Below, piece by piece: positions 1 through 40,877 of a stretch of DNA of 40,877 bases; positions within the stretch are counted from its first letter, which is position 1, and each line of letters opens with the position of its first letter. Below the pieces are notes generated by a model that was not told where the DNA came from, did no database searches, and saw only the letters and a program-made list of their open reading frames with translations. The DNA is from Halobaculum saliterrae (lineage in GTDB: Archaea > Halobacteriota > Halobacteria > Halobacteriales > Haloferacaceae). The stretch lies in the NCBI RefSeq assembly GCF_009831625.1, contig NZ_WUUS01000015.1, positions 1 through 40,877 of the forward strand, in the 5' to 3' direction. A program made the position numbers and the translations under genes.

Positions 1-1
1 T

Positions 2-154
2 GCCGTCTGTCGGGGCCATCTGACTGTGAACCCCATCGCTACCGAGCCCTCGATGGACGTTTCGACAACCATCACAGCAGAAGACGATGTCGTCCTCAGC
101 CACGACTCGATCGTCGGGGACAGCCCTACCACAAAGCGCGCACGGGGGAGATAG
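2..154 (+). CDS. Possible 3' end of a gene cut by the window edge
   Basis: An open frame enters from the left edge and ends at a TAG at 152-154, giving about 50 residues. The tail has haloarchaeal-looking composition (TAEDD, SHDSIVGD) and no recognised domain. The other forward frame that stays open here is Arg/His-rich and looks spurious. The fragment is too short to name, and its reality rests only on composition. Confidence 0.3.
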   Translation, partial: AVCRGHLTVNPIATEPSMDVSTTITAEDDVVLSHDSIVGDSPTTKRARGR

Positions 155-381
155 TGATTGAGATGAAGACACAATTGATTACCACCTGCTGACAGCGGGC
201 CGATCACAGCCACGGAGCCTCAACGGCGACCTCAGCCGAAAGGACATTACCGGAGATACAGATGCCTCGATATTAAACGCTATTCGGTGACGAGTATATT
301 AGTAGATACCCTTGGTCCGAATCTCCGCCTTTGAGGACCAGAGAGAACATATACCACCCCTCAAAAATTGAAAACAGACGG
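155..381 (+). promoter_or_regulatory. Intergenic region with promoter of the PadR-like gene
   Basis: No credible gene is visible here. A TATA-like element CATATACC at 349-356 is centred about 30 bp upstream of the ATG at 382, the usual haloarchaeal spacing for a leaderless or near-leaderless transcript. A second AT-rich stretch (TATATTAG, about 295-302) could be another promoter. Confidence 0.45.
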
Positions 382-678
382 ATGCACGATCTGACTGGGT
401 TTCAGCGGGACATCTTGTTCGTAACTGCTGGGCTCGAGGAACCACACGGGCTCGCAATCAAGGCCGAACTCGACGACTACTACGAACAGGAGATCAATCA
501 TGGGCGGCTCTATCCGAACCTCGACGACCTCGTCGACAAAGGACTGCTCGAGAAGGGTGAACTCGACAAACGAACGAACGTGTACACGGTCACACAACGC
601 GGGGTGCGGGAAATCAAGGCGCGACGTGAGTGGGAAAGCCAATATTTAGAGGACGTGAACGCACCCACGACGTCGTAG
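382..678 (+). CDS. PadR-like winged-helix transcriptional regulator
   Basis: A 98-residue protein with the PadR-type winged-helix layout: an N-terminal helix (LTGFQRDILFVTAGL), a small-residue turn (EEPHGLAIKAELDDYY), a recognition region (INHGRLYPNLDDLVDKGLLEKG) and a wing ending in YTVTQRGVREI. The motif GRLYPNLDDLVDKGLL is typical of haloarchaeal PadR proteins. It lacks the long C-terminal dimerisation helix of full PadR proteins, so it is a short, DNA-binding-only version. The ATG at 382 is preferred over an upstream TTG at 331 because a TATA box sits 30 bp before it and homology begins there. Its target is not evident; the Fic-like gene downstream has its own promoter. Confidence 0.8.
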   Translation: MHDLTGFQRDILFVTAGLEEPHGLAIKAELDDYYEQEINHGRLYPNLDDLVDKGLLEKGELDKRTNVYTVTQRGVREIKARREWESQYLEDVNAPTTS

Positions 679-698
679 AACCAGGCAAGTAGAACTCA

Positions 699-706
699 AT
701 ATAAAA
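699..706 (+). promoter_or_regulatory. TATA box of the Fic-like gene
   Basis: ATATAAAA lies in the 68-bp gap between the PadR-like gene and the ATG at 747. With transcription starting about 25 bp downstream, the 5' leader would be under 25 nt. Confidence 0.55.
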
Positions 707-746
707 GCGGGACTGCTTTACCCACTTCCCACGAATACACAGTGAG

Positions 747-1634
747 ATGGCTCGGCTCGTTTTCTATCACCACCCACAGGCCGAGAATTTCTCACTCAAA
801 TATAGTTCGGCATCGGTGGCAGAAATCCTGTCTCAGCGAGAGCAATCCGACGAGTCGACAAAGCTCATCGGGTACCCTTTCGAGACACCGGTCTATGTGC
901 TCTACGAAAGCGATTCAGAGATCGAATCAGCCCAAGATATCGACTTCGATCAGGAATGGCTGAGCGACCGTATTCGTGACCTTCCCCGTCCTGGACAAGT
1001 TGTCACATTCCGATTAGTGGAATTGCTCGAAGCAGCTGTCGATGCTCGCGAAGAGGATGAGTTTCGACTCTACAAGGAGTTCGAACCACAAAAGATCCAG
1101 CAGGCACTCGATCACGTATCCTGGGAAGCACCACTCCCGAACGTCGCTGGAGAGGTGATGTCGAATTTAATTCTCCGACATTCCCTCCCGAATGCGAATC
1201 ACCGAACTGGCATCGCGATGCTGCAGTTCTGTATTGAGAGTGTGGACCCGGATTTTGAGATGCCACGAACACACGTCGACGACGATACCTGGCGAGAGTG
1301 GGTCGACCCCTACATCGTCGATTCCAAGCGGCTCATCACGGTCCGCCGGAACAACCTCCGTTTCAAGCAACTCGAAGAGTTGGACGTCGACCTCGTCGAA
1401 CGGAAAGACGGGATCCAAATCCGATTAGCCGAGTTCGAGCTGGATATGCACTGGAGAGAAGCCCTCTCAGAGTACGCTGAGCGGCACGAATCCCACTGTA
1501 CGGACTTTGCGCACGCAGTTCTCGAACGAGCAGGACGGGACGATCTGCTCGACCGTCAAGGACCAACGAAACAAGAGTTCACCACGTATCTGGAGGACGG
1601 ACTCGTCGAACGGGACTTCAGAGAAATGTTCTAA
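747..1634 (+). CDS. Protein with degenerate Fic/Doc motif
   Basis: A 295-residue acidic soluble protein. Residues 145-154 read HSLPNANHRT, which lines up with the Fic/Doc core HPFx[D/E]GN[G/K]R: H145, N151 and R153 are kept, while the Mg-binding acid is N149 and the following Gly is A150. A helix precedes the motif (VAGEVMSNLILR) and one follows (GIAMLQFCIESV), as in the Fic fold. Fic enzymes transfer AMP or another phosphate-containing group to protein hydroxyls, and Doc is a toxin. The lost acidic residue argues for altered or absent AMP transfer. The rest of the chain has no domain I recognise. The neighbouring PadR-like gene could be a regulator or antitoxin, but nothing in the sequence proves it. 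Confidence 0.6.
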   Translation: MARLVFYHHPQAENFSLKYSSASVAEILSQREQSDESTKLIGYPFETPVYVLYESDSEIESAQDIDFDQEWLSDRIRDLPRPGQVVTFRLVELLEAAVDAREEDEFRLYKEFEPQKIQQALDHVSWEAPLPNVAGEVMSNLILRHSLPNANHRTGIAMLQFCIESVDPDFEMPRTHVDDDTWREWVDPYIVDSKRLITVRRNNLRFKQLEELDVDLVERKDGIQIRLAEFELDMHWREALSEYAERHESHCTDFAHAVLERAGRDDLLDRQGPTKQEFTTYLEDGLVERDFREMF

Positions 1635-1739
1635 TCAGTCGCGAAGCTCGGCGACTGACTGACCAACCTCACGGACGTGTTCACTTCGCTCGAGGTCGAG
1701 TTCCTCGGCGAGGTAGTCAACCGTCTCTTCGAGGCTCAT
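1635..1739 (-). CDS. 34-residue small ORF with its own TATA box
   Basis: A 34-residue acidic ORF (starts MSLEETVDYLAEELDL, ends VAELRD), predicted mostly helical. Its stop directly abuts the stop of the convergent Fic-like gene. An upstream in-frame start would give 81 residues, but that extension is Ser/Arg/Cys-rich and unlike haloarchaeal protein. A TATA-like element (TTTATA on this strand, complement at 1763-1768) is centred about 27 bp before this ATG, the spacing expected of a leaderless archaeal mRNA. Function is unknown; it could also be the remnant of a longer gene. Confidence 0.45.
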   Translation of the reverse strand: MSLEETVDYLAEELDLERSEHVREVGQSVAELRD

Positions 1740-1760
1740 ACTAGAAAGAACTCCGTCTAA

Positions 1761-1770
1761 CGGTATAAAC
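1761..1770 (-). promoter_or_regulatory. TATA box for the 34-residue ORF
   Basis: The complement of CGGTATAAAC gives GTTTATACCG on the minus strand, centred 26-28 bp upstream of the ATG at 1737-1739. The rest of the gap 1770-1955 shows nothing I can assign. Confidence 0.4.
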
Positions 1771-1955
1771 CTAGTGCTGGCGCAGCAATGTAGCCCATCA
1801 GAGGAAGCGTCTGTGTATACCGAACTACGTACCCCTCGGGATAACTGTGGAATCGGTGACCGCATAGCGATATCCGCCAAAATTACGCAGTGTCACCATT
1901 TACTGTCCACCAACCGAACTCAATTGGAAGAAGCTCCGAAGCGATCGGGAGCGTT

Positions 1956-4235
1956 TCAGTCTGCAGGTTGAGCGTCAGTCGCTGGTTTCACACCTGGAAT
2001 CTCGGGGATGGACAGGTCAACGCGGCGGAGCAGCTGGGCGTTGATCGCGACGATTACTGTACTCAACGACATCAGGAGCGCACCAACGGCGGGTGACAGC
2101 AAGATCCCGATCGGCGCAAGGACACCAGCTGCGAGCGGAATCGCGAAGACGTTGTAGCCGGCGGCCCAGACGATGTTCTCCTGCATCTTCCGGTAGCTCG
2201 CCTTGCTGAGCTTCACCAGCCGAACGACGTCCATCGGGTTGTTCTGGACGAGGATAACGTCGGCCGACTGGACTGCCACGTCGGTGCCGCTCCCGATCGC
2301 GATGCCGACGTCGGCCCGTGTCAGCGCCGGCGCGTCGTTGACGCCGTCGCCGACCATCCCCACGAGCTTCCCCTGATCCTGGAGCTCCTGGACTTTCTTG
2401 TCCTTGTCCTCGGGGAGGACCTCCGCGAACACCGTGTCGATGCCCAGTTCGTCCGCGACAGCGTTAGCAACGTCCTGAGAGTCGCCCGTCAACATCGCCA
2501 CCTCGATATCGAGATCGTGGAGCGCGTCGACGACGGCGTAGCTTTCCTCGCGGATCACGTCAGCCATTGCGAAGGCTGCGATCAGCTCTCCGTCGCGAAC
2601 GAGATACACCACTGTCTGTGCGTTCTCACCGGCCTCATCAGCGAAGTGCTGGAGATGATCGGGAATCTCGCTATCGAGCTGGGTCAACAGGTTCGGCCCG
2701 CCGACGTACACCTCGTTTCCGTCGACGTTCGCACGAACTCCTCGGCCTTTGATCGCCTCGAAGGCGGTCGCGTCAGGAGGAGTTACGGCTCGCTCGCCGG
2801 CGGCCTCACGGATCGCTCGGGCGATCATGTGTTCGGAGTCACTCTCGACGGCTGCCGCCAGCCCGAGCGCATCGTCCTCGTCGACGCCGTCAACGGTCGC
2901 CATGTCGACGACGCCGTGTTCGCCCTCGGTAAGCGTCCCTGTCTTGTCGAAGATGATGGCGTCTAGATTCCGTGCGTCCTCCATCGCGATGCGGTCGCGA
3001 ACGAGCATCCCGTTGCGCGCCGCGAGGGAGGTGTTAATCGCGACGACCAGTGGGATAGCGAGCCCGAGGGCGTGTGGGCAGGCGATGACGAGCACCGTCA
3101 CGACTCGTTCGATGACGGTCGCGCCGAACGAGACCGCGACCGTCCACGCAATCGCGGTCACGACTGCCGCCCCGAGCGCGACATAGAACAGCCAGCCGGC
3201 CGCGCGGTCGGCCAACACTTGCGTCTTGGACTTGCTCTGCTGGGCTTCCTCGACAAGTCGCATGATGCCCGCGAGCGTCGTCTCCTCGCCAGTCGCACCG
3301 ACGCGCACCCGTAGACTCCCGTCGCCGTTGATCGTCCCGCCGATGACCTCGTCGCCGGGCTCCTTCGAGACCGGTTTCGACTCGCCAGTGATCATCGACT
3401 CCTCAACGTCCGAATCACCCTCTTCGACGATCCCGTCAGCAGGGACACTCGCGCCGGGCCGGACGAGCACGAGGTCGCCCTCGGTGAGTTCACTGACAGG
3501 AACCTCTTCGGTGTCGCCATCGGCGGTGATTCGCTCGGCGGTATCCGGCATCAGCTTCGCCAGTTCGTCCACCGCGCTGGAGGCCCGGCGTACGGACCGC
3601 ATCTCGATCCAGTGCCCGAGCAGCATGATGTCGATCAGCGTCACGAGCTCCCAGAAGAACGCTGACTGCGTTGGGAAGACCACACTCGCAAGACTGTAGA
3701 CGAACGCGACGGTGATCGCCATCGAGATCAGAGTCATCATCCCCGGCGACCGGTCTTTCAGCTCCGGGACTGCCATCTGGAGGAACGGCACCCCACCGTA
3801 CGCGAAGACGATGACGGCGAAGACGGGGTTGATCCACTCGCTCCCCGGGAACGCGGGCACGGAGAACCCGAGCCACGCCTGTAGCATTTCGCTGTACAGC
3901 AGGACTGGGATCGACAGGAGCGTCGAGACGAAGAACCGCCGGCGGAACATTTGCTCGTGGCCCTCGTGCATCCCACCGTGCCCCTCACCGTGGCCCTCGT
4001 GGGAACCGTGATCGTGGTCTCCCTCGTGTCCAGCGTGCTCGTGCTGGTCGTGGGGCACCGTCTCGCTCTCCGCAGCAGGCTGCGCCTCTTCTTCCAGTAA
4101 CTCCTGTTCTACCCGTTGCTCGTCTGACTGGGCGACCGCTTCATCGTGCTCGCTGTGTTCGTGCTGGTGACTGCTGTCGTCCTGCTGATGTTCCCCTCCC
4201 GGGGGATTCTCATTTGTATTGTTGTGGTCGTCCAT
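1956..4235 (-). CDS. copB: CopB-type P1B-3 copper-exporting ATPase
   Basis: A 759-residue heavy-metal P-type ATPase. Residues 1-95 are a His/Asp/Glu-rich cytosolic tail ([35 protein letters not shown]) with no CxxC HMA domain. The membrane metal site is CPH (386-388, [12 protein letters not shown]), which defines the CopB/P1B-3 class (Cu2+ or Cu+ export). Other family motifs are TGES (283-286), DKTGT (430-434, phosphorylated Asp430) and GDGVNDAP. The N-domain His-Pro dipeptide that contacts ATP reads SEHM rather than SEHP. A small HMA gene lies upstream on the same strand with a gap of 134 bp, so both may serve copper detoxification. The pump should sit in the cytoplasmic membrane with the His-rich tail inside. 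Confidence 0.95.
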
Positions 4236-4369
4236 AGATCATCGTCTCTGTTGAGGTGGAGTCGCTGGCATCCTGAATCTTCGCCCCCGAAACCGTACTG
4301 TAGGACCAACGTGGGCAACAACTCCGAAGGCAACTGTAGGCCGTTATCTCGAAGCAGTCCGCGCTATCC

Positions 4370-4579
4370 TCAGGCGTGAGCGGTGTAGCCTGCGTCTTCG
4401 ATGGCCTCTACGAGAGCTGTGACATCTGCCTCACCCTCGACGCTCGCCTGGCCGCGTTCCCTATCGACGGTCGCGTCAGTCACGCCGGAGATCTCTTGGA
4501 GTGCTTCCTCAACTGTCTGCTCCCAGTGGCCGCACGACATGCCTTCCACGGTGATAGTTGTCGACACACAGGAAGACAT
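4370..4579 (-). CDS. HMA-domain protein with one metal Cys replaced by Trp
   Basis: A 69-residue single ferredoxin-like HMA domain, the size of CopZ/Atx1 copper chaperones. The metal loop is GMSCGHWEQT: Cys16 is present but the second Cys is Trp19 (codon TGG; TGC would restore CGHC). The rest is conserved (VEEALQEISGVTDATVDRERGQASVEG, ending EDAGYTAHA), so the fold should be intact. With one cysteine it probably cannot hold Cu(I) in the normal two-thiolate site. It lies just upstream of copB. It could be a decaying chaperone, a regulator, or a sequencing variant. The intact counterpart is the HMA gene at 10849-11052. Confidence 0.85.
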   Translation of the reverse strand: MSSCVSTTITVEGMSCGHWEQTVEEALQEISGVTDATVDRERGQASVEGEADVTALVEAIEDAGYTAHA

Positions 4580-4637
4580 ACGGTTGCCTCTCTTTAGCGG
4601 ATTTCCCCTTCGATCATACTGGTATCGTGGGGATCAA

Positions 4638-4653
4638 ACTTTAGATTCAAAGT
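4638..4653. promoter_or_regulatory. Inverted repeat upstream of the HMA gene
   Basis: ACTTTAGATTCAAAGT has 5-bp inverted arms (ACTTT/AAAGT) and lies about 60 bp upstream of the minus-strand HMA start at 4579. Its outer TTT...AAA resembles the TTTGGAATCCAAA operator seen near copA, but the centre differs. It is possibly a regulator site; no more can be said from sequence. Confidence 0.3.
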
Positions 4654-4696
4654 GAAGCTTGTGCCACAACGAACCAGATCTCGGGGTCGAGGAGTC

Positions 4697-5092
4697 TCAA
4701 GTATCGGTATGGCGATCCCTGTACGTCTTCGCCGCTAAAAAGACATATAGTGCGCCGATAGCCCGAATGCCCGAGCGGAATCGCTCGTTCCATTCTATCG
4801 ACTCCGGTCGCTCGTACAGGAATGCGGTGGCAAATTTACGATACAGATCGGGAAACAGGAGCACGACAGCACCGAACACACCGGTCAGATTCATCAGCCA
4901 CGCATACGCCCGGCCGTCAAAGAGGGAAATCGCAGCAATCAGAACACCCTCCGACCGGATTGCTGGACGAACCCACCCCCTCACCGTTCCCTCTCTTGGA
5001 TTGGCAATCGCGAGGTTCTCGAAGAGGTCGACGATCTCGTCCGGGAACAGTGCAGTAACAGCGCCGAGAACACCCACGACTGTTCGAATCAT
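4697..5092 (-). CDS. Small membrane protein of unknown function
   Basis: A 131-residue protein counted from ATG 5092; a GTG at 5128 would add 12 residues. It has about four hydrophobic segments: MIRTVVGVLGAVTALF, AIRSEGVLIAAISLF, AWLMNLTGVFGAVVLLF and AIGALYVFLAAKTY. A charged loop (DEIVDLFENLAIANPREG) follows the first. Similar short multi-pass proteins are common in haloarchaea, but I do not recognise a named family. It is on the same strand as the HMA-copB pair but is separated from it by a promoter-sized gap. Confidence 0.65.
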   Translation of the reverse strand: MIRTVVGVLGAVTALFPDEIVDLFENLAIANPREGTVRGWVRPAIRSEGVLIAAISLFDGRAYAWLMNLTGVFGAVVLLFPDLYRKFATAFLYERPESIEWNERFRSGIRAIGALYVFLAAKTYRDRHTDT

Positions 5093-5168
5093 ACAGGATA
5101 GTACGACCGATGCGGATAAAATACTCACTACGAACCTTCACTATTGAGAACGACGGAGTCCCGAATAT

Positions 5169-5444
5169 TCAGGGGTTCGGAGCATAGAGAGCATAGAGGA
5201 TAGACAGCATCCCGGCTGCGGTGACGAGTGCTGCGACGAATCCCGCTTCGAAGATCGACACCTGGAGGACTTCGAAGAGGACGCCTTCGAGGAGACCGCC
5301 AAGCCCGACCAACGCGAAGCCGGCGGCGACATACAGGAGTAACTGCGTGTGATGTCGTTGGTACCCGCGATAGGCCTGATATGCGATGACCAGTGCTAAC
5401 GCGGTCGTGAACAGTTTCCCGATGACGAATAACGTGTGTTCCAT
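5169..5444 (-). CDS. Small three-helix membrane protein (DUF7521-like)
   Basis: A 91-residue protein with three hydrophobic helices (residues about 3-23, 34-55 and 65-87), separated by short loops such as YQAYRGYQRHHTQ. The layout matches the short haloarchaeal membrane proteins often encoded beside a helix-turn-helix gene (DUF7521-like, from memory). Its ATG lies three bases after the stop of the helix-turn-helix gene at 5448-5804, so the two are almost certainly co-transcribed. It may be the membrane partner of that regulator, but the function is unknown. Confidence 0.75.
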   Translation of the reverse strand: MEHTLFVIGKLFTTALALVIAYQAYRGYQRHHTQLLLYVAAGFALVGLGGLLEGVLFEVLQVSIFEAGFVAALVTAAGMLSILYALYAPNP

Positions 5445-5447
5445 GAG

Positions 5448-5804
5448 TCAGTCTCCCCGCATCTCCTCGAAGATGGTCGTGATCCGGTCGGCGGGGTCCG
5501 GCCGGACGTCGATGCTGACATCGAATCCCTCGGCCTGCAGGAGGACTTCGACGCGTTCGAGGCGCGCCTCGTACTCGCTGTAGTGCCGTCCGCCGGGGTC
5601 AACGTGCGTATACTCCTCAAGGAAGCCCTGCTCAACGAGGCGCGTAACACGGCGCGAGACGGTTGGGCGTGACATGTCGCATTCCTCGCTGAGTTCGTTC
5701 GCTGACAGCCGGTCGGTCGTCGTCGCCACGAGGATGTCGCGAGCGTACTCGTCGTCGAGCGTGGCGAAGACCTCCGGCGGGTCGGGCTCCTCAGTCACAC
5801 TCAC
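5448..5804 (-). CDS. ArsR-like winged-helix regulator
   Basis: A 118-residue regulator. Residues 10-75 form a winged helix: EVFATLDDEYARDILVAT, then LSANELSEECDMSRPTVSRRVTRLVEQGFLEEY with recognition helix SRPTVSRRVTRL, and a wing (DPGGRHYSEYEARLERVEV). The remainder (DVRPDPADRITTIFEEMRGD) is probably a dimerisation helix. There is no cysteine cluster beyond one Cys in EECDMS, so a classical ArsR metal site is not visible. It is divergent from the DoxX gene, with a 13-bp palindrome between them, consistent with autoregulation and control of doxX. Confidence 0.85.
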   Translation of the reverse strand: MSVTEEPDPPEVFATLDDEYARDILVATTTDRLSANELSEECDMSRPTVSRRVTRLVEQGFLEEYTHVDPGGRHYSEYEARLERVEVLLQAEGFDVSIDVRPDPADRITTIFEEMRGD

Positions 5805-5840
5805 CTACTCGCGACAGGAGCGTAATATAGCCCGCCGGTT

Positions 5841-5853
5841 TTCTGACTCAGAA
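5841..5853. promoter_or_regulatory. 13-bp palindromic operator between HTH and DoxX genes
   Basis: TTCTGACTCAGAA is a perfect palindrome around one central base. It is flanked by GCCGG on the left (5834-5838) and GCCGGC on the right (5855-5860), extending the dyad to about 30 bp. It sits between a minus-strand TATA-like CTATATTA (complement at 5823-5830) for the regulator and a plus-strand GTTATAT (5866-5872) for doxX, a good position for repressing both promoters. Confidence 0.5.
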
Positions 5854-5912
5854 CGCCGGCTCGCCGTTATATCGTCTTCCCCGGCCTACTGATAGTTGAA
5901 GGTGCAATAATT

Positions 5913-6473
5913 ATGTCCACACTCGACTCCGGCATGAACCAGCTCGAGAGCAAAGTCGGCGGCCTGACCGTCGGCGGGAAAGTCCACAGCCTCAGCGCGT
6001 GGTTCGTGCTCGCGCTCCGTCTCATGATGGGGTACGCGTTCGCGTACTCCGGGTTCACGAAGATCACCGGCGAATTCGCTGCCGGCGGCTACCTGTCGAA
6101 CGTCGCGGCGACGAACGGCAACCCGCTCGCAGGCCTGTTCGCATGGATGGGGTCGACACCGTGGTTCGTCGAGTTCGCGAACGTCGCAGTCCCGTACGGT
6201 GAGCTGCTCATCGGCCTGGGCCTCCTGGTCGGCGCGTTCGTTCGCCTCGCGGCGTTCTTCGGCGCGCTCATGATGCTCATGTTCTACTTCGGGAACTGGG
6301 ACATGGGCCACGGGTTCATCAATGGGGACTTCGCGTACATGCTCGTGTTCCTCGCGGTCGCCGCGTTCGCTGCGGGCCGCATCCTCGGGCTCGATCAGTA
6401 CATCGAACAGTACGAGGTCGGCGGCGAGGCGCTCGTCGAGCGCTACCCCGCCCTCGAATACATCCTCGGCTAA
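5913..6473 (+). CDS. DoxX/DoxD-family membrane protein
   Basis: A 186-residue membrane protein with about four transmembrane helices. Family signatures: RLMMGYAFAYSGFTKI in the first helix, VPYGELLIGLGLLVGAFVRLAAFFGALMMLMFYF for the central pair, and the loop GNWDMGHGFINGDFAYMLVFLAV with a His. DoxX/DoxD proteins include the small subunit of thiosulfate:quinone oxidoreductase and membrane redox proteins linked to thiol stress. Which role applies cannot be told. The gene is divergent from an ArsR-like regulator across a palindrome and is followed 28 bp later by a SHOCT membrane gene. Confidence 0.85.
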   Translation: MSTLDSGMNQLESKVGGLTVGGKVHSLSAWFVLALRLMMGYAFAYSGFTKITGEFAAGGYLSNVAATNGNPLAGLFAWMGSTPWFVEFANVAVPYGELLIGLGLLVGAFVRLAAFFGALMMLMFYFGNWDMGHGFINGDFAYMLVFLAVAAFAAGRILGLDQYIEQYEVGGEALVERYPALEYILG

Positions 6474-6501
6474 CCACGCCGAGCTTTTTAGGAGTACAAT
6501 A

Positions 6502-6900
6502 ATGCAAAATCCAATTCAAGCACGCGGGATCCGTTCGCTAGGACTCATCGTTATCGGAGCACTGACGCTAGCCGTCATCGTCGGAATGACGCTGACGCAC
6601 GCTGCTGTTCCAGATACAGTGATGTGGGACTGGCACGACGGCATGTGGAATGATGGTCACATGGCCGGATGGGGAATATGGGGCTGGGGGATGATATTGA
6701 TCGGTATGCTGTGGATGGCACTTCTGATCGCCCTCCCTGTCTACGTCGTCTATTGGCTGACAACGCGGTCGCCATCGGACAGCTCCACTGAGGATACCGC
6801 ACTCGCTGTCCTTCAGGAGCGGTACGCTCGCGGCGAGATCGACGACGAGGAGTTCGAACGCCGGCGCGCTCGACTCACGCCTGACGGCGGCCGTTACTGA
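6502..6900 (+). CDS. SHOCT-domain membrane protein (copy 1)
   Basis: A 132-residue protein. The first hydrophobic helix (residues about 10-33) may be a signal anchor. A Trp/Met/His/Gly-rich loop follows (VMWDWHDGMWNDGHMAGWGIWGWGM), then a second helix (ILIGMLWMALLIALPVYVVYWL) and a C-terminal SHOCT module (ALAVLQERYARGEIDDEEFERRRARL). SHOCT is a short helical domain thought to mediate oligomerisation. The ATG at 6502 is preceded by TTAGGAG, a usable Shine-Dalgarno; longer frames starting at 6322 are out-of-frame shadow of doxX. Loop Met and His residues could bind Cu(I). Four other proteins in this window share the layout. Confidence 0.85.
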   Translation: MQNPIQARGIRSLGLIVIGALTLAVIVGMTLTHAAVPDTVMWDWHDGMWNDGHMAGWGIWGWGMILIGMLWMALLIALPVYVVYWLTTRSPSDSSTEDTALAVLQERYARGEIDDEEFERRRARLTPDGGRY

Positions 6901-6955
6901 CTGTTCTTCCGCTACTCGTCGACTCCCGTCTTCACGACGGTCGCTGGGCGGATCG

Positions 6956-7171
6956 TCAAACGAGGACGTAGTCGGTCACGCTTTCGAGCAAAGCCCGATA
7001 TTCTTCCGGTCGGTGTTTCGTCCTGAGCACAAGTAGATTCATATCTTCGGCGTCAGCATACTGCACAATCGCCTCAGCCGGTCGGCGGGCCTCTGCTAGC
7101 GCGATGGCGTGAGATTCAGCCTCCTCAGAAGCAACGGCCCCGTCAGTCGAGAGCAATATCCCGTCGTACAT
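6956..7171 (-). pseudogene. Internally deleted universal stress protein (UspA)
   Basis: A 71-residue remnant of a UspA protein, normally about 140 residues. The start matches the first strand and helix (MYDGILLSTDGAVASEEAESHAIALAEA). It then jumps in frame to the family's fourth block (RRPAEAIVQYADAEDMNLLVL) and stops after SVTDYVLV, before the last strand. The ATP-binding GxxG(x9)G(S/T) loop is not intact (RTKHRPEEYRALLESVT). A TATA-like GGTTATTATG lies about 30 bp upstream, so it may still be transcribed. It is more likely a decayed gene than a functional mini-Usp. Confidence 0.65.
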
Positions 7172-7355
7172 TCCTCTTCACCCGGAGAGACTAACTCATA
7201 ATAACCATCGCTCTTGGTTAGTGGCGTAGCTGGTAACACCTTTTGTAACTTCACAAAGTTTGGAGATAGTCGTCTCTCAGGGTTGGATAGTGGAGGATTC
7301 CTATGACGACCAACTGATGCCAAGCTATTTCCTGTAATGAATCGTACTCATTAAC

Positions 7356-7856
7356 ATGGGCACCAGGCCAACTGATCTCCGGATGGACATCGGACGGATT
7401 GCTGACGAGTCGGTCGCCCGTGTCGCACCTGACGCCACGGTTGCCGAGATCGCTCATACGATGATCTCCCAATCGCGGTGTGCCAGGTACGTGGTGGTCG
7501 AAGAATCCGATCAGATCTCTGGCATCATCACCGATCGAGACCTGATTGCTGACCTGCTCACCGAGGAGAGCGAGTTAAGCGTGCTCACAGCCGAGACGAG
7601 TGGAGACGACATACGAGCTGCTGACGTGATGACACCTGATCCACTCACTGTCCCAGCAGATGCTGAGATTCCAAAAGTCCTTAGACAAATGAACGAAGCG
7701 GGTGCTCGACACGTCCCGGTTGTTGAGGACGGGAGCGTTATCGGGATGATCACTCTGGACGATTTAATTACGCATGTTGCTGGCGAGAGCGCACACGTTT
7801 CAGCTCAGATGGATAACGTAGCAGGCATCATCCGAACAGAGTCTACGCACGATTGA
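7356..7856 (+). CDS. Tandem CBS-domain protein
   Basis: A 166-residue protein, or 157 if translation starts at ATG 7383 (MDIGRIADESV). Two CBS domains make one Bateman module: CBS1 at about 18-70 (VAPDATVAEIAHTMISQSRCARYVVV, ISGIITDRDLIADLL) and CBS2 at about 93-150 (DVMTPDPLTVPADAEIPKVLRQMNEAGARHVPVV, VIGMITLDDLITHVAGE). The T/S-x-x-D ribose/phosphate-binding pattern (ITDRD, ITLDD) is present in both, so it probably senses an adenine nucleotide. No effector domain is attached. CBS and UspA genes are frequent neighbours in haloarchaea, and here a decayed uspA lies just upstream on the other strand. Confidence 0.9.
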   Translation: MGTRPTDLRMDIGRIADESVARVAPDATVAEIAHTMISQSRCARYVVVEESDQISGIITDRDLIADLLTEESELSVLTAETSGDDIRAADVMTPDPLTVPADAEIPKVLRQMNEAGARHVPVVEDGSVIGMITLDDLITHVAGESAHVSAQMDNVAGIIRTESTHD

Positions 7857-7942
7857 AACGCTAGTTTGCTGACTCAAAGTTATTCGTATCGCTCATAGTT
7901 CTATGAAATCGCGGTTCCAGAAATAGACCCAGTTGAGAGAGA

Positions 7943-10777
7943 TTATCGCGTGAGGAGCCTCCTAAGGACGTAGTGAAGGATGCCCCCGTGTTCGATATAG
8001 GTCACGGCGGCCGGCGTACCGACCTGTGCCGTGACCGGGAACTCGACAGTCGACCCATCCGCACGCTCGGCGATAACGGTCAGTTTGTCCATCACGTCGA
8101 GTCCGTCATCGAGGCCGTGGATCGTGAAAACCTCCGACCCATCCAAACCGAGAGACTCCCACGAGTCGCCATCATCGAACTGCAGGGGGAGTACACCCAT
8201 GCCGACGAGGTTGTCGCGGTAGATGCGCTCGTAACTCTCGGCGATGGTTGCGCGAACACCGAGCAGGTCCGTCCCCTTCGCCGCCCAGTCCCGGCTGGAG
8301 CCGGTCCCGAACTCCTCGCCCGCCATCACGACGAGCGGGACTCCCTCTTCGCGGTAGCGCTGGCTGGCTTCGAAGACGGTCGTCTGCTCGTCGGTCGGGT
8401 GGTGGATCGTATAGCCACCCTCGACGTCGTCGAGCATCTCGTTCTCGATGCGGACGTTGGCGAACGTCCCCCGCATCATCACCTCGTGGTTGCCCCGACG
8501 CGCGCCGTACGTGTTGAACTCGTGTGGCTCGACACCGTGATCGAGCAGCCATTGACCCGCGGGGAGGTCGGGACCGAACGGGCCGGCTGGACTGATATGG
8601 TCGGTTGTAACGGTGTCCCCGAGCGTCAGCAGACAGCGTGCGTCCTCGATATCGGCGACGCCGGGTTTCTCGAGGGGGAAGTCCTGGAAGAACGGCGGTT
8701 CTCGGATGTATGTCGAGTCGTCGTCCCACTCGTAGACGTCACCACTTGGCGCGTCGAGAGCAGCCCACCGCTCGTCGCCCTCGAATACGGAGGCATACTT
8801 CTCCTCGAACATCTCGGGAGAGACGTTCTCGTGGATTGCTGCCTGCACGTCCGCTGTGTCGGGCCAGATGTCCGCCAGATACACCGGGTCACCTTCCTCG
8901 TCGGTGCCTAGCGGTTCGTTCTCGAGGTCGATGTCCATTCGGCCTGCGAGCCCGTAGGCGACGACGAGCGGCGGGCTCGCGAGGTAGTTTGCGCGGATCT
9001 TCGGGTGGATACGCGCTTCGAAGTTCCGGTTCCCGGAGAGGACGCTCGTCGTCCAGAGGTCGTGGTCGTCGATCGCCTGCTCGATGGGGTCGGGAAGCGG
9101 TCCGGCGTTACCGATGCAGGTGGTACAGCCGTAGCCGACGACGGCGTACCCGAGCTCTTCGAGATACGGAAGCAGCCCAGATTCTTCGAGATACTGCGTG
9201 ACGACGCGGCTACCCGGTGCGAGGCTCGTCTTGACGTACGGCGGGACGTCCAACCCTTTCTCGACGGCGTTCTGGGCGAGCAGTCCAGCAGCGATCATCA
9301 CCGACGGGTTCGACGTGTTCGTACAGCTCGTGATGGCGCTGACGAGGACATCTCCGTGTCCAATTTCGACCGTTTCACCGTCGAGATCGACTTCGACGCG
9401 TTTGGTTAACGGGTACAATTCCGATTCGGGTTCGACCTGAACGCCGCCGTCGGACCGGTGGTTCGACGAGGCATCGGTCGCTCCGCTCTCGATACCGCCG
9501 TCGGTCTCCGCACCAGCTGCACCACCCTCACCGAGCCACCGTTGCAAGGCGTCCTCGTCGACATCGTCGAGGTCGTCCTCGAACTCCCCGTGGAGAAGTC
9601 CCCGGAAGCTTTGTTTCACGTCTCCCATCGGAATCCGGTCCTGTGGCCGCTTGTGGCCGGCCAGACTCGGTTCGACAGTCGAGAGGTCGAACTCGACGAC
9701 CTCGGTGTATTCCGGTTCCTGTTCTCCGAACAGCCCTTGCGCTTCGAGGTACTCGCGAACGAGGTCGACGTGGTCGGGGTCACGCCCGGTGAGTTCGAGA
9801 TACTCGAGCGTCTGCTCGTCGACCGGGAACATACTGATCGTCGAGCCCTGTTCGGGCGCCATATTGGCGATCGTTGCCCGGTCGGGCACGGTGAGGTTCT
9901 GTACACCGGGGCCGAAGAACTCCACGAACCGGTCGACGACGCCGACCTCGCGGAGCCGTTCGGTAATGTGGAGCACGAGATCTGTCGCCGTCGCGCCTTC
10001 GGGTAATGTGCCTTCGAGACGGACGCCGACGACCTCGGGGAGTTTCATCGTGACCGGCTGACCGAGCATTGCCGCTTCCGCTTCGATGCCGCCGACGCCC
10101 CACCCGACCACACCGATGCCACCGATCATCGGGGTGTGGCTGTCCGTGCCGACGAGCGTGTCCGGCAGGAGCCAGTTCTCGCCGTTTTGCTCGCGGGCGT
10201 GGACGACCCGACCCAGATGCTCGAGATTCACCTGATGGACAATGCCCGTGCCCGGTGGGACGACGTTGAAGTTCTCGAAGGCGTTCTGCGCCCACTTGAT
10301 CGCGCGATACCTTTCGGCGTTTCGCTCGTACTCCAGTTCGACGTTCTTCTCGTAGGCGTCCTCGGAGTCGAAGTAGTCGACCTGGACGCTGTGGTCGATT
10401 ACGAGATCAATCGGAATCTCCGGTTCGACCAGGGTCGGGTCCCGTTCTTTGCGGTCGACTTCGGATCGAAGGGCCGCCAGGTCGACGACTGCGGGCACAC
10501 CGGTGAGATCCTGCAGGACGACTCGTGATGGAGAGAACGGAACCTCCGCGTCCGGTACGTCTGGCTCCCAGCCAGCAGCATTCCTGACGTCCGCCGCAGT
10601 GACAGTTTCGCCGTCGGCGTTCCGGAGCACTGACTCGAGAAGGATACGGATACTCACCGGGAGCGTATCGAGGTCACAGAGCCCCCGTTCTTCGAGTGCT
10701 CGAAGATCGGCCATCTTGTACGTCGTCCCGTCGACGTCGAGCTCGCGGACGGCATCGAACGGAAGTGTATCAGTCAT
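7943..10777 (-). CDS. acn: Aconitate hydratase (AcnA/IRP type)
   Basis: A 944-residue aconitase, which interconverts citrate and isocitrate in the TCA cycle. The [4Fe-4S] ligands are visible as Cys485 (ITSCTNTSNPSVM), Cys551 and Cys554 (GYGCTTCIGNAGP). Substrate-site motifs are DSHTPMIGGIGVVGWGVGGIEAE near the N terminus and GEEFGTGSSRDWAAKG in the C-terminal swivel domain. An acidic Gly/Ala/Asp-rich insert of about 40 residues (AAGAETDGGIESGATDAS region) sits before the first cluster cysteine. ATG 10777 (MTDTLPFDAVRELDVDG) is chosen over one 33 bp upstream because aconitase homology starts there. It stands alone between metal genes; its iron-sulfur cluster is a known target of copper poisoning. 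Confidence 0.97.
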   Translation of the reverse strand: MTDTLPFDAVRELDVDGTTYKMADLRALEERGLCDLDTLPVSIRILLESVLRNADGETVTAADVRNAAGWEPDVPDAEVPFSPSRVVLQDLTGVPAVVDLAALRSEVDRKERDPTLVEPEIPIDLVIDHSVQVDYFDSEDAYEKNVELEYERNAERYRAIKWAQNAFENFNVVPPGTGIVHQVNLEHLGRVVHAREQNGENWLLPDTLVGTDSHTPMIGGIGVVGWGVGGIEAEAAMLGQPVTMKLPEVVGVRLEGTLPEGATATDLVLHITERLREVGVVDRFVEFFGPGVQNLTVPDRATIANMAPEQGSTISMFPVDEQTLEYLELTGRDPDHVDLVREYLEAQGLFGEQEPEYTEVVEFDLSTVEPSLAGHKRPQDRIPMGDVKQSFRGLLHGEFEDDLDDVDEDALQRWLGEGGAAGAETDGGIESGATDASSNHRSDGGVQVEPESELYPLTKRVEVDLDGETVEIGHGDVLVSAITSCTNTSNPSVMIAAGLLAQNAVEKGLDVPPYVKTSLAPGSRVVTQYLEESGLLPYLEELGYAVVGYGCTTCIGNAGPLPDPIEQAIDDHDLWTTSVLSGNRNFEARIHPKIRANYLASPPLVVAYGLAGRMDIDLENEPLGTDEEGDPVYLADIWPDTADVQAAIHENVSPEMFEEKYASVFEGDERWAALDAPSGDVYEWDDDSTYIREPPFFQDFPLEKPGVADIEDARCLLTLGDTVTTDHISPAGPFGPDLPAGQWLLDHGVEPHEFNTYGARRGNHEVMMRGTFANVRIENEMLDDVEGGYTIHHPTDEQTTVFEASQRYREEGVPLVVMAGEEFGTGSSRDWAAKGTDLLGVRATIAESYERIYRDNLVGMGVLPLQFDDGDSWESLGLDGSEVFTIHGLDDGLDVMDKLTVIAERADGSTVEFPVTAQVGTPAAVTYIEHGGILHYVLRRLLTR

Positions 10778-10848
10778 AGTATCTACACCTAGGATTGGCA
10801 GTCGTATCAACCTCTCCCCGAATCCGATTCGACGAGAATCGAGATTTG

Positions 10849-11052
10849 TTACACAGAGGCATCGTATCCAGCGTCTTCGACCGCAGTCACGAGTTTGTCC
10901 GGTTCAACGGACCCCTCCACGGTCGCGGATTCTGCGTCGCGATCCGCAGTAGCGGAAGTAACCCCCTCAACTTCTTCGAGTGCCTCTTCGACGCTCTGCT
11001 CGCAATGTTCACAGGTCATCCCTTCGACGATGATTGTCTGAGTCATATCCAT
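10849..11052 (-). CDS. CopZ-like copper chaperone (HMA domain)
   Basis: A 67-residue single HMA domain with an intact metal loop GMTCEHCEQS (Cys14, Cys17) and the C-terminal EDAGYDASV of Cu(I) chaperones. It should bind one Cu(I) in the cytosol and hand it to CopA. It starts at ATG 11052 or ATG 11046 (MTQTIIVEG); a TATA-like ATAGAATACT (complement about 11070-11079) is 23-29 bp upstream, so transcripts are probably leaderless. It is divergent from the Lrp-TRASH regulator and shares with copA an upstream TTGGAATCCAA palindrome. In Halobacterium salinarum a comparable chaperone is controlled with the copper ATPase by an Lrp-TRASH regulator. Confidence 0.92.
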   Translation of the reverse strand: MDMTQTIIVEGMTCEHCEQSVEEALEEVEGVTSATADRDAESATVEGSVEPDKLVTAVEDAGYDASV

Positions 11053-11089
11053 TCGTAGATAGGGGCGAGTATTCTATGTGGTTTTCTGC

Positions 11090-11100
11090 TTGGAATCCAA
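11090..11100. promoter_or_regulatory. Palindromic copper operator, site 1
   Basis: TTGGAATCCAA lies between the chaperone and the divergent Lrp-TRASH regulator, about 20 bp upstream of the chaperone TATA box. The same 11 bases occur again upstream of copA at 11780-11790. This is the expected size and symmetry for a dimeric Lrp/AsnC-type helix-turn-helix protein. Confidence 0.6.
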
Positions 11101-11180
11101 TGTCATCGCAGTCCAAGATCACCGATTTCGAAGGTATATCGTGGACAACAATAATGTATCCTGCGAGACGAAGCGGTCGT

Positions 11181-11771
11181 ATGCGCAATCTGGACGAAAC
11201 CGACTTGGAAATCCTCTCGTTACTCGCCGATGACGCCCGCCGCCCGTTCAGCGACATCGGCGAGGAGGTCGGCCTGTCGGGGCCAGCCGTTTCCGACCGG
11301 GTCAAGCGATTACAGGAAGCTGGCATCATCAACAACTTCACGATTGATGTCAACCGGGCCCATCTCCGGGCTGGCGTTCCGGTATTTATCCAGGCCGAAA
11401 TCGGCTCAGCATCGCTGGAGACCGCCTGCAATCAAGTTCGGGAATCCGATGGCGTTGAACACGTTTTCACGACCTCAGAAGGGGATCTTTGGTTCTATGC
11501 CCGTGTCGAAGCCCAGAACGTTCGTCAGTGGGTAGATGGGCTCTTCAACGAGGTCGATGTAGCGGATTACACCGTCACGCTAATCGACGAGATCGAATGG
11601 ACGCCGTCCGTCGATGGCGTCGAATTTGCCCTCACCTGTGCCGAATGTAACAACACCGTCGATAACGAGGGTGAGACGACGCGAATCGACGGCGAGATCT
11701 ATCACTTCTGTTGTCCATCCTGTCTCGCGCGGTTCGAAGACCGGTATCAGCGACTCGAAGAGGGAGCATAA
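11181..11771 (+). CDS. Lrp/AsnC-TRASH copper-responsive regulator
   Basis: A 196-residue regulator. Residues 1-60 are the AsnC-type helix-turn-helix (NLDETDLEILSLLADDAR, IGEEVGLSGPAVSDRVKRLQEAGII) and 63-140 the RAM-like ligand region (VEHVFTTSEGDLWFYARVE). The C-terminal TRASH zinc-finger-like domain has Cys153, Cys156, Cys177/178 and Cys181 (FALTCAECN, YHFCCPSCLARFEDRY). TRASH binds Cu or Ag and similar metals. This layout matches CopR/CopT of Sulfolobales and VNG1179C, the copper regulator of Halobacterium. ATG 11181 follows a TATA-like GTATATC at 11134-11140; an in-frame ATG at 11154 would add nine residues. It lies between its two likely targets, the chaperone and copA. Confidence 0.92.
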   Translation: MRNLDETDLEILSLLADDARRPFSDIGEEVGLSGPAVSDRVKRLQEAGIINNFTIDVNRAHLRAGVPVFIQAEIGSASLETACNQVRESDGVEHVFTTSEGDLWFYARVEAQNVRQWVDGLFNEVDVADYTVTLIDEIEWTPSVDGVEFALTCAECNNTVDNEGETTRIDGEIYHFCCPSCLARFEDRYQRLEEGA

Positions 11772-11778
11772 CGCGCTC

Positions 11779-11791
11779 TTTGGAATCCAAA
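11779..11791. promoter_or_regulatory. Palindromic copper operator, site 2 (upstream of copA)
   Basis: TTTGGAATCCAAA is a perfect 13-bp palindrome around one central base, eight bases after the regulator's stop codon. A TATA-like CCTAAACC (11834-11841) lies about 53 bp downstream and 28 bp before the copA ATG. The distance suits an activator. It is identical over 11 bp to site 1 at 11090. Confidence 0.6.
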
Positions 11792-11865
11792 ATTTTCACC
11801 GGTCGAGAACCCACCCCTCGAAGCAGCAAATCGCCTAAACCTAGACCCCGTATAGTAGACTAAGT

Positions 11866-14472
11866 ATGACAAGCCAGACAATCCATCTCGATATCACGGG
11901 GATGTCCTGTGCCAACTGTTCGGCGACGATCCAGGACACTCTCGAATCCCTCGACGGGGTGTCGGAGGCAGACGCGAATTTCGCCACCGACGAGGGCTCC
12001 GTCACCTACGATCCCGACGAGGTATCGCTCAAAGAAATCTACGAGGCGATCGACGAAGCTGGCTATGGTGCCGTCTCGGAGACGGTGACGATCACTATCT
12101 CCGATATGACGTGTGCCAACTGCGCCGAGACAAACGAAACAGCCCTCGAGGAGACAGCAGGCGTCATCAACGCCGAGGTCAACTACGCGACCGACGAGGC
12201 ACAAGTCACCTACAATCCAGCAGAGGTGTCGCTCGATGCGCTGTACGATGCCATAGAGGACGCTGGCTATTCGCCCGTTCGCGAAGAGGATTCCGACGAG
12301 GACTCGGGCCAAGACGCACGTGATGCTGCCCGGCAGGCCGAGATCCGGAAACAGCTCCGGCTCACCCTGTTCGGCGCGGTGCTGTCCGCCCCCTTGCTGT
12401 TCTTCCTCGTCGAGAAGTTCTTCCTCGGGGGCGGACTCATCCCCGAGAGCGTTTTTGGTATTGAGTTCGGCTGGGTTGAGTTCCTGCTGGCGACGCCCGT
12501 CCAGGCCGTGCTTGGCTGGCCGTTCTACAAGAACTCCTACAAGGCGATCGTAAAGAACGGCCGCGCCAACATGGACGTGCTCATCGCGCTGGGTTCGACC
12601 ACCGCGTATGTCTACTCCGTGGCCGTCCTCTCCGGGCTGATCGCGGGCGGACTGTACTTCGACACGGCCGCGCTCATCCTCGTGTTCATCACGCTCGGCA
12701 ACTACCTCGAAGCCCGCTCGAAAGGGCAGGCCGGCGAGGCGCTCCGCAAACTGCTGGAGATGGAGGCCGAGACGGCAACTGTCGTCGACGAGGACGGCAA
12801 CGAGGAAGAGATTCCGCTCGAGGACGTCGACGTCGGCGACCGGATGAAGGTCCGGCCCGGCGAACAGATTCCGACCGACGGCGTGGTCGTCGATGGACAG
12901 TCCGCGGTCGACGAGTCGATGGTCACCGGCGAGTCCGTCCCCGTCGAGAAAGGGGAAGGTGACGAGGTTGTCGGGTCCACCATCAACGAGAACGGCGTGC
13001 TCGTCGTCGAGGCCACGAAGATTGGAGAAGACACCGCCCTCCAGCAGATCGTCCAGACCGTCAAGGAGGCACAGTCCCGCCAGCCCGAGATCCAGAACCT
13101 CGCTGACCGTATCTCCGCGTACTTCGTCCCTGCTGTCATCGCGAACGCGCTCCTGTGGGGCGTTGTCTGGTTCCTGTTCCCCGAGGCGCTGGCTGGCTTC
13201 GTCGACTGGCTCCCGCTGTGGGGGCAAGTCGCCGGCGGCCCCGCCCCCGCCGGCGGGACGGTCACCGTCTTCGAATTCGCGATCATCGTGTTCGCGTCGG
13301 CCGTCCTGATCGCCTGCCCCTGTGCACTCGGACTGGCGACGCCTGCCGCGACGATGGTCGGCACGACTATCGGCGCGCAGAACGGCGTCCTGTTCAAGGG
13401 CGGCGACATCCTCGAACGCGCGAAGGACGTCGACACGGTCGTCTTCGACAAGACGGGCACGCTCACCGAGGGTGAGATGGAGCTGACCGACGTCGTCGCC
13501 TTCGATACCAACGGCGATCCGGTTGCCGATGGTGGCGGGCCAGCGGCGGACGGTGGCCAGTTGACCGCTCGTGAACAGCTCTCCGAGGACGACGTGCTTC
13601 GGCTCGCCGCAACGGCCGAGAGCGGCAGTGAACACCCGCTCGCTCGCGCTATCGTCGAGGGCGCGGAAGAGCGCGGCCTCGACGTGACTGAGCCCGACGA
13701 CTTCGAGAATGTCCCCGGCCACGGAATCCGGGCGACGGTCGGCGACAGCGAAGTGCTGGTCGGCAACCGGAAGCTGATGCGGGATAACGGTATCGACCCG
13801 TCACCGGCCGCTGAGACGATGGAGCGACTGGAAAACGAAGGGAAGACGGCGATGCTCGTCGCCTACGAGGGCGAGCTCGTGGGCGTCGTCGCCGACGCCG
13901 ACACGGTCAAAGAGAGCGCGAAGGACGCAGTGAGCGCGCTTCAGGAGCGCGGCGTCGACGTGATGATGATTACGGGTGACAACGAGCGGACCGCCCGTGC
14001 CGTCGCCGAACAGGTCGGTATCGATCCGGGGAACGTCCGCGCAGAGGTCCTTCCCGAGGACAAGTCCAACGCCGTCGACAGTATTCAGGACGAGGGCCGG
14101 CAGGCGATGATGGTCGGCGATGGCGTTAACGACGCGCCGGCGCTCGCAGTCGCACACGTCGGGACAGCCATCGGCTCCGGCACGGATGTCGCGATCGAGG
14201 CGGCGGACGTGACGCTGATGCGCGACGACCCGCTGGACGTCGTGAAGGCCATCCGCATCTCGGACGCGACACTCCAGAAGATCAAGCAGAACCTCGTGTG
14301 GGCGCTGGGCTACAACACGGCGATGATTCCGCTGGCGTCGCTCGGCCTCCTGCAGCCGGTGCTCGCTGCGGCGGCAATGGCGTTCTCGTCGGTCTCGGTG
14401 CTGACGAACAGCCTGCTGTTCCGGCGGTACACTCCGGACCACGACTACAAGCTCCTCGGATTCCTTCGCTGA
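11866..14472 (+). CDS. copA: CopA-type P1B-1 Cu(I)-exporting ATPase with two HMA domains
   Basis: An 868-residue copper-exporting ATPase. HMA1 carries GMSCANC (Cys15, Cys18) and HMA2 DMTCANC (Cys83, Cys86). An acidic linker ([15 protein letters not shown]) leads to eight predicted helices. The membrane site is CPC (484-486, [12 protein letters not shown]), diagnostic of Cu(I) pumps. The catalytic motifs TGES, DKTGT (from Asp528), [12 protein letters not shown] with the canonical His-Pro, and [10 protein letters not shown] are all present. A Gly/Asp-rich insert ([12 protein letters not shown]) lies in the nucleotide domain. It is transcribed in the same direction as the Lrp-TRASH regulator, 94 bp downstream, from its own operator-bearing promoter. 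It should receive Cu(I) from the chaperone at 10849-11052. Confidence 0.97.
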
Positions 14473-14489
14473 ACACCACCTCCGTATCA

Positions 14490-14714
14490 ATGTCGAATAT
14501 TTCCCGGCAAACAGTTCGGAGGTACCTCGTCGAGACTGCCGGTAGCGAACCGACTTACCTCCGGGCTTGCGAGATCGCCGGCGACCTTGACGGGTCTCCG
14601 AAGGCCGTTGCACAGTACCTCAGCCAACTTCAGGACGAACTCACGAACGTCTCACTCGAACAGTGGGGGCGGTCGAAGAGTACGACGTGGCGATTGGAGG
14701 TGCGCGAGTTGTGA
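14490..14714 (+). CDS. Small winged-helix-like protein
   Basis: A 74-residue protein (SRQTVRRYLVETAGSEPTYLR, ACEIAGDLDGSPKAVAQYLSQLQDEL, NVSLEQWGRSKSTTWRLEV) that reads as a helix-turn-helix plus a beta wing. It resembles small haloarchaeal DUF7123-type proteins, from memory. It starts 18 bp after copA, and its TGA overlaps the GTG start of the DUF63 gene by four bases (GTGA), so the pair is translationally coupled and may read through from copA. DNA binding is inferred from the fold only. Confidence 0.75.
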   Translation: MSNISRQTVRRYLVETAGSEPTYLRACEIAGDLDGSPKAVAQYLSQLQDELTNVSLEQWGRSKSTTWRLEVREL

Positions 14715-15712
14715 GTACCGTCACGCGACGCGTCGAGACCGCCCTCCCGGAGACCGGTTCACGTGAGTGGTGGGTGCTGTACCTGTTGGCCCCGCTCGTG
14801 CTTGTCGGCGCGGGCCTCCTTGCATTCCCGACGGTGGTCTACGACCGGTTCATCTGGCAGTATCTCTGGGGACCAGTCGTGGCCGACGCGGCCAGCCAGC
14901 CAGTCACGCACGAAGGAATTCGTGGGGTCCGGGGCTACAACGCGGTGAATACGGTGAGCTACCTCGCAGCGGTCGTATACAGTCTCCCTGGACTACGAGT
15001 GTATCTCGACCAGCTCGACGTCACGTTCGACGCACGACTCGCCTACGGATTTGCTCCGATCATTATCGCCGGCGGGGCAATGCGCGCCCTCGAGGATATC
15101 AGCCTGCTCGGCGACTACGCGGTGTGGTTCATCACGCCATCGATTTACTTCGTCGTCACCGCTGTCACCGTCCTCGCGCTCGGCGTCGGCGCACTCGCAC
15201 GTGATCGGAATATCGGTTCTATCCCGCTAACAGTCGGGCTTGTCGGATCGGTCTGGGCTGTCGGTGCCGTCGGGTGGGCAGTTTGGCACGGCCTCTCGAC
15301 GTCGACCCCACTCCGCCTGTGGGTTCCTGTCGCGACGACGGGAATTGCTCTCAGCGTGACAGCGCTCTACTACTGGGGCGCGAGTTTCGTCGATGTCCCA
15401 CACCTCCGACACCCGCTGATCCTGCTGGCCGTCTTTGGGCAGCTGTGGGACGCAGCACAGAATCTCATCGGTGTGACGTTCCTCGGTTTCTCCCCAAAAA
15501 TGGTCATCACGAATGTCGTATACGAAGCGACCGGCTTCTCCGGATCGACATTCGTCCTCAAATTCCTCGTGACTCTCGGCATCGTGTGGTATCTCGCTGA
15601 TGCGAAAGACGAGATGAATCACACCTGGTGGTGGCTTATGACGTTCTTCATCGGGGCAATCGGACTCCCGATGGGCGTTCGCGGGTCACTTCGGATGCTG
15701 CTGGGGGCCTAA
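14711..15712 (+). CDS. DUF63-family multi-pass membrane protein
   Basis: A 333-residue membrane protein with about eight to nine helices. It matches the archaeal DUF63 pattern: YDRFIWQYLWGPVVADA after the first helix, GYNAVNTVSYLAAVVY, an Arg-Glu-Asp motif after a helix (GGAMRALEDISLL), and a final LRMLLGA. The GTG start at 14711 is chosen because it overlaps the upstream stop and because residues encoded before it belong to the previous gene's frame. DUF63 has no established function. Coupling to a small helix-turn-helix protein just after copA suggests a membrane partner, which is inference only. Confidence 0.85.
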   Translation: MSTVTRRVETALPETGSREWWVLYLLAPLVLVGAGLLAFPTVVYDRFIWQYLWGPVVADAASQPVTHEGIRGVRGYNAVNTVSYLAAVVYSLPGLRVYLDQLDVTFDARLAYGFAPIIIAGGAMRALEDISLLGDYAVWFITPSIYFVVTAVTVLALGVGALARDRNIGSIPLTVGLVGSVWAVGAVGWAVWHGLSTSTPLRLWVPVATTGIALSVTALYYWGASFVDVPHLRHPLILLAVFGQLWDAAQNLIGVTFLGFSPKMVITNVVYEATGFSGSTFVLKFLVTLGIVWYLADAKDEMNHTWWWLMTFFIGAIGLPMGVRGSLRMLLGA

Positions 15713-15921
15713 CAGTAGGCTCAATAATTGGGATCCGGGTGAATAGTCTCCGAGATGAGGACTTGAAACTGTTATCGCGGGCAGTTCCCCATAGCACTCC
15801 ATTTCGAAAAACTAGTTTCCTGCTCGGAACTGAAAGTCACCCCCCGTCGTACCCGAATCCGTCCTCAATACGCAGGAAAGGTCGACGTACATTAGGTTCC
15901 CCCAAGCCAAGTTGGGAATAT

Positions 15922-16416
15922 ATGAAACGGACTGTAACTCGTCGCGGACTACTACGGGCCGGTGCGACGACAGTCGTACTCGGAACCGCCGGCTGTTTGG
16001 GATCATCGAGTGAGGACGAGTGGGACATCGAGGGAACGCTGGCAGTGACGAACGCTCAGCAATACAGTTCACCAGGCTGTAGCTGTTGTGGACGATATGC
16101 GTCGTATCTCCGGGACCATCTCGACACGACGCTCGGGGAAACCGAAACCGAGGACGTAACGGATCTCAAGCGCCAACACGGTATCCCATCGGATCTACAG
16201 AGCTGTCACACACTCGTCCTCGACGAGTACGTCGTCGAAGGACACGTCCCTGTCGAGATTATCGCGACGATGCTCGATGAAGTGCCGGCAATAGACGGCA
16301 TCGCGTTGCCCGGTATGCCGGCCGGATCGCCCGGGATGGGCGGGACGAAATCCGACACATTCACCGTCTACAAACTCGGCAGCGGGAAGACAGGTGACGT
16401 GTACACCGAAATCTGA
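15922..16416 (+). CDS. DUF411 metal-binding lipoprotein
   Basis: A 164-residue exported protein. It begins with a Tat-type signal (TRRGLLRAGATTVVLGTAGC) whose Cys25 is a lipobox cysteine, so it should be anchored outside the membrane. The DUF411 domain has the cluster PGCSCCGRY (Cys53, Cys55, Cys56) and SCHT (Cys95), followed by VVEGHVPVE, IDGIALPGMPAGSPGMGG and VYKLG. DUF411 proteins are often found with copper genes and are presumed to bind metal. A TATA-like ACATTAGG lies about 30 bp upstream and CCCAA/TTGGG forms a short dyad at 15901-15915. It is followed by two genes in the same direction. Confidence 0.88.
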   Translation: MKRTVTRRGLLRAGATTVVLGTAGCLGSSSEDEWDIEGTLAVTNAQQYSSPGCSCCGRYASYLRDHLDTTLGETETEDVTDLKRQHGIPSDLQSCHTLVLDEYVVEGHVPVEIIATMLDEVPAIDGIALPGMPAGSPGMGGTKSDTFTVYKLGSGKTGDVYTEI

Positions 16417-16468
16417 GCAGAGAACACCTGGTCAAGATACTTTGGGACGGCAGTCGACACCCTGAACG

Positions 16469-16840
16469 ATGATTCGACGACTCCTCCACGACCTCGGGTA
16501 TGTGCTCGCGTACGTACTTTTCCTCGGCGCGAATACGCCGGAGTCGGTCGTCACTCGTCTTCGCGTTGCGTATCGTCTTGTCGGTGTCCGGATCGTTGAG
16601 ACGCCACAGGTCGATTCCGTCGAACGGACGATCTTCCTGTGTCCGTACCGAAATCTGGGAACTACGTGGTTCGGGGAGAAGTGGATCTGTCACGACATCC
16701 TTGACCGCGTCGACGACGGCTACGTGACGTATCTCCGACGGCACAAAGGAATCGACTACCAGCGCCCTCGTTGGTGTGCCGACCTCGCGTACTGCGACGA
16801 ATCCGAGTACTGCTATTCGGAGGTTTCCGACCTCGAGTAA
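16469..16840 (+). CDS. Small Cys-containing protein, possibly ATC-hydrolase-like
   Basis: A 123-residue protein with an N-terminal hydrophobic stretch (LHDLGYVLAYVLFLGA) and a C-terminal Cys pattern: FLCPYRN, KWICHDILDRVDDGY and WCADLAYCDESEYCYSE. The order CP(Y/F), LC..(I)D, Y and a final C resembles the short domain of the L-2-amino-thiazoline-4-carboxylate hydrolase superfamily, but the match is from memory and partial. Five cysteines could bind a metal or cluster. It is separated by seven bases from the methyltransferase gene, so the two are in one operon, perhaps with the DUF411 gene 52 bp upstream. Confidence 0.6.
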   Translation: MIRRLLHDLGYVLAYVLFLGANTPESVVTRLRVAYRLVGVRIVETPQVDSVERTIFLCPYRNLGTTWFGEKWICHDILDRVDDGYVTYLRRHKGIDYQRPRWCADLAYCDESEYCYSEVSDLE

Positions 16841-16847
16841 GTGACTG

Positions 16848-17729
16848 ATGGATCAAAGTACTCTCCACGAGCGCATCACCGACCAGTTCTCCTACCGTGG
16901 CGAGCGAGCTGATATCTGGCGGGGCTTCGATCTCCTGCTTGACACTGACGAGTTCCTCAACCTCGGCTACTCGGAGTGGTACCAGCCACATATTGTCGGT
17001 TCGAGTCAGCGCCGCCTCGTCACGGAAGTCGGCTCGAGGATCGCGTCGTATCTACCTACAACGGACGGAGTGCGACTCCTTGATGTCGGCTGCGGTCGGG
17101 GTGGTCCAGCACTCCGTCTCGCCGATCGGTTCGGCTTCCACGTCACTGGTGTCGACCTCGTTCTGTACAACATCCAAATGGCGACCGAGAACGCACGCGG
17201 GACCCACCTCAATGCCGAGTTCGTCATCGGTGACGCGACTCAACTCCCGTTCAAGAGGGACGCGTTTACCGCGTGTACGGCGATCGATGCGCTCGTATAC
17301 CTCCCCGACCGGAATCGCGTTTTTGCTACGGTTGCGGATACTCTCGGATCCGAGGGAGTTCTCGTAATCTCCGATCTCGTGATGCAATCCGACGCGACTG
17401 AAACGGAGCGGAGAGCGGTCGATTCATTTGCGGACGCGTGGGACATGCCGTCGTTAGGTACTGTTGAAGGATACAAAGCCGCTCTCGACGATGCGGGCTT
17501 CGAGCTCAAAGCGGTCGAAGATATCACGAAACACAGCGTCGGACGCTTCCGAAAGTGGACGACGTTGTATCTCCAGCTACTCACCAGCCCGCTCCAGGCC
17601 CTCATTGAACGACTGTTACGCGCGTATGATCTCGATCCAACAGCGATTACCGAACAGGTAAGGGAGGCTCACCACGCGCTGCCGTTCCTGCGACACGTTC
17701 TCTTCGTTGCGAAACGAGAGGCCACGTGA
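16848..17729 (+). CDS. SAM-dependent methyltransferase
   Basis: A 293-residue class I methyltransferase. Motif I is LLDVGCGRGGPALRLADRF (residues about 76-94), the acidic ribose contact is in VTGVDLV, motif II is FVIGDATQLPFKRDAFTACTAID, and motif III is GSEGVLVISDLV. The N-terminal part (FSYRGERADIWRGFDLLLDTDEFLNLGYSEWYQP) resembles the cap of UbiE/sterol or small-molecule methyltransferases. It lacks the conserved Cys set of arsenite methyltransferases (ArsM), so metal methylation is not supported. The substrate is unknown. The upstream 123-residue protein is its probable partner. Confidence 0.88.
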   Translation: MDQSTLHERITDQFSYRGERADIWRGFDLLLDTDEFLNLGYSEWYQPHIVGSSQRRLVTEVGSRIASYLPTTDGVRLLDVGCGRGGPALRLADRFGFHVTGVDLVLYNIQMATENARGTHLNAEFVIGDATQLPFKRDAFTACTAIDALVYLPDRNRVFATVADTLGSEGVLVISDLVMQSDATETERRAVDSFADAWDMPSLGTVEGYKAALDDAGFELKAVEDITKHSVGRFRKWTTLYLQLLTSPLQALIERLLRAYDLDPTAITEQVREAHHALPFLRHVLFVAKREAT

Positions 17730-18079
17730 CTGCTACTCGCACAGCGCGAGGAAGAATCGAATCATCACGTCGACGCTTGAGCGTCCGCCGAACTGGGTTG
17801 ACCTGTGAGACCTTCACCGCCCGTGATTATCGTGTAGTGGATTGTGACTCATAGATTTAGAATTGGTTCGGGCTCCAGTATTTATATAGGGCACAGACAG
17901 GAATCGGTTGGTATACTCGAACGATAGTTCGGTATTGTGAGGTACTAATCATTGATTCTGGGGTCGGACAAGCCAAACCGTACAGTACGGCTCGAATCCC
18001 TATGTATTCCGACTTTGGATTACTAAGAGCAAATTGCTTGGTTCAGGCCCTCGTACCTATGATGTGGGGTGAAACCGGA
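17730..18079 (+). promoter_or_regulatory. 350-bp intergenic region with strong TATA box and two dyads
   Basis: No protein gene is evident. A TATA box TTTATATA at 17881-17888 should start transcription near 17910. Just downstream is the inverted repeat CGAAC-GATA-GTTCG, extended by ATAC/GTAT (17913-17935). At 17978-17990 CCGTACAGTACGG is a perfect 13-bp palindrome. TTTGGAT at 18014-18020 matches half of the copper operator. Either the YHS gene at 18080 has an unusually long leader, or a short RNA is made here, or the dyads are protein-binding sites. Confidence 0.45.
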
Positions 18080-18220
18080 ATGGCAACTGACCCAGTCTGT
18101 GGAATGGACGTCGATAAAAGTGATGCGGCGGCCACGGCTGAGTACGACGGACAGACGTACTACTTCTGTGCCGAAGGTTGTAAGGAGACGTTCACCTCGG
18201 CACCGGAAGACTACGTCTAA
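18080..18220 (+). CDS. Single YHS (TRASH-like) domain protein
   Basis: A 46-residue protein that is nothing but a YHS domain: DPVCGMDVDK, a short hairpin (ATAEYDGQTYYFC) and CAEGCKETF. Three Cys (VCGM, YYFC, EGCK) form the metal site shared with TRASH domains. The ATG at 18080 (MATDPVCG) is used; upstream in-frame ATGs at 18002 and 18059 add residues with no domain character. It is likely a small cytosolic Cu/Zn carrier or storage protein. It lies 96 bp upstream of the second Lrp-TRASH regulator. Confidence 0.88.
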   Translation: MATDPVCGMDVDKSDAAATAEYDGQTYYFCAEGCKETFTSAPEDYV

Positions 18221-18316
18221 CCGTCACAGCCACTGAGGCATCCCACACCTGCGTCGTAGCTCCCCCCACACCCACCCCAGTTCCCCCGATCACCTTACCC
18301 CCCATTCCGCCTTTCG

Positions 18317-18919
18317 ATGACCCAACCAGAAATTGACGACACGGATCGCGAAATTCTCCGTCTCTTAGCGGAGAACGCGAGACAGCCATACAGCACTATT
18401 GCTGAGGCAGTAAATCTTTCAGCCCCGTCCGTTTCAGCACGGGTCCGTCAGCTTGAGCAAGAAGATGTCATTCGTCGATTCACCGTAGATCTCGACCTCA
18501 CACAGTACGAAAACCGGATACGCGTCATGGTACGCCTCCAGCCTGAACTCGGAAAGACTGACTCTCTTCGGGAATCGATCCTCGAGACCCCATCCGTAGA
18601 ACACGTATTCACAACTGCGGAGGGCGAGATCGTGGCTGTTGCGACGCCGCCGCGGGCGACGGTCGGAAACTGGGCGCAGCAAAGTCTACCTCTGAATGAC
18701 GTGCGGCGTTACGATGTGCAACTGCTATCGAGCGCTGCGCACTCAGCGTATGCCGAGGGGGCTGAATCCGCACTCAAATGTGTAAATTGCGGATCCTCCG
18801 TCGGCGAAGACGGACTAGCTACCCGTGTCGGTGGTTCACTCCGGCAGTTTTGCAGTGACAGCTGTGAAACAGCATATAGGGAACAGTACACAGAAAGCCA
18901 AGAGAAATCTGATGCTTAG
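18317..18919 (+). CDS. Second Lrp/AsnC-TRASH metal regulator
   Basis: A 200-residue paralogue of the regulator at 11181. The helix-turn-helix is at 1-55 (IDDTDREILRLLAENAR, IAEAVNLSAPSVSARVRQLEQEDVI), the ligand region carries VEHVFTTAEGEIVAVATPP, and the TRASH domain has Cys155, Cys158, Cys179 and Cys183 (LKCVNCGSS, QFCSDSCETAYREQY). The recognition helix (SAPSVSARVRQL) differs from SGPAVSDRVKRL of the first copy, so it may read another site. A C-rich 96-bp gap separates it from the YHS gene. Placement suggests it controls the YHS gene and the ABC exporter downstream. Confidence 0.9.
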   Translation: MTQPEIDDTDREILRLLAENARQPYSTIAEAVNLSAPSVSARVRQLEQEDVIRRFTVDLDLTQYENRIRVMVRLQPELGKTDSLRESILETPSVEHVFTTAEGEIVAVATPPRATVGNWAQQSLPLNDVRRYDVQLLSSAAHSAYAEGAESALKCVNCGSSVGEDGLATRVGGSLRQFCSDSCETAYREQYTESQEKSDA

Positions 18920-18976
18920 AGTCTAGCATTAGCCGTGTACTCATTTCCTGATTGCTCACGGGTTTGCTGCTAATAG

Positions 18977-18989
18977 TTTGGATTTGAAA
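18977..18989. promoter_or_regulatory. Degenerate copper-operator-like site before the ABC operon
   Basis: TTTGGATTTGAAA keeps the left half (TTTGGA) and the final AAA of the TTTGGAATCCAAA operator, about 40 bp before the ABC ATPase start at 19028. It is weak evidence on its own and is reported because the nearest regulator is a paralogue of the copper regulator. Confidence 0.25.
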
Positions 18990-19027
18990 CAGTAATCGCA
19001 GTGAATTAGGAGTGTGTGTATACACCT

Positions 19028-19759
19028 ATGGAAGCGTCCACAACTACCACAGGTGAAGCTACAAGCAGCAAGGTACTCGTCCGTGCTAATGAGATTGAAA
19101 AAACGTACGGATCAAGGCTTCCATTTAAGCGGTCAGTGACCGTCCTGACCGGTGCCGATCTCGAAATTCGGACGGGGGAAATCGTCGGAATCGTCGGCGC
19201 GAACGGATCGGGCAAATCCACGCTCATGAACATCCTCGTCGGCGTCCTTGAGCAGGATGCCGGAACAGTCGAACGGACGGGAACCGTTGGCTGGTGTCCG
19301 CAAGACCCACTACTTTACGACCGCTTGACGGTCGGAGAGACGTTCCGACTGTTCGGTGCCGGATACGGAATGACCGCCGAAGAAATCGACGAGGCCAAAC
19401 ACCGCTTGGCGTCAAAACTCGATTTCGAGCAGTACCTTGACTACCGAATCGACCAACTCAGCGGTGGTAACCGGCAGAAAATCAATCTCAGTATCGCCCT
19501 GATGCACGACCCGGACGTCCTCATGCTGGACGAGCCCTACACCGGATTCGACTGGGAGACGTATCTCACGTTCTGGGATCTCGCCGAGGAACTCGCTGCC
19601 GACGGAACAGCCGTCACGATGATTTCACATCTGATCGAGGAGCAAAGTCGTCTCGACCGCATTTACGAGGTTCGTGACGGCCAGGTCTACGATGTGACTG
19701 ACCAAGAAGGCGAGACTGATACAACGGCCGGTGAACGGGGGGAGGAGACCGATGAATAG
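19028..19759 (+). CDS. ABC transporter ATP-binding protein
   Basis: A 243-residue ABC ATPase: Walker A GANGSGKST, Q-loop region VGWCPQDPLLYDRLTV, signature LSGGNRQK (a Gly-Gly-Asn variant of LSGGQ), Walker B VLMLDEP, and switch His in MISHLIEE. The Arg/Asp-poor, 240-residue form is typical of ABC-2 type exporters. ATG 19028 is used; another ATG four codons upstream at 19016 is possible. Its end overlaps the first permease start by eight bases (19752-19759), so the three genes form a tight operon. Substrate is unknown; the neighbourhood suggests metal or lipoprotein export similar to NosF, which is inference. Confidence 0.93.
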   Translation: MEASTTTTGEATSSKVLVRANEIEKTYGSRLPFKRSVTVLTGADLEIRTGEIVGIVGANGSGKSTLMNILVGVLEQDAGTVERTGTVGWCPQDPLLYDRLTVGETFRLFGAGYGMTAEEIDEAKHRLASKLDFEQYLDYRIDQLSGGNRQKINLSIALMHDPDVLMLDEPYTGFDWETYLTFWDLAEELAADGTAVTMISHLIEEQSRLDRIYEVRDGQVYDVTDQEGETDTTAGERGEETDE

Positions 19760-20489
19760 GGTTCGAACGGGGATCCGGGCGAACGTCTCCACATTCCTCA
19801 GAACCCCTCTGAATGTTGTCCTGGCACTCCTCCTCCCGGTCGTCGTTATCGAAGGCTGGGGGCAAGCGATGGCAGGGTTGCCGACCATGCCAACGGTCGA
19901 GGCGATTCCGATCGAGCTAGGTCGCCTTCTCGGCGCGATATTCGGGGTCGCCATCATCGCCGGCCTGATGGGACTCGCCCAGATGATTAGTGCGCGTGCG
20001 GCCGATCGGCGACTCGTTCAGACAGGTTATCCACCCCGAACACTGCTTGCGACTCGATTAGCGACGCTCGGCGGAGTCACCGTCGTCGTGGCTGCCGTAA
20101 ACTACGGCGTTCTCTTGCTGACGATTTCACCGGAAGCCCCTGTCCTGACGTTCGTATTCCTCGTCCTTGCCGGCCTCGTCTATGCGTTTCTCGGCGCGCT
20201 CGTCGGGGCACTCCTTCCGCGACTGTTCGAAGGCTCGCTCGTCGTGGTGTTCCTCGCGATGATGGATGCGTTCCTCAGTGGCGACAGCCCGCTGGCCGCC
20301 GATGTTCCCGAGTTCGTGGAGTACTTCCCGCTCTATCAGCCGAAGGAACTCCTTCAGGAGGCGATGTTCCAAGGGACATATACGACGGGTGACCTCGGCT
20401 TCGTCGCCGGATACCTGCTAGTCCTGCTCGTGCTCGTCACCGCAGTGTTCGGAGTGACGATGCGCACCAGTGGTGGGTGGTCCGCATGA
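19752..20489 (+). CDS. ABC-2 type permease, first subunit
   Basis: A 245-residue membrane protein with six predicted helices, among them PLNVVLALLLPVVVIEGW, LLGAIFGVAIIAGLMGLAQMI, TLGGVTVVVAAVNYGVLLLT, VLTFVFLVLAGLVYAFLGALVGALL and YLLVLLVLVTAVFGVTM. The cytosolic loop ARAADRRLVQTGYPPRTLLATRL resembles the coupling region of ABC-2 permeases. It overlaps the ATPase gene upstream and the second permease downstream (ATGA at 20486-20489). With the next gene it probably forms a heterodimeric channel. Confidence 0.88.
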   Translation: MNRVRTGIRANVSTFLRTPLNVVLALLLPVVVIEGWGQAMAGLPTMPTVEAIPIELGRLLGAIFGVAIIAGLMGLAQMISARAADRRLVQTGYPPRTLLATRLATLGGVTVVVAAVNYGVLLLTISPEAPVLTFVFLVLAGLVYAFLGALVGALLPRLFEGSLVVVFLAMMDAFLSGDSPLAADVPEFVEYFPLYQPKELLQEAMFQGTYTTGDLGFVAGYLLVLLVLVTAVFGVTMRTSGGWSA

Positions 20490-21238
20490 ACCGTACGACA
20501 ACGGCGTTCTCGATCGGCATCAAAGAACAGGCACGAAACTACGTCCTCGTCGCTCTACTGGTCGTTTTACCGGTCTCGTTCATCACGTTGGCGTTCGCAG
20601 TCACCCAGGACGTCGAGATGCCGGTTCGGACGCTCGTCGACGGTGAGACGGTGACGGTGATGCGGGGGATGCCTGAGGTCCACGGCGTGATCATGACGCC
20701 GATTACGAGCGCCCTCATCGCTGGACTCGCCGGGTTGTTCCTGATGCGAGAAGCCAAGGACACGGACGGTCGTCTGGCAGTCGCCGGCTATCGTGCACGA
20801 CAGGTAATCGCTGCCCGGTTTGGGGTCCTCGCAGCAATCACGCTCATCGTCACCGGCGTCTCAGTCGGTGTAATGCTCATCGATTTCCAGCCTGAGCATC
20901 TCTGGTGGTTCGTCGCAGCGATGCTCGTCATCTCGGTCACGTATGGTCTCATCGGGATGCTCGTGGGGGCTGTCCTCGACCGCCTAGCCGGGATGTGGCT
21001 AATGCTGATTCTCCCGATGCTCGATATCGGACTCTTCCAGGATCCGCTATTCATCCAGTCCGAGCCCGACTGGTGGATGAAACTATTCCCCGGCTATTGG
21101 CCCGTCCGTGTGATGGTCGATACTGGACTCACAACGGACGTAGATACGGCCCTCTCGTTGGTGTGGGCTACTGGATACCTCCTCCTCGTGGCCGTCCTCA
21201 CAATCGGCGTATACTACCGAGCCACACGGGCGAAGTGA
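20486..21238 (+). CDS. ABC-2 type permease, second subunit
   Basis: A 250-residue membrane protein built like the preceding permease: an N-terminal helix (YVLVALLVVLPVSFITLAF), an external loop with DVEMPVRTLVDGETVTVMRGMPEVHG, a helix plus coupling loop (MREAKDTDGRLAVAGYRARQVIAARF), and four more helices. The loop sequence is parallel to the ADRRLVQTGYPPRT region of its neighbour, so the two are diverged paralogues. ATG 20486 is chosen because it gives the four-base stop/start overlap. Confidence 0.88.
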   Translation: MNRTTTAFSIGIKEQARNYVLVALLVVLPVSFITLAFAVTQDVEMPVRTLVDGETVTVMRGMPEVHGVIMTPITSALIAGLAGLFLMREAKDTDGRLAVAGYRARQVIAARFGVLAAITLIVTGVSVGVMLIDFQPEHLWWFVAAMLVISVTYGLIGMLVGAVLDRLAGMWLMLILPMLDIGLFQDPLFIQSEPDWWMKLFPGYWPVRVMVDTGLTTDVDTALSLVWATGYLLLVAVLTIGVYYRATRAK

Positions 21239-21371
21239 TCGCAGGCGAAATGACTGATATAGAGTAGGGCCAGTACCACAGGGTCGGTCGGAAATAGAAG
21301 AAGTGCATGATGTCGAGAACTCCCAATCCGCAAATCGTTTGACTCCGATCAGTTCTCCCCCTCGGTGGGAA

Positions 21372-22127
21372 TTAATCGGAGACGTCTTCATCGGATGCGT
21401 CCAGTCGCTCGCGGCGACGTCTATATTCCTCCTCGTCAATTTCACCTCTGGCATAGCGATTCTGAAGCACCTCTTTAGCTGAGTGGTCAGTACTCGACTG
21501 AAGGGAACTTCGATTTCCGAGCCAGTAGAGTGTCCCGCCGAGAATGCCCAGCATTCCGAGCGCCCCACCAACGACTGGAAGCCCCCCAACTCCCCCTCCG
21601 TTACGACCGTTCATCATCCCGTGGCCGCCCGATCCCATCATTCCACCCCCAGTATTTCCGCTCCCACCGCTGTTCGAGCCGTAGGCGATTGCTCCCTCCT
21701 CAAGAATTGCCTCACTGGATGGAACTTCGCCATTCGGAATCGGACTCTCCTCCGCTGGCCCGCCAGAACTTCCAACAACGATCCGTCCGACCATCCCAAG
21801 CGACTTGTGTGGGATACAGTAGTAATCATACGTTCCTGGCGTTTCGAACGTGTGTTCGAAGCTCCCCTCCGAGATCGTACCACTATCGAAGGTAGAAGCG
21901 CCGGCCGGAATACGATCCGAGTACGCCGTGGCGGAATGTGCGCCGGCTGCAAGTTCAAACCGAACGGTTGTCCCGGGATCGACTCGCAAACCGATTGGGT
22001 CGAAGTAATTATTTCCCATCTCCACGACGGGTGTCTCCTGTGCGTTCGCTGACTGAGTGAAGCCCGTGCTGGCGACTGCGCCAGCACTGACAAGTCCTAA
22101 GAATTGACGTCGGTTGTGGTGTGTCAT
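21372..22127 (-). CDS. Halocyanin-like cupredoxin fused to a SHOCT domain
   Basis: A 251-residue multidomain protein. A Tat signal (NRRQFLGLVSAGAVASTGF, cut near residue 30) is followed by a blue-copper domain (31-120) with the type 1 ligands His64 (AGAHSAT), Cys104, His107 and Met112 (YYCIPHKSLGM). Next come an acidic linker, a Gly/Met/His-rich stretch (TGGGMMGSGGHGMMNGRNGGG, about 160-180), one transmembrane helix (LPVVGGALGMLGILGGTLYWLG) and a C-terminal SHOCT module (LQNRYARGEIDEEEYRRRRERL). The cupredoxin would face outside and the SHOCT inside. It carries electrons or copper. The fusion directly links SHOCT to copper. Confidence 0.9.
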   Translation of the reverse strand: MTHHNRRQFLGLVSAGAVASTGFTQSANAQETPVVEMGNNYFDPIGLRVDPGTTVRFELAAGAHSATAYSDRIPAGASTFDSGTISEGSFEHTFETPGTYDYYCIPHKSLGMVGRIVVGSSGGPAEESPIPNGEVPSSEAILEEGAIAYGSNSGGSGNTGGGMMGSGGHGMMNGRNGGGVGGLPVVGGALGMLGILGGTLYWLGNRSSLQSSTDHSAKEVLQNRYARGEIDEEEYRRRRERLDASDEDVSD

Positions 22128-22353
22128 GATGACTGAATCATTCTGAAGTGGTTAGCTAGGTGTGATACCGGTGGAAGACCCCGCACGTAATCCAATACGT
22201 GCTTGTCGTTTACCCCCATTACTACTCGCAATCATATGCTGTGTCGGGGGTTGTCTCTTTGATTCGAAGGATATGTACTGACGATTGTTTGGCTTCGATA
22301 CCTCGATTCGATGAGGAGGTGTTCAAACAGGTGAATCCGGGTTTAAGGGATAG

Positions 22354-22704
22354 TCAGCCAGACTGTTCGAGTCTCTCTCGGCGGGCTTCGAACTCTTCAT
22401 CAGTGAGGTCGCCACGAGCGTATGCCGTGCGGAGTTCCTCCAATGCGGGATCCTGAGACGTATGCGTTTCGCTCGTGCGCTGGAAGACGAGGTAGCCACC
22501 GCCGAGAAGGAAGAGGAGAAAGATGAGCGGGACGAGCATCCCGACCAACGGCCACCACCCACCAGCACCGCCATATCCCATCATCCCGCCGGAACCCATC
22601 ATGCCACCGAATCCCATTCCCATCGTGAGCATCGGGAGAACGATGATCGCCCCGAGGACGAGGAGGACGATAGTCGTGGTGTCGAGTTGATTCGACGAAG
22701 ACAT
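22354..22704 (-). CDS. SHOCT-domain membrane protein (copy 3)
   Basis: A 116-residue protein: helix 1 (TIVLLVLGAIIVLPMLTMGM), a Gly/Met loop (FGGMMGSGGMMGYGGAGGWW), helix 2 (LVGMLVPLIFLLFLLGGGYLVF) and a SHOCT tail (LEELRTAYARGDLTDEEFEARRERLE). It begins two bases after the DUF302 stop, so it is the second gene of that operon. The MM repeats could offer thioether ligands to Cu(I). It is most like the copy at 30540, with the same helix order and tail. Confidence 0.88.
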   Translation of the reverse strand: MSSSNQLDTTTIVLLVLGAIIVLPMLTMGMGFGGMMGSGGMMGYGGAGGWWPLVGMLVPLIFLLFLLGGGYLVFQRTSETHTSQDPALEELRTAYARGDLTDEEFEARRERLEQSG

Positions 22705-22706
22705 CG

Positions 22707-23126
22707 TTACACCTCCTCTGACACGGTTCCCAGCTCGTCTGAGACCGTTGCGATGACGCGCTCGAATCGTTCGTGCACGTCGACCGCGATCTCGTCGAGA
22801 TTATTATTCTCCGTGATACCCACCAGTTGCTGTGGGTCGACGGCACTCACGACGACGTCTCCATCATCTGTCTCGTAGACGATGACGTTACACGGAAGCA
22901 GGGCGCCCAATTCTGGCTCTTCGGCGAGCCCCTCGTGGGCGAGTGGCGGGTTACACGCCCCGAGAATACGGTATTGGTCGACATCGACATCGAGTTTCTC
23001 CTTCAGAGTCGTTCTGATGTCGATGTCACAGAGGACACCGAATCCTTCGTCTTTGAGTGCGGCGATCGTCGTGTCGACGACATCGTCGAACTCGCCGGTT
23101 ACTGCTGTCTGTATTGTATAGTTCAT
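22707..23126 (-). CDS. DUF302-family protein
   Basis: A 139-residue cytosolic protein with the DUF302 layout: an N-terminal sheet/helix (FDDVVDTTIAALKDEGFGVLCDID), the conserved block RILGACNPPLAHEGLAEEPELGALLPCNVIVYE, and a C-terminal part with VSAVDPQQLVG. Two cysteines (GACNP, LPCNV) are conserved in the family and could form a metal or disulfide site. DUF302 genes are common beside heavy-metal and sulfur genes, but no reaction is known. It is the first gene of an operon with the SHOCT protein at 22354. Confidence 0.9.
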   Translation of the reverse strand: MNYTIQTAVTGEFDDVVDTTIAALKDEGFGVLCDIDIRTTLKEKLDVDVDQYRILGACNPPLAHEGLAEEPELGALLPCNVIVYETDDGDVVVSAVDPQQLVGITENNNLDEIAVDVHERFERVIATVSDELGTVSEEV

Positions 23127-23220
23127 GAATTACATACCCCGTCTACGGGGTTAACGGGTGGGTGCCGCAACGGTGGGCGTTGGGAGTGAAATGTATCAGC
23201 TGGAACAGCAACGGATCCGG

Positions 23221-23574
23221 TCATCCGGTACGTTCCAGCTGTTTTCGCCGTCGATCGAATTCGTCGTCCGAAAGTTCACCGCGGGCGTAGCGCTCACGGA
23301 GAACCGACAGCGACTGTTCCTCGTTCCCGCCAGAGCCTCGGTTGAGGAGCGCATTAACGACGTAGAGCGGGACGGCGATGAGGAGCGCCATCCAGAGGAG
23401 CCCCCAGAGCCCCATCACCCCGCCGAAGAGGCCCCAGCCGCCGCCCATCATGCCGCCGCCGTAGCTGCCACCACCGTGGGCAGCAGCTGTTTCAGTCGCC
23501 GTGACCAGCAGCGGGACAGCGAGAATCGCGAGTCGCCGAGCAGTGCGTCCGATGTCAGTGGTGGGTTGTGTCAT
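23221..23574 (-). CDS. SHOCT-domain membrane protein (copy 4)
   Basis: A 117-residue protein: a signal-like first helix (RRLAILAVPLLVTATETAAAH), a His/Gly/Met loop (HGGGSYGGGMMGGGWG), helix 2 (VMGLWGLLWMALLIAVPLYVVNALL) and a SHOCT tail (LSVLRERYARGELSDDEFDRRRKQLE). The His after AAA could be a mature N-terminal His like those that bind copper in other exported proteins, if the signal is cleaved there; that is speculative. It stands alone, 56 bases after the Met-rich secreted protein gene at 23631. Confidence 0.87.
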   Translation of the reverse strand: MTQPTTDIGRTARRLAILAVPLLVTATETAAAHGGGSYGGGMMGGGWGLFGGVMGLWGLLWMALLIAVPLYVVNALLNRGSGGNEEQSLSVLRERYARGELSDDEFDRRRKQLERTG

Positions 23575-23630
23575 TGTTGTGGACTAGTGAATGTGGTATT
23601 CGGTAGCAGCGGTCGAAACGGTCAGGGGCG

Positions 23631-23927
23631 TCAGCAGTGACCCTGTCCGTTCATCCCGCCGTTGTAGTCGTCGTCAGCCATGTCCTGAGCCATCTCGTCG
23701 ACGGTCACACCCATATGCGACTCCATCTCCTCGACGGCACCGGGACCCATGTGTTCGGTCATCTGTGTCTCCATCCAGCCCGCCCAGTCGTCGGCGGTAG
23801 CATTGTCAGTGGGCGCGTCGTCAGCAGTCGTGTCGTTGCCGTGGGCGCTGACCACGGGAGCGGCGAACGCGAGCCCGACGATCGCGAGCGCCACGAGCAG
23901 CCATCGTCCGAGGTTTCGGTTGGTCAT
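23631..23927 (-). CDS. Small secreted Met/His/Asp-rich protein
   Basis: A 98-residue protein from ATG 23927. A Sec-like signal (LGRWLLVALAIVGLAFAAPVVSAHG) is followed by a Thr/Asp spacer and a helical region rich in Met and His (WMETQMTEHMGPGAVEEMESHMGVTVDEMAQDM), ending in GGMNGQGHC. The repeated M-x(3-4)-H/M spacing suits extracellular Cu(I) binding, analogous to Met-rich periplasmic copper proteins, though no family is recognised. The gene lies upstream of SHOCT copy 4 on the same strand and may be co-transcribed with it. Confidence 0.75.
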   Translation of the reverse strand: MTNRNLGRWLLVALAIVGLAFAAPVVSAHGNDTTADDAPTDNATADDWAGWMETQMTEHMGPGAVEEMESHMGVTVDEMAQDMADDDYNGGMNGQGHC

Positions 23928-24200
23928 TGTCTTTCTCCTCACGTAGTCGTACGGTGGGTTCGGAGTTATCTTCGTGGGTGTAAATTCAGACATTAGACCG
24001 TTCGAGAACGTCTATAACGCTATCTAAACGTTTTCTACCGACGGGATCGTTCATACCTGCCGAATTCGAGGGGATCGGAGAAATGATGAGGGTAAAGCAG
24101 ATCCGTCGAGACTGATCACCTTATTGCGACGAACCAGACAACAACCGCAGGTTCAGGCGGCGAGGGAGGTTCGAGTATTGCTGACCACAAATGAAATAGA

Positions 24201-24905
24201 TCAGTTCGCTCGGAGCTGGTGATACTGCCTCACGAGTAGCTGGCGATGGTAGAGGATCCCAACAGCCACGAGGAACAGAACAGTCGCGATCTCATAGCCA
24301 TACGCACCAAGCAATAGCATCGTTGAAGAACCACTCAGCCCACCTGCAAGTAGTACGGCGAACAACGGGCTAACGCAGGCAGGGCACGCCACGATCCCGA
24401 CGATTCCTCCGATTGCTGACTGCGAGAAATCAAGCAAGGCATCGTAGACGAGATACGCCAGCGCGAACAGGCCCACCGCTTGGTAAGGAATAAGCGACAC
24501 CGTGATTAGGTCATCTGTATAGAGGAAGACCGGACTCCATCCCAAAGATCGACCCCACGTTATTCCGAAGCCGCTTGGTCCAGTGAGCTGCCCGAAATGA
24601 GAGGTGCTCGGTCCAAGTAGCCCTGAAAAATAAAACATCACGATGAGGTATAGAGCAACGACAAGTGCGGCACCAAGACGATACACTCGACGTGTCGTCG
24701 TAGGATGAGTGTGCCAGATCACCCAGACTGAGGCGGTGAACCAAATGAACGGAAGGACGAAATGGGTCCACCGACTCCCCATATCCCCTGTGAAATAAGC
24801 GTACACCAGCCCGGCGATCAACTGTGCGGCGAGGAGAAGGTTGAGCAACGTGCTTGACTTAAGAAGTCGGCTAGTGTGATCGGCTTCAAGTATTGCTTGT
24901 GACAT
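24201..24905 (-). CDS. Multi-pass membrane protein with an intramembrane CPAC motif
   Basis: A 234-residue protein with six to seven helices. Near residue 185 the motif GIVACPACVSPLFAVLLAGGLSG places Cys-Pro-Ala-Cys inside a hydrophobic segment, as in several metal-transport and thiol-redox membrane proteins. An exposed loop (PSTSHFGQLTGPSGFGITWGRSLG) precedes it. It resembles unnamed haloarchaeal membrane proteins (DUF7546-like, from memory). ATG 24905 is used because upstream residues are basic and non-membrane. The membrane-anchored winged-helix gene ends 25 bp upstream on the same strand, so the two are probably an operon: sensor plus transporter or redox partner. Confidence 0.75.
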   Translation of the reverse strand: MSQAILEADHTSRLLKSSTLLNLLLAAQLIAGLVYAYFTGDMGSRWTHFVLPFIWFTASVWVIWHTHPTTTRRVYRLGAALVVALYLIVMFYFSGLLGPSTSHFGQLTGPSGFGITWGRSLGWSPVFLYTDDLITVSLIPYQAVGLFALAYLVYDALLDFSQSAIGGIVGIVACPACVSPLFAVLLAGGLSGSSTMLLLGAYGYEIATVLFLVAVGILYHRQLLVRQYHQLRAN

Positions 24906-24930
24906 GATAGGGCAGCGTTTGTATGGAATT

Positions 24931-25524
24931 CTATGTCTGTTGGTTCTGTAGGTCCTCACTCGGATACACGCGATAGGTTCGACCCTGTCGTTCCCGATAC
25001 AGCAGGCCGCGCTCCTCGAGTGAATTCACGGTCTGGCTCACCTTGCTCTTCGAGAAATCGGACCGATCCCGGAGTTCGATTTGCGTGATTCCGGGGGAGT
25101 TCAGGACGGGTTCAAGGACACGTCGTTCATCATCCGGTAAGAGATCGAGAACCCGCCCCTGTGGGTCCGATTCAGGATTGATAGACGTCGCCGGCGTAGC
25201 TTCATCGTTCACCGACGTAGGCGGTGCCTCCGATGTCTGATCGGAATCGATGGACTCCGCTGTGTCGGCCTCTTCCGAATCGGTAAGTTCTCCCCGGATC
25301 GCGTAATAGGAGCCACCAATAACGCCTGCGACCAGCAGGGTGCCAACCACGTACCAGAGCGGGTCTGGGCCGTGCATCGTCCCCATAGATGAATCCATCA
25401 TTGACCCCATCGATTGCTCGATAGCCCGACGCTGTTGATAGGCCCGCCAGCTGAGTGCGCCGCCAGCCAGGAGGACGAACCCGAGAAGCACACCGACGAC
25501 AGTATCTGCTCGACGGTGATTCAT
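24931..25524 (-). CDS. Membrane-anchored winged-helix regulator with Met-rich loop
   Basis: A 197-residue protein. Helix 1 (VVGVLLGFVLLAGGALSW) and helix 2 (LWYVVGTLLVAGVIGGSYYAI) flank a loop with six Met (QSMGSMMDSSMGTMHG, about 37-53), predicted outside. A long acidic linker follows, then a C-terminal winged helix (125-190; PDDERRVLEPVLNSPGITQIELRDRSDFSKSKVSQTVNSLEERGLLYRER) of the DUF7343/MarR-like type. This is a one-component design: an external Met loop that could sense copper or silver, and an internal DNA-binding domain. It is followed by the CPAC membrane gene. Confidence 0.82.
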   Translation of the reverse strand: MNHRRADTVVGVLLGFVLLAGGALSWRAYQQRRAIEQSMGSMMDSSMGTMHGPDPLWYVVGTLLVAGVIGGSYYAIRGELTDSEEADTAESIDSDQTSEAPPTSVNDEATPATSINPESDPQGRVLDLLPDDERRVLEPVLNSPGITQIELRDRSDFSKSKVSQTVNSLEERGLLYRERQGRTYRVYPSEDLQNQQT

Positions 25525-25649
25525 ATGACGGCCCCGAGTTGCGAGATGTGACTATTCATACCGTCTATTTGAGCGCATGAGGTGTGACAATTGCGGATTG
25601 AGACTGTAATGATGAACCCCCTCGCAGCGGATAAACCACAGTACGATCA

Positions 25650-27044
25650 TCAGTGGTCGTGGTCATGATCGTGACTGGATATCTGTGGGCTTTGATCAGT
25701 AAATTCCGTGGGTTCTTCTTCGAATGTGCGCTTGCAGGTCTTCGAGCAGAAATAGTACGTCGTCCTATCATGGGACGCACTCGGGCCCTCATCGTCAGTT
25801 CGCATCCCGCACACCGGATCACGGTACTGACCCGGTGCGCCGAGTCCGCGCCGGTAGACATACAGAAGGAATCCAGAGAGCACGAAGGCGATAGTATTGA
25901 GGTAGAACGTGTAGTTGAGTTCGAAGTACGTCTGCTCGGTCGCAGTTTCACCGCCGGCCAAGTCCGGGATGATACCGAGGGCGTCGAACAGCACTTCCAT
26001 CAGGAAGCCGGTGAACGCCATCGTGACGAAGAAGACGCCGAGGATGTACAGCATCACCTTCCAGCCGTAGTACTTCCGGTAGACGTTCAACACGGGGATC
26101 GTAATGAGGTCGGCGTAGACGAACGCGATGATCCCGGCGAAACTGACGCCACCGCCCCACAGTGCGACCGCGAACGGGACGTTGCCCATACTACCGACGA
26201 AGCTAATGACGGCGATGGCGACGCCCATAATCGCGTTCTCGGCGGTCACGAGCAGACCGTCGCCCTGGATGAACAGTGTGTTCCAGACCCACTGCGGGAC
26301 GAAAACGATGACGAACCCAGAAATAAGGAAGCCGGCGACGATGTCCTTCCAGATCATCGACCACTCCTTGCGGTACTGATTCCCGACCTTGTACCAGCCA
26401 CCCCACGACAGCAACTCGTCACGCCACCCGCCGCTACTGGACGTCTCCTGACGGTAGGTCTCCATACAGCCTTCCGAGCAGAATTTCAGCGTCTCACCGC
26501 CATCGGTCGTGAGCGTGTACTCGTCTTTCCCCTCCATCCCACAGGTGGGATCTTCCGTGACTCCCGATGCGTGATCGCGTTCGTTGAGCGTTTTTCGAAC
26601 TTCGCTAAACAGGCTCTCGGGGAGCGTCAGGTGAACGATGACCGCCATAACGGCGATGAGGATGAGTCCGCCGAGCAACTCTGCGAGGAGGAATTCCCAC
26701 CCGAGCAGGATTAGGATCATCAATCCGAGTTCGACGATGAGGTTCGTCGAGGCGAACATGAACGCGAGGAAGTTCACAGCGTGGGCCCCCTTCTTGAACA
26801 AGCCCTTCCCGATGGCGACGGCCCCAAAACTACAGCCACTACTCGCTGCGCCGAACACAGTTGCCTTGGTAAGTCCAGTTAGATCGCCCTCACCCAGCAC
26901 CTGTGCCATCCGTTCCTTCGAGACGTAGACTTGGACGAGACTCGTGATCGTGAGGCCCATGATGATCGCCCACGCCGCCGTCCAGAGAAACCCGACACCG
27001 ATTCGGAGGGATTCAAGAACTCCGTCGATTATCGTCGCCTGCAT
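25650..27044 (-). CDS. COG0701-type permease with two YHS domains and His tail
   Basis: A 464-residue membrane protein of the COG0701 (DUF318) permease family, with about eight helices in two halves. Motifs are FGAASSGCSFGAVAIGKGLFKKGAHAVNFLAFMFASTN in the first half and VGSMGNVPFAVALWGGGVSFAGIIAFVYADLITIPV in the second. A YHS domain is inserted between the halves (DPTCGMEGKDE, KFCSEGCMETY, about 163-195). A second YHS is at the C terminus (DPVCGMRTDDE, YYFCSKTCKRTFEEE), ending in HDHDHDH. The YHS domains and His tail are cytosolic metal sites that could feed the channel. It may export a heavy metal or metalloid; the substrate is not determined. Confidence 0.88.
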   Translation of the reverse strand: MQATIIDGVLESLRIGVGFLWTAAWAIIMGLTITSLVQVYVSKERMAQVLGEGDLTGLTKATVFGAASSGCSFGAVAIGKGLFKKGAHAVNFLAFMFASTNLIVELGLMILILLGWEFLLAELLGGLILIAVMAVIVHLTLPESLFSEVRKTLNERDHASGVTEDPTCGMEGKDEYTLTTDGGETLKFCSEGCMETYRQETSSSGGWRDELLSWGGWYKVGNQYRKEWSMIWKDIVAGFLISGFVIVFVPQWVWNTLFIQGDGLLVTAENAIMGVAIAVISFVGSMGNVPFAVALWGGGVSFAGIIAFVYADLITIPVLNVYRKYYGWKVMLYILGVFFVTMAFTGFLMEVLFDALGIIPDLAGGETATEQTYFELNYTFYLNTIAFVLSGFLLYVYRRGLGAPGQYRDPVCGMRTDDEGPSASHDRTTYYFCSKTCKRTFEEEPTEFTDQSPQISSHDHDHDH

Positions 27045-27371
27045 AGGTGTATCATTGTAGGGATCATCTATTGCGGTTTTGCTTAGAATATACTGACTAT
27101 GAGGGTACTGAAACGATGGAATCGTAACCCATAGCCAAAAATAAGCTACCAGAACGGGGGCGAGGCATCGTAAATCACCTCAGGAACCGTGGAATCCGAC
27201 TTTAGTTCCATAAGGAGAATCGGATTAAATCACGCCGACGTATCAGAGGCTAATGAGACCAATAGAAACCGATGATAGCCCAGATGAGGGGGATACCACT
27301 TGGAGGAACAGTATTCGCCGGCCTGCTTGTTTGTCTAGTACAGTAGCTGGCACATCCATTCCTAATTCACG
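27045..27371. promoter_or_regulatory. 327-bp divergent intergenic region
   Basis: This region separates the permease (minus) from the amidohydrolase (plus). An AT-rich AGAATATACT (27087-27096) may hold the permease promoter. AATCCGA (27193-27199) and TCGGATT (27220-27226) form a 7-bp inverted repeat 20 bp apart. A 24-codon hydrophobic ORF (27272-27346, start MIAQMRGIPLGG) may be a decayed membrane gene. No full gene is seen. Confidence 0.35.
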
Positions 27372-28838
27372 ATGACTGCAGATCTGGCAATCCACGATGC
27401 ACTCGTTCTCACCGCCGACGAACGGAACCGGCTGTACGAGCGCGGCACAGTATTCATCAGCGATGGCTGTATCGAAGAAGTCCGGCCATCACGTACTGGA
27501 GACGAAGAAATAGACGCGTCCACCGTTATCGACGGGAACGGGAAACTGGTGATGCCAGGATTGGTTAATGCCCACACGCACCTGGAGATGACACCGCTCA
27601 TCGGAGCGTTTAGCGAACTCGATCTGACGGAGATGCTCGGGAGTGGGACGGCCCTGTTCAACAGATTAGGGAACGGCGAATTCGAGTACCTCGTCAAGGC
27701 AGGCGTCGAGCTCGCAGCGCTCAATTTCCTCTTGGGCGGTGTCACGACGGTGAACTCCATGGACGCACGGCCTGCCGCAGGTGCGGAGGCGTTCGGCGAA
27801 GCGGGGCTCCGCGGATTTTTCGGCCCGGCGATTTCGGACCTCTTTTGGGATCAATCAGTCGATCAGCAGTTCGCCCGTGCTCGCGAGTTCGTCGAAGAGT
27901 ACCACGACACGTACGACGGCCGAATCAGGGCGACAATCTGCCCGCACGACGACTGGTCGTGTACCCGGCAGCTGTGGGAACGGACCGCGTCCCTCGCCGC
28001 AGAGTATCCGGAGCTGCTCGTCCACACGCACTTGCTCGAACTTGAGGAGAGTAACACGATGGCACGATCAAACGGCGGCGATGACTCGGTGGGACTGCTC
28101 GACGACGTTGGACTCCTGAACGACCGACTGATTGCTGCTCACTTCCGCCTCGCCGACGAAGAGGACATCCAGCGAACCGCCGAGGCGGATGCCGCCGTTG
28201 CGCACTGCCCGTCCGTCTTCTGTTACTGGAATCCAGACGGGGAGACACAATGGACACCCGTTCCCGAGCTTCGAGCCGCTGGCGTCGACGTCGGGGTAGG
28301 GATCGACGACCACTACTGGCACGACTCATACAGTATGTTCGGGGAAGCGCGGCAAGCTCGGTTGGCGGCAAATCTCAAGCGTTCGGCCGGACAGTTCGAC
28401 TCGATGGAACTGATACGAATGCTCACTATCGAGGGCGCACGCGCGCTGGGGATGGGCGACGAGATCGGAAGTATCGAAGCGGGAAAGCGCGCGGATATGA
28501 TCCTCCTCGACGTCGACAAACCGAAGTTCACGCCACGGACCAATATTCCTGCACAGGTCGTGAACAACGCGGTCCCGGCCGACGTCGAGACAGTGATCGT
28601 CGACGGCGACGTCATCCTGCGGAATGGTGTGCTCGAGACAATGGATTCGGACGACGTCCGACAGCGAGTAAATCAGGCTGTCGAACGCTTCGTCGACGAG
28701 ACGGGCTGGGAGCTACACGTTGGCGGTAGCGAACCGCCGGCCGGCATCGAGACAGTACGGGACCTCCCAAAGCGTGGCCCTGCGCGACTCCTGACTCGCC
28801 TCGCGATTCAATCCGCGCGTGACCGGTTCCCATTCTAA
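27372..28838 (+). CDS. Amidohydrolase, MTA/SAH-deaminase-like
   Basis: A 488-residue amidohydrolase-superfamily enzyme (SsnA/MtaD/AtzB-like). The metal-binding HxH is in MPGLVNAHTHLEM, a further His in LLVHTHLLELEE, and C-terminal family motifs are TIEGARALGMGDEIGSIEAGKRADMILLD. The later active-site blocks differ from true deaminases: AHF in place of AHGV, HCPSVFCYWN in place of HCPxSN, and GIDDHYWHDS in place of GTDxxxSNN. The fold and metal centre are supported; the substrate (perhaps an amino-purine or another amidine) is not. It has no close neighbour in the same direction. Confidence 0.88.
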   Translation: MTADLAIHDALVLTADERNRLYERGTVFISDGCIEEVRPSRTGDEEIDASTVIDGNGKLVMPGLVNAHTHLEMTPLIGAFSELDLTEMLGSGTALFNRLGNGEFEYLVKAGVELAALNFLLGGVTTVNSMDARPAAGAEAFGEAGLRGFFGPAISDLFWDQSVDQQFARAREFVEEYHDTYDGRIRATICPHDDWSCTRQLWERTASLAAEYPELLVHTHLLELEESNTMARSNGGDDSVGLLDDVGLLNDRLIAAHFRLADEEDIQRTAEADAAVAHCPSVFCYWNPDGETQWTPVPELRAAGVDVGVGIDDHYWHDSYSMFGEARQARLAANLKRSAGQFDSMELIRMLTIEGARALGMGDEIGSIEAGKRADMILLDVDKPKFTPRTNIPAQVVNNAVPADVETVIVDGDVILRNGVLETMDSDDVRQRVNQAVERFVDETGWELHVGGSEPPAGIETVRDLPKRGPARLLTRLAIQSARDRFPF

Positions 28839-28936
28839 GCGGGTGGCAAAGAACAGTCCGCACACACTTCAGCACGATATACGGAGCAGCCGGTCTTGCA
28901 GTACACTCTTCAAGGAGACGCCGGCTATGTACAGCT

Positions 28937-29152
28937 ATGCCCGGTAAACGGAGTGATTCCCCACTCGGTCGGGTGGTTGGTCTCGTTGTCGCTGGTCTCG
29001 CTGTAGTGTTGCTGGTGTTGGATCAGACCACCGACCTGCCGGTTCCCTACGGATATGATGGAAGTGGCTTTAGCTCCCTAATCGGGGGTGTAGTGGCACT
29101 TCTGGTCGTTATTGTCCTGGGATGGCAGTATCGTGATGTCCTTTTTAGGTGA
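28937..29152 (+). CDS. Small two-helix membrane protein
   Basis: A 71-residue protein with helix 1 (VVGLVVAGLAVVLLVLDQ), a short external loop (TTDLPVPYGYDGSGF) and helix 2 (SLIGGVVALLVVIVLGWQY), ending YRDVLFR. No family recognised. The 98-bp gap from the amidohydrolase includes no obvious TATA box. It may be a structural or regulatory micropeptide. Confidence 0.6.
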   Translation: MPGKRSDSPLGRVVGLVVAGLAVVLLVLDQTTDLPVPYGYDGSGFSSLIGGVVALLVVIVLGWQYRDVLFR

Positions 29153-29212
29153 TTCGCCCGGGGAGCAACTCGCTTTTGCGCAATCAGTGGCGGAACTCGT
29201 ACAGCTGTTGTC

Positions 29213-29899
29213 TCAGTTAGTTCTGAGTCGCTTCGCGATCGTCGCAATCTGATCTAGGAAAAATCCGATATCGGCGTTCTCTTGGCTGGTGACTATCGGC
29301 GTCTCTCGAACGTATAGGTCCTCTTGAACGATTTGAAGCAGAAAATCGGCGACATCAGCCCGTGAAATCGGCCGGGCACTGGCGTCAATATCGACACCGT
29401 GGACGTATTCGCCGGTTCGCGGTGCGTCCGTCAATCCACCGGGCCGTACGATCGTCCAGTCGAGGTCGCTTTGCATGACTAGTTCTTCTTGCCGTGCCTT
29501 GTCTGCCATCAGATCGTGGAGAGCGGTTGCGTTTGCAATTCGGACATACCACGGAACGGTGTCAGAGCTCGAGCCGAGACCCATCGACGTTAGCACGAGT
29601 AATCGGCTGACTGGCCGGTCATCCATCGCCTCGATAATGTTCCGAGTCCCCCGCGACACGACATCCGGTGGGTTGTTCGGCGTTCGCCCGAGGAGACAAA
29701 CCACGGCGTCTGTATGCTCGACTGTTTCAGAGACTGCCCCTAGATCCAAGACATTTCCCTCGATAGCTGTAATCTGCTCACCTGGCGGGAGTTTAGCTTG
29801 GGTTCGGGTGAGGGCCCGAACGTCATAATCTGCTGCGAGCGCCTGCGTTATCAAACGTCGTCCTGTCCCGCCAGTCGCCCCGAATACAGCGAGTTTCAT
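29213..29899 (-). CDS. NmrA-like NAD(P)-binding protein
   Basis: A 228-residue atypical short-chain dehydrogenase. The N-terminal Rossmann motif is VFGATGGTGRRLITQAL (GxxGxxG). RALTRTQAKL carries an Arg that may prefer NADP. TDAVVCLLG and RLLVLTSMGLGSS are core strands, and the usual catalytic Tyr-x-x-x-Lys is absent, as in NmrA/BVR-B-type members (WTIVRPGGLTD). It is probably a redox-sensing or flavin-reductase-like protein. It overlaps the preceding membrane gene by four bases (29896-29899), so the two are co-translated. Confidence 0.88.
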   Translation of the reverse strand: MKLAVFGATGGTGRRLITQALAADYDVRALTRTQAKLPPGEQITAIEGNVLDLGAVSETVEHTDAVVCLLGRTPNNPPDVVSRGTRNIIEAMDDRPVSRLLVLTSMGLGSSSDTVPWYVRIANATALHDLMADKARQEELVMQSDLDWTIVRPGGLTDAPRTGEYVHGVDIDASARPISRADVADFLLQIVQEDLYVRETPIVTSQENADIGFFLDQIATIAKRLRTN

Positions 29900-30207
29900 G
29901 AGAGTGAACCGGTAATGCGGTTGTACAACTCAACAAACAGGTAGGTGAATACACCAGTAATGACCACTGCTTCAAGGATTCCAGCGATAGTCCCAACGAG
30001 TGTTGGCGTGAAGAACAAATGCCATTGCTTCATCATCTCGACCCCACCTTCGTAGACTCCGATCGCCCCGAAGAGGCCGAGTAAAAGCATGATCACAGCT
30101 GCGACCGTAGCTGCTGCCGCAGCAAATGGAAGTGGATCGAGATGCGGTGATACTCGGCTAGAGCTCGGGGTTTCACGAACGCCGGTTTGCTCAGGTGGTG
30201 TGCTCAT
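29896..30207 (-). CDS. Small two-helix membrane protein
   Basis: A 103-residue protein from ATG 30207 (MSTPPEQTGVRETPSS). A disordered Ser/Pro N terminus leads to helix 1 (FAAAAATVAAVIMLLLGLFGAIGVY) and helix 2 (FFTPTLVGTIAGILEAVVITGVFTYLFVELYN). Its TGA overlaps the start of the NmrA-like gene. The upstream 48 codons of open frame are Trp/Cys/Arg-rich and unlikely to be translated. Haloarchaeal proteins of this shape often carry DUF5676, but I cannot confirm that here. Confidence 0.72.
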   Translation of the reverse strand: MSTPPEQTGVRETPSSSRVSPHLDPLPFAAAAATVAAVIMLLLGLFGAIGVYEGGVEMMKQWHLFFTPTLVGTIAGILEAVVITGVFTYLFVELYNRITGSLS

Positions 30208-30539
30208 ATCAGATACTACGAGCGGGTAATTCACTGAGTTTGTGGATACGATACCAAACCGGCTACATCGAACTGCTACCAGCCACAATATGAAGAGAGA
30301 AAAGCACCACGGCACGGGGTTTAATCCATTACTGAACCCTTCTCTTAGCACGATCCAGCCCGATGAGTCAGCATGACAGCACGAAGGCCCCCAGAATGAG
30401 ATTAGATTCGAACGTAGAACCGGTACAAAGCTTGGATGTCAAAAGTATTTCCGAGGGAGACCACAAGAATAGAAGACACAATCGCATTGAATAGGGAGCC
30501 CGTAATGAGTACTGAAGGCAGATCTCACGGAGGGAAACT
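30208..30539. promoter_or_regulatory. 332-bp divergent intergenic region, AT-richer than surroundings
   Basis: No gene is supported. The right end carries GGAGGG at 30530-30535, a Shine-Dalgarno for the SHOCT gene at 30540, so that mRNA has a leader, unlike most genes here. No clear palindrome or TATA box stands out. Confidence 0.35.
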
Positions 30540-30908
30540 ATGCCCGACAAAACAGACGATACACGACTTATCACGATTGTTCTCATTATCATCGGTGCGT
30601 TCGTCCTCTTCCCGATGTTCTTCATGGGCTTCGGGATGGTGGGAGCTGGCCCGATGATGGGTGGCACATGGGGCCATATGTGGGGAGACGGGACGATACC
30701 AACTTGGATGGTTATAGCTGGTATCATCATGCAGCTCCTGTTCTTAGCTACCCTCGTCGGCGGTGGCTACCTCCTATACCAAGCAATTACGGGGAATGAG
30801 AGCGCCTCGGACCAAGCTCTCGAAGAACTCCGACTCGCGTACGCTCGTGGCGAGCTGACCGACGAGGAATATGAACAGCGACGGGAGGCGCTTGAGCGAG
30901 ATACCTAA
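30540..30908 (+). CDS. SHOCT-domain membrane protein (copy 5)
   Basis: A 122-residue protein: helix 1 (LITIVLIIIGAFVLFPMFFMGFG), a loop with Met, His and Trp (MVGAGPMMGGTWGHMWGDG), helix 2 (WMVIAGIIMQLLFLATLVGGGYLLYQA) and a SHOCT tail (LEELRLAYARGELTDEEYEQRREALE). It is closest to the copy at 22354. A strong ribosome-binding site precedes the ATG. A membrane gene follows 22 bases later. Confidence 0.88.
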   Translation: MPDKTDDTRLITIVLIIIGAFVLFPMFFMGFGMVGAGPMMGGTWGHMWGDGTIPTWMVIAGIIMQLLFLATLVGGGYLLYQAITGNESASDQALEELRLAYARGELTDEEYEQRREALERDT

Positions 30909-30930
30909 TTCCAATTTGACGAAGCTGAGA

Positions 30931-31575
30931 ATGACCAGAATAGCCGACCATCACCACGGGACGGCGCGTCCGTCACTTCCAGCGTGGCTTGACCGATACA
31001 CAACGCTGGGACTGTATGGACTTCTCGTCGGTACTGGACTCTGCCTAGTCGCGTTCCTCACGAATCCAGTTCCCGATCCCTCGTTTCCGTGGGCGACGCT
31101 TCCCGAGTCAGTACGATTGCCAATTGAGCAGCCTCGAATCGAGCACTGGCCAGTGACCTACACGGTCGGAATTTGGTTGTGGATCATCGGCTTCCCGGCG
31201 TTGTTCCTCGCTGGCTACAGACGGTTCGATACTCGAACGCCATTTGGCTCAACGATATGGCTCGCTGGGCTTCCGACGCTGGCGATGCTCAGCTGGACAA
31301 CATACTGTCGGTTCTTCTGGCCGAAGCTCCATCCACCAACCTGGAATGCCCCCTCCTACACGTTCGTCTGCTGGTTGTACTGCTCCTCATATGACGTGAT
31401 CTGGAGTAACGCAGCATACGTGATTGGGCTGTTCGGAATCGTCGCGACACTCCTCGCCATACGACACCAAGACGCAGATGGGTATGCCCTTCTCGGATTT
31501 GGACTGCTCGCACTCCCCCTCGGATTACCAGCTCTGTACGAGGGATACCGACGGACGGCACGAACGGCGACCTGA
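30931..31575 (+). CDS. Trp-rich multi-pass membrane protein of unknown function
   Basis: A 214-residue protein with about six helices, for example YTTLGLYGLLVGTGLCLVAFL, YTVGIWLWIIGFPALFLAGY, TIWLAGLPTLAMLSWTTYCRFFW, AAYVIGLFGIVATLLAI and ALLGFGLLALPLGLPALY. External loops carry Pro/Trp-rich segments (FFWPKLHPPTWNAPSYTF) and the N terminus has DHHHG. ATG 30931 is used; an upstream TTG-type start at 30871 overlaps the SHOCT gene. I do not recognise a family. It is likely co-transcribed with SHOCT copy 5. Confidence 0.72.
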   Translation: MTRIADHHHGTARPSLPAWLDRYTTLGLYGLLVGTGLCLVAFLTNPVPDPSFPWATLPESVRLPIEQPRIEHWPVTYTVGIWLWIIGFPALFLAGYRRFDTRTPFGSTIWLAGLPTLAMLSWTTYCRFFWPKLHPPTWNAPSYTFVCWLYCSSYDVIWSNAAYVIGLFGIVATLLAIRHQDADGYALLGFGLLALPLGLPALYEGYRRTARTAT

Positions 31576-31610
31576 AGAACTTCTTTCCGTGATAATCGCT
31601 TAGCACAGGT

Positions 31611-31832
31611 ATGTCCACGACTGTCGAGACGCCCGGCACTGACGAGACGTGTACGTACTGTGGGTCGTGTATCTTCGACCACGACCCTATCTGTGTCCGT
31701 GACTGTGACGACGACTGTGGGTCACCTATCTACTTCTGTAATTATGCCTGCCTCTCGGCGTACATCAACGAAAATTCCCTTACGACGGGTAATGCATGTG
31801 AGTGGAATCCAAACGAAAGTGACTGTTGCTGA
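31611..31832 (+). CDS. Cys-rich TRASH-like small protein
   Basis: A 73-residue protein with eleven cysteines: CTYCGSC (CxxCxxC), ICVRDC, DDDCGS, YFCNYACLSAY, NAC and a terminal DCC. The central YFCNYACLSAYINE is the second half of a TRASH/YHS finger (Y-F-C-x3-C). The first half is supplied by CTYCGSC, with an acidic spacer between. Enough thiols are present for two metal sites. It is possibly a cytosolic metal buffer, zinc finger or metallothionein-like protein. It sits between a membrane gene and a convergent metal-type repressor. Confidence 0.75.
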   Translation: MSTTVETPGTDETCTYCGSCIFDHDPICVRDCDDDCGSPIYFCNYACLSAYINENSLTTGNACEWNPNESDCC

Positions 31833-31923
31833 CAGAGTGTGTCAGTAGATACGTAGCCTTCAGCGACCGGTTCAATCGTTCCGTATCGTATCTAATGAAT
31901 CCCAACAATCCCGAGGTTCTCCC

Positions 31924-32448
31924 TCAGGCGTCTCTGTGGGCACGAACGAACGCACGTCGCAAGACTGACAGGAGCACGTACGTCTCGTACTTCTGAGTCC
32001 GGCAGTGCTCGCAGGGCTGCATGTCCGCGACAATCTCTTCGATCGCATCATCATACTCGTCGGTGAGCGTGGCGAGCGCGTCCGTAATCTGGGGCTGGAC
32101 GGCGTCGACCATCTCCTCGACGGCTGGGTCGGCGGAGTCGGGCAGCGAGTACGAGAGGACGATCGTATTCGCGTGATAGTACTTCGTCGTCCCACCGCGT
32201 CCCTCCTCGAAGCGGACGACGTCGACGAGCCCGGCGTCCCGGAGCTCGTTGATGTGGTGGCGGACCGTGTTCTCCGTCCTGTCGACACCGCGATCTTCGA
32301 GGCGTTCGTGGACCTCGGTCGCGGTCAGCGCCTCCTCGGCCAGAATATCGAGGATCATCGCCCGCATCGGCTCGTCGATAGCGTCCGAAACCCGGGTGTC
32401 TCGCACCGCGATGTCGTCGAGACGGTGGTCGGTATCGGAACTACTCAT
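31924..32448 (-). CDS. ArsR-like winged-helix metal repressor
   Basis: A 174-residue regulator from ATG 32448 (MSSSDTDHRLDDIAVRD). The winged helix is at 20-95: RVSDAIDEPMRAMILDILAEEALTATEVHERLEDRGVDRTENTVRHHINELRDAGLVDVV, with recognition helix ENTVRHHINEL. The C-terminal helix includes MQPCEHCRTQKYE, a Cys-x-x-Cys with a neighbouring His that can bind a soft metal. The upstream 50 codons of open frame are disregarded. It is divergent from the split heavy-metal ATPase, with a 9-bp inverted repeat between. It probably represses that pump and lifts when the metal binds. Confidence 0.88.
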   Translation of the reverse strand: MSSSDTDHRLDDIAVRDTRVSDAIDEPMRAMILDILAEEALTATEVHERLEDRGVDRTENTVRHHINELRDAGLVDVVRFEEGRGGTTKYYHANTIVLSYSLPDSADPAVEEMVDAVQPQITDALATLTDEYDDAIEEIVADMQPCEHCRTQKYETYVLLSVLRRAFVRAHRDA

Positions 32449-32568
32449 ACAGGAACTGAGAGTGAGCACGAGGGAAAAGGCACGGGATGCCAGCGAAGAC
32501 CCGGCCACCAAAGAACGAGTCTCGAACGAAATCACGAGGGCGAAAGCCCTAGACGACCTGTTTGACTG

Positions 32569-32623
32569 TTCCAATAACCTGTATCTGTACTCAAACATAT
32601 CATCTAAAAAATACTTATTGGAA
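32569..32623. promoter_or_regulatory. Widely spaced 9-bp inverted repeat in the metal-pump promoter
   Basis: TTCCAATAA (32569-32577) and its exact reverse complement TTATTGGAA (32615-32623) lie 46 bp apart. The right arm abuts an AT-rich TATA region (AAAAAATACT, about 32606-32615) centred some 30 bp before the ATG at 32647. A protein bound there would block TBP. The spacing suits two dimers or a short loop by the divergent ArsR-like protein. Confidence 0.5.
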
Positions 32624-32646
32624 TACGGGCACTACCTCAATCTGTA

Positions 32647-32862
32647 ATGAGCGACACAACCCAGTTCCGCGTACTCGACTTCGACTGCCCGACCTGTGCG
32701 AGTACCGTCGAACGCGCCCTCTCGAACGTCGACGGCGTCCAGCACGTCGAAGTCCACTACGCGACCGGCCGCGTCGAGATCGAGTACGACGACAGCGTCG
32801 CTGATCCCGACGCCTTCGCACAGACCATCGAGAGCCAGGGCTACACGCCCCAGCCCGCCTAA
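32647..32862 (+). CDS. Free-standing HMA domain of a split metal ATPase
   Basis: A 71-residue HMA domain with metal loop FDCPTCAST (Cys14, Cys17), where the usual Gly-Met is replaced by Phe-Asp. Its acidic residue next to the cysteines (D13) is typical of Zn/Cd-type HMA domains rather than Cu chaperones. The ATG follows a TATA region by about 30 bp, giving a leaderless mRNA. The P-type ATPase starts four bases after its stop and has no HMA of its own, so this is probably the pump's metal-binding domain made as a separate chain. Confidence 0.9.
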   Translation: MSDTTQFRVLDFDCPTCASTVERALSNVDGVQHVEVHYATGRVEIEYDDSVADPDAFAQTIESQGYTPQPA

Positions 32863-32866
32863 TTCC

Positions 32867-34786
32867 ATGAACAAACAATCGATCACGCAGTACTACCGCA
32901 AACACCGGAAGGCCATCGTCACAGCGACGAGCGGCCTGCTGTACGGCGGTGGCTGGAGCCTGGGCTACCTCACGAGTTTCGAGATGGCAAGCGCCGCCAT
33001 CCTCGTCTTGGCGACGATCGTGGGTGGCTACGACATCGCCAAAACGGCATACCACGAGGTCACCAACCGGACGCTCGGCATCAAGACGCTAGTGACGCTG
33101 GCCGCCATCGGGGCCATCGTCATCGGGGAGTACTGGGAAGCCGCCGCCGTCGTCTTCCTGTTCAGCCTCGGCAGCTACCTCGAAGGCCGAACCATGCGGA
33201 AGACCCGGACGGCCCTCCAGGAACTGCTGGAGATGACGCCAGACACGGCGACCGTCCGTCGCGACGGGGAACTCCAAGAGGTCCCCGCCCGCGAGGTCGA
33301 GGAGGGCGAAGTCGTCGTCGTGAAGCCGGGCGAGAAGATCCCCGTCGACGGCGCCGTCGTCGACGGCGAGAGTGCCGTCAATCAGGCGCCGGTCACCGGC
33401 GAGAGTGCGCCCGTCCACAAGGCCGACGGCGACGAGGTCTACGCCGGCACGGTCAACCAGGAGGGCGCACTAGAGATCCGGACGACGGGTGCGGGCTCGG
33501 ATACGACGCTCGAACGGATCATCCGCCGCGTCGAGGAGGCCCAGGAGACCCAGTCGCCGACCGAGAGCCTCATCGACCGGTTCGCGAAGTACTACACGCC
33601 GGCCGTCATCGCCCTGGCTATCGGCGCGTATGCAGTCACGCAGAACGCGATCCTGTCGCTGACCCTGTTGGTCATCGGCTGTCCGGGCGCGCTGGTTATT
33701 GGGCCGCCGGTCAGCATCGTCTCCGCCATCGGGAACGCCGCTCGGTCTGGTGTGTTGATGAAGGGCGGTGAACACCTCGAACGTGCCGGCAAGATCGACC
33801 TCGTCGCGTTCGACAAGACCGGCACTCTCACGAAGGGCGAGACCACCGTCGCTGACGTCGAGGGGTTCGGCGTCGCCGGCAACGAGGTCCTCTCACTCGC
33901 GGCGACCGCCGAAAAGAAGAGCGAACACCACCTCGCCGACGCCATCGTCGACGCAGCTCGCGAGCGCCCGACCGCTGCGACGGACGGTGGGGCGACGGTT
34001 GCCCAGGCAGACGATACGGACGCGGGGCGCCAGTCGATCCCCGATCCGGACGACTTCGACGTGGTCGCTGGCAAGGGGGTTATCGCCCATACCGATGCCC
34101 ACGAAGTGGTCGTCGGCAACCGCGCACTGCTGGACGACCGCGACATCGACGTCCCCAGTCAAGTCGCCGACTACGTCCGCGAGCGCGAGAAGCGCGGCGA
34201 GACGGTCGTCCACGTCGTCCGTGATGGGGACATCATCGGTGCAATCGCGCTGCGGGACGAACTCCGAGAGGCCGCTCCTGGGGTCGTCGCAGCGCTTCAG
34301 GACGCCGGCATCGAGACGGTGATGCTCACCGGCGACAACGAGCGGACGGCCGCCGCTGTTGCCGAGGAAGTCGGGATCGACGAGTACCGCGCCGAACTCC
34401 TCCCCGAGGACAAGCAGTCCGTCATCGAAGCCTACCAGGCCGACGGCCACGTCGTCGCGATGGTCGGGGACGGCATCAACGACGCGCCGTCGCTGGCGAC
34501 AGCCGATGTCGGCATCGCGATGGGTGCTGCGGGGACGGACACCGCCATCGAGACGGCTGACATGGCGTTGATGGCCGACGACCTCGAACGCATCCCGTAC
34601 GCGGTCACACTCAGCAAGGCGACGCGCTGGAACGTCCTCGAGAACGTCGGGCTCGCGGTCCTGACCGTGACCGTTCTCCTCGCGGGCGTGCTCACCAGCT
34701 ACGTCACCCTCGCGTCGGGAATGCTGGTCCACGAGGCCAGCGTCCTCGCGGTCATCCTCAACGGGATGCGGCTGCTCCGCTACTGA
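32867..34786 (+). CDS. P1B-type heavy-metal ATPase with CPG membrane motif
   Basis: A 639-residue P-type ATPase lacking N-terminal metal domains. The membrane site is CPG (272-274, VIGCPGALVIGPPVSIV) instead of CPC, CPH or SPC. TGES (VTGESAPVHK), DKTGT ([12 protein letters not shown]) and GDGINDAPSL are intact. The His-Pro dipeptide of the N domain reads SEHH. A Gly/Asp-rich insert (TAATDGGATVAQADDTDAG) lies in the nucleotide domain. The surrounding ALVI motif and DCPTC-type HMA partner resemble Zn2+/Cd2+/Pb2+ pumps (P1B-2), but the Gly substitution makes the ion uncertain. ATG 32867 is used; the long open frame before it overlaps the HMA gene in another phase. Confidence 0.93.
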   Translation: MNKQSITQYYRKHRKAIVTATSGLLYGGGWSLGYLTSFEMASAAILVLATIVGGYDIAKTAYHEVTNRTLGIKTLVTLAAIGAIVIGEYWEAAAVVFLFSLGSYLEGRTMRKTRTALQELLEMTPDTATVRRDGELQEVPAREVEEGEVVVVKPGEKIPVDGAVVDGESAVNQAPVTGESAPVHKADGDEVYAGTVNQEGALEIRTTGAGSDTTLERIIRRVEEAQETQSPTESLIDRFAKYYTPAVIALAIGAYAVTQNAILSLTLLVIGCPGALVIGPPVSIVSAIGNAARSGVLMKGGEHLERAGKIDLVAFDKTGTLTKGETTVADVEGFGVAGNEVLSLAATAEKKSEHHLADAIVDAARERPTAATDGGATVAQADDTDAGRQSIPDPDDFDVVAGKGVIAHTDAHEVVVGNRALLDDRDIDVPSQVADYVREREKRGETVVHVVRDGDIIGAIALRDELREAAPGVVAALQDAGIETVMLTGDNERTAAAVAEEVGIDEYRAELLPEDKQSVIEAYQADGHVVAMVGDGINDAPSLATADVGIAMGAAGTDTAIETADMALMADDLERIPYAVTLSKATRWNVLENVGLAVLTVTVLLAGVLTSYVTLASGMLVHEASVLAVILNGMRLLRY

Positions 34787-34811
34787 CCACCAGACACGAT
34801 CACCACCACTC

Positions 34812-35465
34812 ATGACATTGAACTCGACTGCGACCGACGCGACTCAGGCTAGAACCAATTGGCAGGTCGACTACGACGTTGACCTGATCGAAATACGGGA
34901 CCCCGTCGCGGAGGCCCTCGGCGTCCTCGAACCGGGCGACCCGTTCGTCATCACCTACACGGACGCGGTGAAAGAGGCGGGCCACTCCTGTCCGACCGCC
35001 TCGGGCGCCTACCGGATCGTCCAGCTCGGGCTCGACGCCCTGTATCCCGACGACTATCCAGTCCGGAGCGACATCGAGGTCCAGGCGGCCGGCCCGCGGG
35101 ACGATGCTGCCTACGGTGTGATGAGCCGCATCATCTCGTACGTCACTGGCGCGACCGCAGACGACGGATTCAGCGGGCTCGCCGGCGGCTACGGCGACCG
35201 CCGCGACCTCCTCGTCTTCGACGCGTTCGATCCGGACACGGCGGAGCCGACGTTCCGGTTCCAGCGAACCGACACGGACGAGACCGTCGAAGTGACCTAC
35301 CACGTTAGTGACGTTCCTGACGGTGGACCTGCAATCGGGAATCTTCAGGAGATTCTCGACGGATCGGCGAGCGACCAGCAACGGGCGGCCTTCGCGGAGG
35401 CGTGGCACCGCCGGGTGCAGGTCGTCCTCAGCGACGACTCGCTGTTCACCGTCAAAGCGGTGTGA
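34812..35465 (+). CDS. FmdE-like protein
   Basis: A 217-residue protein whose core motif GHSCPTASGAYRIVQLGLDALY matches FmdE domains (G-H-x-C-P...G). FmdE is the zinc/tungsten-associated subunit E of formylmethanofuran dehydrogenase and occurs alone in many archaea. Conserved parts include VEALGVLEPGDPF-type sequence before it and RSDIEVQAAGPRDDAAYGVM after. A second Cys for a full zinc ribbon is absent. It begins 25 bases after the CPG ATPase and is probably in its operon, so it may bind the same metal. Haloarchaea lack methanogenesis, so a metal-handling role is more likely than a catalytic one. Confidence 0.8.
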   Translation: MTLNSTATDATQARTNWQVDYDVDLIEIRDPVAEALGVLEPGDPFVITYTDAVKEAGHSCPTASGAYRIVQLGLDALYPDDYPVRSDIEVQAAGPRDDAAYGVMSRIISYVTGATADDGFSGLAGGYGDRRDLLVFDAFDPDTAEPTFRFQRTDTDETVEVTYHVSDVPDGGPAIGNLQEILDGSASDQQRAAFAEAWHRRVQVVLSDDSLFTVKAV

Positions 35466-35498
35466 ACGCGACGGTCTACCCCTCACACTCGGAATAAG

Positions 35499-36734
35499 TT
35501 ACTGCCGTACGCTATCGATCTCTTCTAGCGCCTCAGTAGCGACATCACCGAGTTCTCCCGCCTCGATGTGGGAGTACCGCTCTCGAACCATTTCTTCAGA
35601 ATTATCCAGATACCGGGCCGCCACCGTGTACCCGAACGCGCGGACGAGGACCTCACCCATCCCACGACGGCCGCCGTGCGGAGCAAGATAGTCGTGTTTC
35701 GGGTGGTCGATATCGATCTCGGCAGCCTCTGAGAGTCGCTGAAGAATCGACCGTGCGCCGTCCGTCGTGATCGACGGCGGCCGAATGTCCTCATCGAGTG
35801 CCAGCAGCAGGTCGCGAGTGTACTCCGCACGGCGTTCAGTGATTGCTTCTGGGCGTTCCCCTCGTTCGGCTAGCTCTTCCCGGACGAGCTCCGCGAGCGT
35901 CCGTTGGTCGAACGTCGGAAACACCGGCCACCGCTCCGTCGGCGGGTCCATCAGCTGCCGATAGCTTCGCAGCGGTGAAATCACCGGATCGGGGAGACTG
36001 GCAGCGTCCCACTGCTGTTTCTTTCGGTAAACGTCCATACTCCCGTCGTCGAGGGACAGATCCTCCCAGCGGACGCCACGCCGGCGCGGATCGTTTGGGT
36101 CCCGAAGGAGTTCCCCAACGCGGACAGCTGTGTACGCGAGGACGAACACCAGAGCCCGGTCACGAGCCGCCTTCAGCGCCGCGTAGCGTCCTCGCTGCTT
36201 GTCGAGGGGGTCAGTATCCTCCGGGAGTGTCGTGTACGCCTCGACGGCGTCGCGGGCCCGTTCGTCGACGTGGCGGGTGAGGGCGTGGCGCTGTTCGGAC
36301 GTCCAGGCCTGTTGGTCTCCGGGCTTTCGGCCGTCGTCCTCCGGCAGTGGCGCCATCGCACTCGCTCGCTGCGCGTAATGCGCTTCGAGATATCCCTCGT
36401 TGACGCACCAGCCACACCACGCAGAGATATAGCGGTAATAGGTTTGTACCGTGTTCTGCTTGAGTCCCCGATCTCCACCGAGATGCCGGGCGTACTCCCG
36501 GAACACGCGTTCGTCGAGATCGTCGAAGGTCGGCTCCCGGTCGACGTCGTCAGGGACGATCCCGGTCCAGTCGTCGTCGCCGCGGTCGCCGGCGGCCCAC
36601 TCGGCGAACCGCTCGAGCTCGCGTGCAGCGTTCCGTCGATAGTTTCCGCCGTCGCCACCGCGGCCTTTCCCCTTGTCTTGGAGGTAGCGCTCGAAGCTGT
36701 CGTCGAGCGGCGTCGAAAGCGCTCGATCAGGCAT
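35499..36734 (-). CDS. Tyrosine recombinase (XerC/D-like integrase)
   Basis: A 411-residue site-specific recombinase from ATG 36734 (an ATG at 36749 adds five residues). The N-terminal SAM-like domain (30-120) carries FREYARHLGGDRGLKQNTVQTYYRYISAWCGWC. The catalytic domain has Arg205 (AYTAVRVGELL), a Lys in YRKKQQW, His353-x-x-Arg356 (PHGGRRGMGEVLVRAF) and nucleophile Tyr387 (VRERYSHIEAGEL). The usual LGH/LDH before the Tyr reads LDNSEE, so the second His is Asn. It integrates or resolves DNA, possibly resolving plasmid dimers. No tRNA or att duplication is visible beside it. It faces the parA region across an AT-rich gap. Confidence 0.92.
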   Translation of the reverse strand: MPDRALSTPLDDSFERYLQDKGKGRGGDGGNYRRNAARELERFAEWAAGDRGDDDWTGIVPDDVDREPTFDDLDERVFREYARHLGGDRGLKQNTVQTYYRYISAWCGWCVNEGYLEAHYAQRASAMAPLPEDDGRKPGDQQAWTSEQRHALTRHVDERARDAVEAYTTLPEDTDPLDKQRGRYAALKAARDRALVFVLAYTAVRVGELLRDPNDPRRRGVRWEDLSLDDGSMDVYRKKQQWDAASLPDPVISPLRSYRQLMDPPTERWPVFPTFDQRTLAELVREELAERGERPEAITERRAEYTRDLLLALDEDIRPPSITTDGARSILQRLSEAAEIDIDHPKHDYLAPHGGRRGMGEVLVRAFGYTVAARYLDNSEEMVRERYSHIEAGELGDVATEALEEIDSVRQ

Positions 36735-37084
36735 CCACCGGCCCTCCACCGTCCTGCCGGCCCGGTCTCGGTGCCTCTACCCCGGGGGAAGCGCCGTCGT
36801 GAGGCGGTTGCAGCATTCGTGCTTCACCGACGGCGGCGGGGTACTTCAAAGTGGTCGTGATTATTGGAGTAATCATAACCAAGCACAGAAGTATGCGTAT
36901 TGGCGGAATATGGGGAGTAGAGCCCTCTACAACCAGATATTGGCGTTTATAGAACCCCATATATCGTATATCGCTATATGCAATTCGGTCCCTGACCCAA
37001 TAGAGAGCTGAGAACTTTGCCGGCTTAGATTATTTTGGAATTCTGAACAGAATTTCTATAGAGATTGAATGGATACGACAGGCT
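36735..37084. other. 350-bp AT-rich gap with dyads upstream of the recombinase
   Basis: No gene is supported. TGATTA/TAATCA (36858-36875, six-base spacer) and GTAGAGCCCTCTAC (36917-36930, 6-bp arms) are inverted repeats. A run of ATATATCG-like repeats (about 36959-36979) is very AT-rich for a haloarchaeon. These could be promoter and operator sites for the recombinase, a recombinase core site or part of an origin. The base composition falls sharply compared with both sides. Confidence 0.4.
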
Positions 37085-38128
37085 ATGAGCTATGAAGAGA
37101 TGGAGGAGATAACTCGTGATGAACTCCTGGCAGCCTCCGAGCAGCTGGAAAGGATGTCACTGACGCAATTTAAGGAACTGTTCTCCCCTTTCTTCGAGAA
37201 GGAGAATTACAATTCAGACGCGGACGCTTTCGAAATAGCACTTGGACTCGATCGTGATTACGGAATTGAGGCGGTTCGATATACCCACCTGCGGGCGTAC
37301 GATAATAATCGAAATCCGATCCAAGACGGTCACGAAGGAGAGTTCGAGATTGAGAGAGTATCAACAGGTTCGTGGGATTTGCGGGATGTCGATGACCCAT
37401 CTCAATCGCTCGGGATGAACATGTTGAACCTTGTCCACCCAGTGAGGGAACCTCTGGCTTCTGAACGGCTGATGCAGGGCATATATGAGGCTCTTCTGAC
37501 CCTAATGACCAGTTCGTCGCCTTCCACCTACTTCATCAATCCTACGTTAGACGTAGAGCTGTATCAGCACGAAGACCAAGATATCGATGTAACCGAGGTG
37601 CATGGAGATCCGTGGGAAGTTCCGGATCTCGAGCCTGATGAGGACAAGCAAATTCAGCGGATGGTTGAAGGAGATTTGGTCGACGTAATTGGTGAGATCA
37701 ATGCCGCCAATCCAATGAGTGGACTAACGTGCTCGCATTTCTTCGACGAGTGTGAACACGTTGGGGAGCTTCCTGAAGGAAGTACGCACCCGGAGGAAAG
37801 AGAGCTTATAAAAAAGCGGCAGCGTCAACATCGCCTCGACCCAGGCACTGCTGTTCGGGCTGTAGCTGTGGTGACTCGAAATCGATACAAAGGTGAGCAG
37901 GAGGAGTGGGAGTTTGAGGATCTTTGGCATGAAGATTGTGGGCCATCCATTGAGGAGTTCGAGTCCGAGTACGCTTCCCGGAAGAGCATTGGAAAGGATG
38001 AGGTACTTATTGATGGACGAATCGAACTGGGAGATCTCCAAGATACAGAATTTGGCGAGTATCACGAGATGCACGTCACAGATATCGATATCCTTGCACG
38101 AAAGGGGGAATACGCTAACGAAGAGTAG
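37085..38128 (+). CDS. Orphan protein in an AT-richer segment
   Basis: A 347-residue acidic protein (starts MSYEEMEEITRDELL). No domain recognised. Visible features: a helical N terminus (MEEITRDELLAASEQLERMSLTQFKELF), a Cys/His patch (GLTCSHFFDECEHVGEL) that might bind zinc, a basic helix (EELIKKRQRQHRLD) and no membrane segment or signal. Codons are A/T-ending far more often than in neighbours, and the upstream gap is AT-rich, suggesting acquisition from another element. The local context (recombinase on one side, partition genes on the other) is that of mobile-element cargo. Confidence 0.7.
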   Translation: MSYEEMEEITRDELLAASEQLERMSLTQFKELFSPFFEKENYNSDADAFEIALGLDRDYGIEAVRYTHLRAYDNNRNPIQDGHEGEFEIERVSTGSWDLRDVDDPSQSLGMNMLNLVHPVREPLASERLMQGIYEALLTLMTSSSPSTYFINPTLDVELYQHEDQDIDVTEVHGDPWEVPDLEPDEDKQIQRMVEGDLVDVIGEINAANPMSGLTCSHFFDECEHVGELPEGSTHPEERELIKKRQRQHRLDPGTAVRAVAVVTRNRYKGEQEEWEFEDLWHEDCGPSIEEFESEYASRKSIGKDEVLIDGRIELGDLQDTEFGEYHEMHVTDIDILARKGEYANEE

Positions 38129-38201
38129 TCAAGTGACTCCAGTCCTAACGTGCCGACTATTTGAATGGCGTCAATGAATTCTGAATTCCATTCGCCGGAA
38201 G

Positions 38202-38609
38202 CTATTCATGCCCAAGATTTGAGAGACGTGCCTGTATTTCCTCAGCATCCGCATCAGAGAGCGCTTCTACACCGAACTGGACAAGTAGCGGGTAGAAGTG
38301 GCGGTTCTTCTTGAACTCGTCCTGGCCCGCCTTCCGGAGCTTTAGCTGGGATTCGAGGTAGGTATCCTCCATCTCGTCGAGGACATCGTCGGGAATGTAG
38401 ATCGTTCGCCCGTTCCATTCATCCTTGATGTTCGTCTTCGTTTCGCTCGTTTCGATCGTTTCGCTCGTTGAAGTCGATTCAGTCGTTTCGGTCGATGAAC
38501 TGGTTTCCACCGTTTCACTCACCTCACTCGTTTCGCCGGAATCGACCTCGTCGTCCTCCTCTTCGTAGTTGCCCTCGATGCCGGAAGCATCACCCCAGCC
38601 ATCGCTCAT
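38202..38609 (-). CDS. ParA-coupled small acidic protein (candidate centromere-binding partner)
   Basis: A 135-residue protein, second gene of the parA operon: ATG 38609 overlaps the parA TGA by four bases and GGAGG precedes it. Residues about 24-58 are Ser/Glu/Thr triplet repeats (SETSEVSETVETSSSTETTE and on), encoded by phased 9-bp units. The C-terminal domain (WNGRTIYIPDDVLDEMEDTYLESQLKLRKAGQDEFKKNRHFYPLLVQFGVEALS) has a short strand then helices, as in ribbon-helix-helix or haloarchaeal DUF8160-type proteins. Position and size match the ParB-type adaptor of type Ib partition systems. DNA binding is inferred. Confidence 0.7.
   Translation of the reverse strand: MSDGWGDASGIEGNYEEEDDEVDSGETSEVSETVETSSSTETTESTSTSETIETSETKTNIKDEWNGRTIYIPDDVLDEMEDTYLESQLKLRKAGQDEFKKNRHFYPLLVQFGVEALSDADAEEIQARLSNLGHE
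38438..38536. repeat. 9-bp repeat array A, inside the ParA-partner gene
   Basis: Eleven units of consensus TCGTTTCGC in perfect 9-bp register: starts at 38438, 38447, 38456, 38465, 38474, 38483, 38492, 38501, 38510, 38519 and 38528. Units 1-3, 6 and 11 are closest to consensus. On the minus strand they encode SET/IET/VET triplets. The same 9-bp unit recurs outside coding DNA upstream of parA (arrays B-D). Confidence 0.75.
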
Positions 38610-39424
38610 GCTTCCACCTCCTCAGGTGCGGTCTTCTCAAACGTCTCGCCGAACAGGTCGGCGATCTCGTTGAACAGGTCACGTGCATCCTCAACACGCT
38701 GGTTCTCCTTACCGAAGCCGAAGACGGACACTCCTTTGCCAATCGACTGGGAAAGGTCGGTCCGCTTCGGTATCTCGAACACTGGGAGGGAGTACGCCGA
38801 CTTGATCTCCTCGATGGTGTCGCTGTGCTCGGCGTTCTGCTCGACACGGTTACAGACAATCGCGAGTCGATTGATGTCTCCGTACGCCTGTTCGAGGGAG
38901 CTCAGCTGTTTCGCGAAAATCTGGAGGCTGTTGGCGTTGAGCTTCTCCGGAATGACAGGGATGACGACGTTGCCGGTCGCAACCAGGGCATTGTCGGTGA
39001 GGACGTTCAGGGATGGCGGCGTGTCGACGATGATATAGTCGTAGTCCTTGTCGAGCTCGTCGAGGGTCATCTCCAGTCGTTCCCGACTCTTCGGCGCCTC
39101 AAGCAGCGTCTGGATGTTCTTGTTGTTCGCGAGCTTCTCGCTCGCGGGGAGGATGTCGAATTCCTTGTGCTCGACGATTATGTCGTTCACCGACTCCATC
39201 TGGTCGAAGTCGAGGACGTCGAACAGCGTTGTGCGGTCGGTATCGTAGTACAGATCGTTGTAGCCAAGCGAGCAGGTGAGCCCCCCGTGGTAGTCGATAT
39301 CGACCAGGAGAACGTCGTAGCCCCGGGCAGCTAGCGCCCCGCCAGTGTGAATGACGTCAGTTGTTTTCCCTGCGCCTCCCTTCTGATTCGCCACGGTGAT
39401 TCGTGCGGTGTTGGTGTCGGTCAT
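38606..39424 (-). CDS. parA: ParA-family partition ATPase
   Basis: A 272-residue ParA/MinD-type ATPase. The deviant Walker A is KGGAGKTT (residues 15-22), Walker B is YIIVDTPPSLNVL, and the switch region is VIPVIPEKLNANSL. The motif normally VDxDPQGxxT reads VDIDYHGGLT (42-50), with Tyr-His for Pro-Gln. It segregates low-copy replicons by ATP-dependent patterning on DNA and needs a centromere and an adaptor. The adaptor candidate is the overlapping gene at 38202. It lacks an N-terminal helix-turn-helix, so it is a type Ib-like ParA, and the adaptor would repress the operon. The 9-bp arrays start six bases upstream of the ATG. Confidence 0.93.
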   Translation of the reverse strand: MTDTNTARITVANQKGGAGKTTDVIHTGGALAARGYDVLLVDIDYHGGLTCSLGYNDLYYDTDRTTLFDVLDFDQMESVNDIIVEHKEFDILPASEKLANNKNIQTLLEAPKSRERLEMTLDELDKDYDYIIVDTPPSLNVLTDNALVATGNVVIPVIPEKLNANSLQIFAKQLSSLEQAYGDINRLAIVCNRVEQNAEHSDTIEEIKSAYSLPVFEIPKRTDLSQSIGKGVSVFGFGKENQRVEDARDLFNEIADLFGETFEKTAPEEVEA

Positions 39425-39429
39425 TTCTT

Positions 39430-39492
39430 TCGTTTACCTCGTTGTGTTCGTTCCGTTCGTTTTGGTCGTTCTGCTCGTTTGGTTCGGTGAGG
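39430..39492. repeat. 9-bp repeat array B at the parA start
   Basis: Six units of TCGTTNNNN in strict 9-bp register start at 39430, 39439, 39448, 39457, 39466 and 39475. A degenerate seventh (TCGGTGAGG) is at 39484. The array begins six bases upstream of the parA ATG and overlaps its 5' region. It is a likely operator or centromere for the partition proteins. Confidence 0.8.
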
Positions 39493-39538
39493 GTGTTTCA
39501 CTCGGTGAGAGGAATACTACGATGTTAAAACCAATTGT

Positions 39539-39628
39539 TCGTTTCGCTCGTTGAGGCAAACACTATCGTTGCCATCAATGCATTCGTTCTATTCGTTACG
39601 TTCGTTTCACTCGTTCTGTTCATCGAGT
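39539..39628. repeat. 9-bp repeat array C, intergenic
   Basis: Ten 9-bp steps from 39539 to 39628. Good units are at 39539 (TCGTTTCGC), 39548, 39566, 39584, 39593, 39602 and 39611, with degenerate steps at 39557, 39575 and 39620 that hold the register. It lies between divergent parA and the HTH gene at 39846 and is separated from array B by 46 bp. Confidence 0.78.
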
Positions 39629-39657
39629 AGGAGCCGGCCAGCTCATCCTCAACCAGT

Positions 39658-39738
39658 TCGTTTCTCAGAATGCGTTCAATCCATTCATTTTTCTCGTTCT
39701 GTTCGTTTTGCTCGTTGAATTCGTTATAGTCGTTCCGC
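39658..39738. repeat. 9-bp repeat array D, intergenic
   Basis: Nine 9-bp steps. Units are at 39658, 39676, 39685, 39694, 39703, 39712, 39721 and 39730, with one lost step at 39667. The five units from 39694 on are perfect in TCGTT. It is followed by about 100 bp with no repeat before the HTH gene at 39846. Arrays B-D together fill most of the 421-bp gap 39425-39845. Confidence 0.78.
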
Positions 39739-39845
39739 GTGTTTTCACGGGGATCTGGACTCCCTTCGAAACAAGTGGGGAGATCGTGCTTCACGGCCAG
39801 TCGAGTAAGACTTTTAACTGTTACCGGATTATTGGTAACCACCAG

Positions 39846-40520
39846 ATGTATGAGGTGCTCGACGACACGGCGGCACAGACTATCCTCGCCATCGAGAGTG
39901 GTGACTCCATCCGCCGTGTCGCCCAACACCTCCACACGCCCTACGAGACAGTGAGACAGGCCGTCAATCGGCTTGAAGACGCAGGCTACGTTTCCTATGA
40001 CGACGGCCTCACTGTAGTCGACGAGCGCGTACACGACGCAGCGCTCGAGCTCGTCGCTGCCAGCGCCGGCGTCAGTCCACCCTCCATCGAGGAAACGTAC
40101 GTCATCCCACAGTTCAGTGACTGGCCGTTCGCGTTCACGCGGATCGACGCCGTCTACGTGTGGACTCAGGGCGGCTACCAGGTCGGTCGCGAGCCCGACA
40201 ACTATCCACTGTTCCTCGCTGTTCGTGAGCAGGACGTCGACGCCTGGGAGACATTTTTCGAGTGGTTCGACCTCCCGACCGCATTCGAACGACAGCCCCG
40301 AGACGAGTTGGACGGACCGCTGCAGATCGTCCTCGAGCCACACACGTCACTCGATATCGAGCACGTCGAAGGGTACCCGGTGATCCCGAGAGCAGAGACA
40401 ATCGAGTATATGCGCGAGAACTACGCCCAGTTCCAGTCGGGGCTGGCGATGCTCGACCGGATGTACGAGGACCTCGACCTCGGCGTCACGTATCGAGAGA
40501 CCGAACGGGCACAGTCATGA
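39846..40520 (+). CDS. AbiEi-like HTH antitoxin candidate
   Basis: A 224-residue protein from ATG 39846. The N-terminal winged helix (1-60: DDTAAQTILAIESGDSIRRVAQHLHTPYETVRQAVNRLEDAGYVSYDDGL) is followed by an alpha/beta domain (70-200) with YVIPQFSDWPFAFTRIDAVYVWTQGGYQVG and YPLFLAVREQDVDAWETFFEWFDLP. It overlaps the nucleotidyltransferase gene by four bases (ATGA at 40517-40520). HTH plus nucleotidyltransferase pairs are the AbiEi/AbiEii and MenA-type toxin-antitoxin arrangement. The first 46 codons of the longer frame, including repeat DNA, are not used. It probably represses its own operon. Confidence 0.8.
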   Translation: MYEVLDDTAAQTILAIESGDSIRRVAQHLHTPYETVRQAVNRLEDAGYVSYDDGLTVVDERVHDAALELVAASAGVSPPSIEETYVIPQFSDWPFAFTRIDAVYVWTQGGYQVGREPDNYPLFLAVREQDVDAWETFFEWFDLPTAFERQPRDELDGPLQIVLEPHTSLDIEHVEGYPVIPRAETIEYMRENYAQFQSGLAMLDRMYEDLDLGVTYRETERAQS

Positions 40521-40877
40521 GCTTCAACAACCGAAGTGACGCGCTCATCGAACTGATCGAGGAGCTCACCCAACAGGGTCACGAGTACGTTCTTGTTGGC
40601 GGCTACGCTGTCTCAGCGTTCAATGCTCGCTTCTCCACGGACCTCGATATCGTCGTCGCGCCGGACTCCAAGGCTGACTTCGTCGAGTTCCTCGAACAGC
40701 AGGGATTCGAGGAAACGGACAGTCACGCCAAGAAATGGTTCTACGACACCGAAGTAATCGAGTACGAGAAGCGGCTCACGCCGCAGCAGCCGATCGGCTT
40801 CGATCTCCTGGTAAACGGACTCGGGTGTCGCCAGACGGAGGCACAGTGGTCGTTCGACTACCTGTACGACCACAGCC
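40517..40877 (+). CDS. AbiEii/MenA-like nucleotidyltransferase toxin (cut by window end)
   Basis: An open frame from ATG 40517 runs off the right edge; about 120 residues are visible. It has an N-terminal helix (RSDALIELIEELTQQGHEYVLVGGYAVSAFNARFSTDLDIVV) containing the nucleotidyltransferase signature GG-Y-A-(x)n-STDLDIVV. Asp-x-Asp is the metal site. The following EFLEQQGFEETDSH, KKWFYDTEVIEYEKRL and IGFDLLVNGLG match the second strand pair with a further Asp. Family members transfer nucleotides to tRNA or other substrates and act as toxins or defence effectors. The start is set by the stop/start overlap with the HTH gene. Confidence 0.85.
   Translation, partial: MSFNNRSDALIELIEELTQQGHEYVLVGGYAVSAFNARFSTDLDIVVAPDSKADFVEFLEQQGFEETDSHAKKWFYDTEVIEYEKRLTPQQPIGFDLLVNGLGCRQTEAQWSFDYLYDHS

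Follow-up and report, generated by a model that had tools for sequence, protein, structure and literature searches.

Two identical palindromes flank a regulator gene

The window, i.e. the whole stretch of DNA analyzed here (40,877 nucleotides), is all of contig 15 of the Halobaculum saliterrae genome (3,775,766 bases, 21 contigs). Genes for a copper chaperone (copZ), a regulator and a copper ATPase (copA) lie side by side in it, together with the following sites and promoter elements, for which scores of a matrix (PWM) and of a core promoter model that was trained without the window are given.

10849..11052, minus strand: copZ, HMA copper chaperone (PF00403, 3e-20)
11060..11085, minus strand: copZ core promoter with CATAGA and CCCCTA (core 15.3; operator 14.7, in register)
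11087..11103: predicted operator, center 11095, palindrome at 11090-11100 (PWM 14.7)
11118..11134: 31-bp partner of the copZ site, half-site TTCGAAG (PWM 0.3 at exactly +31)
11181..11771, plus strand: regulator with Lrp/AsnC HTH and C-terminal TRASH domain, CopR-type, HVO_1752 family
11777..11793: predicted distal operator of the copA promoter, center 11785, palindrome at 11780-11790 (PWM 18.9)
11809..11825: proximal partner of the copA site, half-site CTCGAAG (PWM only -9.1)
11827..11852, plus strand: copA core promoter with BRE-like CAAA, weak TATA-like CTAAAC and CCCGTA (score 25.7)
11866..14472, plus strand: copA, copper P1B-type ATPase with two HMA domains (PF00122, PF00403 twice; TIGR01511 over cut-off)

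Scanning of the window revealed the 11-bp palindrome TTGGAATCCAA on the plus strand at 11090-11100 and at 11780-11790. These are the only two exact matches in the whole genome, with no third, and the pattern read backwards has no match in the same 3,775,766 bases. Both copies are non-coding, one in the gap between copZ (minus strand) and the regulator gene (plus strand) and the other in the gap between the regulator gene and copA (both plus strand), which confirms the claim of a preliminary description that the same palindrome precedes the copper chaperone and copA. The gene between them encodes, as had also been proposed, an Lrp-TRASH regulator of the copper type. An Lrp/AsnC winged HTH is found at residues 4-45 (PF13404, 3e-16) and a TRASH domain at residues 150-196 (PF24273, named after Haloferax HVO_1752; 2e-26), with CAEC...CCPSC in the translation. 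Between the two domains there is no match to the RAM domain (PF01037) at 0.001, and NCBIfam Lrp models match residues 4-129 below their cut-offs. In VNG1179C from Halobacterium salinarum, the RAM is reported to be one of the most strongly diverged and probably without function (PMC4236453).

The identity of the two copies is peculiar to the H. saliterrae genome. In the cluster of the window's own regulator, which comprises 45 loci, some of them taken twice from two collections, only the window has TTGGAATCCAA at both places, 24 loci show the arrangement TTAGAATCCAA/TTGGAATCCAA, and in one locus the degenerate form TTNGAWTCNAA is absent from both places. In a search of 60 relatives the exact 11-mer gave 45 matches across 26 genomes (control, 2), at least two of which (G024, G080) adjoin a regulator from the PF24273 search.

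The conserved element is a degenerate palindrome

Regulator loci were collected from 42 named loci, from PF24273 matches in 194 genomes of the class, every one of which (194/194) has such a match, and from the genome of H. saliterrae itself; the PF24273 part consists of 30 short loci and 100 fetched stretches. The 172 loci kept, each with a regulator, formed 61 clusters at 80% protein identity, and this clustering removes those duplicates that represent one place from two collections. Five loci (three copies of the window region and two non-haloarchaeal matches, L073 and L074) were left out of the count. The gene order regulator, copZ and copA is widely conserved, and in 38 of the 61 clusters copA or copZ is next door (linked clusters), leaving 23 unlinked ones.

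When both gaps were considered, TTNGAWTCNAA occurred in 18 of the 38 linked clusters and ranked first of 256 palindromes of the same shape, the runner-up among the other 255 reaching 2/38. It was found in 1/23 unlinked clusters and in the coding DNA of the same loci in 0/38 linked clusters. Among 6144 palindromes with other gaps it was still at the top (18); next came an extension of itself (17) and a copZ codon pattern (12). In the upstream-only set, CCNTCGANGG ranked above it (12/38 vs. 10/38). This candidate was rejected as a rival motif and read as copZ codons, since 9 of the 12 matches lie inside called copZ coding sequence; the other three have the same spacing, in places without a called copZ. 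The perfect form TTGGAWTCCAA is found among the 38 linked clusters in the window's representative only, and 1/38 rules out the exact 11-mer as the conserved unit. Thus the conserved object is the degenerate palindrome TTNGAWTCNAA together with its position. The preliminary description had looked to haloarchaeal copA and copZ promoters for an enrichment of the 11-mer; when these were scanned, the enrichment proved to belong to the degenerate motif, and the exact 11-mer showed no conservation.

A symmetric 17-bp matrix with the consensus ACTTTSGAWTCSAAAGT was derived. Its best match exceeded 10 bits in 86.8% of 68 promoter regions, which are the training regions, vs. 0.9% of shuffles. A site above 10 is present in 36 of the 38 linked clusters (the two without are L164 and L156) vs. 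6 of the 23 unlinked ones. The matrix and the core model were built from the loci that give most of the counts reported here, except for the held-out counts. Among 41 other genomes, all of which have copA (41/41), the best 30 copA loci served as a held-out set, held out of the PWM alone and not of the core model. Twenty-three of these best 30 promoters scored above 10 bits, with 0.20 expected from shuffles, and 7 stayed below. In 12 of the 30 the locus lacks such a regulator, and 9 of those 12 nevertheless carry a site above 10 (0.14 expected), so the element belongs to copA and not to the tail of the regulator gene.

Sites occur in pairs spaced by 31 bp

The sites keep constant positions relative to the start codon (about -77 or -46) and are accompanied by a weaker partner at a distance of 31 bp. 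In 23 of 27 clusters the best copA-gap site lies at -75 to -82; of the 23 sites that pass in the held-out set (best 30 of 41 genomes), 16 are at -76 to -82. In regulator gaps the best site is at -49 to -56 in 27/37 and at -81 to -87 in 9/37. Counted from copZ, it is at 76-80 in 15/22 clusters and at 43-49 in 5/22; the copZ-side site is missing in 2/22. Start codons were assigned from alignments with the window proteins; in several cases (L206-L208) the GTG chosen is apparently wrong, and a few of these positions are shifted as a result. The best offset for a partner was +31 in the copA gap, in the held-out set and also in the regulator gap, where -31 came second. As 31 was the best offset in all sets, the sites form pairs 31 bp apart of which one member is usually strong and the other degenerate, i.e. 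a phased array of palindromes three helical turns apart whose partner is often degenerate. An additional operator-like site, located over the CCCSTA element described below at +62 from the distal site, was considered and discarded (mean -20.2 for 21 promoters; a small bump at offset 61 has a mean of -13.9 for the same number).

In the window, the operator-like site at 11087..11103 belongs to two promoters, being proximal (about -43/-49) in that of copZ and distal (-86) in that of the regulator gene, and its partner position at +31 holds the strong site in most relatives. In the case of copA, the palindrome is the distal site, and the half-site CTCGAAG follows 31-32 bp downstream, adjoining the BRE; the right half of this partner is kept as TcgaAgg in an alignment of 59 copA promoters. 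In general, the proximal site is centered about 20 bp from the TATA-like box and abuts a BRE-like AA. The core model places the TATA-like hexamers at about 11072-11077 (minus strand) and 11835-11840 (plus strand), resulting in TATA-to-site distances, center to center, of about 20 bp for copZ and 52 bp for copA. These are close to the 20 and 53 bp given previously, which differ because copZ has the perfect palindrome at its proximal site and copA at its distal site, and the proposed difference of about three helical turns holds in that the promoters have two sites 31 bp apart.

The copA site starts 9 bp past the stop codon of the regulator gene, as would suit inverted repeats that act as RNA hairpins or terminators, for example at the end of the regulator transcript at 11780. 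However, the dyad has a one-base center, the distance from site to copA is kept where no regulator gene precedes, and positions -3/+3 are unpaired in most of the 74 sites above 12 bits (G-G 20 and C-C 12 vs. G-C 11 and C-G 9). A role at the RNA level is extremely improbable and was rejected on account of the non-pairing bases at -3/+3.

A core promoter with a poor TATA box is located at a fixed distance

The alignment of 59 copA promoters combines 29 from regulator loci with the 30 held-out ones (best 30 of 41 genomes), and one of them (L123) is visibly misaligned. It reads cTTTggATtCnAAanT - spacer - ttTcgaAgg - gcAAncCGcnTgAAnnnGGanCCCGTA. A core promoter, consisting of a weak TATA and then CCCSTA, is thus found at a fixed distance from the operator-like sites. 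The TATA-like part is poor (CTTGAA, CATGAA, CTAAAC). At CCCSTA, about -15 to -10, three columns are C in 97%, T in 98% and A in 93% of the 59 promoters, and the element has no match to the operator matrix. A YR step occurs 34-35 columns past the core start, and the start codon follows CCCSTA by 7-25 nt, mostly 9-14.

Searching the 41 genomes with the 24-base core pattern, allowing up to 2 mismatches, gave 19 places, and the pattern read backwards gave 22, so the number alone is unremarkable. What speaks for the core is its placement, since 17 of the 19 are just upstream of copA, though the pattern was partly derived from the same copA promoters whose placement was counted. In the genome of H. 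saliterrae, up to 3 mismatches yielded two places, as did the reversed control. One is the copA promoter of the window and the other precedes a chromosomal copA on contig 7 (66% identity), where a perfect core promoter with CCCCGTA (G000:C7:75532-75556, L219) is accompanied by an in-register proximal site of only 0.7 and by a best operator-like site of 5.5 that is 2 bp off register. The chromosomal copA may be regulated differently from the copA of the window.

Candidate promoters of other copper genes in the window

Applied to the whole window, the matrix alone gave 6 matches above 12 bits (0.70 expected). The core model gave 7 promoters above 12, against 0.8 expected, and most of these have an in-register operator; 6 exceeded 15, with none in ten simulated windows. 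PWM matches at 10465 and 13506 are inside coding sequence and were taken as chance. The genes and candidate elements outside the copZ-copA region are as follows.

1956..4235, minus strand: His-rich copper P-type ATPase, which we take to be CopB-like (TIGR01511 over cut-off; CPH motif in translation)
4370..4579, minus strand: copZ2, second HMA chaperone (NF047957 below cut-off)
4604-4579, minus strand: candidate copZ2-copB core promoter (core 19.0, in register with operator)
4638..4654: predicted copZ2-copB operator, distal site, center 4646 (PWM 13.4)
18012..18028: predicted operator of the YHS protein gene, proximal site, center 18020 (PWM 14.6)
18030-18055, plus strand: candidate core promoter of the YHS protein gene (core 9.9)
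18080..18220, plus strand: 46-aa YHS-domain (YHS/TRASH) small protein, presumably a possible CopM-like chaperone (PF04945, 6e-17)
18975..18991: operator-like site, center 18983, 45 bp upstream of the ABC transporter operon (PWM 15.3)
19028-21238: ABC transporter operon (PF00005, PF12698)
21372-22127, minus strand: copper protein, presumably halocyanin-like (PF00127)
22221-22196, minus strand: candidate core promoter before the halocyanin-like gene (core 18.1)
22255..22302: two operator-like sites, centers 22263 and 22294, exactly 31 bp apart (PWM 9.1, 5.7)
30399..30446: two operator-like sites, centers 30407 and 30438, exactly 31 bp apart (PWM 13.1, 4.1)
30479-30504, plus strand: candidate core promoter before the SHOCT-like gene (core 28.4)
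30540-30908, plus strand: SHOCT-like membrane protein, its SHOCT-like tail read from the sequence

Since the core of copZ2 extends over the first ATG, translation probably starts at the GTG at 4567. The core model gave no score at the site before the ABC transporter operon, which, with an unnamed gene at 29896-30207 and an amidohydrolase at 27372, is among the weaker candidates. The SHOCT-like protein had no family match in the profile search, and two homologues with the same composite promoter are present in other loci. In all, 161 composite promoters were found in 140 other loci, spread over 105 of them: 99 belong to copA, 40 to copZ, 9 to copZ2-like and 2 to SHOCT-like genes, and several of the remaining 11 look like copZ in the wrong frame. 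Markov controls of a third of the loci gave none. An ArsP_1-type permease fused to a YHS/TRASH domain is encoded at 25650-27044 (minus strand).

Other genera (Haloarcula japonica, Halosegnis rubeus, Halorussus halobius) have copies of the region 7295-15713, with acnA, copZ, the regulator gene, copA and flanking DNA, that are about 88-93% identical to it at the DNA level, and 80% or more of a queried 3.8 kb was found in 16 of 55 matching plasmid records. To judge from these matches, the region is a portable copper island carrying an aconitase gene. Such close copies share everything, as would be the case if the conservation reflected the common ancestry of a recently copied plasmid block, or chance. 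However, the counts were made on clusters below 80% protein identity and on 30 copA loci at 61-87% copA identity (best 30 of 41), and the motif is absent from the coding DNA of the same loci, making chance or ancestry a scarcely credible explanation.

Predicted mode of regulation

Haloarchaea have been known genetically to possess a copper activator since 2006. Deletion of VNG1179C in H. salinarum abolishes the copper induction of yvgX, the orthologue of copA, and the level of VNG1179C itself is unchanged with copper (PMC1779511, PMC3551603). That circuit, with yvgX (VNG0700G) and VNG0702H, likewise comprises an Lrp-TRASH activator, a copper P-type ATPase and HMA chaperones (PMC3551603, PMC1779511, PMC4236453) and presumably is the same orthologous system as that of the window. 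A VNG1179C motif derived by ChIP is drawn in Figure 1B of PMC4236453; within the portions of text searched, a stated operator for a haloarchaeal copper regulator was not found.

We consider it probable that the two palindromes are operators, within an operator array, of the copper-activated Lrp-TRASH (CopR-type) regulator encoded between them. Regulator dimers would occupy sites spaced 31 bp, or three helical turns, on one face of the DNA, with centers some 45 and 76 bp before the presumed transcription start, the proximal one abutting the BRE, and we infer that the DNA is wrapped by a regulator oligomer. Given the poor TATA box of the core promoter, transcription would depend on the regulator to recruit or position TBP/TFB. 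In H. saliterrae, copper bound by the TRASH domain would switch the DNA-bound oligomer so that copZ and copA are turned on together, and the other copper genes of the island (copZ2-copB and those for the YHS protein, the halocyanin and the SHOCT-like protein) would be co-induced.

Real copper operators might have another binder, such as the second Lrp-TRASH regulator of the window (18317-18919), a paralogue on contig C8 or a general regulator. The genome holds 6 PF24273 matches, at least two of which, besides the regulator studied here, are in Lrp-like proteins, so a paralogue could be the binder; similarly, the site in 9 of the 12 regulator-free copA loci (best 30 of 41 genomes) means that the binder can be encoded elsewhere. 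However, the recognition helix PAVSDRV of the window regulator is almost invariant in site-bearing loci whereas 18317-18919 has APSVSARV, the site is missing in 17 of the 23 clusters of paralogues away from copA and copZ, and the locus of the C8 paralogue has no site above 6.4. Another binder is therefore unlikely. The gene at 18317-18919 sits between the YHS protein gene and the ABC transporter operon.

With the encoded regulator as the preferred binder, it could still be a repressor released by copper, like CopR of Thermococcus onnurineus as cited in PMC7830388, and the regulator-proximal site is near the regulator's own promoter and may serve to repress that gene. Against this, the copA and copZ sites are upstream of BRE/TATA and not over them, as for archaeal Lrp activators (PMC2995911), knock-outs in H. 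salinarum and Pyrococcus furiosus show activation, and a weak TATA suits activation. Repression of copA and copZ is, in our view, quite unlikely.

Activation has close parallels. With archaeal Lrp activators, the BRE is preceded at a distance of a few bases by a dimer site, and further sites are located upstream, at spacings of two or three turns (PMC2995911). Ss-LrpB of Sulfolobus solfataricus, among others, likewise binds imperfect palindromes in phase, two or three turns apart, and activates from a site just upstream of the BRE (PMC2995911), but it is not a metal regulator, and the haloarchaeal system keeps one spacing and one core promoter throughout an order. CopR of P. furiosus is likewise an Lrp-TRASH protein, a copper activator whose semi-palindrome lies directly upstream of the BRE; it has targets with an atypical TATA, multiple phased footprints and an octameric state (PMC7830388). 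Its consensus TTNNCAWWWTGNNAA was found in 0 of the 38 linked clusters, and in P. furiosus copA and copR are divergent (PMC7830388), whereas in the window copZ and the copR-like gene are divergent and the latter is in tandem with copA. In Sulfolobus a regulator with a C-terminal TRASH domain (CopT/CopR), the chaperone CopM and the ATPase CopA are similarly side by side, but CopM has a TRASH domain whereas the chaperone of the window is an HMA protein (cited in PMC3600143). The layout of the window fits the activation mechanism of archaeal Lrp proteins and P. furiosus CopR.

More tentatively, haloarchaeal copper genes might possess a promoter type of their own, about 100 bp long and almost rigid, in which a 31-bp operator ladder, a poor TATA and CCCSTA (about -15 to -10) are read as one unit by an Lrp-TRASH oligomer, the same unit controlling a portable copper island; a downstream contact or a dedicated TFB/TBP is possibly involved. 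Such a promoter may be likened to those of bacterial MerR-type regulators, which depend on bad promoter spacing.

The layout recurs before copA in many related species. A defined operator, phase and core promoter would make copper regulons predictable across Halobacteria. The phased layout offers a simple phasing test of how archaeal Lrp proteins activate transcription as well as a design for a copper-inducible promoter, and the little-known SHOCT-like and YHS proteins can be assigned to a likely copper response. According to a 2022 survey of Haloferax mediterranei, the metal-responsive regulators annotated there have no relation to copper (PMC9240420).

Related sites elsewhere in the genome

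In the whole genome of H. saliterrae, TTNGAWTCNAA occurs at 12 places in all. Nine stretches around candidates outside the window showed no recognisable copper gene in their largest reading frames. Candidates on contigs C12 and C13 were rejected because the palindrome there is a different and fuller one that goes with DtxR-like regulators. These palindromes, CGTTCGAWTCGAACG, are located at G000:C12:78675 and G000:C13:33382 (L214, L215), in or beside the DtxR-like regulator genes, which, read by eye, adjoin apparent metal-binding transport proteins. Apparently, CGTTCGAWTCGAACG is another type of metal operator, and its core and the copper consensus overlap.

Follow-up and report, generated by a model that had tools for sequence, protein, structure and literature searches.

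A haloarchaeal parA operon with phased 9-bp repeat arrays, one of them written into its adaptor gene: a putative plasmid centromere

Introduction

In Bacillus subtilis a parS site sits within spo0J, as one 16-bp palindrome read by a helix-turn-helix (HTH) CTPase. The parH site of plasmid TP228, in turn, lies outside the adaptor gene. For the omega protein of plasmid pSM19035, full activation of ParA needs at least four contiguous 7-bp units, in arrays that overlap promoters (PMC9499535). ParG of TP228 carries a disordered tail and acts at both the centromere and the operator (PMC7308502). Among archaea, SegAB of Saccharolobus and AspA-ParB-ParA of pNOB8 perform ParA-type segregation, with an adaptor gene directly downstream of, and overlapping, its neighbor (PMC5120986). 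The same 2016 review names as an open question what characterizes archaeal centromeres, both chromosomal and plasmid-borne (PMC5120986).

How does the haloarchaeal locus described here compare? Like pSM19035 delta/omega, it combines a ParA that lacks a DNA-binding domain, a small adaptor and tandem, non-palindromic short direct repeats that extend into promoters, with four or more contiguous units in each array (PMC9499535). Unlike delta/omega, with its 7-bp heptad parS, the unit is 9 bp long, one array lies in frame within the adaptor gene, and the adaptor carries a long S/E/T linker and could not be matched by sequence to the solved ribbon-helix-helix partners. The predicted disordered N-terminal tail and C-terminal DNA-binding domain, and a putative centromere of short boxes with spacers, recall ParF-ParG-parH of TP228 (PMC7308502), but the haloarchaeal unit consists of a 5-bp core and a 4-bp spacer, unlike parH. 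With SegAB and the pNOB8 system the locus shares archaeal ParA-type segregation and the overlapping downstream adaptor gene; SegB and AspA are other proteins, set apart by their description, and no 9-bp arrays are described for their sites (PMC5120986). As in spo0J, the putative partition site lies inside the gene of its own candidate binder; unlike the Bacillus site, it is a phased in-frame array that encodes a linker. The openly licensed literature searched held no earlier description of 9-bp haloarchaeal centromeres, no described counterpart of the family-wide 9-bp rule and no experiments on any member of the adaptor family.

The parA-adaptor operon and its repeat arrays

The window (the whole stretch of 40,877 nucleotides that was analysed) contains the following genes and sites near its right end:

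38606 to 39424, minus strand: parA, a 272-residue ParA/MinD-type ATPase (Pfam AAA_31, E=7e-36; NCBIfam ParA_partition, E=1e-29, under its cut-off)
38202 to 38609, minus strand: the adaptor, a candidate centromere-binding protein of 135 residues, co-conserved with parA; its gene begins on the parA stop codon, with a 4-bp overlap
38438 to 38518 (exact units 38438 to 38491), plus strand: array A, in-frame 9-bp repeats within the adaptor gene, coding for a disordered S/E/T linker
39421 to 39492 (exact units 39430 to 39483), plus strand: array B, six contiguous exact units flanked by one-mismatch units; putative operator and centromere
39523 to 39532, minus strand: putative TATA-like box of the parA operon, GGTTTTAACA, placed by eye between arrays B and C
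39539 to 39619, plus strand: array C, seven exact units across nine register positions, directly upstream of the putative promoter; its position is kept in relatives
39685 to 39738 (exact units 39694 to 39738), plus strand: array D, five contiguous exact units and one with one mismatch; kept in most relatives
39846 to 40520, plus strand: divergent HTH gene adjoining the operon, with weak HTH_23/MarR matches; the same neighbor is found in pNG600

The Walker A motif of ParA (NQKGGAGKTT) begins near residue 13 and the AAA_31 match at residue 9, so the protein has no N-terminal HTH domain, as in type Ib systems. It matches the solved ParA, Soj, ParF and delta chains, and at least 43 haloarchaeal plasmids carry it at 87-98% identity. 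The small gene directly after parA encodes a partner that is not an HTH-type ParB, also as in type Ib. This adaptor belongs to no Pfam or NCBIfam family and has no ParB match; it matches PHROG families of unknown function (E about 1e-10). In the window clade its N-terminus is acidic and shows no obvious arginine finger, a point against the partition reading given below. Near-identical parA-adaptor pairs occur on at least 40 haloarchaeal plasmids, including pNG600 of Haloarcula marismortui. The window is also syntenic with pNG600 at 35499-36749 and 39846-40876, with an integrase downstream, the HTH gene paired with a nucleotidyltransferase upstream, and a metal P-type ATPase nearby.

The 9-bp unit is TCGTTNNNN on the plus strand, the parA strand reading AACGANNNN, and the favored unit of the window is GCGAAACGA. 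The sequence-only reading had described four 9-bp blocks around the parA operon, and the pattern is far beyond chance: TCGTTN4TCGTT has 16 matches in the window, all on the plus strand between 38438 and 39734, where dinucleotide-preserving shuffles give 0.08. The blocks also lie where that reading had put them, with A in the adaptor gene, B at the parA start, and C and D in the 421-bp gap (39425-39845). Exact units start at 38438, 38447, 38456, 38465 and 38483 in block A, from 39430 to 39475 in B, at 39539, 39548, 39566, 39584, 39593, 39602 and 39611 in C, and from 39694 to 39730 in D; every block contains at least four contiguous ones. Two lone exact units are in register with A (38528) and D (39658). 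The earlier figure of about 35 units was slightly generous: exact units number 23 across the four blocks, and about 30 when in-register units with one mismatch are counted too. The strict 9-bp register holds within blocks but breaks between them, where the register differs. The distance between the parA ATG and the beginning of array B is 5 bp, and one unit with a single mismatch extends into the start codon itself. Short tandem direct repeats near the operon are a further trait of type Ib systems, and a centromere role is predicted for them here.

Conservation in close relatives

The sequence-only reading had named loss of the 9-bp register around homologous parA genes as one result that would refute it, and it came through this test. 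Among 37 judged loci with a close parA relative (L001-L036 and L048), all 37 keep AACGANNNN arrays at matching places: abutting parA, upstream and, where the locus extends that far, in the adaptor gene. Diverged parA operons likewise follow the 9-bp rule, with other repeat sequences, and the layout, not peculiar to this replicon, proved to be common to a large haloarchaeal family. The upstream blocks of relatives differ in number and length. In the block adjoining parA, conservation is 95% at core and 77% at spacer positions (32 loci), and the 602 array units of the window clade comprise 170 distinct 9-mers.

The arrays are all but confined to the operon. Three-unit arrays occur 11 times at the parA operon of the window's own genome (3.78 Mb) and once elsewhere; in six further genomes and plasmid pNG600 this operon likewise accounts for all of them but a single stray. 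Window-type operons sit on two separate contigs in each of two genomes (L003/L013 and L008/L014), and plasmid CP132293.1 has two whole par operons with arrays (L030 and L032), the second with an apparently disrupted ParA reading frame. Simple incompatibility would not predict two window-type operons in one genome or plasmid.

A family-wide 9-bp rule

With a model of the C-terminal domain, adaptor relatives were detected in 126 of 242 genomes of Halobacteria, spanning 52 of 73 genera; among 393 genomes of the phylum, all 38 matches fall in the same order and none outside it. In viral contigs, a search with the adaptor alignment and three other ParA queries gave no relatives, and one ParA query found four with the same operon. 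Operons taken from plasmid records and genome contigs fall into 40 clusters when their C-terminal domains are grouped at 75% identity. The adaptor genes span 97-201 codons and overlap or adjoin parA in all 40 clusters.

Across these clusters, identical 5-mer pairs in the linker number 304, 207 and 272 at spacings of 9, 18 and 27 bp, against 22-54 at other multiples of three. The upstream regions give 151 and 148 pairs at 9 and 18 bp, against 13 to 84 at other spacings apart from 5, 10 and 15 bp; the high values there come from a single locus, L136, and this period-5 signal was set aside. When periods of 6, 9 and 12 are compared, 36 of 40 clusters have their strongest phased linker run at period 9. 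Of 40 linkers, 29 exceed the 1% tail of a 325 kb, mostly haloarchaeal background, as do 10 of 40 upstream regions. The in-gene array is thus the most constant array of the family, and the upstream array is often short outside the window clade, since just those ten regions pass the strict test. Eleven clusters, among them L179 and L156, show little or no linker periodicity.

The unit itself changes between subfamilies. It is CACAGAACG in pNG200, pHTIA and pHSAL2, TCCGAACCG-like in L090, L093 and L094, TCAAAGANN in L037-L044, TCTAAGACN in L047 and L099, CATCAGATA in L183, TCAATGA in L186 and RGAACGNNN in L162; the window clade has AACGANNNN. An upstream region has more 7-mers in common with the linker of its own operon than with those of other operons, a value reached in 0 of 2000 permutations, and the sharing is clear in L183 (CATCAGATA), L186 (TCAATGA) and L162 (RGAACG). 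7-mers are shared on opposite strands too, and in L149, L169 and L161 the upstream units are opposite in orientation to those of the linker.

Could the arrays be operators only, through which the adaptor autoregulates its operon, with the partition site in some other place? In almost all subfamilies array B directly adjoins the start of parA, B and C flank the putative promoter, and the bacterial partners ParG and omega do bind operators (PMC9499535, PMC7308502). But the array that varies least sits in the adaptor gene, some 900 bp downstream, an unlikely place for an operator; other arrays of the window unit in the searched genomes are single strays; and known relatives use one kind of repeat as both operator and centromere (PMC9499535). 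We therefore regard a purely regulatory role as improbable, although it is the strongest of the competing explanations. Array A, for its part, is the best candidate for the core centromere, because its distance from the promoter is too great for an operator and no other array is as constant across the family.

Selection on DNA within the coding array

Why would a repeat array lie in the linker of the adaptor? The arrangement fits because a 9-bp unit spans exactly three codons and disordered linkers accept a wide choice of residues. In 34 adaptor linkers, 233 AACGA cores are found where the protein sequence and operon codon usage predict 44.8, and the maximum in 500 simulations is 59. The Glu codon before Thr is GAA 175 times and GAG 7 times in the linker, against 342 GAA and 856 GAG elsewhere; meanwhile the residues themselves vary (SET, NET, SKT, NKT). 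Synonymous resampling of the 40 clusters gives 438 expected 9-bp-phased 5-mer pairs in the linker, where 783 are found, and 109 at control periods, where 103 are found. The synonymous codons of the linker are constrained to keep the repeat, and therefore selection acts on the DNA.

These counts bear on the proposal that the in-gene array is a by-product of replication slippage, or of selection for an S/E/T-rich linker, with no role in binding. Disordered linkers do tolerate repeats, and some linkers without periodicity exist. A by-product, however, would not explain why the cores stay while the spacers vary, why the synonymous bias toward the core is strong in the linker only with no excess at control periods, or why the unit of the linker recurs upstream, outside the gene; moreover, the linkers are more periodic than background sequence. 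Both slippage and protein-only selection are accordingly unlikely, and we give them very little weight.

The predicted reader of the repeat

Two further features concern the protein that would read the arrays:

38205 to 38435, minus strand: C-terminal domain of the adaptor, residues 59-135, modelled by AlphaFold2 as a strand, two helices and a third helix (mean pLDDT 83)
38394 to 38420, minus strand: codons of the predicted DNA-reading strand EWNGRTIYI, residues 64-72, which covaries with the repeat unit across the family

In the domain model, helices at 16-35 and 43-57 precede the third helix; the full-length model is poorer than that of the domain alone (pLDDT 55). This predicted strand-helix-helix order suggests that the domain forms a ribbon-helix-helix dimer. 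Foldseek searches with the domain model found nothing significant in the PDB or among viral models, and there was no significant profile match, including in a comparison with five bacterial ParA partners. Very weak matches to the ribbon-helix-helix proteins SvtR (E=0.86) and VapB26 (E=2.1) were seen. Homology to omega or ParG is not supported, as the adaptor has no PDB sequence match to either and no Pfam family.

The repeat sequence tracks the predicted beta-strand of the adaptor and not its helices. With helices and GC content removed, the similarity of units follows that of strands (partial r 0.24 for linker units and 0.38 for upstream units, each p about 0.001). Given the strand, the helices explain little (0.11, p 0.05, and 0.06, p 0.25, respectively). 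This covariation gives the ribbon-helix-helix proposal a line of support separate from the structure model and, together with the constraint on synonymous sites, speaks indirectly for binding by the adaptor.

Tandem repeats of the iteron kind beside plasmid maintenance genes are a familiar layout of replication origins, and the arrays could in principle be iterons read by a replication initiator. No replication gene was recognised beside the operon, however, either in the window or in the stretch of pNG600 examined; the arrays accompany the parA-adaptor operon through many contexts; and an independent Rep protein would not produce a unit that changes with the strand of the adaptor. An origin function is hence more doubtful still than a by-product.

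A natural chimera separates strand from helices. In L149 (G111:C6:20400-24000) the strand DWNGRTIYL and the GAAACG unit are both window-like, and the helices are nearest to those of L141, L045 and L037; this locus thus joins a window-type strand and unit to the helices of another clade. Since its upstream units are inverted, the target would appear to be DNA rather than RNA. Control at the RNA level, with the adaptor or an antisense RNA binding mRNA repeats at the parA start and in the adaptor message, is the least credible explanation of all: array B follows the putative TATA box and may be transcribed, and array A is in the message, but the opposed orientation of upstream and linker units in several subfamilies (L149, L169, L161) and the position of arrays C and D upstream of the putative promoter favor double-stranded DNA.

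A model for partition

The locus is, with good probability, a haloarchaea-specific plasmid partition module of type Ib-like organization, in which each 9-bp unit is one binding site for a ribbon-helix-helix-like adaptor and the arrays serve as centromere and, beside parA, also as operator. ParA would be the nucleoid-bound ATPase, which the adaptor, as in type Ib systems, would stimulate when it binds the repeats and stabilizes the plasmid. An adaptor dimer would read one 9-bp unit with the beta-strands of its C-terminal domains, and its long disordered N-terminal tail may contact ParA. Arrays of at least four contiguous units would load several adaptor dimers side by side, yielding the partition complex, and the array touching the parA start may repress the operon as well, doubling as operator. 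We propose, by analogy with omega and ParG, the line-up of adaptors on the 9-bp units and the operator role of the units adjacent to parA. The data show the arrays, their conservation, selection on the DNA of the coding array and the covariation of unit and strand, from which we infer DNA binding, repression, partition and the fold.

As the array lies within the linker of its predicted reader, site and reader would travel as one cassette. It is somewhat more plausible than the opposite that, in this haloarchaea-wide family, the centromere is self-encoded and evolvable: the partition site would be written in frame, by synonymous codons, into the disordered linker of the reader, and strand-unit pairs would be swapped as matched sets, as in L149, creating new plasmid compatibility groups. 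For roughly half of the Halobacteria genomes sampled, the family would point to predicted plasmid centromeres, and it would give a sequence-based handle on haloarchaeal plasmid compatibility. Its matched protein-site pairs are directly testable, including the natural specificity swap in L149, and it illustrates clearly how a non-coding DNA code can be laid over coding sequence via a disordered linker.

Additional observations

At 7943-10810 the window has a 955-codon open reading frame whose start resembles aconitase, on what is apparently a plasmid contig.

A conserved GTCTGAC(G) motif lies directly upstream of a TATA-like box in 24 of 40 clusters, against a background of about 0.05 per 450 bp; it is absent from the window clade. 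The sites are upstream of parA, mostly at -43 to -62 from the start codon (for example in L037, L089-L099, L149 and L162), and are possibly a shared regulatory element.

The window's own genome holds two more parA loci of interest. On a 6.3 kb contig (L101, G000:C19), a different parA and an unrelated partner adjoin a copy of the HTH gene of the window, with 9-bp-like ATGTAGATT repeats around this parA, as if par cassettes had been exchanged. At the other (L102, G000:C2:399885-403511), a third parA is accompanied by a partner in which 9-bp TGTTCGGCC-like repeats encode the N-terminus, AEQAEQAEQEEQIEQIEQAE, and TACCTTAGC repeats lie upstream; the 9-bp in-frame principle may thus extend to this unrelated partner family.
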